Below, one piece after another: positions 1 through 64,000 of a DNA stretch of 64,000 bases; position 1 is the first letter of the stretch; each line of letters opens with the position of its first letter. Origin of the DNA: Tetrahymena thermophila SB210 (taxonomy: Eukaryota; Ciliophora; Oligohymenophorea; Hymenostomatida; Tetrahymenidae); contig NW_002475926.1 of the NCBI RefSeq assembly GCF_000189635.1, positions 451,886 through 515,885 on the forward strand, given 5' to 3'. The translations under genes and the position numbers were made by a program. A model generated the notes under the pieces. The model made no database searches and was not told where the DNA came from. It saw nothing but the letters and a program-made list of their open reading frames with translations.

Positions 1-2
1 TT

Positions 3-752
3 TGGATTCCAAATACTTATGTTATTAGAATTGAAGTTAAGTAAGGAAAGTTAGATAGATTTTATACATTCAAAACTGCTTCGTAAATGTTTTCTGCATT
101 TAGAGAAGATGCAAGTGCTATTTTAATTAAAGATATAGATGAAATATAAGAATAAATATACATTAAAAGCTAACATCCAGTCGACCCATCTAAATAAATT
201 GTATACGAGGAACCTGATTAAGAGGGACTTTAAGAAAGTTATGATGCCTAAAAGTCTAAGGTTTATGAAAATAAAGGAAATTATATTGCATTCACTAATT
301 TATACAAAAACTACTTCAAGAATTTCATAAAATTTTTAGATAAAAAGTTAAAAGAAAGAAAAATTTATAATGTAGAATTTTTCGAAATATCTGATTATGC
401 ATTATTTATTAGCCATTAAAAAATGATGAAGCTTTATAATTAAATAGAAGATATAGTTAATGAGTATTATGAAGAGATAAAATAAGTCACTATTAGTTTT
501 TAAGATTTGTAGTTTGGTTTTCCTAAAAAGTCTTTAACTATAAAAGTCTACACTGATGAAGAATAAGAAATGGTTTTAGAAATTATTTAATAAATAAAAT
601 GTTAATTTAAAATAAAAGAATTTAATGGATATAATGAAATCTTTCTATTTAACATTTAATCTTTTGAGGATTTAGTCACTATTTATTAATATTTCAAAGA
701 TATTTCTTTAAAAGTATACATTACTCTCACAAAACCTGATAAAAAATAGTGA
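3..752 (+). CDS. 3' part of AlbA/Schlafen-like family protein (partial)
   Basis: Open from the window edge to a TGA, 249 codons in the ciliate code, so the start lies outside. I do not recognise a named protein, but it aligns by eye with the gene at 11949-13283. The first about 50 residues (start WIPNTYVIRIEVKQGK) resemble the end of an AlbA_2/Schlafen fold. They are followed by two alpha/beta modules: one beginning NYIAFTNLYKNYFKNFIKFL, one beginning LQFGFPKKSLTIKVYT. Each has a beta strand, an amphipathic helix, then a strand with FFEISDYALFI or NEIFLFNIQSFEDL. The same pair of modules occurs in the two relatives downstream. No intron is visible. The family resemblance is my inference; the ORF itself is clear because many TAA/TAG codons are read through and only TGA stops it. 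Confidence 0.7.
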
Positions 753-1507
753 AAAAAAAAAGATATTTATTCCCTTTATTTGTATAAATCTTGCCTTAAT
801 TTATTCAATATTTATCTAATTATTTCATCTTTAACAGAAGTAATAATAAATTTATTTTATATAATTTTAATTATTAATTGATAAAGTTTTTTTTTTTTTT
901 GAGTTTTTTTAAATTAGAATTTGATTAAATGTTTCAAATTGTTAATATTTAAATATCAATAAATAGAAAAAAATAAATACAAAGTTAAATGAATATCAAC
1001 TATATTTAAAAGGGATCTAAAAATAATATCATATTAATTATTGTTAGAATTTATAAAAAATCATTTAGTTTTCATAAAATAATCAATCAACATTTAATTT
1101 CTTTTAAAACAGATTTACAAATTTTTAATATTTTTTTAATTACCACTACCCTTTATTTAGTTTAATGTAGTTGTTTCTTATGAAGAAACTATTTAAGTAA
1201 AAGTTAGATCTAATGATACAATCAAGCTAGTAAAAAATTAAATTAAAATGATTACTGAAATTTAAAAATTAAGAATTAAAAGGCAATAAAACTCTCTAAG
1301 ACTATAATATCAAAAATTTAGACAATTTATATATAGCACTCAACAATAACGATTGATCAAAATATTATTATAAATACATAAATCCTTTTAATTAAAACTT
1401 AGTTTCTCTCCTCAATCTTTTTTAAACAGATTTATGATGAACTAAAATTTTATATTAAATTAATCCCAGTATTTAATATTAATTAATTAAAAATTATATA
1501 TAGCACA
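753..1507. other. AT-rich intergenic stretch
   Basis: Very AT-rich with homopolymer T and A runs. I see no ORF with protein-like composition and no RNA gene. Confidence 0.5.
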
Positions 1508-2865
1508 TTCAGCTATTAAATTCTTATGGATGTGAAAACTTAAGAATTTAATCCAATATTTGCTATTAAGTATATTAATTAAAATTAAATAAATAATTAT
1601 ATTTCAATTTTTATCATATTTGTAAAAATTATTTTTAATTTAATTATGTTATTTTAAATTATTAAATTCAAATAATATTTTTATTTAGCATAATATATGC
1701 TTAATTAGTTTAAAAAAAAATTAATTATTTAATAAATATGTAATTTCAAAAAATTTTTAATTTAAAAAATTTCATTTAAATTTTAGAAATATTTAGAAAT
1801 TAGAAACTATAGTATGTATAGTCAAATTATTAGAGATTTTGGAATTAAGAAAAGAGCAATGATTAAGAGGGATTTTATTAGTGAAGAAATAAATTTTAAA
1901 ATGATTGGTTAATTAAATTCTAAAATTTATTTTAAACAGTTAAAATAAATCTAATAAATAAATACTTATTTTAATAAATTTAAAAGATTTTAGTTTATTA
2001 ACTAATCAAAAAATATACTATTAAGATGGAGAGTCTAAAGCATAGAGATAAAAATCGTTACATAGTTTAAGAAATGTTTTTCAATAAAAAGGCTCTCTTA
2101 GATTAAAAAGCTAAATTACTTAAACTAAGAGCATACTAGTATTTTTAAAAAGAATACGTTTGCATTTTGAACTTATTTAAAGATAAAAGAGGTTAATTTT
2201 TAACTTTGCTTAGTTGGTTTTTAAACCATCATAGAATCGATTTTAAATTTATAGAGTGTTTTTAATATTTTATATTCATATCATCAAGTGACATAGCCAG
2301 GCTTTCTAATCTAGTTTTTTAATTTACAGAACTTATAAAACCAAATTTAGCTCACTTTGTTTACAATTATTAGAACCTAAAATTTGGATAGATAAGGTTT
2401 TAGCTATTAGTAAGATTTAAATCTAAAAAACAAGAAATTTAAATTGAAAATTTACTTAAAAATTTCAATTGTGTGACTTATACAGAATATAAATATATGA
2501 TTATTTTCTTTTTTGACTATAGAGGGTTCATGACTTCGCAAATAGAGTTATAGAAAAACTAAATAGAATACGATTTCTATTACAGCTAGCCTAGAGTAGT
2601 GAGGAAAGAAGTACTTTTTCAGAATGAATAAAAAATAGAATTTTTTTAACTAAGGCAAAAACTTGATTATTTTTATAATACTAAATCAGAGAATATAAAT
2701 GATAAAATATGTGAAAAAAATAATCTAGTGAATCTTGTATAGCCAATAAAGGATTTGATATATTACATTGATTTTTCTTTTATAAGTTTTTACAAAATGA
2801 AGGTGAACAAAGAATTTATTGAACTAATTTAAAATGTAAATGAATCTAAAAACTTAAATTTATGA
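1508..2865 (+). pseudogene. Decayed or truncated AlbA/Schlafen-like paralogue
   Basis: From about 1940 to the TGA at 2863-2865 one frame is open and aligns along its length with residues about 170-400 of the gene at 11949: LVYQLIKKYTIKMES against YISQLIKQDQLIECS, then KLLKLRAYQYFQKEYVCILN against KLLKLKAYQCFQTEYVCLLN. Upstream, TGA at 1882 breaks this frame, and the AlbA core is only a relic near 1510-1570 (LLNSYGC followed by SNICY, against IINSKGG followed by SNQCF). An alternative is a live truncated gene: ATG at 1814, a 59-nt GT..AG intron 1881-1939, then the long frame, about 330 codons. An ATG inside the long frame also exists at 2026. I favour decay because the N-terminal domain is missing, but expression data would decide. 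Confidence 0.5.
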
Positions 2866-3179
2866 TTTTTCATTGTAAATAATAATAAATTGAAATAGCT
2901 TCTATATATTTCAAATACAATAATAATTAATAAATTTCCTAATCAATCATTGTTAAATTTCTAACTTTTGATGACATAAATTAATTATCATTTTTTTTAA
3001 AGTAAAAAAGCAATTCAACTGAATTTTGAAGGCTTTTGACAGCACTAAAAAGAGATAATTTTAGTTTAAAGATATTATGTTTTAAATATTATAATGAAAA
3101 AAAATATTTATTTTTTATATAAATTTATATATTTATTTTTTAAACAATTTTAAAATAGATTTATTAATCTTATTTTTCA
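2866..3179. other. AT-rich spacer
   Basis: Intergenic between convergent genes; nothing recognised. Confidence 0.5.
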
Positions 3180-4304
3180 TCAAACCTTTTCTTCTCTCAA
3201 ATATTTAGAAAAATTTTCAGATTTTTAAGCCAACAATTAAGGGTTCAAATTTTCAACTCTTTCAGCAAAAAAGGTGTTTTGAGTATTTGCATCATAAGCA
3301 AAATAGTAGGAAGTCAAAATTTAATTACCAATAATAAAAGCTCTCTCGCCATCAATAACTTTGAACATCAATCTATAAATTCCATCTACAATTTTTTTAG
3401 TATAAACAGAAGGAACTAAAGATAGAATATAAGGACTCATATCTTCAGTTAGTATAGTAATCTTAATAGGTTCTAAACCTTCAATGGTATCTATATAATA
3501 CTCCTTGAAAATTCCGATACCGCTAACTGTTATTTAATAACCTCTTTCTTTTAAAATTGCAAGCATTTACTCAAAAACATTCAAATCTATTGAAGATAAA
3601 GCAGAATCAAAATTAATGTAGTATTTTTTATAGCCACTAATTTTTTAACCAAAGTAAGTTGTTTCTCCATTTGAGTAAAATGTACAATCATAAACGTAAG
3701 TATCAGATTTATCTACATACATTTTCACGAAACTACTACCTTTTTTGATAAACTCTGGATTTGGCTCACCAAGATTTATTTGTCCAATAATATCATCCGA
3801 AGTAAAATATGAAAGATATTTATTGAAAAAAGTTATATACACTCTAGGTTAAGAAATCAATCCTTCTTGATTAAGTTGCTTCAATAGTGACAATTATTTA
3901 GTATCATCATTAACTTTACCAAAACATAAGCTTCTAGTGTACAAAGTTAAGTTTAAGTTATCAAGTGTATTGTATTGAGCAAAAACAACTCTGGCTTAGA
4001 AGTTACCCATTTAAAATTAAGCCTCATAGTCATTTACTCCATAAGTAGTTGTTCCACTAGGAACTGCACCACAAGTTTAAATCTTGCGATAATCTGTTCT
4101 GATAAAGTCAATTTCATTGGAACAATAATAGAATTCAGCTTTTGCTTCTATTTTGCAGTTTTCAGTTCCAAAATTAGCATTAAATAAAATGGAGTTCTCT
4201 TCACGGTCAAACTTTAATGGAATTTCAAGCAAAGCATGAGTAGTTAAAATAAAGCTTGCAGAAATTATAAGCAAACTAAAGGTATTTTTTTTAGTAATCG
4301 TCAT
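3180..4304 (-). CDS. Secreted pepsin-like fold protein, catalytic motifs degenerate (copy 1)
   Basis: Single exon, 374 aa, ATG at 4304, TGA at 3180. Residues 1-25 form a signal peptide (basic start, hydrophobic LLIISASFILT). The middle matches the pepsin family pattern LLKQLNQEGLISQPRVYITF followed by IGQINLGEPNPEF (pepsin: nQGLi..p.FS..L...g.l.lGg.D). Near the C-terminus FIIGNQILTSYYFAYD matches the ILGd.FLr.YY..fD strand. The second active-site loop, expected D-[ST]-G, reads FDSALSS, and the first is not recognisable. So it is probably a non-catalytic member, or has been mis-assigned. A tandem paralogue lies at 7211-8326 and the flanking DNA upstream is also similar. Expected location is the secretory pathway or outside the cell. 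The fold call rests on motifs only. Confidence 0.6.
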
Positions 4305-7210
4305 CCCTTTTTAGTTTAATTAACTTTTATCTAATAATGTTTAATCATATAAAAAATATTTACTCAATTTAGACTTTGTTCTGTCAAATTTGATAAATTT
4401 ATATTTCTGGTAGATTAGAAAATTTTTTATTATGGATCAACTAACTAATCAGGAAAATTATAAAGGACAGTCACTTTTTTCTAGCCATAAAATCTGATTA
4501 ATTTTTTTAGAATTATTTTTTGTATAAATCAATTAAAAAATATGAAGTAAAATAATAAAAAATTTATGATTCTCAATCAAGTAAACCATAAAAAATATCA
4601 GATTCTTAAATAATTTTAAACTTTCTAACAAACAAGAACTATATTTATTTTAAGTATAGACTTTGAACTATATTTTAAGTTTAGAGTTTTTATTTATAAC
4701 TAGAAATCATCCATTTTTGAATAAAATTTGTTTTTTTTCTTTCAAACTTTTATAGAAAAAAGTAAATTAAATAAAAAAATTTCATTAATATAGAAAAGAA
4801 ATATGTTTATAGTAAAATATAACAATATTTTAACATATTCAGATTAATGCTTCTTTGAACTTTCTTTTATAAGAGTTAATCAGAAATTTAATAATATTAC
4901 ACATACAACAAATTAAATAAAGCATGCAAAGCAATAGTTTATGAAAATAAAATTAATCTTAAATTTGAAAAGATAAAAGAATATAGATCAATAAACTATT
5001 AAATATTTAAATCCTATTACTCATTCTTAATTACTCAATTCCATAATTAAATAAGTAGTAAATTGAAATACTTTACAATTAAATGGTTTCCAAATTTAAC
5101 AAATTTCTTTTTTAATATTACAAAAGCTAAAAATTAAAAAGTAAAAATTAACTTAAATTGTAGTATAAAATACAGGTCAAAAATAAATAACATTTTCAAA
5201 GTGAACTAAACTCTATTTAATATATTAATTAAGATAATTTTTTTATATGAAGTACTAATTTATTTAAAAATAATAAAAATAAGAAAATTTATTGATAAAT
5301 AATATTTATTAAAAAAATGATCTAATATTTTAGTCTTTAAAAAAAATTTTCACAAGTATCTTGCTTATAAAGTATTATTTTAAATAGAAATTCAAAATAA
5401 TCGATAATTTTTTATAAAAAAGAAAAAACTGAGAACATTTTCCTCTAAATTTAGCCTTAAACTTAGTAAAAATTGATAAATGAAATAAATCAAATCTTTA
5501 ATTTATTTTAGATAAATTTTAAGTAAAAGATTTCTCCTTAAATCACTTTTAAAATCTATGTAGGAAGGAAGTAATTAATTAAATTATAATTATTTGAAGG
5601 TTATATTTATATAAAAATATCAAAATTAATTTCATAAAAATGAACTATAAATAAATATTTATTTTTATTCAAAAATTTATTTAATCTTTATTTTCAGTCT
5701 TAATTTAATATCATTAAATTTTTTAATAAATAAGTTAACTTTTTGAAATACGTAATAAAGTTAAAAATAATTTTGATAGTAAATAAAAACTAATTGCTAT
5801 CAATCCTCATATTTAAGACTAAGTTGTATTAAAGTATAAAAATTTTTTTTGGAAACTTGTTCATGCATTAATAAGGTGTTCTTTTATATAGACTGATAAT
5901 CTTATCTATTAATTATGTTAAATAAAAAAAATATATTTAAAAATATATAAAATACTGCTGGAACTCTTAAAAGTATAGTCTAATTTATTTAATAAGTAAT
6001 ATTTTTGCAAAATTAGTAAAATAATAAGAGAAAATTTTTTGAGTAATTTAAATAATCGTTAGTAAAATTTTTTTTTAATTAAAATGCATAAAAGATATTT
6101 TTATTTTGAAAAGTAGAGGAAGATGGTACACTAATTTATTAGGATTGATAGCATTTTATATTTATTTATAATTAATTCAACCATAATTTAAATTTTAAAT
6201 TTCATTATGAAGATAAAATTTTATTTTACTATTTATTAAATAAATTATTTAATTTTTTTAAATAATCTGAATAAAAAATATTTTAAATTTTTTCTAATTA
6301 GGGAATTTAAATTTTAATTTAAAAAATTCAAATGTAAAATTGATTATTAATGTTAAAAAAATCTTTCTTGAATATTTAATACTTTGAAATAGAGAAATTA
6401 AAATTGTTTTTTAACTTAAATATATTCTAAAAGAAAAAATTTATTCTGATCAATATTTAAAAATACAAAAATTAAGAGACTAATTATGCTTTAAACTAAT
6501 TAGTTAATATATTAAATAAACTTTAAGATGAATATTTTAACTTTACTAATTTCATTTTTTGAAATCTTAATAAAATATAAGTTTTACAATTACACTAATA
6601 TTATTTATTAAAATAAGTACCTAAAATGATGAAGATAGTGGTAATTTTTAAGAATAAATAAAAAAATTTAAATAATTAATAACCTAAAAATTGAATTAAT
6701 TTAAAAATATAGATTTAAAAAAAGGAAAAAATTTTAGAGAATTTGTTAGAAATTTAGTTTCAAATAAATTATTAAATTTATTATGTTATTTTCTTAATTA
6801 GCTTTTTTAAAATGAAAGTGAGAAAATAATTTTTTGAATTTTTGTAAAAATAAAATTCATCTAAAAGTCAAAACTTATAATTCATAAATAAACCAAAAAT
6901 TATGATATTTTATTTGTTTTTCTAAAATATTAGTGAATCTTTTGTTTATATCAAAAAATTTTTTAATTTTATTAAGAAATTGTAATTTTTGTTAATTAAA
7001 AAATTTATTTATTTTATTTAAAAATTATTGTTTAGAAATTACTTTTGCAAATTGTGATTTTCTAATTAAAATTGAGAAGGAGAAAAAAAGTTGATTATAA
7101 TTTTTAAATTTTAATTTTTAATATACTTTTAAAAACATAAAATATTTTTAATTTATAATTATATATGTTTGTTTCATTACAATTTTAAATAACTTCTAAT
7201 ACTTTTTATA
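4305..7210. other. 2.9-kb AT-rich intergenic region
   Basis: Mostly A/T runs with frequent TGA in all frames. The first about 130 nt (to about 4430) resemble the DNA upstream of the paralogue at 8327-8450, for example a shared GATTAGAAAATTTTTTAT, so they probably hold the promoter and 5' leader. I see no further gene. Confidence 0.5.
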
Positions 7211-8326
7211 TCAAAGTTTTACACTTCTCAAATAATTAGAGAAATTTTCAGCTTTTTCTGCAACCTATTAAGGATTTAAATCAACAGCTCTTTCTGCAAA
7301 GAAGGTATTTTGAGTAACTGCATCATAACCAAAGTAATATTTAGTCAAAATTGTATTACCCAATACAAAAGAACCAACTTCAGGTTCTAATAGTAATTTG
7401 TAAACTCCTTTTGCTATCTTTCTGGTGTAAACAGAAGCATCTAGGGTTAGAGTAAATGGGCTCTTATCTTCAGTGAGTAAAGAAATTGTAATAGGTTCTA
7501 ATCCTTCAATAGTATTTATATAGTATTGATCATGAATATCAAATTGGTTTATTGTAATTTTATAACCTCTTTCTTTTAAAATATTCAACATATATTCTAA
7601 AGTATCCTTATCTATTGAGGTCATTTCTGTATCAAAGTAGATGGTATATCTTTTAAAAGTAGGTATTTTTTAACCGAAGAATGTTGATTCGCCATTTGAG
7701 TAAAACTAGCATTCTAACTAATAAGTATCAGTGTTATTAACAAACATTTTTACAAATTTAGAACCTGGTTTGATAAATACAGGGTTTGGTTCACCAAGAT
7801 TTATTTGTCCAATAATATCGTCTTTAGTAAAATAGGAAAGGTATTTATTGAAAAAAGTGATGTAGACTCTTGGTTAGGAAATCAATCCTTCTTTATTAAG
7901 TTGCTTCAATAAAGACAATTATTGTTTATCATTAGTAACTTTACCAAAGCACAAGCTTTTAGTAAAATATATTACATCTGGGTAATTGACATCATTGTAT
8001 TAAGCAAAAACGAGATCAGCTTCGAAGTTACCCATTTTAAAATTGGCCTCATAGTTACTTAACCCTGAAATTTTAGTTCCAGTATTTACTGCACCACATG
8101 TATAAAGAGAACGTTCACCAGTCATTACAAAGTCTACGTCATTATTGCAGTTGATGAATTCAGCTTTTGCCTCTATCTTGCAGTTTTCAGTTCCATAAGT
8201 AGCATTAAGCCAAATTTAGTTTTTTAAAACGTCAAACCCTACTGGGATTTAAAGCGAAGCTTAAGCACTCAAAAGCAAGCTTGCAGAAATTAAGAATAAA
8301 GCAAAGGTATTCTTAGAAATGCTCAT
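7211..8326 (-). CDS. Secreted pepsin-like fold protein, catalytic motifs degenerate (copy 2)
   Basis: Single exon, 371 aa, ATG at 8326, TGA at 7211. It is a clear tandem paralogue of the gene at 3180-4304, with long identical runs such as GTENCKIEAKAEF and LISQPRVYITFFNKYLSYFT. Signal peptide at residues 1-24 (LFLISASLLLSAQA). Pepsin-like pieces are the QLNKEGLISQPRVYI helix-strand, IGQINLGEPNPVF, and SFVLGNTILTKYYFGYD near the C-terminus. The position of the second catalytic Asp reads YFDTEMTS, so D-T is present but the glycine of D-T-G is not. The first D-T-G is absent. I infer loss of protease activity in both copies and retention of the fold, perhaps as a binding or surface protein. Both genes use TAA/TAG for glutamine freely. 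Confidence 0.6.
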
Positions 8327-10419
8327 TTTTTTTATCTTTATTTTATAATTTATTTTTTTATAAATTATTTGTTCGTTTAAGTCCTTTATCCATCGTGTAA
8401 ATTTAGACAAATTAAAATTTCTAATTGATTAGAAAATTTTTTATGATAAATAAAAATCATGAAATTATCAAAAAAATTGATATTATTTTTCCGGTCATGA
8501 GATATAAGAAGGATTTATTTTATTAATTAAAGTGATAAACAAATAATTATTTGGTTTTTGTTAATTGAAAAATACTAATTAAAATAATAAAATTACTAAT
8601 TCTCAATTATATTTTAAGTATTCTATCTTAATGATATATATTTATTTATTTTTATACTTTCTCTTTTAAAAAAAATTATTTTAGACATTTGTTTCAAATT
8701 GATATATTTGCTTTTAAAAAAAATTGCATACATATTTAATACACCAATTTATGAAAAAAAAAAGATGATTTTAATTTTTTTTAAAATCATTATGCTAAAA
8801 AGCAACTTATATAGAAATTTCGTAAAATATAGAAAAGAATTCGTATTTGAACAAAATATAAAAGAATCTATCTATATAGATTTAGCTTAAAGTGTCTATT
8901 TAGCTATTATAAACAATATTTATCAGAAATTTAATAAAATTCTTTAAACTGTAAATAAATCAAACACTTATTTTAAATATTACACTAAAAATATAAAATA
9001 TTTTGTTTTCATTTCCATTAATTTATCTATTAATGTTGTTTTTATATTTATTTATTTATTCTAGTTGACTTTAAGAGCATATTTTCAAATTATTTTTCCA
9101 TTTTTCTTTTATTACTTTTTAAATAATTAAATATTTTTTAAGAGATAAAAAAAGCCTTTTATCAAAAAGAAATTAAAAAATAAAAGAATTAATATCAATT
9201 TCTGAAAAAATAGATGCTCTAACTAAAGAAAGATTTATTAAACATAAGCATTAATACGAAAAATGAACATATAATTAATTAATTTTAAACTTATTTCTAA
9301 AGAAAATTAAAATCAAATTATTTTTTGTTTACTTTCCATAAACAGCAACATATTTTCTAAAAATTATCAGCTCAATTCTTAAAATTATTTTATTGTTTTA
9401 ATAAATTACTAAAAAAATTGAGTGGAAGTAAGATTGTTTAAATGCTAAGTTCCTTAAGTTAAAAATTAATAAATAATTAATAAAAATTTGCTAAAAATAA
9501 ATTTATCATTTTAAAATATAGATATAAAAGTAAATTTAAAAACTGTTTATTTTTGAAAAAAAAATATTCATTCTCAAAAACCAATTTCTAAAGAGAGTTT
9601 ATATATGAAACATTAACTTATTTAATTTAGTTGTTTAATTTTAGACTTTCTAAATTTTAAAAAGTTTTATTCTTAAAATAAATTAAAAAAAGAAAGAAAA
9701 AAAAATTGCTTATAAAAATAAATTAAAAAACATACTTAAATTTATTAAAGATATTTTAGAAGCATTTAAATATTGCTTAATATAAAATAAAAGATAGAAT
9801 AATTTTAATAAATATCTAATTTTAATCTATTACTTAACATAATTTTCAATTGAATTTTAGTAGTCTGAGGAACTAAAATAACTTTATTAAATAAATTAAT
9901 TATTTAACCTCAACTATTTATCTTAAAAATTATTTTATTCAAAGAATATTTAAAATTATGAAATAAATATCTTTACTTTTTAGTTAATATTAATCGATGA
10001 TTAATCTTTCTTTTATTTATTTAGTTAATGAAGCAGTTTTTAATTCTTATTATAGAATAATTTAAATTTTAAGTAAAAAAATTAAAATCAAATAAAATCA
10101 AATTTTAAAATAAAAATAGAAAAAAATAGAAGAAGTAGACAATTCTAATTTCAAAAGGACTTTATTTATTTTTTAAATTTATTTTAGGAATTTATACAAA
10201 AGAAAATTAATACAATTCTTAAAATTTATAGATTAAGAGTAATTGCTACTGAAATTCAATTAATCTATCAGATAATATTAAACCTATCACTTCATATATA
10301 CTACTTACTATTTATTTAATTATTTTATTAACTCTTCCTTAAATAGGAAAGAAAAATAAATACGTATTTTATTCAATAAGAAATTTTTTGAAAACAGCAC
10401 ATTTTATTTGTAAAATAAA
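8327..10419. other. 2.1-kb AT-rich intergenic region
   Basis: Between divergent genes. An ORF from 8699 stays open for about 170 codons in the ciliate code, but it is low-complexity Ile/Phe/Lys/Asn sequence and I regard it as chance in AT-rich DNA with one stop codon. Nothing else recognised. Confidence 0.5.
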
Positions 10420-11589
10420 ATGGAAATTGAACAATTAGAAGAAGAAAAAACACAATAAAACTTAAGTGATTCTCAAATTTAATCTTAGAAAAATGATAAT
10501 ACCCAAGTTAGTATAATTAAAAAAAGAAAAAGAACAAAAGCTTTCAAATTTTGTAAATTCTACTATTAGCCACAGGATATTGATGATGAACCAGTTTATA
10601 TATTTTTTTTAAATAAAATTTACAAGAATTATGAATAAGAATAATACAATTAATATAGAAACTATGGATTTACTGATGCCGGCATTGCGAAAATAGAATA
10701 TGTCTAGTTAGACAAAATCTTTTAAACTATTGATTTAAAGTTTGATTTTGTTTCTTTAGGTGTAGATAACTTTAGAAAACTTATATAAATTTTTAGAAAG
10801 AAAGCAGATAGAGATTATTTTGAGCTTTCAAATGCTCTTAAAGAGTACTAATTATGGATAAACTAAATTTTTAAAACTGCAGCAGAGTTATTCTCTGATA
10901 AGTAAATATACAATTAAAGCCATCAAGAAGAAGTTGATTAAGCCTTCCCAGATTTTGAAAGGATAGTAAAAGAATGGGCTAAGGAATAACTTCCTAATGA
11001 ATTATATGAGATAGAGCTATGCTCGATTAAATATGATATGGTTAGGCCAATTCTAAAAAAAAAGATATATTCAAAAAACTTAATTTTATTTTTAGGGAGT
11101 GATCTTGAAGATATTTATTAAAAACTTATTGATTTTAACTTAAAGAGTTACATCCATAGTCTATTAAATGGAGGTGAAAATAATGGCAAATTATAATTGT
11201 AAAAGGCTATAAAAATAATAAAATGGATGACTCAATACTAAAAGGAGGAGCTCTTCTTTGACGACGAAATTACCACTTTAGATGGCTTGTCTATCCCAAC
11301 ATAGAAATCATTAGCTTACTATTCTTACAACTATAAATCAAAAACTATTTCTTAAAAACGTGATTAGCATTTCTTTTATGTTACTAAATATAATTTTGAG
11401 CCTCACTGGATTAATTACCTAATTTAGATGAGATAAAAACTATAATAAATGCCAAAGCAAATAGGATGCAACTAAGTTTATTAAATCTAAGGACAAACAT
11501 TGAATTAAGTAGATAAAAACTTTGAGTTTATTTGTCAGCAAGAATATTTTTTAGAGAAATTTAACTATATATAAAAAAGTTTAAATTGA
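10420..11589 (+). CDS. Tandem-array family protein, member A1 (unknown function)
   Basis: Single exon, 389 aa, ATG at 10420, TGA at 11587. First of six paralogues. Layout: acidic/Gln N-terminus (MEIEQLEEEK), a basic patch KKRKRTK at residues 34-40 that resembles a nuclear localisation signal, then EPVYIFFLNKIYKNYEQ, YRNYGFTDAGIAKIE, an aromatic-rich helix region, PNELYEIELC, KKKIYSKNLILFLGSDLEDI, LNGGENNGKLQLQ, TLDGLSIPTQK, and the C-terminal signature FICQQEYFLEKFNYI. Members A2 and A3 are nearest by eye (shared NELYEIELC and Y/F-x-x-FEP/S-x-WI). I do not recognise the family; there is no signal peptide or membrane segment, and no catalytic motif I can name. The stop at 11587 is 359 nt before the AlbA-like gene on the same strand. 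Confidence 0.85.
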
Positions 11590-11948
11590 CTTTTTTGTCA
11601 ATATCCTAATTATAATTTAAAAAACTGTTTAATTTTATAGCTATGTTAGTGAAATATTAATTATTTTTCTTCAAAAATTATTTTTTATATTACCAAAATT
11701 TTTATGATTAAATAAATAAAATTTATTTTGTAAAAATAACCTTTGTAAAATAAAAAATTAAAAGACCAATTTTGATGAGTAAAAATTTAAATCAAAAATA
11801 AAAAATTTTTATAAATTCAGAAATATGATTTATTTTTTTACCCTCTAAATATTTTCAAAATAATTTGCATTTATTCATGCTAAAATAACAAACAATTAAA
11901 AAAAATAATTATTTTGAATTTAGGAAAATAAACAAAAAACCTACCAAG
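11590..11948. other. AT-rich spacer
   Basis: Intergenic between two plus-strand genes; nothing recognised beyond A/T runs. Confidence 0.5.
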
Positions 11949-13283
11949 ATGTAAAACTTTTCTTTTAGTATTGATTAAATACTTGATAAATCGTTTGAAT
12001 AAGAAGTAGATTTTTATATTTTATATTATAAGATAAGTAATTATAATACAAATCAGGATTATTATCTAAGATAATTTTTACCTATTTAATTCTCTGAATA
12101 AACTAAAGAAGATGATGTAGCTTTGTAAATTATTTGCAGCATTATAAACTCAAAAGGTGGAGTCTTATATATTGGATCGAATCAATGTTTTTATGCATCA
12201 AAACAAAATATAGAAGCATAAGATTATTTAAAAGATTGCTTAAATTAAATTCTTGAAAAAATTACACCAATACCTCACGTTTATATCAATATATAATAAG
12301 TACAATAATCAGATATAGATTAATTTTAATGCAAAAAAGGTCTTAATCTTTATTTAGAATATTTAGTTAGCCTATAAATTTTTGGATAAAATTAAACTGC
12401 TTTGTACAAAATAAAAGAAGTAACTTATATTTCTCAATTAATAAAACAAGATTAATTGATAGAATGTTCTTAGAGAGAAGATCAAAAATTACCAATAATC
12501 TAGAATTTATTTCTGAATAAAGAATCAAAGATAAGTCTAAATGAAAAATTACTTAAATTAAAAGCTTATTAGTGCTTTTAAACAGAATATGTTTGCTTAC
12601 TAAATCTTTATTTAAAAAAAAAAAATCAATTTTTAAATTACTTATCTTAGTTTTTTAATCTAAATAAGATAGATTACGAATTCTAAGAAAGCTTCTAATA
12701 TTTTACCTTCATAAAATCAAACAATGCTAAAGAATTAGCCTGTCATATATATTAATTTCTTAAGACAACTTAATTAGATTCTAGTCATTTTATATATTAG
12801 AATCAGAACTTAAAATATGGAATGATGAGACTTCAATTATGTATTCAATTTAGTTCTATTCAAGATAAAATATAAATTGAAAATGTTCTTTCAAAATTTA
12901 ATTAAGCTTCACACTACGAAAATGGATATATTATTGCATTTTTTTATGACATTAAAGAGTTTATGATTTCATAAAATATGCTAAAGAAAATTAAAATTCA
13001 ATATGATTTCTATTATTAATAACCTGAAATAATTGAAGAAAAATATATTATCAGTTCTCAAAGAAATTATTAGAGTCAATACTTTCATAAAGATTGTTTA
13101 GATTTAACTAATACTATTACTAACAGCTAATCACCATAGAAATCCTTTAAAACCTAGAATTTATAAAATTAGAAGTATCAATCAAGAATTCAATATAAGC
13201 TACTATAATTTGAATTATACTGCTTTCACAACATTTTTATAGATAAACACATTAAAAAAATTAAGAATAAATTATATAAATGA
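11949..13283 (+). CDS. AlbA/Schlafen-like domain protein with duplicated C-terminal module
   Basis: Single exon, 444 aa, ATG at 11949, TGA at 13281. Residues about 54-80 (DDVALQIICSIINSKGGVLY then IGSN) match the core of the AlbA_2/Schlafen domain, where the usual pattern is a helix, N-[ST]-x-GG, a strand and IG. That fold binds or cleaves RNA or ssDNA in some families, but I cannot see the catalytic acidic residues of nucleolytic Schlafens and make no activity claim. Residues about 207-270 and 285-355 are two related alpha/beta modules (EYVCLLNLYLKKKNQFLNYL and MMRLQLCIQFSSIQDKIQIE). The same module pair is found at 3-752 and in the decayed copy at 1940-2865. The gene sits inside the six-gene array, between members A1 and B1, on the same strand. 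Confidence 0.65.
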
Positions 13284-14127
13284 ACTATTTGAGGGAGAAA
13301 GTGAATGATATGCCTAAATTTTAAAATAGAAATGAAATATAAATATGTATGATTTAAAGTACTAGAAATAGTTAAATATTTTAGTCAAAAAGATTGCATA
13401 ATAAATATACAAATTAATTCTTTTATTGATCAAAATAAGTTTAATATTATTTTTAAGTATTTATTTTAATGTTTTTTTAGATTAAGTGCATTTAGAATAT
13501 TACAATTTTAATATTAAATAAATTTCAATATCAAAATACTTAAATTTATATTTTATACATATTAAAAATTATATTGATTTAAAGATAATAATTTCATATT
13601 TTTAAAATTTGCTTTTAAACTTATCTCTATCAAATTTTGAAAAATTTTATGGCATCTAAATTATCTCTATAAAAAAGATGCTAAAGTATTAAAAATATAC
13701 TCTTGAGAGTTTGTTTGTGAAAGGATATTAATAGAATTTTGATTCATGTTTTTATTCTAAAGTTATCAATATTTATGAAATATCTACAAAACTTCAATTA
13801 TTTAGTTTTAATGAATGAAGTTTAAGATAAAAATAATAAATATCATATTAAATTGCTATATTATTTTAGTTAATAAAAGATAATTATTATAAATTGCAAA
13901 TTTAATTCTACTTTAAATAATTAATTGATATAATAGTAAATAAATTATATAGCAATAATTTACTGACGTTTGTATGTATGATTTGCAAACAACAATTATT
14001 TATAAATTGTGGAATTGAGCCATCAGAAGAAATAGAGAATATCATAATTTATTTAATCTAGCATCATTAATTTAATAAGTGCTTAAAATAAAGAAAAGGT
14101 TATTAAAAAAAGGTTTATTTTATAAAA
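13284..14127. other. AT-rich intergenic region
   Basis: About 840 nt, A/T runs; nothing recognised. Confidence 0.5.
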
Positions 14128-15300
14128 ATGAGCCAATAATTTATGGAAGAAGAAGAAATAAATGAATATTAAGAAAGCTAAGAAATCAAAGATAAACAAT
14201 CGCTTGAAATCGAATAAAGTTAGAATCAAGTGGTCTAAAAGAAAAAAAGAATAGTTAAAAAAAGAGCTAAATGGATTCCCTTTCTTATTTAAAATAATTT
14301 CAATCCAGATGAGTAGCCAATCTATCTTTTTTACTTCAGAAAATGTATGAAAAGTTACGGAAACTATGAATATAATAAATATAGAACGTTTGGATTTGAA
14401 GAAGCTGGTATAGGAAGAATAGAATAATTGAAAATTGATAAGACATTTGGAAATATAGAAATATAATTAGACACTTTTCACATGGGCGAAACATCGTTTA
14501 AGTATTTGATTGACTTATATAAGTCATATTAAGATCAATAGTATTACTAACTTGCTCTTTCTCTTGAAAAATATTAGGAATGGACATAGAATCAACAAAT
14601 TAACTTGAATAAAATGTTTAATAAACTAAGAAAGACTAAATATATGCAATCTCATGTTGAGGAGCATTTAAACAACTTTGAAAATGATGTAACATATTGG
14701 ATATCAGATTAATTCCAAAATGATATTTATGAAGCTTCGTTCGGATTTTGCAATGTTGAAAAAAAGCTCCCAGTATTAAAGAAGAAGATCTTTTCTAAAA
14801 ATTTGATAATGTTTTTAGGAGGAGATCCAAATAAAAGTTTCTATTAAATGTAAAAATAAAATATGAAAGAAAACACAAACTATCTTTTTGGCGGAGAAGA
14901 GTTTGATGGTAAAATTTAACTTGAAAAAATGATACATCTGTTAAATTAATAATTAAGTGGTGAATTAAAATGTGTTGTTAAAGACCAAGTAATAACAATA
15001 GAAGGAGTAATTTTACCGACTACTAAAACTATAACTACATACTTTTATGATGAGATTAAAAGAGAAATCACTTAAACACCTACTTTATTTTATATAATTG
15101 TGACATAATACAATTTCGAAGCAAATTGGATAAAATATCTTATGGATTTGAGAAATAATATGAATTAAGGATCTAGTTATACTTTAGATCAATCTTAAAT
15201 GAGCTCAGAAACTATTTCTCATTAATCTGATAATGTGATTAAAAATTTCGAATTTATGTGTTAGCAAGAGTATTTCCTAGAAAAATTTAATTACATCTGA
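14128..15300 (+). CDS. Tandem-array family protein, member B1 (unknown function)
   Basis: Single exon, 390 aa, ATG at 14128, TGA at 15298. N-terminus acidic (MEEEE within the first 10 residues), then a strong basic patch KKKRIVKKRAK at 38-48 followed by WIPFLIQ, which marks the B subfamily. Shared blocks: QPIYLFYFRKCMKSYGNYEY, YRTFGFEEAGIGRIEQ, LIDLYKSYQDQQYYQLALSL, KKKIFSKNLIMFLGGDP, LFGGEEFDGKIQLEK, TIEGVILPTTK, NFEANWIKYLMDLR, and the terminal signature FMCQQEYFLEKFNYI. The LYKSYQDQQYY block is specific to B1, B2 and B3 and replaces the FRKKADRDYFEL type of subfamily A. No signal peptide, membrane segment or known domain is visible. The basic patch suggests, but does not prove, a nuclear or nucleic-acid-associated role. 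Confidence 0.85.
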
Positions 15301-16087
15301 AGAGCAAGCAAGTGATTGCTACAAAATTCATTTAATCAATCTTACTCTCATTCATTCATTCATAAAATTTATGCAAACAAACAAACAAAAAAGAATAAAT
15401 TTACAAACAAAACAAACAAATAACTACTGTATCAATATTAATAATTTATATAAACATTTATCTTACTAGTTGCTTTCTTAATTTTACTATTATATCTTAC
15501 ATTTCTCAGTTAATTCTAAACATTAATTTATATTAACTCAATCAAATATTATCATGAAAGTAAAGTGTTGGTAGAGTTTATTCTGATAATTTTTTATACT
15601 ACTTATTTTTTAGTCATTTATATTTTTTTTTTTACATTATTAACATGTGTAAGCATTAAGTAAAAATAAATATTTAAATAAATAAATTGAAAAAATCTTT
15701 GTAAACATGATTTTCATAGTATAAAATTAAAAAATATTTGGTTTAAGCAAAATTTTGTTCTTTGTAAAGTGTATCTTTTATTAAAATTAATATAAAGTAA
15801 ATGGTCTTCCTTATGTGTAAGATAAAGTATAATTAAAATCTAACATGGTTTACTTTATTAAATTAAGATTTTGTAAATCTTAAAAAGAAGTGGAAAAAAC
15901 AAAACATTACTCGTCTAAAAAATGCAAGCATTTTATGGTATTTTTGTTTTCTTAGAGATAGAATTTGATATTTTTTTAAGACGGTATTTATTTGTTAATA
16001 TCAAATCTTTTTAAAATCAGGTTATTTTTATAAATTAAATAATTGTAAAATCAATTAAGCAGATTAATAAAATTGCAAATTAATAGA
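15301..16087. other. Intergenic region with simple repeats
   Basis: Contains a short tetranucleotide cluster at about 15345-15425: ATTC units followed by CAAA/AAAC units. The rest is AT-rich without a recognisable gene. Confidence 0.5.
15345..15425. repeat. Simple tetranucleotide repeats (ATTC, then CAAA)
   Basis: Three tandem ATTC units, then several runs of AAAC/CAAA separated by A-rich DNA, just 3' of member B1. Probably 3' UTR or spacer microsatellite. Confidence 0.6.
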
Positions 16088-17236
16088 ATGCGCTTAAAGT
16101 AAGAGCAATTAAACTACGATGATGAAGAGTTAGCTAGAGAAAAGGAATAAAATAAAGTAGCTATAGTTAAAGCTCCTCTTAAACCTTGCAAAAGGAGGAG
16201 AAGAAAAAACAAATAAATATAATGGGTTCCTTTTTTATTGAAAAATAATATCAACTCTGATTCAGAACCCGTTTACATTTCTTTTTTCAAAAAATTTATG
16301 AGGAAATATGATAACTAATATTATAATAAATATCGCAATTATGGGTTAATTGATGCAGGATATATTACGATAGAATAGATGACACTAGATAAAATATATG
16401 GAAATTTATTGGTTTAAATTCGCAATCATTCTTCAGGAATTATCAACTTCTAACATTTGATTGACCTATACAAATCATACTAAGATCAGTAATATTACGA
16501 GCTAGCTAATTTGCTAGACATATACTAGACCTACCATAAAAATTAGATTAAACATATTCAATACTATCTAAACCAAGAGATATCTAATAATAATATAACC
16601 TAGGAAGATATTGATGAAGTTTATAAAATATTTCAGTAAGATGCGATAGACTGGGCTTAATAAAATTATGAGAATGAAATATACGAAATGAGCTTAATAT
16701 ATATGAATTTAGAGACTAAAACACCCGTTTTAAAGTAAAAAGTATTTTCTAAAAACCTGATTATGTTTATTACTAGGGATTTTTATAATTTTTATTCTAA
16801 ACTATCATGCTAAAATATGAAAGAAAATTTGTCTTTAATATTGCATGGAGATGAGTTTGATGGAAGACTATAGCTTGAAAATAGAATTAAAATGATGAAG
16901 TAAACATTGAATGGAGAAACTTGTATTTAAGTAGAAGATGAAATAATTACTGCTGAAGGGTTAGTTATACCAACTACTAAATAAATACATCTATATTTCT
17001 ATGACTATTAAACTAGAGAGATTTCTAAAAAACACAACTATTTTTTTATTCATTTAATTAAATATAATTTTGAAGCTAATTAGATATAGCGATTAATTAA
17101 TATGAGATAACAAAATAGTTGGAATAATTTAATAAATTAAAATATTGATAAAGATAATTCTTAAGACCATATAATTACTAACTTTGATTCCATTTGCTAA
17201 TAAGAATATTTTTTAGAAAAATTTAATTATATTTGA
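16088..17236 (+). CDS. Tandem-array family protein, member B2 (unknown function)
   Basis: Single exon, 382 aa, ATG at 16088, TGA at 17234. N-terminus DDEELAREKEQ, then the densest basic patch of the array, KRRRRKNK at residues 35-42, followed by WVPFLLK. B-subfamily blocks: EPVYISFFKKFMRKYDNQYY, YRNYGLIDAGYITIEQ, LIDLYKSYQDQQYYELANLL, NEIYEMSLIYMNLE, KVFSKNLIMFITRDFYNFYS, LHGDEFDGRLQLEN, TAEGLVIPTTK and CQQEYFLEKFNYI at the end. The conserved FLGGD of most members reads FITRD here, a local divergence. The gene stops at the usual terminal NYI with no tail. It lies 787 nt after B1 on the same strand. Function unknown; no known domain recognised. Confidence 0.85.
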
Positions 17237-18886
17237 TAAATTTTATTATTTGAGTAACAAAATTTTATATTATATTTAATCCTATTATTGTTTCAATTTA
17301 ATTCATTTGCTTAATTGCTTGTGTTTTCTTATATCAAACTTTAAACAAAAATATTATTTAAACTATTATTAAATAGCAATTATTAAATAAATATATATTA
17401 AATAAATCTAAGTAAATAATTTCACATAAAATATAAAAAATAATTAATTTAAGGAATAAAAAAAGATTTTTATTAATTTAATCTTTGTAAGCTGTAAGAT
17501 TTTTAGAGAATTTGAAATTATAACAAATACCTATATTAATTTTATGATTAATGAAAATTATATTAATGTTTAATATGAATTAACATTTTAAATATTTTGC
17601 GTTTATCATTTCAAAAATATAAATTAAAATAACAAAATTCCTGATACTCAATTATTATATTTTAAGTTATTATAAATTAATTATATTTTTATACTTGTTA
17701 AAATGAGTTTAGATATTGGTTTAAGATCTAAATATTTTTTTTTTAAATTAGGTATTAAATACAAAAGTTAATAATCTTTGTATATATGATGCAAAAATTT
17801 CATGAAGACTTAAAAAATATATTGAATTTTGCAATTTATTTTTGAATAAGTTAAATTGCAAAATTCTACTTTTATATATCAAAATTTTAATGATTAAATT
17901 GTTTTTATTTAATTTATTTTCTATATTTATAAGCTTGCTAGATTTAAAATTTTTTAATTTTTTTGTTAATTAATTTATAAATGAATAAATAACTAAATTA
18001 TTCAAGTTTGCATATTAATACTTTTGTTTAAACACTTTTTCTATTTTTATGAACAAGCTTATTTTTTAAATTCTAAAAATTTTATTATTTTAGTTAATTT
18101 TTAAATTAATAAATTACTCATTTATTAAAGTTTTCTATAAAATGTGTATTGATAATAAATAAGGGCTATTTCTATTTTTATGATTTAGTTAGCTTACAAG
18201 AATTCTAAACTTTTATTATTTTAATTCATAGATAAATAAAAAAATAAATTATTAAAGTTTATTATAAAATGTAGAAGTTTTATAGATAAAAATGGTTATG
18301 CTTAATTAGTAAATAATGATTTAAAAAATAATATATTTGAAAGATTTCATTTATTTGGTTTATCTAAATTTAATTATTTATTTAAAACTTAAGTTTTTTT
18401 ATTTCTATAATAACTTTGAAGAATTTTTTCTGTTAAATTATGGTCAGAAAAAATTTTCAAATTTTAAATAAATAATAATAAATCAATCACTACAAGTTTT
18501 AAATTTAAATAAATTTAGAATAGACAAATATCATATAAAGTGAATAATATTATTTATGGAAGATTATTTAGTTAATTACATTTTTTTATTAATACATGAA
18601 TAAGATTAGCTAAGAATCATATATTTTATTTGTAAACCTAAAATTCATGCTAATTATTAATTACTCTAATTCCTCTTTGAGTAAGGCAATTTATATTAAA
18701 ACCGATTTTTAATTTATTTTTTCTATGACCACAAAATCATGTATTTCTAAGGTGATTACCTTTTTATATTATATGAGAAATTGCAGCATATTTATTTAGT
18801 CATAATATTAATAATATTATTATTAATTTATATTTTAAAAATTATAGTTAATCAAAATTTTTGAATAAATAAAAGGTTTTAAAATA
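17237..18886. other. 1.65-kb AT-rich intergenic region
   Basis: Longest spacer inside the array. It holds a degenerate three-copy repeat (about 17925-18290) and otherwise only A/T-rich DNA. No decayed family member was recognised in it, although one could have eroded beyond recognition. Confidence 0.5.
17925..18290. repeat. Degenerate tandem repeat, about 120 nt x 3
   Basis: Three imperfect copies each with CTATTTTTAT, an AGCTT or AGCTTA core, a T-rich stretch ending TTATTATTTT or similar, AATTAAT/ATAAAT, then TTATTAAAGTTT and TATAAAATGT. Copies start near 17925, 18045 and 18168. Divergence is high, so alignment is needed to confirm the unit. Confidence 0.45.
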
Positions 18887-20068
18887 ATGATCCAACATTA
18901 AATGATATAACAATAATAGAAAGAATAAAAAAAATAAAACTAAGCAAATGACTAAAAAAATATTACACAGTATCAGCAAAAAAATAGCGCTCTAACAAAA
19001 AAAAATTAAATCTAAAAAATGAAGAAGGTAAAGGTTCTTAAAATTTCAAAGCTTTACTAATAGCTTAAAGAAATTGACGATGAGCCGATATACATATATT
19101 TTTTAATAAAGATATATAAAAGTTATGAACAAGAAAGTTACTGTTAGTATCGGAATTATGGGTTTGCAGATGCTAAGATAGCAAAGATTGAGTATGTATA
19201 ACTTGATAAGATATATTAAACTATTGACATACATTTTGATTTCTTTTCTTCAGGAGTTGATAATTTTTAAAAATTAATAAAAATGTTCAAAAGAAAATAA
19301 AGTCAGATTTACTTAAATCTCTCTGTTGCCTTAAAATAATATCAAATTCATATTAACGATCTTTCAAAAATTATTGTAAATTTATTTTCAGATAAAAACG
19401 AATCTCCTGATAATATACAAGAAAGAATAGATTAAGCTTATCCAGAATTTGAACAAACTGTGAAGCAATGGGCTTGCGAAGAGCTAGCTAACGAATTGTA
19501 TGAAATCGAACTATGCGTAGCTAAAATAAATATATGTAAACCAACTCTCAAGAAAAAGATTTACTCCAAAAATTTGATGTTATTTTTAGGTGGTGACCTT
19601 GAAGAAATTTACTCAAAGCTTATTGATCTTAATTTGAAAGATGTTATTCAAAATTTTTTAAATGGAGGAGAATTTAATGGCGAGATGTAACTTGAAAAAA
19701 CAATTAAAATTTTATAATGGATGATTAGATAAAATTATAATGATTAGCTGACATTTTAAGATGAGATATTTACAATTGACGGAATTACTATCCCAACTTA
19801 AAAAACACTGAAATACTATTGTTATGATTATCAGAAAAATGAGGTGGTCTAATACCACTAATTTCATTTTTTTTATGTGACTCTATACAATTTTGAGCCA
19901 AGTTGGATAAGATATTTATTAGAGACTAGATATACTCTATAGTAAATACCCAAACAAATTTAATAAGAAGAATATTCAAGCAAAATTTAAAACTAAGTTT
20001 AGAATAACTTTGAATTTATATGTAAATAAGAGTATTTTTTAGAGAAATTCAATTATTTTAAAAAGTGA
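18887..20068 (+). CDS. Tandem-array family protein, member A2 (unknown function)
   Basis: Single exon, 393 aa from ATG at 18887, TGA at 20066. The first 40 residues are Gln-rich and mostly coded by TAA/TAG; an internal ATG at 19019 (MKKVKVLKISKL) would give a 349-aa protein starting at the conserved part, so the start is uncertain. Subfamily A blocks: EPIYIYFLIKIYKSYEQE, YRNYGFADAKIAKIEYVQLD, the acidic/aromatic helix, WACEELANELYEIELCVAK, KKKIYSKNLMLFLGGDLEEI, LNGGEFNGEMQLEK, TIDGITIPTQK, NFEPSWIRYLLETR and FICKQEYFLEKFNYF, closing with KK. Closest by eye to A1 (shared IAKIEYVQLDKI and IDFNLK-type segment). Lys residues before the conserved part are dispersed rather than in one patch. Function unknown. 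Confidence 0.8.
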
Positions 20069-20675
20069 TTTCTTCTATTCGAAAATTAAAAAATTAGAGA
20101 TTTAAAAAATAAAAAGTATAAAAATGTATTAATTGTCGTCTTTAAAAAATATATGTAAATTTTTTTTACCATTCAAAAGTAAAGTATTTTATTCTTTTAT
20201 TTAATGCATTGTGAACTTTATAAAACTCATAAATAAAGTCTCTCTTATTGTTTTTCATAAATTAATATAATTTTTAAGAGTTGAATAAATAAATTGAAAA
20301 ATAATAAATAAAATAGCTAATTTGATAATTTTTTTTATTTCTAAAATTAAATAATATTCATTTTTACACTTTATAAATTTATTTCGAAAAACAAATATTT
20401 TTTAAATTTACTTTTAAAAAATTAATTTAATTTATCAAAGATTTTTTTATCAAACTCAATAACTATTAAGTCCAAAAAAGTACTAGTAAATTATATATTG
20501 CTATTTACTTGATTCCCTTTTCACTTTTATCAGATATTGATTGGTATTTCAGATTAAAATAAACAAATTTTCTGATAAGGATATGATATAATCTATTAAT
20601 TTATGACTTTAAAGAATTACATCAATTAATTAAATAAATTAATTAATTTGTATCAAAAGAACTTTAAACAAACTA
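20069..20675. other. AT-rich spacer
   Basis: About 600 nt; nothing recognised. Confidence 0.5.
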
Positions 20676-21794
20676 ATGGAAGAAGAAAAAGAAAAAGATT
20701 CACAATAAACTATAGTAAATTATAAATAGAAAACGATTAAAAAAAAGAAAAAGAAACTATAATAAGCTGGTTGGATTCCATTAATATAGAATATATTGTT
20801 AAACTTTAGTAATGAGCCTGTATATATTCCTTTTTACAAAAAAATTATGAAGAGATATGATGATGAGAATTATAACAAATATAGAAATTATGGATTTACT
20901 GATTCTGGTTTTTGTAGTATAGATTAGATTAAATTAGACTATATCCATGAAAATTTATAAATTTCAATGAATACTCATTCCATAGGAAATAGAGATTTTT
21001 CGTTTTTAATTGAGATGTATAAATCATACCAAGATCAATAGTATTATGAGCTTGCTATACTACTTGAAAAATATTAAATAAAATGTTAGCAATAAATAAG
21101 CAAGCTAGAATAAGTAATTGATGAATTAAATTAAATGAAATATATTACTCAAGAAGAACTAAGTGAATCTTTTGATATGTTTGAAAAAGATGTAATGGAT
21201 TGGGTAAATTAAAATATTCAAAATGAAATTTATGAATTATCATTAGGGTTCATTAATTTTGAATCTAAAATTCCTGATATTAAAAAAAAAATATTCTCAA
21301 AAAATATAATTGAGTTTTTAGCAAGAGATATCTAAACTTTTTTTTCATAACTTTCTTAGAAAAACATGAAAATTGAGCTTGATAATTTGATGAATGGTTA
21401 AGAATTTAGTGGAAGAATTTAGCTTGAAAAAAAGATCAATACGTTTAAATAGATTTTGAGTGATTAGAAATACATAGAAACAGAAGATGAAGTAATAACT
21501 ATTGAAGGATTAGTGCTACCAGCTAAAAGAAAATCAAAAATGTTATTTTATAATCATAGAAATAGATAAATAACAAAAGAATAAAACTTAATGTTTTTTA
21601 TAATTAGAACGTATGACTTCGATGCATCTCAAATCTAGCGTTTAATTAACTTAAGAAACGAACTATTATCTAATTTCTTTAAGAATAATAAACATCCAAA
21701 CTTTTAAAATAGTAGCTTTTAAGGAAACATTTTCTAAAATTTTGAGTATGCATGTCAATAAGAATATTTTTTAGAAAAGTTTAAATACATATGA
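20676..21794 (+). CDS. Tandem-array family protein, member B3 (unknown function)
   Basis: Single exon, 372 aa, the shortest member, ATG at 20676, TGA at 21792. The acidic leader is only about 10 residues (MEEEKEKDSQ) before the basic patch KTIKKKKKK at 19-27 and the B-type GWIPLIQN. Shared blocks: EPVYIPFYKKIMKRYDDENY, YRNYGFTDSGFCSID, LIEMYKSYQDQQYYELAILL, NEIYELSLGFINFE, KIFSKNIIEFLARD, LMNGQEFSGRIQLEK, TIEGLVLPAKR and CQQEYFLEKFKYI. The GG of FLGGD is replaced by AR, as in B2 (TR), so this loop is not conserved within B. Function unknown; no known domain recognised. It is 607 nt after A2 and on the same strand, so each gene probably has its own promoter. Confidence 0.85.
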
Positions 21795-22630
21795 AAGAAA
21801 AATAAATCAAATTATAATGTAATTTAATATCTGGTAGCTATTTAAGTTGTTGAATAGAATTTTATTGAAAATTATTTTAAATTATACAAGTTTAAATTCA
21901 TTTTGGGGCTAAAATAATTGCCAAAAATAATAGTCAAAGAAATATTTATTTTTATAATTTTTCACCTTATCTTCTTATCTTTAAATAATTTAAACTTTAA
22001 AAGAATTATTTTTATTATTTAAAGCAAATTGTGCTCAAAAAATTATAAATTTAAAGCAAGACTATAAATCATATTTAAAGAAAATTGATTAAAATAATTA
22101 TTTAGGAAATTATTTTAGTCTTTAATTACATGTAAATGATTTATAGTTTTTCAGTTAATAATTTATCATATTTAATACGCATTTTAAACTAAAATAGAAA
22201 AAAAGACTTTTTTTAACTGTAAAGATTATTTTTTTTAATGCTTCTATTTAATTCTAATATTGAAATTAAATTTGTTATTTTTCTACTACATTAATTAATT
22301 AAAATAGATGAAAGACTGAATGGATATTAATTAAAAATCACTAGTAAATAGAATTTGTAATTAAATGCGAGCTATTTTTTACTTAAAAAAAATGAAAGCT
22401 TTACACTTTAATATTAAATTGCTTCCAAATTTTTTATTTTATTTATTGAACAACTTATATAAAAATAAAAACTATTTCTGAGAATATTAAGAAAAATCAT
22501 TACCAGTAGAATTGTTTATTTTAAGGTATTCATAGAATTAATTGATTTTTTTGTTATTAAGTAAAGAAAGGAATTTTAGATTACATAAACATTTTTTTAT
22601 AATAAAAAAAAATAAATCTGAAAAAAAAAA
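21795..22630. other. AT-rich spacer
   Basis: About 840 nt. A run of A residues directly precedes the ATG of member A3. Nothing else recognised. Confidence 0.5.
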
Positions 22631-23815
22631 ATGGAAATAGAAGAAGAAGAAAAAATTTAAAAAAATGAAACTTAAATTGCTATAAAAAGATAAAAATATC
22701 CTAAATCCGAAAGCGATAAAATAGTAAAGGCAAATATGAATAGATATAAAAAGAAAAAGTAAGTTTAAGTTTTGGTGCATCCAAATATACCTTGCAGTGT
22801 GATGAATTTGAACCAAGAACCAATTTATATTTATTTTTTATTTAAAATCTTTAAGAGTTATGATAATGAAGATTATAATAAGCATAGATACTTTGGATAC
22901 GCAGATGCAGGAGTAGGAAGAATAGATTAGATTTATTTAGATAAGGTAAATGAAACCATTGATTTAAATTTACAAATCTACTCTCAAGGATACGAGGATT
23001 ATAAGTATCTAATATAGATTTTTAAAAATAAATAAGATATCTTGTATTATAATTTGGCTAATTTATTAGAATAATATTAGCAGTGGACTAACTAGCATTT
23101 ATCCTATATTTTAAATGCCTTTTCTGATAAAAATATTTTTAATTAATCATTCTAAGAAAAAATTGATTAGGCATAACCAGAGTTTGAGTCAGTAGTTAAA
23201 AAATGGGCTTAAGAAAAATTTCCTAATGAATTATTTGAAATAGAGTTAGGCACTGTCAATATAAACCAAGCAAAACCTATTCTTTTAAAAAAAATATTTT
23301 CCTAAGGCTTAATGATGCTTTTAGGAGGTGAAGTTTATGATATATATTAAAAGCTAATTGAATATAATTTAAAAGAGAGCTTAAGTAGCTTTTTGAATGG
23401 TGGAGAATATAATGGGAGATTGCAGTTAGAAAAAATAATAATTTTAATAAAAAGCTTCATGTAAAATAACTATACCCATGTTGTTTTTGAAGATGAAATA
23501 TTTACTTTAGATGGTATTTCAATACCAACTAAGAAAACTATTAAAACATATTATTACGATGAAGAGCAAAAATAAATAAATTAGAAGCCTAATATGTATT
23601 TTATTATCATAACATTCTATAATTTTGAATCTAATTGGATAAAGTATTTGATAGAAATAAGATAGTAATTCTCTTAGTTAAGAAAAGAAATTGAGTATCC
23701 TGGAATAAAAGAAGCATCTCAGAAATAATTTTATAAAAATTTTGAATACATTTGCAAATAAGAATACTTTTTAGAAAAATTTGATTACACAAACAAATTC
23801 TAAGACAGCTAATGA
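22631..23815 (+). CDS. Tandem-array family protein, member A3 (unknown function)
   Basis: Single exon, 394 aa, the longest member, ATG at 22631 directly after a poly-A run, TGA at 23813. Leader MEIEEEEKIQ, Lys patch RYKKKKQ at 38-44. Subfamily A blocks: EPIYIYFLFKIFKSYDNEDY, HRYFGYADAGVGRIDQIYLD, WAQEKFPNELFEIELG, KKIFSQGLMMLLGGEVYDI, LNGGEYNGRLQLEK, TLDGISIPTKK, NFESNWIKYLIEIR and FICKQEYFLEKFDYT followed by an eight-residue tail. The start MEIE.EEE and the PNEL[YF]EIEL block tie it to A1. Last of the array: the next gene is conserved, on the opposite strand and split by an intron. Function unknown. Confidence 0.85.
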
Positions 23816-24233
23816 ATGAATATATTTTATTTTTTAATTAATTAATTATCTATCTTTGCATTTAAATTTTAGTTAGAATTTTCGAAATTATTTATTTTTT
23901 TTTGTGAAGATAAAAAAATATTTTAGGTAAAAATATAAAAAATTATTTTATCAAAGTAAAAATATTTTAATTATTTTAATTTTTTTGAATAATTTTATGT
24001 TTTTTACTGACAATGATTTATCATAAATTCCATGTAAAAATGAGGAGGTTATCACGAATTTTTAAAAATGAATAAATGAAATGAGAAGTGAGCATTAATT
24101 AATTAAAAAAGAAAAAATAAGATTATAAAAGTAAAATGAATTTAATATAAAATGTAAACTAATAAACTAAACAAGTTTTTTTGAAATTTAAATTTATTTT
24201 AAAAGAGTTGTTGTTAGTTAGTTCTCCAAAGAA
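23816..24233. other. AT-rich spacer between convergent genes
   Basis: Nothing recognised; it should contain the 3' ends of member A3 and of the gene at 24234-26250. Confidence 0.5.
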
Positions 24234-26250
24234 TCAGAGAGAATCCTTTCTGATATTTAATATTTCTTCATCTCCTTCAGGAACGTACCAATCTTTCTTG
24301 GCAAGGACACGACTTGTGTAGCCCTTTTCATTTGAGACATCACGTTTAACAGTGATGAATCCAGGGATTTTAATTTCTTAATCTTCTTAAAGCTTAGCTT
24401 TGAGTAAGCTGAAACCTTCTTTTACATTTAAGTAAGTATCGATAACATAATAGATACCTTCCCACATGAAACAGATTCTTTCTTTAAGGAGAGGTTAGCG
24501 TGTGGGATCACGAAGAGATAATAAGAAGAGGTATTCTTTGAAGTTGAGTTATTTCTTTTGAGTAGAAACCTAAACATCATTTATGAATTCATTTTATGAC
24601 CACAAGTAGACAAATTAACTACCTTGTCCTCTTCTACGAACTTTAGTATATATTTTATGATTTTTATCTTTAATAGGTAAGTTGTGTTAAATGAAGACAT
24701 CTTCAATATAGAACTTTTGTATTTTAATGTTAGCTTCATTTGATGAAACAAAGTTAGAGTATTCGAGTAAATATCTTTTATGCACTTTATTAAGAGATCC
24801 TGAGAGACCAACTGATAGTCTAACTATACTTACTAACTTATCTAGCTTGTCTTCAAAATTCTTCACTGAAATATTATCTATAATTTAATAGTTAGGGTGA
24901 CCCAACCAAGCGAGTTAAAGCTTTCTGTCGACAACAATAGCATCACTAGGAGATTCGTGTCTGACATCATTATCCTTGTTGTAGTAATTTTAAGCACCAT
25001 CAGCAGCAGTTACTAAATGAATGACTAAATCGTATCTATTTATTTATTTTAAATAAAGTTAATTTAATTAATTATAAATTTTATTTAGATTTGTTTTGAT
25101 TAAATTCATAGAATTTTCTTTTTTGTTACAAAAATAAAGATTTTAAAAAAGAAAACAAAAGAGAGATTCTCTGATTTGATTTAAGACAAATAGAATAGGT
25201 ATATGCAGTGAATGAGTGAAAGGTATCTTAGATTTATTTCTTTAAATTGAATGCAGTAAAAGAATCAAATTTAAATAAAACAATTGTCTAAATTTATTTG
25301 CTGAATACAATCTTATAATGCTTTAGCTTTTTTAAATATCTATGATCGATCATTATTTAAAATACCTACTTATTGATTAAATGAATTTTGTTTTTTATTT
25401 AAATCTATTCTATTTAAACTATCCAAGTTGATTGATTCACTGACTATTCTAAGTTGAAATTATCTAAGAGCTTGGTAAATTGTGTTAAAACGTTTGAATT
25501 TTTGAAATTAAATTAATATATAAATTGTTTTATCCATTACCTTTTATCACGAATTTGGACTTCAGTTAAACCCATCTATTCTAGCATCTTGTTCCATAGG
25601 TTAGGGGGAAGATAAGCAGATCCATCCATAAGACCTCTGTCACAAAGAATAACAGATTTTCTATTTGAAAGCTTTGCAATACCATGGAACGAGTCTTCAA
25701 GTTGTACTTGAGTCTTCATCAAGGCCTTTTGGAAATTAATTTACTAGGTGTCATCGTAATGAGACATATCAATCATACCACCTCCATTTGCTATCATAGT
25801 AGCAGCTTCGGGGACAGTAAATACATTAAAACCTTCATCACGTAACTTTTCAGAAAGAAGAACCAAACCTGAGGTTTTACCAGCACAAGGACCACCAGTA
25901 ATACAAATTTTATGAACGAGTTTATTGGATTCGTTAACAGACTTAGAAATCTACTTTTCAAGAGCAAGTTCGTTTTCTAAATTTTGGCTGCTTTCTTTCT
26001 TTTAGTTATTAGATTTTGCAAAAGCTGACAAAATTTACTAATCAAGCCCGTTTTCAGCATCTAATTCAGAGGGTTAAGCACTTTATGATTCAGCTTTTTA
26101 TTCTACGAGCTTGAGAAGTTACTTTAATTAAACTTCTCTGTTGTTAATACTTTGAGAGCACTTATTGGCTACAATAGCACTAATAGCTGCACTTCCAGCT
26201 AGAGCTAATCCCTTAAGGATGCTAGAAAGTTAAGTATTTGAATCACTCAT
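24234..26250 (-). CDS. TTD14-like P-loop NTPase with C-terminal CYTH-type domain
   Basis: Two exons, 26250-25541 and 25035-24234, joined in phase 2 (RDK-R-YDLVIH) across a 505-nt GT..AG intron; 503 aa. Residues 12-28 are hydrophobic (possible membrane anchor). The P-loop GGPCAGKTS is at 119-127, followed by the AAA_28-type segments VPEAATMI, LEDSF, and LCDRGLMDGSAY (Walker B-like CDRG). The C-terminal half has RYLLEY, IQKFYIEDVFI and KVRRRGQGSQFVYLW, typical of the TTD14/TRPL translocation defect 14 family, where the region is CYTH-related and the protein binds GTP and phosphoinositide. Function in ciliates is inferred from the family only. Start chosen at the first ATG of the long frame. It is the first conserved gene after the duplicated left region and is convergent with it. 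Confidence 0.85.
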
Positions 26251-27956
26251 ATTAATATTGATTGTTTTTTTTACAAAATTTTTATAAAGGATAACTTATA
26301 TTAGAATTAACTTATGCTTGCTTTAGTGAGAGGGTATAAGCTTTTCTTGATGATGTCAAAGAAATGTTTATAAAGCCTTTTACTACTACCTTTTATGAGA
26401 TTATTTTATCTGTCTAAAACTAAATGATTAGTTCTTTAGATCGTTTAATTTTTTTAAACAAATAGGAATAATTTTGGGATAAAAAATAATCCAAATAAAT
26501 TATTTATAATTAGCCGCTAATTTTTAAAGCCTACATTGCAAAGCAAAGCAAGAGTCCCCCTCCTCTTCTTATAATATTTAACTAGCTTTACCAAATTTCA
26601 AATAAATCTTTTTTATTTTAAATATCTTAAGATATGCTTCTAGCATTAACACTAATTTTATGTAATTGAATAGACAATGCATTCCTGCATGCTTAACTTG
26701 GTCCCTCATTTTTCAGCCCGCAAATTTTAGTATCTCATTTATACTTAGCATCAATTTAAAATCTTTTGAATTCTTAAGAGTTCTACAAATTTAAATGAGA
26801 GAGAGTATTCACAATAAAATAAATATTTTAATGCATGAATAAATACAAAGTAAGCAATCTGCATAGAAAAGTATGCTTGTAAGTGTTATTTAAATAGAAA
26901 TGTCCAAGAATTATAAAATTTACTCAAGTAGCTTCATAGAATAGAGGCATATTTTTTATCAAAATCGATAATATTTAATGAAAAACGAAGGAGAATTATA
27001 GATAAAAAGCTATAATTAGTAAAGTTAAATGTTACATTTTATTTGGTGGAGAGATTTAGGATATAAACTACCTTTAATTACTGTTTAACAATCAAGCAAC
27101 AGATTAAGATTTTATAACAAGTTAAGCATCAAAGTGAATATTTATTTAATATTATTTATTAAATTAAACACCACACATAAGATAAAGTAAAATGCATCAT
27201 AAATGATTGCTGTTATTAGATAAGCAAATAGTACATTTTAAAATTGATTGATGAAGTTCTATTTATTGTAATCTCTAAAATCTTATTCAGACTAAGACAA
27301 TAAATACCTTAACAATATTTAAAGTAGGTAGGTAGGTTAATCTTTGTTTAATGAGCTTGCTTGCTAAAATGACTTTGGCTTAAAAAGTAAATCGGAAATT
27401 CATATATTTCTATATCTTTTATTTTTATACCGATTTAATTATTTCTTAAAAAAATAAGAAAATACAAAATAAATTCAAATGAAATAAATATAAAACGACA
27501 TTTATTTTTTATTATTTTTCTAAATTAAAAAATTTCATTCAGTTCGTGTGTTGTTTCTTCTTCAGTATTTTTGAGAAATTTACTAGTAATATTATATTTA
27601 ACATACCTATTAAAGTTTTTTATAGAACAATTTAGAGTACCCCTTTAAATATAGTTTGGGGATAAATGTAATTTATTTATATACCAAACTCCTTTTAATA
27701 ATTTATTTTATTAGTTGACCCATCAAATTTATTTATTTTCAAAAGCATAATATAAAATTAAAATGAAACGAAGTATAATAGATTTAATTATTTTGTTTTT
27801 ATTTTTTAGAAAAAAGATAAAGATTTATTATAATTTTATTAAATTTATTAAAAATAGATAGATATTGAAGCAGCTAGTTTGTTTTTATTAGTCATCATAT
27901 GTACAAATATTTTTAATTAAATTATATAAAATTAAACTAGATTATTTTTTTGTATT
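26251..27956. other. 1.7-kb intergenic region, less AT-rich than others
   Basis: Upstream of the TTD14-like gene and downstream of the coiled-coil gene. The stretch about 26490-26800 is richer in C/G than usual spacers, with a C tract (AGTCCCCCTCCTCTTC) at about 26552, but I find no coherent ORF, tRNA or snRNA there. It may be promoter or leader. Confidence 0.4.
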
Positions 27957-29495
27957 TCATTAATTTTTAGATCCATCGGTACTTATTTCATGGAATGCAG
28001 GAGAGTTTTAAGCTGAGCTACGTCTAGAGGAACTTTATTTATCTTAGCCTTTGAGAGCATCTATGACTCTTCTATTGCCTTTTGGAAAACAAATTTATTA
28101 CATAAAGTTATTTATAGAAATTGTAATTAATTACTATTTGGAGTTGTTCCTTCAGAAATAGGATTGTATGAAAATGCATTAATTTATAAGTTAACATGGT
28201 TAGCATTCTACGAATTCCCTCTATGAGATTTATCAACTGAAGGACTTTGTTTATGTAACCTTTCAACCAGCACAGAATTATTGACTGCATAGTAATGGTG
28301 CTTGCGTATTCCTTTTGCTGTATTCCTATGAGGACTTGAAGGACTATAGTATTGCTATAAATTTTTACTTAAAGATAGTTACTGGCTTGGAGATGTATTT
28401 CTTGCTTAAATTAGTATATCTTCGAAATCCTTCATAGCCTTTGTTTGTAAAGTTTATGTATTTTTTAAATTCTAGACCATTTTCATTTCCTATTTTTCTA
28501 GCTGCTATACCTCAAACTAGATAAGCAAAATAAGAATTATTTATAAATAAATCAACATTGCTTTAAAATTAATTTAATATTTATTTACTTCTTTAATTTC
28601 TCTTTTCTGAACTTCTTAGTGCAACTTCTTAGAATAGTTTCCTTTAGCTCTTTGAACTTTCAATTCCTTTTACAATAGAATTGTTTAATATCATAAATAT
28701 AAAAGCATTTATTTATTTATTACTTATATTTTTTCTTTACGATACTCTGCTTCTCGTTCTTGGGATTTGATAGAATTAGTTTTAGAAAGCTTTTATTGAA
28801 AGAGGTCCTCGCTAACTCTGTTGATGTATTCTTTATATTTCTTTTATTAATAGCTAACTTAATATTTAATCTTTGATGATATAAATTTTACTATTTTTGA
28901 TTGCTTAAGTTATTATGCTTCTTATTGAACCTTATGTTAAATAGATTCGTTTATAAGTTACTTAGCAATTTTTGAAATGTCTTTCACTTCTTGGACTTAT
29001 TGATGCTTTTAGACAACCTATTCTTCATATTCTTATTTTCTCTATTTATTTAAAATGATCAATTTAATAATATCCCTTTATGTCTAATAAAATCTCTACT
29101 CTTTTTCTCTCTTCTGAGGTTTTAATGTTACGCTCTCTAAATGAGAGTATTTCACTTGCCTTCTTTTGTGTATCATTTATTTTTTTTAGCGTTTTTTGTT
29201 CTTCTTAGTTAATAAAACGAATTCTGTTATATAAAAGTTAAGCTTCATTTTCTGCTTTTTTGTATAAATATCTCTAGTCGGTAATTTTCATCGATTTGTT
29301 GTAAGAAGTATCATACATATCCATAATAGCTACATTATGGATGAGATTGTTTGCGTTAAATGAAGTAGCTGTTAAGTACAAATTGCTTGAATGATTTAAT
29401 GAATGCGATCTATCTGTTGTTGATCTAGGAGAATTCTAAGAACTCTAAGGACCTTAATAATATTTTGGGGTATTATAAATTAAATTGCTAGCCAT
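27957..29495 (-). CDS. Coiled-coil Ser/Gln-rich protein, function unknown
   Basis: Five exons: 29495-29100, 29041-28724, 28666-28589, 28516-28135 and 28078-27957; all four introns (56-72 nt) have GT..AG ends and the joined frame gives 431 aa. Phases are 0, 0, 0 and 1. The N-terminal about 70 residues are Ser/Asn-rich; residues about 80-280 are highly charged Glu/Lys/Gln helix typical of a coiled coil (TLKKINDTQKKASEILSFRE, YEEQVVQKHQQVQEVKDI). The C-terminus is low-complexity with SPSSPHRNT and SSSRRSSAQNSP, possible phosphorylation sites. I do not recognise a family; a cytoskeletal or ciliary role is only a guess from composition. Exon junctions were chosen because they restore frame between protein-like segments; the last junction (AGC codon split) rests on composition alone. 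Confidence 0.7.
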
Positions 29496-30370
29496 TTTAA
29501 TTATGGTTTGAAAATATAGTGCTATAAAGTTAAACTAATTCAATTAAAACTTTAATTTGATAACTATTGGTGTTTATTTGCAATCTTTTTCACTAAATAT
29601 ATAATTTTTGCTTGCAAATTATTTGATATTTGAGGATATTACTTGTATATATGGTTAATATTTTACCAAATATTATTTAATTTTTTAATGAAATAAATAT
29701 TAATGTTTAAAACTAATTGAATGGTATTTAGGTGTTGTATTTAACACAATAAAATTATAAGCTTGACTTATTCAATATAATAGATTTAATAAACTTTGAA
29801 TTATTTCAATCTACACTTAGCTTCATCTTCCAAAAGAAAATATTTTTATTTATTTTAAATTTTTAATTAATAAACTTTCTTCTAAAATTTAAATTTTACA
29901 TAAAATATATGTCTTCTTAATTTAATTTTAAGTGAATTTTCATAATATTTTCCTTCACATATGCCTCCTGATTGATTAAAATTTTTATGTTTTCAAATTA
30001 TCTCAAAACATAAATAAGTTCATATTAATTTACAAAAATAAATTTTATTTATCTAGCTTATCTATCTTCAATTCCAAGAAATCAAGAAATAGAAAAGTTT
30101 GAAAATCTTTAAATTTTAGTTACTTAAATTTTAGAATGAAGTTAAAACTAAATTATATAAATATTTAAATGTAAATCATAACATCTTCTTAATTGTTAAA
30201 ATAAAATTTTTTTATAATTTTAAAAGCAAAATTTATCGATTGACTAGAATTATGTCAATAATAAAAATGGTTTATCTATTATTTATCAATTTGTTATTTA
30301 GTAAAAATCAATATTAGAAAATTATATTTATCTTTTGTAAAGATTAAAATGGAGAGCTTTAATGTTTTAA
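29496..30370. other. AT-rich intergenic region
   Basis: Upstream of the coiled-coil gene and downstream of the F-box gene. Nothing recognised. Confidence 0.5.
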
Positions 30371-32264
30371 TCAATCTCCACTACTTATATAAAAAACAAA
30401 TATATCTCCTACTCTAAGCTAGATTGTAGTTTCATTATCTTAATAAAGACCTTTTCTTTTTATTTCACATATTTAATCTTCTGAATCATCTAATATTTAT
30501 ATGTATACACCTAGCTTTTCTTTGCTTTTTTACAAAATACCGTTTGCTATTAATAAATTAATATGTAAAATATAATTTAGATTTAAATATTTTTACATGG
30601 TTGTTTAGCGATATAGATATGCTTACTTGTAATTATATCTACACCAGCACAGTAAACTTCTTTTAAATGCAAGTAAGGTGAAAAATCATCTATCCTCTTT
30701 TTATTAATCTTATGGAAATATTCATATAGTACCCAGTCTGAGTAAATTTCTTCTGTTTCACAAATTCTCTCTTTCTCGTAATTGTCTATCTTATTTGGAT
30801 CTATATAAATTGGTACACTGGGTATGCTACCAGTAGTTAATTCTTTCCATTGAATGCTATATATGTTGACTAGTCCATTCATGTTAAAAAAGTTTACTGA
30901 TATTTTAATGTTATCTCCTATTTTTACTGGAGTTATAGGCTAAATAAATGCTACTTTTTTTTTGTCATAATTATGCTAATATTTTTTTTAAATTAATCTA
31001 TAAACTATATAAACACAAGTTTATTTACATTGCAATCGTCTTTATAAGCCCAAATTGTACGAGAGCTCTTCTTTTGGACTGCATCTATATGGTATTCACA
31101 GAGATATTTTTTCTGCTTTTGTTAACTTTTATATTCATCTACTCTTCTGAATGATTTGTAAGTATATTTAATGCTGACTGTTTTATCTAATTTTATAAAT
31201 AAATTGATAAATAAATAATTAGATTTAATAATTACATTTAATCATAAAAATTATAAAATATTTTTTCAACTTTATTAAGCTATGCACTAACATATTTAAA
31301 AATAAAATTTTATTCCTAATTTAAAAGAAAATATCTCAAAATAAAGCTTTAGAAATATATCATCTGATAGATTATTTTTAGTTTATTTAATAAAAAAACA
31401 AAAAAGTTTTTTCACTAAAACTGAAAATTATTTTAAAAATAATTAAAAGTTTTTTATCTTAATTTGATAGATTATTATTAAAAATATTATAATAAAATTT
31501 ATTGTTCAGAACCTTTTTATTTTGATATATTTCATATTTTATTTTTAATATTCTTAGCTTATTTTAAAACATTTTCCCTATTTTAAAAATAACTTAAGCA
31601 ATATTAATAGCTAAACTTAAAATGTTAATAGTAAAATAAATAATATTTATAAAAATAAAGATATTTTATAGGATAAAAAATATTATTATTTATGTTTTTA
31701 TGGAAATTAATTATCTATATAGAATAAATTCTTACTACTAATTGATGGGAGTACTTCTGCACAAATATTTCTATCCATTCTAAATCCAAAATGGTTATTT
31801 ACTTTTATTGGCTTAATAGTAAGATAGGAATTTTTGAACAACAAGGCATTGGAATAGCTTTTTATGAAATCGTTGTCTATTTTGAGTAGCTCTGTTTCAA
31901 TACATTCGTGTAACTTATAGTACCATAAAGGAGATACCATTATTATGCTAATATAATCATTCATCAAAAAGGAAAGTATCATGTATAAAACTGAAGAAGG
32001 TAGCTTTTGAAACAGGTACTCATTAACATTGCAATTCACTTTAATTTTAAGCTATTGATAATTTTAATACCCATATTAAGGCTATTAATTTTGCCCATTC
32101 ATTTATATAATTCTTCCATTCACTTGTTGATAATTTCCTGGCTAGTATTACATATTTTGTTAAAATCTCTGCTACTGTTGCATTTACATTTACCCTTAGG
32201 GTGTCTAATAATATTAATTCTAAGTTTATTACTATTGCTATTGAATTTATTGTCTTCCTTGCAT
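30371..32264 (-). CDS. F-box protein with Gln-rich N-terminus
   Basis: Four exons: 32264-31736, 31186-31029, 30939-30597 and 30546-30371; 401 aa. Residues 1-75 are Gln/Asn/Tyr-rich, with nearly all Gln coded by TAA/TAG. Residues about 85-125 (QKLPSSVLYMILSFLMNDY, then SPLWYYKLHECI) form an F-box, which binds Skp1 in SCF ubiquitin ligases. The C-terminal 250 residues are beta-rich and probably the substrate-binding part: SIKYTYKSFRRVDEY, TPVKIGDNIKISVNFF, QLRVGDIFVFYISSGD. Introns of 549, 89 and 50 nt restore frame; the first has a good GTAAGA donor, and its acceptor could lie 9 nt later (ATAAAACAG) without changing frame. The start at 32264 is the first ATG that keeps the Gln-rich leader open; a start further upstream cannot be excluded. 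Confidence 0.7.
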
Positions 32265-32433
32265 TGATGATTAATTCTAGTTTAAATAGTATAAATAAAT
32301 ATTTTAAATCTTAAATGGCTTTCTCTAGAAAATTAATGAGATTATCAAAATTTTAATCTGATTATTTATTTTACTTAATACTAAGTAGGTTAGCTCAGCT
32401 CTCCTTTCTCTATTTAACTTTAAACCCTTAAAA

Positions 32434-32969
32434 TCATCTTTTAAATGGTTTCGCTTTTGTGATTATTGAATTATAAATTGCTGTTTTTATTAGTGCCTTA
32501 TGTCTAATTAGGTTTTGAAATATCAATGCCCATATAATACAACCACTAAAAACTATGATAAGAAGAAGATTTGTCTATGAATAGCCTGCAAGCTATTTAA
32601 TTTGCTAGTAATCTATTATCGAATCTTTAGGATATGGTTTGCTGTTGCTTGGTTCTCCTTCTATTCTACGGAAAATGTTCAAATAAATAAGAATTTTTAT
32701 TAATTATATTTCTTTACTCAAATAGTTATTAAAAGTAAAGTAAAAATATCGTTTAATACTTAATATAGTAAAAATTATTACTGATTAACTTGATTTAAAT
32801 AATTTTTAATTTGTTTAATAATTAATATTTTTTTATGCAAAACTAAAGTAGTTTGTTTGTTTGTTTGTGCTAATATTCCGCTAATTAAATATCCTTATTA
32901 TTAATTTATTAATTAAATCTTAATTCACTTTATTTTACCTTCTTACTATTTAAACAACTCAAACCCCAT
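32434..32969 (-). CDS. Small single-span membrane protein, unknown
   Basis: Exon 2 (32665-32434) is clear: IEGEPSNSKPYPKDS, a membrane segment NLLLIIVFSGCIIWALIFQN, then a basic tail NLIRHKALIKTAIYNS ending KPFKR and TGA. It has no ATG of its own. The best exon 1 I see is 32969-32947 (MGFELFK), with a GTAAGA donor and a 281-nt intron ending CCGTAG, giving 84 aa in frame. That first exon is an inference. If right, its start codon is only 25 nt from the start of the divergent gene at 32995. The topology (short polar N-side, one span, basic C-side) would suit a small subunit of an organelle membrane complex, but I recognise no family. Confidence 0.5.
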
Positions 32970-32994
32970 TTTTTTCAATAAAATTTATATAAAA

Positions 32995-33510
32995 ATGTCT
33001 GCGGAACTTACAAATGAGTGCACAGAACTATTTACTTAAGTGTAAAATAATGTCGATCAAGCAATGAACTCATTTAATTCAAAAGTAACCAATAAAAATA
33101 AAAAAGACCCTCACTAATTATATTAATCTTCACTTTAAAAATCAAAATAATAGATATTTGATAATTTAATATCTGAGTTTTCTAAATTAGACAAAGACAT
33201 GATGAATATTTCGAATGTAAATTTTTAAAAATAATTATAAACCTAACAAAAATGTGGATTTAGTTTATCTATTATTTGATTAAACCATCATTTTTAAAAA
33301 TTATTAATTGCTCATTTGTTTTTGTATGAAAATAATTATTAAGAACTTGAATAAAAGTGTTTTGGAAGCAGAAAAATCAAAGAATATGTAAATACTTTAT
33401 ATATTAAAACTAAATAATTACAATTCATATTTTTTATTTAATTTATGAATAGGGCCAAAGAAACTATTGATAAACTTAAGTTGAATGTAGAAGTTAACAA
33501 AAAGTATTGA
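32995..33510 (+). CDS. Small coiled-coil protein, unknown (107 aa)
   Basis: Three exons: 32995-33216, 33344-33387 and 33453-33510, phases 0 and 2, introns 127 and 65 nt with GTAAAT donors. The 44-nt middle exon is needed to restore frame. The protein is a single amphipathic helix-rich chain: SAELTNECTELFTQVQNNVD, DNLISEFSKLDKDMMNI, NLNKSVLEAEKSKNMAKET. Length and helix pattern resemble small mediator- or tether-type subunits, but I do not assign it. It is divergent from the small membrane-protein gene and convergent with the dCMP deaminase gene, 113 nt away. Confidence 0.6.
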
Positions 33511-33623
33511 TTGAAGTGGTTAATTAATAAAAAAAATATATTTTAATATACAACTATTTATTTAGGATAAAAAAAATTAATTAACTAATTAGTTCTTTAT
33601 TTTATTATATGTAAATAAATTTA

Positions 33624-35008
33624 TCAGTAAACATAATCATCTAAAGATAATTTTTAAAGAATCAACATATGACTTGGATTCTAATTGTTGTATTCATCAA
33701 TAATATCTTTACTTTTATTACTATCAAAATCTTCCATGTAAACTATTCTAGTTACTCCCTAATTATTGATAAATAAGTGTTTGAAAGATAAAACTCATTA
33801 AAAATAATTATTACACTTTAAATTATAACTTTTGCACACATTCTACAAGGGAAGAGGGTTGTATACATAGTTGGTTCAAATTACTTGCTCTCTCTTACAC
33901 CAATGTCTAATAAGCAGTTCTCTTCAGCATGGATGCACCAGCATTAGTCTAAACCTTAACCTTATGCAGTATTTTGATTACATCTTTCACAGCCTCCTAA
34001 AAATAAAATATTAAATTAGATAAACTATAATATATATCTCTTTCAATGATGCATACCGTAAAAGCAATCCTTCATCCTTAATGGAGTTCCATTATATCCT
34101 GTTGAAAGAATTCTTTTTTCTTTAGAAATCAAAATAGCTCCTACACTATATACAAAACGAAGAATTAAATTAATATATGTTTAATATCTTATACCTTCTT
34201 TTATTGCAGTTGCTTCTTTTTTTTACCTCTACTGCTAACCTCATGAAATATTCATCCCAGCTTGGCTTATATTCTCTCAGTATTTTTTTTTCATTTTCTA
34301 TTAATAAAATTAATTTTAAAACTTTTGATAAAATGCCAAATATTACTTGAAATGTAATTATCTAAATCATCTACACTTCCTTCATTACTTACTGTTACTT
34401 TAAATTCTTGAATGATACCTTAAATATTCAACCCATAATTAACCTTTATATTTTAAGGCATAAATTAATATTCTATTAATGAAAATAAACAAATAAATCA
34501 ATAAATAAATTGTCAAGCTAAAATTCTAGTTTACGCAATCATCTAAAAGGCAAAACATATTTAGGTCTATATCACCTGAATATTTGTTATATTTATTTTT
34601 GAAGTTTTCAAAGCGTGTTAGTAAAGGACAGTCCAAGTATATTTTATGGAAGAAATTTCTTTTTGATAAAAATTAAACTTCATTATTCGTGTAAATTCTA
34701 CTAATTATTGTAGGTAATGTCCATTCTTCTAACAGTTTTTTGCATCTTTTTTCATATTAATTTTTAAGATTTGCTTTAATGGTATTTATTTCTTCCATTA
34801 AAATTTATTTCAATTCCTATTATGTTGCTCCTTATTTTCTAAGTTTAACAATAAGTTAGATTAGGTTCTCCAAGGGAATATCATCTCCTTTTATGCATCT
34901 AAGACCTCTCTTAGTAATCAATTCACAAAAGGTTGTTTTTCCAGAGCAGATCTTTCCTACTAAGCCAATTATAATTTAGAATTATTTCTTGTTATTTTTC
35001 TCAGCCAT
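33624..35008 (-). CDS. dCMP deaminase with N-terminal P-loop kinase-like domain
   Basis: Six exons: 35008-34535, 34443-34347, 34297-34195, 34145-34057, 33996-33815 and 33758-33624; introns of 91, 49, 49, 60 and 56 nt; 359 aa. Residues 15-26 contain a Walker A motif (G18 to T25, GKICSGKT), so the first about 160 residues look like a nucleotide-kinase-type P-loop domain. The rest is a deoxycytidylate deaminase: YFMRLAVEVKKRSNC, VGAILI, ILSTGYNGTP, zinc ligands H277 (HAEEN, catalytic E279), C305 and C308 (FPCRMC), and IIQSGVTRIVY. It would convert dCMP to dUMP, feeding dTMP synthesis. The first Cys pair CERC probably also binds zinc, as in eukaryotic enzymes. A similar P-loop extension is known in fungal dCMP deaminases. 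All junctions were checked by frame and family alignment. Confidence 0.9.
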
Positions 35009-35906
35009 TTCTAAAAATTTTTAATTTTAGTATTAAGATTTTTAATTTACAATTTAATTAGATTTAAATAGCGATTTTTAATGACCATTATCAAATTTAT
35101 ATTTTTAAGACTAATTTATTCTTAAATGGTAAATACTAATAAAAGATTTAATTCTTAAATTAGGTTTAAAATACTTTTGAATATTATTATTTAAATAATT
35201 AAATATTCTAGTTTCAATAAGAATTTGTAATCACTCGATTTTCAATTATAAACTACAATCATAATTATTAAATAAGCAAAAATGCGCTATTTTACTCAAT
35301 TTTAATATTGAATTTAATATTTAAGAGAGGAAAAATTTCATGTTAAAATCAAATTTGAGTTTTTAACAATTAAGAAATGAAAGAAATAAGCAAAATTATA
35401 AATTTTATGGTTTTTCAAAAGGGAATTTAGAAAAATCTTAAATGGAAAGAAAGTAGAAAAAAATTAAAATTTGATATAGAAAAATGAATGAGGATAAGAT
35501 GAGAGTAGTGCAATAAGAAATTAAGGAGAATACTTAAAGTTAAACACATAATAATATTAAATTAGAAAAAGATTAGTATAAATTTCATTAAACTGGTATA
35601 TTTAATTAATTATTAATAAAGCCTTTATGTATAAGTAATAAATTAGCTTTATGTTTTAGTTTAGTTATTCATAATGGCTAATTGTGAATTGATTAAGTAA
35701 GTTATTATTTTTCTTAAGTTAATTTATTGTGAATAAGTTCTAAACATTTCTGTCTCAATCTCTCAATGCACTTTAGAAAATTGCTACACTAACACTCGAT
35801 AGAAAAAAGCATACTCTCTCAGATAAAAGAACTAGATAATTACACTATTACCTTTGAGTAAGCATGCAGCTTTTTACTTTTTAATTTTTTAAGATAAATA
35901 TTTTGT
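35009..35906. other. Intergenic region, H4 3' flank and dCMP deaminase 5' flank
   Basis: About 900 nt. Holds the promoter side of the dCMP deaminase gene and the 3' side of histone H4. A purine-rich segment at about 35370-35560 has only short ORFs. No metazoan-type histone stem-loop was recognised 3' of H4. Confidence 0.45.
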
Positions 35907-36218
35907 TCAACCACCGAAACCATAGAGAGTTCTGCCTTGTCTCTTGAGGGCGTAGACAACGTCCATAGCAGTGACGGTTTTTCTTCTAGCGTGTTCAGTG
36001 TAAGTGACAGCGTCTCTAACAACGTTTTCTAAGAAAGACTTCAAGACTTGTCTGGAGTCGTCGTAAATGAAAGAGGAAATTCTCTTAACACCACCTCTTC
36101 TAGCTAATCTTCTGATAGCGGGCTTAGTAATACCTTCAATGGAAGCCTTGTTAGACTTTCTGGAGTGTCTCTTGGCTCCGACTTTACCCATACCTTTACC
36201 ACCTTTACCACCGGCCAT
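35907..36218 (-). CDS. HHF: Histone H4
   Basis: Intronless, 103 aa plus TGA. The sequence is a complete H4 with the Tetrahymena-type tail ([20 protein letters not shown], lacking Arg3), the core [19 protein letters not shown], and the end [14 protein letters not shown]. It packages DNA in nucleosomes with H3, H2A and H2B. Codon use stands out from the neighbours: third positions favour C and G (GTC, AAG, CTC), and both Gln residues are CAA, never TAA or TAG, as expected for a very highly expressed ciliate gene. No H3 gene is adjacent on either side, so this is a solitary H4 copy. The species may have a second H4 elsewhere, so I cannot say whether it is HHF1 or HHF2. CCAAT and GC elements lie about 170-190 nt upstream. 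Confidence 0.98.
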
Positions 36219-37512
36219 TTTTGTAAGTTTTTATAATCTTATTTGTTTTTCTATTTATTGTTTTAAAATTATTTATAAATTTTTGATAATTACCCGCTTT
36301 CCCTTTTAAACCAAACAAATATTCTTGCTATCCTATTCAAATCATGATTAATAATTAAATCTAATTTTCTTTAATCCAAAATCCTTAGCGCCGAAAAATT
36401 ATCCAATCAGAATCAGTCTTTCTAGAGATTCAGATTTTGATGCTTCAATAAGGTTGAATTAATTTTAATGTTTTATTTTTATAGTTTTGAATTTATGCAG
36501 ATTAATTACCTTCTAATAATTTGAAATAATTAATCCATACTTTGAAGATATCTCACCAGATGCAACCATTTTTGGATTTTAGCCTCAAAATTTAAAACCC
36601 TAAAATCTATTTAACTATCTATAACTACAATTGATAATAGACTAATATCTAGTTTGAGCATTTAAAATATATTTGATAGCAAATTTAATAATAAAAACAC
36701 ATTCATTAAGTTCATTCAAAATAAATTAATAAATTTTTATTTAAAATTTTTTTTTATTATAAAATATATTTGTTAAATCAAATAAAAAAAATAAATATTC
36801 TAAAATTAATAAATAAAATTATTATTATTATTAAAAAGTCATGTTTGTATTATTTTAATTTTATTTTTAAATTATATTTTAATTTGATAAAGTAACTTTC
36901 AAAAATTTAAAATATGTTATGTTTATAAAAAATAATTTTTTTGAGATATTTTTATTTTTAAAATGTTCAGTTTATATTGAAATAATTTTTAAATATTTAA
37001 TTAAAACCAATAATTTTCATAGCAACAAAGATTTGATAATAATTTATTAAATATATCTAAATCATAATACACAATAAATAATGAAATAAAAAAATAAATA
37101 AATGATCAAAAAATATTATCATTTATAGATAAAATTTTTATAATAGTAAAAATAAATTAGTATAATTTTTATTGACACTTTTGCTATAATTTTGACCTCC
37201 TTTAAAAGTTTTATTTTATATTTTCAGATTTATTTAATATCTTTTTTAACATATTTCATACTAAAAGTAAATTTTTACAAATAAACGTGCAAAATAACTT
37301 TAACTTCAGATTTTTTATTATGAATAAAATATATAAGATAGTGGTTAAATGAATAGAAATTTTAGAAATATTTTTAATGAGATATGCTTTTATAATAATC
37401 TAATTGAATACACTAAAATTTTTTATTAATTAGTTAAGTTAAGATAATTTTAAAAATATTCTTTGTAAATTGAACGCTTTAAAAATTAAAATCATGTATT
37501 TAGTTTTTTTAA
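36219..37512. other. Intergenic region with H4 promoter, otherwise AT-rich
   Basis: The H4-proximal 250 nt are relatively GC-rich and carry the CCAAT/GC elements. From about 36650 on only A/T-rich DNA is seen. Confidence 0.5.
36388..36407 (-). promoter_or_regulatory. CCAAT box and GC-rich element upstream of H4
   Basis: In gene orientation ATTGG (36407-36403) lies 185 nt before the ATG and is followed by TTTTTCGGCGC (36398-36388). Both stand out in AT-rich DNA. ATTGG/CCAAT boxes are common in histone promoters; the TTTCGGCGC part is one base from an E2F consensus. Function is inferred. Confidence 0.4.
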
Positions 37513-38817
37513 TCAATTATGAGAATCTTCAGTATGCTATTCGACTAAATAAAATTTATCATTTTCTTGGTCATATAATATTTTTTTACCAGAAGTAGAA
37601 CGGAAAATCTTGTCATAGACAGTTTCTAAAAACTCAACTTTTTATGTATCAATACCTTCTAAATGGGTGTAGTGATGGTCTATATTATAGATTAATATAT
37701 TTTTAGCAGCATCCACGTTTTCTGCCCATCTAAGAGAATCATACAATTTTGTCATTATTTCTCTCATGTCTCCTTTTTCAGAAAGACTAATGTACTTCAT
37801 GCACTTGTCTTTTAAGTGCTCTGTTTGGTTTTTGTAATCAAATATAATAGACTCTTTTATGTTAATATCATTAAGCAAAGGATACTTTAAGTCTTACTTA
37901 TCATCACTACTTCTTAAGTGGAATAAATAACAATTTATATAAGGAGAGTAATGCTTTAATAATTATCCAGGAGCTTCAGAATGTATGTGTTCAGCAACTT
38001 TATTTTCTTTCTTTTTTTTTACTATAGTAATCCTATCTTTAAACTAATCACTCTTAGAAATAGCTTAAGCTATTTACTCTCCACTCAAGCTACCAAATCT
38101 TAAAATAACTAAATTAAATTTACTATTTTCTTGCTAATTGCTACTAGCTATTTCTTCTATTTTAACTACTGTGCTTTCAATACCAAATTCACAAGAAGGA
38201 AGCTCTTAGACTGGATCGTTTATAATTGAAATATTTTAATCGTAGAAATCATTAAAAACATGAACTGCACTTGTAGGAGAAACATGAGCAAATAAATTAG
38301 CACTTGGTGCAGCTATGGGTCTTTGTGCTATTCTAATTAATCTTCTAGCAACTTCATGCTGAGGGCATCTAATTCCTACAAAATCTGTCTAAGCTGTGAC
38401 AACGCGTGGGATAATATTAAAGTTAGCCTTCAAAATCATAGTAAGTGGACCAGGCCAGAAATTATCTGCCAAAAAGTCGTACACTTCTTTTATACCAGGT
38501 GTAATTTCAACAAAGTTTAAACCATCTTCTTTCTTATCAATATGAACAATAACAGGATCTGTCAAAGGTCTATTTTTTGCTAAAAAAATACTTTTTACAG
38601 CTTCTTCATCTAAAGCATTAGCTCCTAATCCATAAACAGTTTCTGTAGGGAATGAAACAAGCTTACCATTTCTTAAGAGCTCGCCAGCCTATTTCATATC
38701 CTCTTCATTTTTGTCATCAAGTATTTATGCTTTAATATCTGATTGCTTAATAATAGATAAAATCTTAGTTTTATTAGTTTCTAAGAATTTCTTTAAATAT
38801 GATTGATTATCCTCCAT
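37513..38817 (-). CDS. SUA5: Threonylcarbamoyl-AMP synthase, Sua5 type
   Basis: Single exon, 434 aa, ATG at 38817, TGA at 37513. The YrdC domain (residues about 40-240) shows LVSFPTETVYGLGANA, AKNRPLTDPVIVHI, FWPGPLTMIL, VGIRCPQHEVARRL and PIAAPSANLFAHVSPTSA, the substrate-binding signature of the family. The presence of a linker with APGQLLKHYSPY and a C-terminal domain of about 150 residues makes it Sua5 rather than short YrdC. The enzyme makes L-threonylcarbamoyl-AMP from threonine, bicarbonate and ATP for the universal t6A37 modification of ANN-decoding tRNAs, together with the KEOPS complex in the cytoplasm. The N-terminal 40 residues are an extension without a clear targeting signal. 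It is the only long conserved gene here without an intron. Confidence 0.93.
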
Positions 38818-40113
38818 TTCTTACTTTTTTTAAATGTTACTAATAATATTTGTTATTGCTTTTCTATTTTGATTAAATTATGTGCTTTTATTCTATGTTT
38901 ATTTTAAAGTTTTTGAAAAATTTTGAATTTATTCTTTATTTTTTTATATATTAAAATTTCTATCTACTAAAAATTATCTTTGATATCAATATTTCTACCT
39001 TTTTTTAATTATGCTACCTGATAGATTAATAATTTTACTATCCACTATTTTGATTATATATAAAGTAAATTAGCCTAAGAATTATTATAAATTTTATACT
39101 TTAGTTTCTGATACAATTCTTCTTTATTTGGTCTAAAAGCATCTACTTTTCAATAGATAGTTATAATTATAATTCTATTTTTATTTAATTAATCATTTTT
39201 TTTATGCTTATTCAATATGTGAAGTGATCAATTATTAATCAAAAATAGACTAATTTGAAAATTTTAATACCTACAATATTTTTCTAATTATCAATGAAAA
39301 ATTTTATAATTTCGCTCTCTAAAAGCATATATTATTAATTTATATTTTGAGTTTTTTATCAGATAAAAAGCATTTATATTAATGAAATTGTATTCATATC
39401 TAGGAATAATTTAAAAAATTTATTATCACTTCATAAAACTAAATAAAGTTTTATGAATAACGTTTATAAAAATAATGAAGCTAATTTTATTTAAATAGAT
39501 ATTTATAAGTGAGTATATGAAGAGCAAAAGATTAATTTATAATACATAAATTTTTATTATTTTATTGAGAAACATTTAAAGATATTTTTATATTCAATTT
39601 ATTTGTTTGAAAATAAAATGATTATCAATAAAAAAATAAAATATGATCTTTAAAACTAATAAATTTAAATATTCTTCAAAAATAGTTTGAGTATTAAAAG
39701 AATAAATTGTCAATTAATTATAAACAAATTTTATTAAAGTATTGAGAAATAAACATACAAATATTTTTAAAATTAAATGAAATAATCTTCATGACTAATT
39801 CTTTTTTATTTTAATCAAGAATATTGAAATTGAAAACTCATTTATCATAAATTCAAAACCATAAAATATATTGATTTAAAGACATTATAAATTTGAAGGA
39901 AAAATAATTACAAAATGATTAATAAAATAATATTTTATTTTTATTAAATATTCTATTGTGTTTAATAGTAATTAAAGTAATTGATTGTTTAGTATGAGGT
40001 GCATAAAGAATGATAAGAGGATATCTATCTATTTATTTATTAATTCATCAATCAATTTTGATAAATTTTTACTAATTTTAGGCTATAAATACAATTTGAG
40101 CTTACTAATTTTT
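38818..40113. other. 1.3-kb AT-rich intergenic region
   Basis: Between two minus-strand genes; it should contain the Sua5 promoter. No ORF or RNA gene recognised. Confidence 0.5.
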
Positions 40114-41000
40114 TCAAGATTCAATTGGTTTTAAATATCCTTATAATATTAAATGTTCTACCTTTTTAAATTATATGTAAAAGTTAAAAATAAATTCATT
40201 TTATATTTCATTTTATTATTACTTCTTAACGTTTGACATAGTGCTGAGTATCCTTTGAAAGCTTAATTGTCTCACCATAACTTGTTAAAATTTCTCCACA
40301 ATCCTGTAAAACTCTTACTTCTATAAAAGTATCATGAGGAGGCTCTAAATCCTTTTAAAGTATAGTTAAATTAAATTTAATTTAAACGCATATTGATCTG
40401 ATACGAATAAATATTACTTTAGTTAAATCAAAATTAACATCTGGATAATTTTAGGTCATATTTTTAGAGTAATTAACAATCAGACTTCTATAATTTTCTG
40501 TATATTATTTTTCATCTGGATGAAGGAACTCTTTATATTCTTTAGGTAAATTTTATCCAAATTCCCAGAAATATTACTCAATTATATCCATTCTTTTACT
40601 CAAATAAGCTAAAATAATTCTTTTGTATCTATATATAATCAGTTATAGTGTCTTGATATTTGTCATGTATTTTTAATATTTATCCTGTTTAGAATCAATT
40701 TCATCTTCAGGTTCGCTTTAATAAATATAAAGGATTATTTAGTTAGTTGTTATATTATAGAATATATTCCGCAAATTATTTGCTGCTATCATTTATCCAA
40801 AAAAGTAATTTACCTAATTATTTTAATAAAGCTATCGCAATGGCCCTTAATATCCTTCTTAAGGTCCTTAATTAATTCCTCCTAAATTTCATATATTTTT
40901 TATAAATAAAGTATAGTTTTGAATATAATACATTGTAATATGGAAGAAATTTAGATCCTTTTAATTCTTTAAGAAGCTTGCTTGCCTTGATTGTATCCAT
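40114..41000 (-). CDS. PSF1: GINS complex subunit PSF1
   Basis: Five exons: 41000-40932, 40881-40814, 40715-40418, 40351-40223 and 40161-40114; introns 50, 98, 66 and 61 nt; 203 aa (human PSF1 is about 196). Matches to the family: LPYYNEELIKDLKKDI, YKRIILAYLSKRMDII, YFWEFGQNLPKEYKEFL, then EPPHDTFIEVRVLQDCGEI, KDTQHYVKRQE and the final exon VEHLILQGYLKPIES. The last exon has only 16 codons; without it the frame ends at a nearby TGA and the C-terminal helix of the B domain would be missing, so its recovery supports the model. PSF1 joins PSF2, PSF3 and SLD5 in GINS, part of the CMG replicative helicase in the nucleus. An E2F-like site lies about 130 nt upstream. Confidence 0.9.
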
Positions 41001-41919
41001 AATCTTATATTTTTTTATCTAAACTATTTAAATTGTAGGTTTATCAAATCTTCAAAACTAAAGTAGAGCTTATTTAAAAAGATACCTAATTATAATAACT
41101 TTTGATTTAATATTAGTTGGCTAACTTTTTTCGCGCGTATAATTTCTTATCATAAGAAAGAAATAAATATTGACTAAATCTACTTGTTGACTTTTTTAAA
41201 TATCTTGAATAAAATGATGGTAAAGGTTTATACATACTTATAAGCATTTATTAAATAAATGAAAAAATCTTAAAATTTATTTTAATTTAAAATCAATTCT
41301 TTAAAAAAGGTTGAATTTGTATAAAAAATTATTATTTTAATTAAAATTATTTATCTTTGATTTTTAGTTTAATATTTTCTTGAAATAACTATACAAAAAT
41401 GTTTATTATTTTTTGATAATCATTTTATTTGTGATAATAAAATTAATTTATTTTCAATGACAATCAGATAATTCTCTTTTACTTTGCTTTTCTATTTTTT
41501 ATGGTTTTTTTTTAGTTTATCTAAGAAAAATAAAAAATCTAATTTTATATGAAAAAAATAAATAATATCTAATGAGTTTCAACATTTTGCAATATCACTT
41601 TTTCCTTATTAGCTATCTTTATTTTTAGAAAATAGATAAAAATTATCAAAATGCTTTTGGTATTATTTTATAAATATAGTTAAGTTGATAGGTACAGTGA
41701 ATTGGATAGCATTAAATAATTTAAAATACTGTAAACAAATATTTATAATATCTAAAGTATTATTTTCATCAATGAATATTGCATCAGATATTTTTTCTAG
41801 CTATTTATATTGTCATTTATTGCGTAATTTAACAACTAATTTATTTTTTTTTAAAATACAAAAAAGATACTTTTTACTTTATAATTTAATAAAATAAAAA
41901 AATTGTGGTAATATCAAAA
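41001..41919. other. Intergenic region between divergent genes
   Basis: About 920 nt, holding the promoters of PSF1 and the DUF2804 gene. Apart from the E2F-like site it is AT-rich. An open stretch at 41685-41897 begins with TTG and looks like chance. Confidence 0.5.
41128..41137. promoter_or_regulatory. E2F-like site upstream of PSF1
   Basis: TTTTCGCGCG, a full match to the E2F consensus TTTSSCGC, 128 nt upstream of the PSF1 start codon. GC-only octamers are very rare in the spacers of this window. PSF1 is an S-phase replication gene, so E2F/DP control is plausible but unproven. Confidence 0.5.
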
Positions 41920-43265
41920 ATGGCTAAGTTTTAAATTTTTGTAGCAGTTTTTGTTGTGCTTTTTGCAAGTATCATCTATGAATCGATGAATGAGCCTGTT
42001 TCTAAATTAGTCAATTACAGTGCATAGTAAGTTGAAGTTAAAACTCCAGGAAAACTTTTGAATTCTTAAGGTTAGCTTGTTGAAAAGGGTTTTGCCAGAA
42101 AACCACTTAAAGAAATTAATGAAGAAGAAATTATCCCCTTTTTGGGATTGAAGTAACTTTCTTTCCTTAGATATAAAAAATGGGATTTCTTCGACATCAT
42201 CACAGATAAGTTTATGCTTTTAATTCATATTGCTGACTTGGGATATGCTGGAAATGTCTAAGTATCATTGTATTATTTAGGTAATCTCAATTAAATTTAC
42301 TAATAGTTTTCAAAAAATGAAAACAATTTAAATAAGAATAAATTAATTTTTAATATTTTGTCTAATTTAAATCGTAGAAAAAAATTACATTAAGACCATC
42401 TCCGATACTGTCCATAATTTATCAAAGTTACCTGCTCTTCATAAAAATTCTATGAATTATGAAGGAAATTACAAATATAATAGTGATGATATTAAGCTTT
42501 CTATTTAATAAACACCCAACGCTGAAAAAGGAGTTCATTATGTTGAAGTAAAAAATAAGATTTCAATTAATTAGCATTTATATATTTATTCTTTATCTAA
42601 AAAAGTATGAAATTGAAACACCATATTTTTCTAGCAAAGGGAAATTAGTTAAAAGAGAATAAGATGATGAATTAGTTATGCTTACACCAATTAATTAAGA
42701 TGCTTCTTACTTTTATTACAACACCAAGAGTTATGGTTTGCGTGCTGAAGGTGAATTGATTATCAAGGAACATAATCAAAGTATCAAATTCAACAGATCT
42801 CATTCTCTTGCTGGTAGAGATATAGGCAGAGGAGTTTGGAACTATAATTCTTTCTGGTTCTGGGCTCATGCTTAGGGTTTTATTTAAGATAAGACTGGTA
42901 ATATGGTACCTTTTGGAATTGATTTGGGTAATGGTTTTGAACATGAATCGGCAAATACCTATGAGGACTGTGTTATTTTGAATGGAAGACTTCATAAGCT
43001 TCATGTTGTTAAAAGGACACTAAATGAAGACAATATAGAATAAGCTTGGACTTTAAAAACTGATTAGTAAAACGTTCCTGGAAGTTTGAATGCTACATTC
43101 GAACCTGTTCTTAGAGTTACTAAAGATGAAAATTTCTTAGTCATTCAAGCTAAATTCAAACAATTTTATGGAGTTTTTAAAGGCTCCTTTGTTGATGAAA
43201 ACGGAATCACAGTTAATTTTGATCAAATATACGGTTTTGCTGAGCTTCATAGAGCTAAATGGTGA
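41920..43265 (+). CDS. DUF2804 family protein with N-terminal membrane anchor
   Basis: Three exons: 41920-42280, 42378-42547 and 42606-43265; introns of 97 and 58 nt; 396 aa. Residues 4-20 (FQIFVAVFVVLFASIIY) form a membrane anchor or uncleaved signal. The body fits DUF2804: EKGFARKPLKEINEE, YKKWDFFDIITDKFMLLIHI, LAGRDIGRGVWNYNSFWFWA, GNMVPFGIDLGNGFEHES, VILNGRLHKL and the final YGFAELHRAKW. The family is widespread in bacteria and protists, with no firmly established reaction; a lipocalin- or carotenoid-hydratase-like beta fold has been suggested. Junctions were set by frame: a G|AA codon at the first and phase 0 at the second. Expected location is an endomembrane, with the domain in the lumen or cytoplasm depending on topology. 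Confidence 0.85.
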
Positions 43266-43856
43266 AATATCATTTTGATAATAAAACTTAATATTTTATT
43301 TAAAAAATCGTATTTTTTGTTACATTAAACAGATTTGATAAATAAATTTAAATTAATAATAATTTTTTTTAAGAAATATTTTAAATTATTTTAATATTTT
43401 GATTATTTGTATTTGCATTCATTATTTGATATTTTTACATTCATATAAATTTGAAAATATAAATTACAAATACATACATATATAAAGTAAAAAAATCAAA
43501 GAAAGATTTGAGAGATTTCAAAATAATAAATTAAATTAATTAAATCAGTTTCTTTTTTGTGAAAAATCAATAATAATTTATTATTTGTTAGTTAATTTCA
43601 AAAAACAATAACTTATTAAATAGTGATTATCCTCTTTTCAAGGTTTATCAAAGTTACATTAGTAAAGAAGAGTATACATAGATAGGATAATTATACATTT
43701 AGCACAACCATTAGTTAATAAGGTAAAGCAAAAATAAGACATTTCTAAGCGATTTTATAATATATTTTGATAAAAATGAATATTTAAACTAATTTTAAAT
43801 ATTAAAAATTTCAAGATCTTAAACATTTTAGAAAAGAACTAATAATTTGATAGCAA
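43266..43856. other. AT-rich spacer upstream of CFAP44
   Basis: About 590 nt between two plus-strand genes; nothing recognised. Confidence 0.5.
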
Positions 43857-46800
43857 ATGAGTGATTAAGGTTTAAACGATTAACAATAAGAGGAGTTTTA
43901 GAATTAACCTGAAGTTATAGAAAATAATCAAGATGAAGGATAATCTTAAGCTTAAAATGAAGTAGATTAAAATTAATAATAAGAATCTTTTAAATTAGAA
44001 AATCCAGCAGATCCAAACTTTCCAGTCGAAGATGCCACTACCCTTAACTATAAAAAATAAGTATAAGAATAAGAAAATTTAGCTTAATCTGAAGAATAGA
44101 GCCAATAAAAATCAAATATCAAGGGTTCTGCTTCAAGCCAAATGGAATAAAGTGTGGCAGGATAAAATTTACCCGATTTGAATATTTTAGGAAATGCATC
44201 AATAATTAAGCAACAACAATAAGAAAATCAATAAGAAATTGATGAGATGTAAGAAGTTGAATAGGAGATTCCAAAAATTCCTGATGATTTCTTTTATGAA
44301 GAAAACCATGTAGAAACATAAATCGCTGATTCAGAAATATCTAAAAATGCAGCTCAATTTTAGTAAAGTTTTTATAAATTATTTAAGCCAAATAAAAATA
44401 GAGCAATTGATTGAATAAGAAAATTAAAATAAATATTATTTAATAGATATTTTTATTAATAAATAATATAATAAATTTAGTGAATGCTTCGGTTTTGATA
44501 CAGCTAAAAAATATAATGTCAGCATGCTTGATAATGATAATTTAATTTATTCAGCTGGTATCACATATCAAATCTTCAATATTGTTACAAGAGAAATAAG
44601 GCCATATTTCTCAAAAGATTAAGGCGGTATAGGCAGCATAGCTGTTAATCCAAATAAAACTCACTTCGCAGTAGCTGAGAAAGGAGATCATCCAAATATA
44701 TACATCTACGAATACCCATCATTTAAATTATATAGAATTCTTCGTAAAGGAACTGAATTATCATATAGCTCTGTTTGTTTTTCAAGTAAAAATATATTCA
44801 AAGGTAATTATTTTAAATAAATATTCATTTTGTAATAGATAATGGAGAAATTATTGCAGCAGTTGGATCTTATCCTGATTATACTATTTCTTTATGGAAC
44901 TGGAAGCAAGAAGTGATCATCTTAAAAGCTAAAGCTTTTTCACAAGAAGTTTACAGTGTTAATTTTTCAAATTATAGTGAAAATATTTTAGCCACTTCTG
45001 GTTTGGGTCATATTAAATTTTGGAAAGTTGCTGAAACTTTTACCGGTTTGAAGCTAAAGGGTGAAATAGCAAAATTCGGTTAAGTTGAATTGTCTGATGT
45101 TATTGGTTATTATATTCACTAAGATGGTAAGGTTTTATCAGGTACTGAATATGGTACATTATTACTTTGGGAAGGTAATCTCATTAAATGTGTTATCTAT
45201 ATTGATGAGGAAACTTAAACAAAATGTCATAATGGTTGCATCAATGTAATATTTTATTTCTATATTTAATATGAGTTTGCTTAACTTAGTTTAATAAAAA
45301 CAGGTAGTATTTAAGCATGGAGATGATATTGTTACTGCAGCTGATGATGGATATATTAGATTTTGGGATTATGCTACTATTGATAACTCAGAGAGTGATG
45401 ATTTTGGTAACTTTTATATGAAACCAAATAGTGAAATTCTCATTAAGACTGATGATGATGTACTACTTTACAATTTTTTAATTTCTTCAAATTAAAATCA
45501 TTTTTATAATATAGAGACCTGCTAATATCACTTAAATTTTGGTTTAAGAAAACTTTTGGATTGTGATAGATGCTAACGGAAGAATACAAAAAATTAAAAT
45601 TTCAGAAAATAAAACTGATTATGAAATGGAAACTCTACTTGAAATGAATTCAGGAAGATTAAATGATATTATCGTAAGTCCTATATAAAATGGAGCTATT
45701 ACCGTAGGAGATGATGGTGCTGTTAGACTTTGGGATTATGTTTAACGCAAAGAGCATTATCATAGAGTTTTCTAAGGAAAAGCAACATGTGCAGAGTGGC
45801 TTCCATATACTATGAAAAATAAATCAGCTCGTATTATTTTAGCTGGTTTTTCAAATGGTATAGTTAGATGGCTTCTGCTTAACTAAAATGGTTTTCACCT
45901 TCTAAGAGCTACAAAAGTGCACAATGAGTCAATTAAATTTATTAAAGTATCTCCTGATGGATCAATTATTGCCATATTTTCAGAATCTGGTGACATTTTC
46001 CTAATTGAGCAACATCCTAGCGATTTCTAAAAAATTGATCCATTCTGCTTATTTGAAACCAAATTTAAAATTAATTCAGTTGTTTGGGATAGAATGGGAG
46101 AAAAATTATTACTTGCTTGCGATGATGGAAATATTCATGAAATAATGGTAATTTAATAATTATTTAAAATTTATTTGAAAAAATAATTTAAAATCAAAAA
46201 TAGGTTCCTAAAAAAGACTAATGCGACACAAGCGAAACATATTTAAAAGAATTCAGGTCCAGATCTTATAAAATTAGGATGATGGAGTCCTAAAAACCAA
46301 AGACTGAAGAAATGGAATTGGAATTTTTGCTTAGAAGAAACAAAAATGAAGATAAAAAGGAAGAAGTTGAATGGGATCCTGAAAGCATAATGAATGTTTG
46401 CTATTATGATTATTCTTGCACGAAAATACTTGCAACAGTTTAAGGAAAATTTTTAGGTAAAAAAGCTTTAATGATAAATTAAAATAAGTTTAAAATTTTA
46501 TATTTTTTAGGACATATTTACATCATTGATTGGAATAAGGACAGACCTATTGATAGCTTACCTATTGCTAAAATTCCAACTGTTAATATGAATTTTGTTG
46601 ATGATGATATTCTACTTATCAGTTTCAAGGATGGATCTTGGTAATTAAGACATAAAAATGACTTAAAGATTAACATGCTTGTAAGAACTCATGACAGAGA
46701 TACAGGTGCTATAAAAAAAGTAGTTATGAATCATGAAAAGAAGTGTGTAATGTCAGTTGGTAATGATGGCACATTATTCATTTACAAGATTGATCTTCCT

Positions 46801-49800
46801 TCTATCAAAAAAATTACAAGAGGAGAAATTATTGAAGACTTTTAGTTTGAAGAGTTTGTTGGAGGTTTGGGAGAGCACTCTTTTGCTGAATAAATTGAAC
46901 TTTCTGATAATGAAGAAAATGAAATCAAAGATGATTCTGTATGAATTAAATAAATATATTTTAAGTTTATTTATGAAAATCAATTTTTAAATGTATAGGT
47001 TTACTCTATTTAAGAAGCTAAGCTTTTAGCAGAGGAAGACTTCAAGAGAAATGAAGCTCAAAAGAAAAAGGATAAAGTGAAAGAAGTAATCAAAGACTTG
47101 GTTCGTTAATTTGAGTAATTGAAGTAACAGAACTCCACAATCGATGAAGTTGCTAGACTAACAGATTAAGAAATGACTGTTGATCACGAATTTATTGAAA
47201 TGTTGAACAAGAGAGTCGAAGAGGATTTAGAGGAAACAAAGGAAGAGCTAAAATGGGATGCTGAATATTGCAAATTAAAGACTAAAGTATGCATTTTGAT
47301 ATAAATATAAAATTTTAAAATATCTTTTTTTATTAGAAATTAACAAACTATGTAAAAAATGAACTAATCATGGATACTTTTTCTGTAAAAGCCATCAAAA
47401 AAAGTAATGTTATCGTAAGCACTTTCAAGGTTAAAAAGATGTCGGAATTTATGAAGTAAAATCTTGAGGAAATATTTGAAGTTATTGAAGAAGAAAAGCG
47501 TAATCAAGAAGAAGCAAGATAAAATGCTATGAGCTAAAATCTTAACCAAACTAACTTTGGTGGTGACTAAACAATATCTAATAAAGGTATGCAAGAAACT
47601 GTTAAAAAGGATTAAACCCTTTAAAAATAAGAAGAAGATAAACTTAAAAAGACTGTTATGCCAAGTAATTTCATTTAATTTTTAAATTTGAAATAACTTC
47701 CTTTAAAAAAGATATGCAAGGCCAGTAGTAGGGCGATAAAAAGGGAGAGACAACTCATCTTTCTGCAAGCAAACAAGAAAAACTAGAAAATAAATTGAAA
47801 GAACAAAAGATTAGATAAGAAATGGAGGAGTTAGAAAAAAAGAAACCTACTAAAGAGTCTTTTGAGCCAGATCATCTTAGAGATATTAATCATGCTATGG
47901 AAACCTTGGGTGACTACAAACTAAAGAGTTCACCTACTTACAATGTATATCTTAAAATTTGATTAACAATATATATAATTTTTAATAACTTTCAATAAAT
48001 AGGTTCCTGAAAACTAAAGAATGAATGAAAGCAAGAAAAAGAAGCATATGTTCTTACTTGATGAATTTATTTATAACACTAAGATGAAATTCAATAATGA
48101 AATTGTTTCTTTAAGAGAAAGAAAAACATCATTAATAGATAAAATATCAAATTACAATAAGAGGATAACAGAAATTAATAAATAGCTTGGCATTAATGAA
48201 ACTTTGTTCACTCTTACACTAGACAAGTAATTAGAAGCAGTTGACTAGTTTGATGTCACAGAAGAGTAAATTGATTAATACGAATAATAAAAGGTAATTT
48301 GAATTATATATTTTGGATTTTATCTAATTTATTTCCTTTTATATTTCAGAATAAGGAAACTGCTCAGCAATCTAAAAAAGGAGGTGCTTAGGAAAAAACA
48401 TAATAATAGTAACAATCATCAGAAAAGCAAGATGATAAGGAAAAGGATGGTAAAAAAGAAAAGAAAGTAGATATTACAGCAGGATTCAAACCCAGAAAAG
48501 GTGCCAAAGTTCAAGGTTCTGAATTAGAGGATGAACTTAAGTCTATTAATTAAATGATTCTAAATGCAGAAAAAAAGAGGTAAATTCAATTCAACAAGAT
48601 AAAAAATGTTTAATTTTTTATTTTATAAAGAATGCTTGATGAAATAAACGAAGAAATAGAAGAATTTGATAAGTAGGTAGTAAATTGCTAAAACGAAAAA
48701 AAATGTATTGAAAGCGACATGACAATAGCTTAAATGAAGTTTGTCACTTACTACCAAGAATTGCTTATCCTAGCTGATATGGAAGAATAGGATGAAAAAT
48801 ATATTAAAGACTTACTCAACCATAAAAGAGAAAAGGCTGACTTAGAGGAATAAAGCAGCAAAATAGTAGGCGAATTGACTGCCTTAGCTAATAAGGATTC
48901 ATAAAATGAAAAAGAACTTACTGAATAAATGAAGGTATTCAAAGAATTGGTTTATCCTGAAGATGATAATAAAAGAGAAAAAATCCATCAATACTATCTG
49001 AGAAAGTATAAGAAAAACAAAGCTAAATAGTTAAAATTGAGAAATCATGAAGAAGAAAATGAAGATTTTGATGAAGAGTATTAAAATTATTTTGCAAATT
49101 AAGTAAATGTTTATATTTATGTTAAAATAAAGTGAAATGGATAGTGAAGACGATGATGATGATGACTTCATGGATGATGACGATGATGAAAAACCTGATA
49201 TCACTCCTGTTGAAAATGACACTAAAATCAGGGAAATTATTGACAAGATTTGTGATTTAGAAGACTAGCAAGAAACAGTAATTAATTAAAAATATAAAAT
49301 ATTTAAAAGAAGTTTTTAATGAAATTTTATAATTAAGAACCGCAAAGAAAAAGCAGATTTAGAAAGATAGAAAAATCAAATTTCAGTTAAAATATAAAGC
49401 ACTCTTAAAGAGCTCTAGAAAGCTGAGGAGAAATTAAGAGCTTACCAAAGAGAAAAGCTCCAAAAAGTAAACTAACTTGATGTATCTTTTTGCTTATAAG
49501 TTGACTAAATCAAAAACTTAATTGAAATGGTAATAATAACTTTAAGATCTTATAATATTTATTAATACATCTATTTTTAATTCAAACTAAAGGGTAACTA
49601 ATAGTAGCATATTTTACCTGAAGATTTAAAGAAATCTATATTGTTTACTTAAAATGAAAGAAATAAGTTATCTCTCAGAATAGAATAATTAAGATAAGAA
49701 CAAAAGGAAATTGAGTAAAGCAAGAAAACTCTTGAAAAGAGAAAGAGATACCTATAAATTAAGATAAATAAAAAGAATGCTTTGATTGATGAGCTAAGCA

Positions 49801-50448
49801 AAAAATATAATGAAAAGCATATGCTTAAGTTTGGTGATATCATAGATTTGAAGATTCTTGATGCTCTCGAGCCCACAAAACAAGTAAAATTTAGATATAT
49901 TTAAGCTTAGAGTTTCATGTAAATATATTTAATTAGGTATTGGAAATGAGAGAAAAGTTTAAAGAAGAAGAAAAAACTTCAATATTAAGAGTTGAGAAAG
50001 CCAAGTAAATGCTTTAAGAAAAAAAGAATGTTCTTCTTTAGGCTAAGAAGGAAAACACTAGTATAATAACTAGTATCACAAAGCTTGGATAGGACTTGAT
50101 GAAACTTTCCAAAAAGTTAGATTCAACTAATAAACAGCTTTTCGTATTTACAAATATTTATTTAATCCTAATTAACTAAGATCATTTTAAATACTATTAA
50201 CAGAAAGAAGATAACGAAGATAAAAAGAACAAACAAGATTTAGAAAAGGAAAGATAAAATTATAAAGATCTTGTTAGATTCCTTTCAAAAGAAATAGAAG
50301 ACCTTAAAACAGAAATAGGTTTATTCAAAAGAAAAGGTATTTTATTTATTTTTAAGGTTATTAACAAAAATAATTACTTTAATTTATTATTATAAAAGGT
50401 GGACATATTTATACAATGGTTACTTCTAATAAAAAGAATTTTAATTGA
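43857..50448 (+). CDS. CFAP44: Cilia- and flagella-associated protein 44 (WD repeats plus coiled coil)
   Basis: Nineteen exons, 1840 aa (human about 1850): 43857-44362, 44481-44785, 44839-45245, 45304-45459, 45515-46147, 46204-46456, 46511-46938, 46999-47286, 47337-47664, 47712-47944, 48003-48293, 48350-48579, 48631-49077, 49133-49277, 49338-49529, 49593-49883, 49937-50143, 50204-50336, 50399-50448. Introns are 47-118 nt. The Gln/Glu-rich leader (about 165 aa) precedes the WD region, with family hallmarks [46 protein letters not shown] and [15 protein letters not shown]. From about residue 1000 on it is coiled coil, ending [17 protein letters not shown]44 with CFAP43 tethers the heads of inner dynein arm I1/f to the doublet microtubule and is needed for normal ciliary beating. 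Intron 17 (50144-50203) is 60 nt without TGA, so its retention would stay in frame. Confidence 0.93.
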
Positions 50449-53080
50449 GCTAATTATTAAAATAATTTATATTCTAATTGCATGCACAAATATATTTACT
50501 TACTTATTTTACTTTTTTGTAATTAAGAATAAATTTGATTATTAAGTTTATGCTCTAAAATTATTTTTAATAGTTATATTTTATATGTACTTACTTGTCC
50601 AATACAATATTATTTTTTAAGAAATTTTGTATAATAGTCTAAAATTTAAGTGGATCTTAGCTTTTTTGTTTCCATTAATAATATATTAAGCAAATTTAAT
50701 CAACTTTTTAAATAAAATTATTATCATTAACTAATTCTTCTAATTGTTTTTAAAGGTAAAAAAGCATCTGGTGAGAAGAAAATATTTTCAGATTGTTGAA
50801 AATGAATTATTATTGCAATAATAAGTAATGATTAAGCTTAAATCAAATTAATTCACGAAATTAAAACTAAAATATGAATATAAAGCATATATATTTTAAT
50901 ATGATATTATAAAATAATACTTTTAGAAGGTATTTACTTCATATTATAAATAAATCCCATTGATTATAATTCATTTAATAGTTGTTATTGTGACTTATTA
51001 ATTACTATCTTATGTGCTTATAATAAGCTGGTAGAAATAATTTTAAAGTCATTTAATCTTCTTTATTTTTTTTTGTTACTATTTCTATAGGATTTAAGTT
51101 ATTGCTAGAGAAATTCCTACCACTATTTAAACTATTCATGTTTTAAAATCTTCCATTTTACATTTTATTTAGAGATTGAAATTATTATATTATTTTCTTT
51201 ATTAATATCTAAAAAAGTACTCTTCTGTTTGCTCTTTAAAAAATAATCTGATCAATTTTATTAAGTATCACAATTAAGCGAAATTTTGATTTATAAAAAA
51301 CATATAAATCCAAATCTTAAAATAAATCAATTTTTATATTTAAAGCGCTTTTATTTGGTTAAATGAAGAGTTTTTATTCATTTTCAGTTTATTATTTATA
51401 AAGTAGTATTTCAAAGAAATGAATTTGTAATAAAATACTAATTTAGTAGAATAAGATTTATTTGTAAAAAATAAAACAATCTAATAAAAGTTAAAAAATT
51501 TTATTTTAAAATACAAAAATTAAAATGGTTTAAAAAATTATATTATTTATTTAAATTTTAAATTTTAATAAAGAGTTTAAGGATACTTAAATTGATTTTA
51601 GAATAAAAAAGATTTTAATTATCATTTTAAGGAACAGGTATTTAGTAATAAGTGAGAGAAATTGTCAAAAATATTTTTATATATTTAAATAAATTAATGA
51701 AAAGCTTTCAAAATAAAATTTTTATGTTTTTTTTTTATATGGCTGAAAAAAATTATTCTGGTTTTTTTCTAAAAAAGCCATAAAATCATTCAAAAAAATT
51801 CCTATCTATTTTGCTATAAAAATCATACTTAAAATGATTAATTAACTCTTCAATAACTTATGATTAGTGTTAAAAATAGCGAATGCGTATTTTGATCTAA
51901 AAAATTAATTATTCTTAGTGTAATTCGCAAATAAAAATTTTAATTTTTTTTGAAAAATTTATTAGTAAACTAATTCTTTTTCTTCAAATATAAGAATAAT
52001 AGTTTAGAGACAATTTAGATTAAAAACTTTTATTTTAAGTTAATATTAAAAATTATTTTTAATACGAAATCATCAATTAAAAAAATTCATATAGATTAAT
52101 TTATTAAATATTTCAGCAAACATTCACTAAAAATTCACGAATCTTTAATATAGTTAAAGAAAAACTATCTTTGAAGAAAATAAAAGTAATTGGAAAAATT
52201 AAGCATAAATTCTTTAAGAAAATCATCAAATTTATTTAAAAAGAAATTGCTTTCTTTATTCTTAATTGGATTTAAATTTGTTTAGGCTTAAAATAAAAAT
52301 AATTTTTAAATTCTTTCGAAAGCTAATAGTTTATTGAATAAAATCTATCATAAACATTGATTTTATAAAAAACATATTATTTAACAGTTTTTAATTGCAA
52401 TATTTTAATATTTTATTGCTAGACTATATATTATTATTATTTTGAAATGGATAAAATTGATGTTTTTTAATTATATATTAATGGTTATCACCTTACTTTT
52501 TTTTCCTTTTTAAGTAAAAATAAATTAAAACAATAAAAATATTTTGCTTTTTAACTCACTTCTTTTCGTTACTAAAAAAATTTAAAATTTTCTTTTTTAT
52601 AAGCAATTTTTTACATTATTTATACATACACGCGTTTTCCAATAAAATTTAATTTTTCGTATTTGGAAAATTTATTCAGTAATAAATAAATTTAAATTCA
52701 TAAAAATCACTCCATCAATCTATCAATTTATTTAATTTTTTTCTAAAATTTGTAAAGCAAAATAAGTATATTTTAATTAGTTCAAAAATAATTATATTAA
52801 ATTAAGATTAACCTTTTAAAAAATTAACATCTTTATCAATTATATTAAGTAAAAACATAACTTTTGTATTAAAAAATAAATTTTCAATCTGATGCAGAAT
52901 TAGTTAAAAAATTTCTTTTCATTCACTAATCTTATTGAATACAAATAGAAACATAAAAATACTAAAATTTGTAATCAATAGATGCTAAATGTACCATTTC
53001 AACTCTTATATTATAAAATGTAAAAGTTAAAAAATATAATCTCTTTTTTCTTCATTAGTATCATAATAACACTTTTATTT
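50449..53080. other. 2.6-kb AT-rich intergenic region
   Basis: Between CFAP44 and the first DOMON gene, whose 3' ends face each other. No gene recognised. The right end (from about 52640) belongs to the DOMON duplication unit. Confidence 0.5.
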
Positions 53081-54330
53081 TCAGACGAAAATCATCAACA
53101 TAAAGAACAAAGTTAGATAAGAGTATTAGATTAATAAAGATGAAACGTTAGGGTCGTTTTAAGCGCTTGCTGAGAGAGTGAATTTCCAAGAGTTTTAAGA
53201 TGTATGCTATTTCCAAGTAAAATCTTTAAAGATAGCAAATGCTAAATTCTAAGATGTCTCTGCTTATATAATTTAATCACAATTGGGTTCGTTAGTGTTT
53301 AATGGTCTACTAAATTTAATATTCCAATTTCCTGTGGATGAGTCATAAGTAGATGTTGGATCTACAGTTAAGTTATTAACACATCCTTTGTTTACATCTA
53401 AATCTACCACATTTTAGCTATCAATATTAGTTCTATCTTCACCAACTACTTATGTTCCATCCCATTTAAATGCAGCGACATCTATACCGTCCATTCCTCT
53501 ACCTCCAAATCCAAGAGCTACATATCCTTTGTTGGACCCAGTAAGGGTGAAAGAAATTTTAGGAGAAGTAATTGAGTAATTCAGAACAAAACCATTTGAT
53601 AATGATATTTTATTTGTAACTTGAGCTAATGTACAAGCTGCTAATAAGGAAAATAAAATTATTAATTTCATTTTTTATTTCGAATTTTTTATTTTTTTCA
53701 AACAAAAAAAGTTTATAAATAATATAAAAAGTTAGTTAGTTATTTAAAGAATAATATTCGTTCTGGAAAATCTCTACTGTCTAACTTTTCTTTCCAGTAA
53801 ATAATTGAAGCAAATTTTTTCATTTTCTTTCAATTTTCTATCAAGATATAATTACAATTGAAGAACTTAAATCTGGATAAAAAACAAACAAAATCTTATT
53901 AAATTTTACATGTTTATTAGATTGAATATTTAATCAGTAATTGAAAAGCCCTTATATTTTTATTTTCAACTAATGTTTAATACAAATTCTTAAATTTTAC
54001 ATTTTATAGATCAGAAAAATTTCTAAAATTTTGAAGAAAAATATCCTTCAAATATTTTGTTTTTCTTCTTTCAAAAATGTTGGAAGGAAGTAAACAGATT
54101 TTTAGATAAATTACTAATTATTCAATTATTTTGATCAATTATTCTATAAAATTCTATATCAATTTTCTCAAATTATTAATTCATAAAAGTTTAAATATTT
54201 ATAAATTTAATTATTTTTATTATTTTAATATATCCCTCAAGTTAAATATTTATTTCATAATATTTTTAACTTATTTTTATTACATTTTAAATTTTAAGTT
54301 TAATTATAAAAATTTATAGAATGTATTAGA
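52640..54330. repeat. Tandem duplication unit, copy 1 (contains DOMON gene)
   Basis: Similarity to the block at about 54470-56040 extends beyond the gene on both sides: left flank AATTTATTCAGTAATAAA and AAATTCATAAAAATCACT; right flank TTTAAAGAATAA, TCTCTACTGTCTAA, and TTAACTTATTTTTATTACAT near the end. Edges are approximate. Confidence 0.7.
53081..53671 (-). CDS. Secreted DOMON-domain protein (copy 1)
   Basis: Single exon, 196 aa, ATG at 53671, TGA at 53081. Signal peptide at residues 1-16 (MKLIILFSLLAACTLA). The body is one DOMON-type beta sandwich: SLSNGFVLNYSI, then GSNKGYVALGFGG, MDGIDVAAFKWDG, VVGEDRTNIDSQN, NWNIKFSRPLNT, and NLAFAIFKDFTW. DOMON domains bind haem or sugars in other proteins; ligand residues cannot be judged here. 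The last about 16 residues are hydrophobic (YSYLTLFFMLMIFV) and directly precede the stop, which suggests a GPI-attachment signal rather than a true transmembrane tail. Two cysteines (GCVNN and PNCDQ) could form a disulphide. It is a tandem twin of the gene at 54820-55410, with the same length. Confidence 0.85.
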
Positions 54331-54819
54331 TATTGGCAACGCATTATCAGTGGAATAAAAAAATTCCTTGACCTGTTTTACGTATGATAATAAGTTTAAA
54401 TTTGACAAAAATGGTTACAATTCTAAAGGGTTCGCATTCCTAATATCCTTTATATCACACTTATTGAAATAAAAAAGTTAATTTTAAATTTGAGTAAATT
54501 TATTCAGTAATAAACTAATATAAATTCATAAAAATCACTATCAATCTATTGATTTATTCTGATGGTTATAAAATAAAATAAGAATATATTAAATAATTCA
54601 AAAATAGTTATTTTGAATTAAAATGAACTTTTAAAAAAATAAGATCTTAGTGAATTATATGAATTAAAAAATTTATTTTCATACAGTAATCAAAATTAAA
54701 TAAAACTAGAATCATAACATTTTAAACAGGATTAAAATGTAATAAATAGATACTCAATGTTAAACTTAAAAAATATAATTTCTCTATTTTTATTCATAAC
54801 AATTGTAATTCTTTTATTT
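53672..54819. other. AT-rich spacer between the DOMON copies
   Basis: Holds the promoter side of copy 1 and the 3' side of copy 2. An open stretch at 54131-54319 is low-complexity Phe/Tyr/Ile/Asn sequence and not credible as a gene. Confidence 0.5.
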
Positions 54820-56040
54820 TCAGACAAAAATCATCAAAATAAATAACAAAGCTAGATAGGAGTATTAGATTAATAATGATGAAAGATTAGGATCCTATTA
54901 AGAACTTGCTGAGAGAGTGAATTTCCAATAGCTTTAAGATGTATGCTATTACCAAGTAAAGTCTTTAAAGAGAGCAAAAGCTAAATTTTAAGCTGTCTCT
55001 GCTTATATAATTTAATCACAATTTGGTTCGTTTGTGTTTAATGGTCTACTAAATTTAATATTCCAATTTCCTGTTGATGAATCATAAGTAGATGTTGGAT
55101 CTACAGTTAAGTTATTAATACATCCTTTGTTTACATCTAAATCTACTACATTTTTTCCATCGAGATTAGTTCTATCTTCACCAACTACTTAAGTTCCATC
55201 CCATTTAAATGCAGCAACATCTATATAGCCCATTCCGCTACCACCAAATCCAAGAGCTACATATCCTTTGTTGGACCCAGTAAGGGTAAAAGAAATTTTA
55301 GGAGAAGCAATTTAGTAACTCAGAACAAAGCCATTTGATAATGATATTTTATTAGTAACTTGAGCTAATACACTAGCTGCTAATAACAAAGATAAAAATA
55401 TTAATTTCATTTTTATTTTTACAGTTTATTTTTTACTTTTTAAAGAAAAATAATTTATAAATAATAAAAAGTTGGTTATTTAAAGAATAACATTTGCTCT
55501 GGAAATTCTCTACTGTCTAAATTTTTTAAGTAAACTTACTAATAAGCTTAAATTTTAAAATTTATTTTCATTTTCTTTCAATCTTCCATCAAGATATAAT
55601 CAGAATAGAAGAAATCTGGATAAAATCAAACAAAATATCAAGAAATTTTATTCATTGAATTTTCCATCAATAATCTAATACATTTACTTATTAATTTATT
55701 TTCAAAGTAATGTTAAAAATAAATACGCAAATCTTACATTTAAATATCAGAGAATTTTCTAAACTTTTTAAGAAAAATATATTTAAGATATTATCTCTCA
55801 AAAATTCTGGAAGTAAATTAAATTCTTATAAATTACTAATTCTACAATTATTCTATTGAAGTCCATTTAAATTTTCTTAATTATTAATTCAAAAAATAAT
55901 TTTATAACACCTATATTATTTTATTTATAACTTTAACATAACCCTCAAAATATTTATTTCATGATATTCTTAACTTATTTTTATTACATTCTAATTTTTA
56001 AATTTAATAAAAAAATGTAAAGAGATGTAAATAGTATTAG
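54470..56040. repeat. Tandem duplication unit, copy 2 (contains DOMON gene)
   Basis: Second copy of the unit at about 52640-54330, same orientation, slightly shorter through small deletions in the spacers. Edges are approximate. Confidence 0.7.
54820..55410 (-). CDS. Secreted DOMON-domain protein (copy 2)
   Basis: Single exon, 196 aa, ATG at 55410, TGA at 54820. Same length and architecture as copy 1: signal peptide MKLIFLSLLLAASVLA, DOMON body with GSNKGYVALGFGG, VVGEDRTNLDGKN, NWNIKFSRPLNTNEPN, and a hydrophobic tail YSYLALLFILMIFV suited to GPI anchoring. About nine in ten residues agree by eye. Most substitutions are conservative and no stop or frameshift is present in either copy, so both appear functional. 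Differences cluster in the tail, the signal peptide, and one loop (RGMDGID against SGMGYID). The ligand is unknown. Confidence 0.85.
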
Positions 56041-57651
56041 AGCAGAGCTATAACTCTATTACAAAAATCAAAATATTTTTAAAAATATTTGTAGAGAGAT
56101 TCTTTTTGGTTAAATTCGGAGAAAATATTATTCATAGAAAATAAATTTACTACTGTAAAACTTTTAGCCTTGCGCTCAGTAGTCCAAAAAAAGAGCCATT
56201 GTATGAAACATGTAAATGATAAATTTATAGTATTTATAAAATATTTATTTGGTTCAAATTAGAAAGAAATATAGGTAGCTTTTAAATTTATATTAAATTG
56301 TAATTAACAAAATGTAAGTTTTAATGAAATTTTGTGTAGCTTTTAAAAAAGGTGAAAATATATATCATCTAATTAATCAAAAAATTTATATTTTTCAATA
56401 AACAAAATATTTATTTTAAAATTAAATTCTTCAAAAGCTAAATTTATAATAATTATAGAAAGCTAATAATTTAATTAATTGTTTATAAACATTATCAAAA
56501 ATTAATTGTTAATAATATATTATTTTATAAATTTACTGAATTCGTTAAAAATAAACAACAAGAAAAATTTACTTTTTTTTTTGTCTAACATAAAGTGAAT
56601 TGATAATTTAAGATAAGTCTTATCTTATTTAAAAAAGTAGATTTAATTTTTTTCAGTTTTTTTTAATTTTACTGTAGAAAAAATAAATAAATAAAATGTT
56701 ATTTTTAATGAAAAGTCTGTTATTTAAGTTAAAATAAATTATCTAAAGTAAATTTAATATTATTGAGTAAATAATTAACTATTTTAAAATATTTTTTAAA
56801 ATAAAATATAGAGTTTATATATTCAAAATAAATATTAGCTTTAGACAGATTTTAAAACTTTTCTAATTTCAAATTTATTATTATATTCTAAATCAGATAA
56901 TCTAAAAAAGTTATAAATATGGTAATTATTTGTTAGATACTTTATTCATTATTAATCGCATTTTTAAAGGTAATCAAAATAAATACATTTTTATGAAAAT
57001 TTAAGTAAAAAAAAATTAATTAATTGTTTTTACCATAGATTCAGATATTTTAAATTTAATTAAATATTTACAACATATTTTAAATTGAATATAATAGACA
57101 TCATTCAAGACCAAATGACTCAATCAATTTTGCTTGAATAATAAGCTATAAATTAGCAAAATTATATTTCTTTGAAATAATAAATTAGTTTACAATTGTT
57201 AAAAGCAAATTAATTAAAAATAAAGAGTTTATTAAACCATATTAATAAATTTGTGGAAAATTAAATCTAGTTTTTTTTGTTTGATATCAGCCAACAACTA
57301 TTTACTAATTTTATATTTGGTACAAATTATTGATTTTTCTTTAAAAATTAGTTAAAATTTAATCTAGAAATTGAGGGGTTATTCTTGTTTTACAATTGAA
57401 TTTAACTAATAAATTGATAAAAGCTTATAATCTTATATTTAATTAATGAAGTATTTTGCAATTTATATTTTTGCAAAACAAAAGATTAATTATCCACAAA
57501 ATTTTAGAATTGATTACTTAGATTTTGATAATTGATTTTTTTAATATAAACTAAGAATTAATTCAAACATAATTCAGCTTAGTATTCATACTTAAGTATA
57601 TATCTAAATTATCTAAAAAACTTGTGAAATTCTAACTACAATAATAAATTG
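55411..57651. other. 2.2-kb AT-rich intergenic region
   Basis: The first about 630 nt belong to the DOMON duplication unit. The rest is A/T-rich without recognisable genes. It separates divergent genes and should contain both promoters. Confidence 0.5.
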
Positions 57652-60265
57652 ATGATAAGCAGCTTTAATCCAATATCTTAAAATGTAGATAACACCATGC
57701 TTAATGGTAAATTGATTGCAAAATAAATTAGTATTAAGTAAAAAGTTAATTCGATTAATTAATCTGAAAACACTGAACAAACACACCAAATTGCTTCATA
57801 AAATATCCAAAAATGTGAAACAAATACTTTTGAAAAGTAGGATGGTTAAAGCTAAAAGTAAGTATAAAAGAAAAAATTTGAAAATAATGAAGATAAACTG
57901 TCTTCTATTTAGCAAAAGAATATGCGAATTTTTAATTCCTCGATGAAAATTAAGATCAATGATAATAAACAATAAAATAAACAAGTTGGTAATGATCTAA
58001 ATAAAATGTATGGTAAAAGTGACTTCTTGCAACCAAAGGAAGTAAGATAATAAGGAAATTTATTGTAGGTTTAATAACTAAGCTAAAGTATGGAGATTTC
58101 TGAGAATGCAGATCAAATTATAATGATGAAAAGCCTAAATGAAGAAGACTTTAAGATTAGTGCTTAAAATCCTTAAATTAGAGATAAATCAATTAAGCTA
58201 ATTAGAAGTCAAAGCAAAAGAATCAATTTAGACACTACATAATAACCTGCGGAAGATAGTAACTTAAATTATTTTATTAATAGCGAACTTGCTTCGTCAA
58301 TAGTAATTTCTCCTAAAAAAAGTAAAATTATTCCTTTCCAAAATGATCACTTGTCTAACTAAATGAATAATAACAATTTGAGCTAAAAGATTGACGATTT
58401 TAATATTTCATGGAATTGCTCTTAAAAATAATAAAAAAAGAAAGTATAAAAAAATGTAATTTAAAACAATTCAATAGCGAAGACAAATGCATTTGGAAAT
58501 AGTATGATAAAATAAAATACCAATAACATTAACTTAAATATGAACGAATATGCTGATGATGATGAAGAAGAAGAATAATAAGATATAGTAATGTAGTCAT
58601 TTAATACGTAAAATCATGCATAGAATAAACCGAAAACAATAAATATTTAGTTAAAAGATCTCCGCTTTTTTTAGAAGTCGAAAAATATTATTGTTGTAGA
58701 TCTGCAAAACCCCACAAAATTAGAGCAATTAAAAAAATCAAAAAATATGCAAGAATGGTTTATGAAGAGGAAAAGTTAAGAATTAAATTAGTTTTAAAGT
58801 TATGCAATTTAGAATAATAAGGATATAAATATTGATGATATTAATAAAAAAAATATTTACACTATTGATGAAAAACAAGAAACAGAAGAAATGGTTTGCA
58901 AAATTTGCTTTGAAGGAGAAAATAAAGATGGATAATCAAATAATAAAAAGTCTCCTTTAATTTCTCCTTGCCTTTGTTAAGGTTCTATGAAATACATCCA
59001 TCAAGAATGCTTAAAAGAATGGATAATATCTAAGCTATGCTAAGAATTTAATTCTTATGTATAACTGTAAGCTGATTTGTCTAAAACATAATGCGAAATT
59101 TGCAAGTATAATTACAGGATGGAAATTTAATTAGGAGATAGATTTCTTCCTTCGTAGGCAGTAAAAAAGGGCATGAAGCCACTTTACTTATCTCTTGTAA
59201 CTTTCTTAATCTCATGCATGCTTTTCTATTTAGCTGCTCATTTCACAACTTAGTCGTAAAGCCATTAAATATATTTTTTATTTTCTAAAGTAATTTTTTT
59301 CATGTTTTTAAGTGGAAAAAGTTAAATTAATTTTAAATTGATTAACCCATTTTTAGTTTTTCTTTTGATCAAAAGAATTTGATATTTATTTACATTACAG
59401 ATGAGAGATTACAAATAAATAGAACATGAAAACAAATAAATTTAGCCCAATAATTTGAATTAATAATATTATTAAAGAATTTAATTGCTTTTTACCAAAA
59501 CTGAGAAGAAAACTTACATTTTAAGAAATCATCTCATATATTTTTATTAAAAAATATATCAATAATAAATAATTTGAAATTAAAGATACTTTTTTAATAC
59601 TTAAATATTTGCTTTTTTGATTACAAAGATCTTTTCCAATTTTAGCTTACAATTTCAAGCATAAACGATTTACAATTAGTTAATTTTTTACAAGTAGTAC
59701 AGTTTTTATAAAAGAATTTAAATTCGCTTAAGTAAACTAAATTAATTTTGCTTTTTTAAAAAAAAGTGTTTAAGGAGATACTGATAGTATGGAAACAGGC
59801 TATTCTTTAGGCATAGGAGTCTGTTCAGCAATAGTTGGGTGCATTTTTATATTTATATCTATCATTTGTCTAAGAGAGTGTTTATATGTTAAGAAAATAG
59901 TAAATTGGATAATTTTTAACTCTGAAAGGCAAAAAAAGATAGATTCTATTCAAACTTAAATAATTAATAAAACTTTTAATGGATTTAGATTAAACTAAAT
60001 ATAAACAACTTAATAAGAAAATATGGAAAATTAAGGATAAGTCCTAAACTAATCTAATAATTTAAACTAAATAAATATTGATCAAAGCCAAATAAATAAC
60101 ACAAATAATAAATTTTCTCATTCTTTAGTTATGGAAAATAACCAAAGCTATTAAGAATAAGAATCTTAAAATTTAAGTCCGTCTAGATATTCACCTACTC
60201 AAATTAACAATATAACTAACATCTAAAGATATTAAAATGGTGAAAATTACAATTTACCATATTGA
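57652..60265 (+). CDS. RING-CH (MARCH-type) membrane ubiquitin ligase
   Basis: First ATG after an in-frame TGA is at 57652; the frame stays open to about 59311. The N-terminal about 410 residues are low-complexity Asn/Gln/Lys/Ser. The RING-CH finger lies at residues about 416-484: MVCKICFEGE, SPCLCQGSMKYIHQECLKEW, QCEICKYNY (C4HC3 order). Two membrane segments follow, LYLSLVTFLISCMLFYLAA and, in the second exon, IGVCSAIVGCIFIFISIICL, then a Asn/Gln-rich tail ending NLPY and TGA at 60263. This fits MARCH E3 ligases, which ubiquitinate membrane proteins in endosomes or ER. The junction is uncertain: my model uses 57652-59311 and 59775-60265 (716 aa), but a GTAATT donor at 59290 and an extra small exon inside the 460-nt gap are possible. 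Confidence 0.85.
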
Positions 60266-61124
60266 TTTAATTCAATCTATTATATTAAAATCTAACTTTT
60301 ATAAAACTAAATTCTTTATTTATTTATTAATTAATTAATTACTTTATTAAAAATATTAAAAAATTTAATTCATATTTATTTAATATATAAAAAAGTATAT
60401 AAATCTTTTGTGTTTCCTTGGATTTCTTTTCTAAATAAATAATTCATTTTTAATAATAATCATAAACTTTTTAATTACTTTTACTTTAATATTTTCTAAA
60501 TAAATTATTTACTTTTAAAAAGAGTTTCAATATTTTAAAAAATATAAATTATTTCTTTTACCAAATAAATTACATTAAAAATAGTTTTAAAAAGCAGCAA
60601 TTAAAATGGTTTTTGAATTTCTTCGTAAACAATTAATCAAACTTTATAACTTTTGGTCTTTGATTAAATTATAATTAAATATTTTTCAAATTACATAAAT
60701 AGATTATAATGTATTAATTAAGTTTTACTTTTTTTTACTTGTTAAAAAATAGTAAAAACCATATCATTATTTTTACTTTTTGTAAAAAATATCTCAATTT
60801 AATTTTACAATTATTAAAATTTCTATTTAATTAAAAAAAATACTTTATTTTTTTAAATTTAAAGATTTTGTATTAAAATATTATATTAATATTTTAGTTT
60901 TTAATTCTTATTTTTTAAATTATAAACATTTAATTGAGAAATCAATTGTTATAAACAAACTCAATTAAAATATATTAATTTAGTTTTTTGTACTTTAGAA
61001 TGTGTATTATAAAGAATGACAAACCAATTAACGATAAAAATATTACTTAACTCTAAGCTAATAAAAATAATAATAGTATTTAATCATAGTAATTAACTTA
61101 ATAAGCTGATAAAAAAACAAATTT
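60266..61124. other. AT-rich spacer between convergent genes
   Basis: About 860 nt; nothing recognised. Confidence 0.5.
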
Positions 61125-62450
61125 TCAAGCATTCTAATTTGATATTTGCGATGAATTATTATCATTTTTTTATCCAATGTTTTTTTATGATTCTTATGTT
61201 ATCCTACGACTTCCATCATATTAAGATGAATTTCTATTTGCTTTACTGAATTGAGAAGAATTATACATACCACTTTTACCGTTTGGTGATAGACCTCCAT
61301 TTTACCTCTCATTTTAAGGAGGATATTTAGAAGCAACTTCCTAGTTTGACATTTAAGAGATATTTTCTAATTCTCTTTAGGCATTATAGTGAAAATCTTG
61401 TGATTGCTCGAGTTTTTAAATGAGCTCTAGTTCTTACCTCTCAAGACGTGAAAGCACTAAATCTTTTTAACTCTTAGCCTTTAAGTGCATGTTCTTGCGC
61501 ATCATAGACTCTCTCTAGATGTTATCCATGTGCACATTCCAATATCTCTCTACATTTTGTCTAGATTCGACTTCTAATTTTTTAACTTTATCATGCTTCT
61601 CTCTGTTTTCATTTCTTTATTTGTTACGAATTTCTTCAATTTTCTTTTAGTTTAAATCACGCAATTTTTTTACTTCATTGCGTTCTTCCTTTTTCATTTC
61701 CATCAAAGCATTTCTAATTGCTTCCCTTTCTTCCTCTTACTAGCGTCTCATCTCATAGCTTTTTCTTTAAAGCAACTTGAGATATTCTCCATCGTTTTGT
61801 CTGCTGAAATTTTTCTATTACATTGAGAATAAATAGAAGATATTTAAAAACTCATTTAAATTTTACTTAATAAACTGTAAACACCATAAAAATAAATAAT
61901 TATATAAATAAATAAAATCATATAATAGTTCTTCTTTTTGTAAGCATTAAACTAAAAGAAATAACAAAATTAATTTCATATTCCCAATAAATATAACAGC
62001 TATATTTTAATAAGGATCTGAATAAATTTATCTAACTTTGCTCATATTTAAATCAATCTTCTACTAAAATAAATTCTGATATCAAATTTGTAAAACGTAT
62101 GTGTATGATCTAAAACGTATTATTAAAAATAATTTTACCTATTAATTCATTTCTTGATTTCTGCGTTTCATATCAATAACCTTCTATGTCTTTATTTTGG
62201 TATCTTCTATTTTTTTCTAAGTTTTCTCTTACTCTTTCTTGAGGAGGTTGATACGATTTAGAATTAAATCAATTTATTTTTCTGATTGCTAGCGATTTTT
62301 CTTTGCCATCCACTCACTCATTTCTTTGTGATTGGAAGCATCATCACGAGCATATCTTTGAGAAGGTGAACCTAATTGCTGCTAGTTTGATTCAGGCTTT
62401 TCATAGTTTTAAGATTGATTTTGTCCTTATTATAAACTTCTTAAACTCAT
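61125..62450 (-). CDS. Coiled-coil protein, function unknown
   Basis: Two exons, 62450-62139 and 61814-61125, joined in phase 0 across a 324-nt GT..AG intron; 333 aa. The N-terminal 45 residues are Gln/Ser/Asn-rich. Residues about 50-280 form a long charged helix: QIDLILNRINLLKKEQEKTQ, QEEEREAIRNALMEMKKEER, KKLRDLNQKKIEEIRNKQRN, MMRKNMHLKAKSQKDLVLSR. The C-terminus is Ser/Asn/Gly-rich, and ends NQNA. The pattern suggests a structural cytoskeletal or ciliary protein, but I recognise no named family. The acceptor at 61815 was chosen because the downstream alternative (TTTCAG) would break the frame. Confidence 0.75.
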
Positions 62451-63122
62451 TTTTGATATTTAATTTAAAGCAAATTTTTGATTAATATGTTTTTTGTATT
62501 AATTATTTTGTTTGTTTAATTGATTGATTGATTGATTGAGTTTCTTTTGCTTAACTATTTTTGATAAGGATTAAAGGAATATAATTATAATTCATTGAAA
62601 TTAACAAATATATAATCTGCCTATTTTCAATAATTAGGCTTTTTTATGGAGATATAAAGTAATCATGTTTTATTTAATTATTTTCCTATGCTTTTTGGCA
62701 TTAAATTTCTCATAAGCTCTTATTAATCTAAACATCAGTTTTATTTATTTTAACTTTTTATTTTTTCTAATCTTTCATTCAAAATGTAATAAATTGGATT
62801 AGTTTGGCTATGACTAACATAAGTTGAATTAATTGGATGATTGGTAAATTTGAATTAAATATAGAGTAAATATAATTTAGTGATTACTTAAGTATTTGAA
62901 TTATACATTTTTAGTTTTATTATTAATTAGCTATCAATACCCAATAATTTAATAATATAACCAAAATGTTTACATTTCCAAATTAATTCAATTTGATTTT
63001 TAAAAAATAAAAATTACATTTTAAAAAAGAAATCAATAGAAGAAATTGAGACTATTGATTGTTATTAAAATTTATATCTACTTCTAATTGTAATTTTTAT
63101 TATACAGATATTCTTAACTACG
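62451..63122. other. Intergenic region between divergent genes
   Basis: Contains a (GATT)n microsatellite at about 62517-62539. TTATTATACAG just before the Nudix start could be the 3' end of a 5'-UTR intron. Otherwise AT-rich. Confidence 0.45.
62517..62539. repeat. (GATT)n microsatellite
   Basis: Five tandem TGAT/GATT units upstream of the coiled-coil gene. Confidence 0.7.
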
Positions 63123-63590
63123 ATGGGAAATAATCAAATTAGAGGTAAAAAACACAAAGTTTATGGGATAGTTGCTTATTGCATCTAAAATCGCTAATAT
63201 CTATTAACATTGAATAAATAAGGACATTTTTGGGAATTTCCAAAAGGTTACCCAGAAAAGCGTGACAATTGCGATGAATTAAAAACAGCTTTGAGAGAAT
63301 TTGAAGAGGAAACTGGAATATCATAATCATGTCTAAGAATTATTCCTCACAAAACAGATCTTTCTTTTAATTACTTGAGGCATGGAAAATAAGAAAAAGA
63401 AGCACGTTATTTTATTGCAGTATTAGATTAAGTTCCTTAAAATGTTAAGATATAACATTCAGAAGTTGCTGATTTTATGTGGGCAAATTATGAAAAGGCT
63501 TTGTAGTAACTCACTTACGAAAATTGTAAAAATATCTTAATCAAAGTAAATGAAGAAATTGATAATTTCTTACAAAATAATTAATAATGA
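63123..63590 (+). CDS. Nudix hydrolase, Ap4A-hydrolase-like
   Basis: Single exon, 155 aa, ATG at 63123, TGA at 63588. VYGIVAYCIQNRQYLLTL opens the fold, then GHFWEFPKGYPE and the Nudix helix LKTALREFEEETGIS with the metal-binding RE..EE.G. FEFPKG/FWEFPKG followed by TALRE..EETGI resembles NUDT2-type diadenosine tetraphosphatases, and length fits (human NUDT2 147 aa). The loop between the box glycine and RE is two residues longer than the canonical GX5EX7RE, and the first Glu is not in register, so substrate is uncertain. The later EARYFIAVLDQ and SEVADFMWANYEKAL match the family's C-terminal strands. Last gene before the telomere, transcribed towards it. Role: cleavage of nucleoside diphosphate-linked compounds. 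Confidence 0.85.
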
Positions 63591-63975
63591 ATGAATTATA
63601 AATAAATATATTAAAAGTAAACTATCATTTAAATTTTGTTATTTTTTCTTTTTTTTTAAATTCTAATTAAAAATTATGGTTATTTATTACAATTCTTTCA
63701 ATCAAGAAAATAAATTTTGAATTAAATATTTTTATTAAAATTTTTAGTTATTTAATAACAATAATTATGAACTCTAAACCAAAGCTAATTTTAAAACAAA
63801 TAAAACATAAACATAAAATTTCATTCTATTTAAAAGTCTTAAAGTTAAAAATGAAGATAGTAATTTTTTCAATAAATTAAGGATTAATAACAAATGAGTT
63901 TAAATTTTCTAAATTGACAATATTATCAAAAAATTAAAGATATGAATTAATTTAAAAAATTAATTGGCAGTTAAG
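63591..63975. other. Subtelomeric AT-rich spacer
   Basis: 385 nt between the Nudix stop codon and the first telomere repeat; no gene or repeat recognised. Confidence 0.6.
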
Positions 63976-64000
63976 GGGGTTGGGGTTGGGGTTGGGGTTG
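63976..64000 (+). repeat. Telomere, GGGGTT repeats
   Basis: Four perfect GGGGTT units plus one G at the right end, G-rich strand running 5' to 3' towards the end as expected for a right chromosome terminus. One extra G (63975) precedes them, so the healing site is within AAG/GGGG. The G4T2 unit is that of Tetrahymena and relatives. The array is short because the sequence stops here. Confidence 0.97.

Follow-up and report, generated by a model that had tools for sequence, protein, structure and literature searches.

The tandem array of six genes described here is real, old and maintained, and it constitutes one branch of a large family in the ciliate Tetrahymena thermophila whose core is predicted to adopt a PAS fold. 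The genes are contained in a stretch of 64,000 nucleotides, referred to as the window, which forms the right end of contig C442 and shows a G+C content of 18-28% per 2 kb. At positions 63975-64000 it terminates in GGGGTT repeats, as found at Tetrahymena-type macronuclear telomeres, and this contig end is a telomere at a distance of about 40 kb from the array.

The array and its relatives in the genome

All six frames are open from ATG to TGA under genetic code 6 and free of introns, and they encode proteins of 372-394 residues (Table 1). Each gene contains 18-28 in-frame TAA and 6-10 TAG codons (28-34 in total) and no inner TGA. The N-termini correspond to a chosen ATG, with more in-frame ATGs located upstream in A1, A2, B1 and B2, and the spacers are richer in A/T than the genes (G+C of 14-19% compared to 22-25%). 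An alignment of the six proteins contains 56 invariant columns and the motif QEYFLEKF in all six sequences, with A1 sharing 58% identity with A2, 45% with A3 and 32-35% with the B genes. Two blocks described in an earlier note on this DNA require correction. The first, KK(I/V)(Y/F)S, applies to the array with the exception of B2, where it reads KQKVFS. The second, KSYQDQQYYELA, had been noted only in B, but it does not qualify as an invention of this subfamily since close versions are present in the C and D genes of a related array on contig C173, which suggests that it may be the A genes, rather than the B genes, that have changed at this block.

Table 1. Positions of the array genes, their predicted PAS-like regions and an unrelated neighbour within the window
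Feature	Position	Strand	Description
A1	10420..11589	+	family member, subfamily A, 389 aa
PAS-like region of A1	10999..11397	+	about residues 194-326; AlphaFold model of A1, fold searches
AlbA_2-like gene	11949..13283	+	outside the family; weak similarity to Schlafen AlbA_2; Pfam PF04326 E 4.5e-4, 21.2 bits vs cut-off 25.3
B1	14128..15300	+	family member, subfamily B, 390 aa
B2	16088..17236	+	family member, subfamily B, 382 aa
A2	18902..20068	+	family member, subfamily A, 388 aa
B3	20676..21794	+	family member, subfamily B, 372 aa
A3	22631..23815	+	family member, subfamily A, 394 aa
PAS-like region of A3	23234..23623	+	AlphaFold model of trimmed A3, VIA-align

The AlbA_2-like gene is tied to the family by its position and by nothing beyond. 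Its one other match in the genome is found at window positions 1999-2814 (+), with 33% identity to its residues 163-434 only. The window also contains a pair of duplicated 418-codon frames (3183-4436 and 7214-8467, both on the minus strand), which are 61% identical over 374 positions, carry a run of hydrophobic residues behind the likely Met and have no Pfam match at E 0.001. A second local pair consists of two DOMON-domain frames at 53084-53965 (-) and 54823-55599 (-).

The view of the family as a local array of six members had to be abandoned in light of the at least 64 places on 34 contigs of the same genome that were found at E <= 1e-3 in six protein searches, which used B3 and genes from contigs C204, C138, C221, C78 and C403 as queries and merged matches within 400 bases into one place. 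This number is a lower bound because the search scores best candidates only, and the five of 69 places that were dropped for exceeding the threshold include a full-length member by profile (C174 at 272 kb); some of the 64 places, those resting on weak local matches, may be false. Twelve contigs with two or more places each account for 42 of the 64. Independent of this grouping, 42 places were read as DNA, the remaining 22 being search matches alone, and at the DNA-read loci a profile of 13 members matches most frames over nearly the full length of the profile. A set of 38 members, each covering the profile from position 32 or earlier to at least position 380, was compiled from 37 of the DNA-read places and C174 at 272 kb, leaving out the split first gene of C173, C91 at 1558 kb (also split), C138 at 486 kb, C418 and C78 at 112 kb. 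What looked like a peculiarity of one locus turned out to belong to a superfamily when divergent members were used to extend the search across the genome. The members at loci L027 and L059 are longer and flank the core with acidic or Asn/Gln-rich segments that are like activation regions, and six deep members, at L053, L056, L049, L052, L054 and L028, carry a C-terminal tail of the CGYRxL, AGYRxI or CKYRxI type that is absent from the window genes. As a DNA pattern, the CGYRxL-type tail gave 18 matches in the genome compared to 11 in the reversed control and thus no clear excess.

In a tree of the 38 members, A1, A2 and A3 form one group (support 100/99) and B1, B2 and B3 another (95/87), and the window array is joined with the array on C173 (100/100). 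Since A and B are groups supported by the tree and the genes follow each other in the order A1, B1, B2, A2, B3, A3, with the AlbA_2-like gene placed behind A1, more than the copying of one gene is needed. The two interleaved subfamilies of the earlier note and its rejection of growth by simple head-to-tail copying are thus both upheld, the latter also by the situation on C173. There, four genes are ordered C1, D1, C2, D2, and seven blocks of 74-91% identity over about 7 kb link the C1-D1 segment, spacer included, to the C2-D2 segment, which demonstrates that this array grew by copying a gene pair and its spacer as one block. The first of these genes, C1 (L020, about 2933-4186), is split between two frames, either because the gene is broken or because its sequence contains an error. 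By analogy, the interleaved order of the window genes would follow from the copying of pair-blocks, but in the window all four matches found in a self-comparison are located inside genes and give no direct trace of such copying. The window copies are old, as the proportion pS of 0.68-0.78 in four measured window pairs is near or at saturation.

Assignment of a fold

Searches of sequence libraries returned no credible name, in agreement with the earlier note. Among 23 members scanned against Pfam (13 + 10), none matched a PAS model, and the matches found were scattered, below cut-off and in no case to a family shared by two different members. When searched against sequences of the PDB, a six-row profile gave one chance match (E 0.88) and a 13-row profile none. 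Conversely, a search of the genome with PAS_9 led to seven places, none of which is a family place, and with PAS_13, which may represent the RDS2/ERT1 group of fungi, to none. An hhalign comparison of the 38-row family with 80 bacterial LOV domains resulted in a probability of 0.0 and a score inside the range spanned by 20 shuffled controls. Among the titles and abstract starts listed for openly licensed literature on Tetrahymena PAS proteins, RDS2/ERT1, transcription-factor surveys and tandem families, none concerned a family of this kind, and the main text of PMC6564038 contains 0 occurrences of the term 'PAS'.

The earlier statement that no domain can be named is not supported by the structural models. 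AlphaFold models of A1 and A3 show a PAS topology with moderate confidence, with the order beta-beta-helices-beta-beta-beta that characterises the structural class, and three structure searches listed 50 rows each, all of them entries of PAS, LOV or PAS-containing proteins. Since the comparison with LOV profiles found nothing, the assignment derives entirely from structure prediction, on which basis we consider it likely that the core of the family has a PAS fold. A match that merely reflects a common alpha/beta arrangement, with the core adopting another fold, appears unlikely. It would be in line with Z-scores that are all below 8, a range where the tool warns that only a common arrangement may be detected, and with a Foldseek search in which no match reached E 0.001. 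It is opposed by the agreement in element order between the two models, which have different lead sequences although they were built on the same six sequences and are thus not independent, and by the listed rows of the three structure searches, which all belong to one fold class.

Selection, conservation and proposed function

Nine of eleven pairs of genes have a measurable synonymous distance and show dN/dS values of 0.14-0.36, four of which are rough as their dS is above 1.5; for the pairs A1/A2 and C308/C78, saturation of synonymous change precludes a ratio. Outside the window and C173, genes were delimited by a stop codon at either end, and some of their upstream bases may thus be non-coding. 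In the measurable pairs, selection over whole genes is purifying and not diversifying, contrary to the selection for diversity that the repeated duplication had initially suggested. The values are of the order of the median Ka/Ks of 0.25 and 0.30 which PMC6564038 gives for genes that occur in one or in two Tetrahymena species.

The same values bear on the possibility of a fast-changing family involved in the recognition of food, mating partners or self and non-self, whose copies would supply diversity. The many divergent tandem copies speak for such a family, and species-specific Tetrahymena genes are, as described in PMC6564038, often arranged in tandem and poorly expressed in axenic culture. 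Such a role is rendered improbable by the dN/dS values, by synonymous change near or at saturation in the four window pairs, which are hence old, and by a sequence scan, carried out without a dedicated predictor, in which no strongly hydrophobic stretch suggested a signal peptide or membrane span. An origin as remnants of a mobile element or virus would account for repeated copies at many places, yet it is highly improbable given that the majority of the copies read as DNA have intact frames and evolve under purifying selection, that no Pfam match to a transposase or other mobile-element enzyme was found in the 23 members, and that viral contigs scanned with one family pattern yielded 71 stretches with 0 relatives among them.

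Conservation is unevenly distributed along the protein. The mean share of the top residue in the 38 members is highest in the C-terminal stretch (0.48), where F377 is present in all 38, followed by the helices before the core (0.39) and the exit helix after it (0.37), in which R338 is shared by 37 of 38. Within the core, the share is 0.35 for strands one and two of the PAS region and 0.30 each for its helices and its last strands, and the linker ahead of the C-terminal helix has 0.11. The Lys/Arg patch noted earlier is partly borne out. In 36 of 38 members, a stretch just ahead of the core is denser in Lys and Arg than the core itself, yet no more than 11 of 38 exceed shuffles of their own composition (p<0.05), and the stretch is missing from the C204 members and from the C78 member at 195 kb.

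Food, starvation, oxygen and mating partners all elicit responses in ciliates, and few classical regulator families are known to account for them. Guided by the models, we tentatively propose that the six genes encode sensor-type regulators, which would be soluble, probably nuclear PAS-fold proteins that have expanded in this ciliate. In such a protein, a variable acidic/Gln leader would precede the Lys/Arg-rich stretch, which may enter the nucleus or touch nucleic acid and thereby place the protein on its target. A beta-hairpin would then lead to helices with a conserved FxxLI...YxxLxxxLxxYQ face as likely dimer or partner surface. The PAS-type alpha/beta core would come next, followed by an exit helix whose final residue is an almost invariant Arg, and the protein would close with a C-terminal helix that bears the FLEKF(Y) signature. 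As in other PAS proteins, the core would bind either a protein partner or a small ligand. The ensuing change would be relayed via the flanking helices to a shared partner reading the C-terminal helix. Duplication could in this way have generated parallel regulators with different inputs or targets.

A variable core between well-kept helices would fit a sensor whose input differs between copies and whose output partner is shared, and it would fit a scaffold too. It is possible, if doubtful, that the proteins are PAS-fold scaffolds without a sensed ligand, which hold a chromatin, RNA or cytoskeletal complex and differ between copies in their partner. This would be consistent with the C-terminal signature and the pre-core helices being best kept and the PAS helices, as putative site of a ligand, less so, but a poorly kept pocket is also expected if each copy senses something else. 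If these proteins are PAS-type regulators, a family with at least 64 places in one genome would become directly testable. A generalisation of the sensor-regulator function, by which the genome would contain at least 60 PAS-type nuclear proteins in which a basic stretch is combined with a helical partner face, a PAS core and an almost invariant C-terminal docking helix, as an unrecognised class that is among the larger regulator families of the ciliate and invisible to sequence libraries, is speculative.

Relation to known systems

With respect to the predicted order of strands and helices, the family is like the PAS and LOV domains of LOV photoreceptors, of hERG, ELK and EAG channels and of NCoA1 (PAS-B), from which it is distinguished by the absence of a sequence signal and by its own flanking helices and C-terminal signature. 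The photoactive cysteine motif of LOV domains, G-x-N-C-R-F, is found in 0 of 38 members. Transcription regulators bearing PAS domains include the bHLH-PAS proteins and fungal Zn2Cys6 proteins with a C-terminal PAS domain, such as the RDS2/ERT1 group, and the family would work alike, with a basic region ahead of the PAS core. The respective DNA-binding features were not detected, as a bHLH domain finds no Pfam match at E up to 1 or up to 5, depending on the member set, and the Zn2Cys6 pattern of a binuclear zinc cluster occurs in 0 of 38 members. In its growth by tandem duplication, the family resembles lineage-specific tandem families of Tetrahymena such as the LRR genes (PMC6564038), and it is set apart from them by single-exon genes without 90-bp exon repeats and by the old and divergent copies found in the window.
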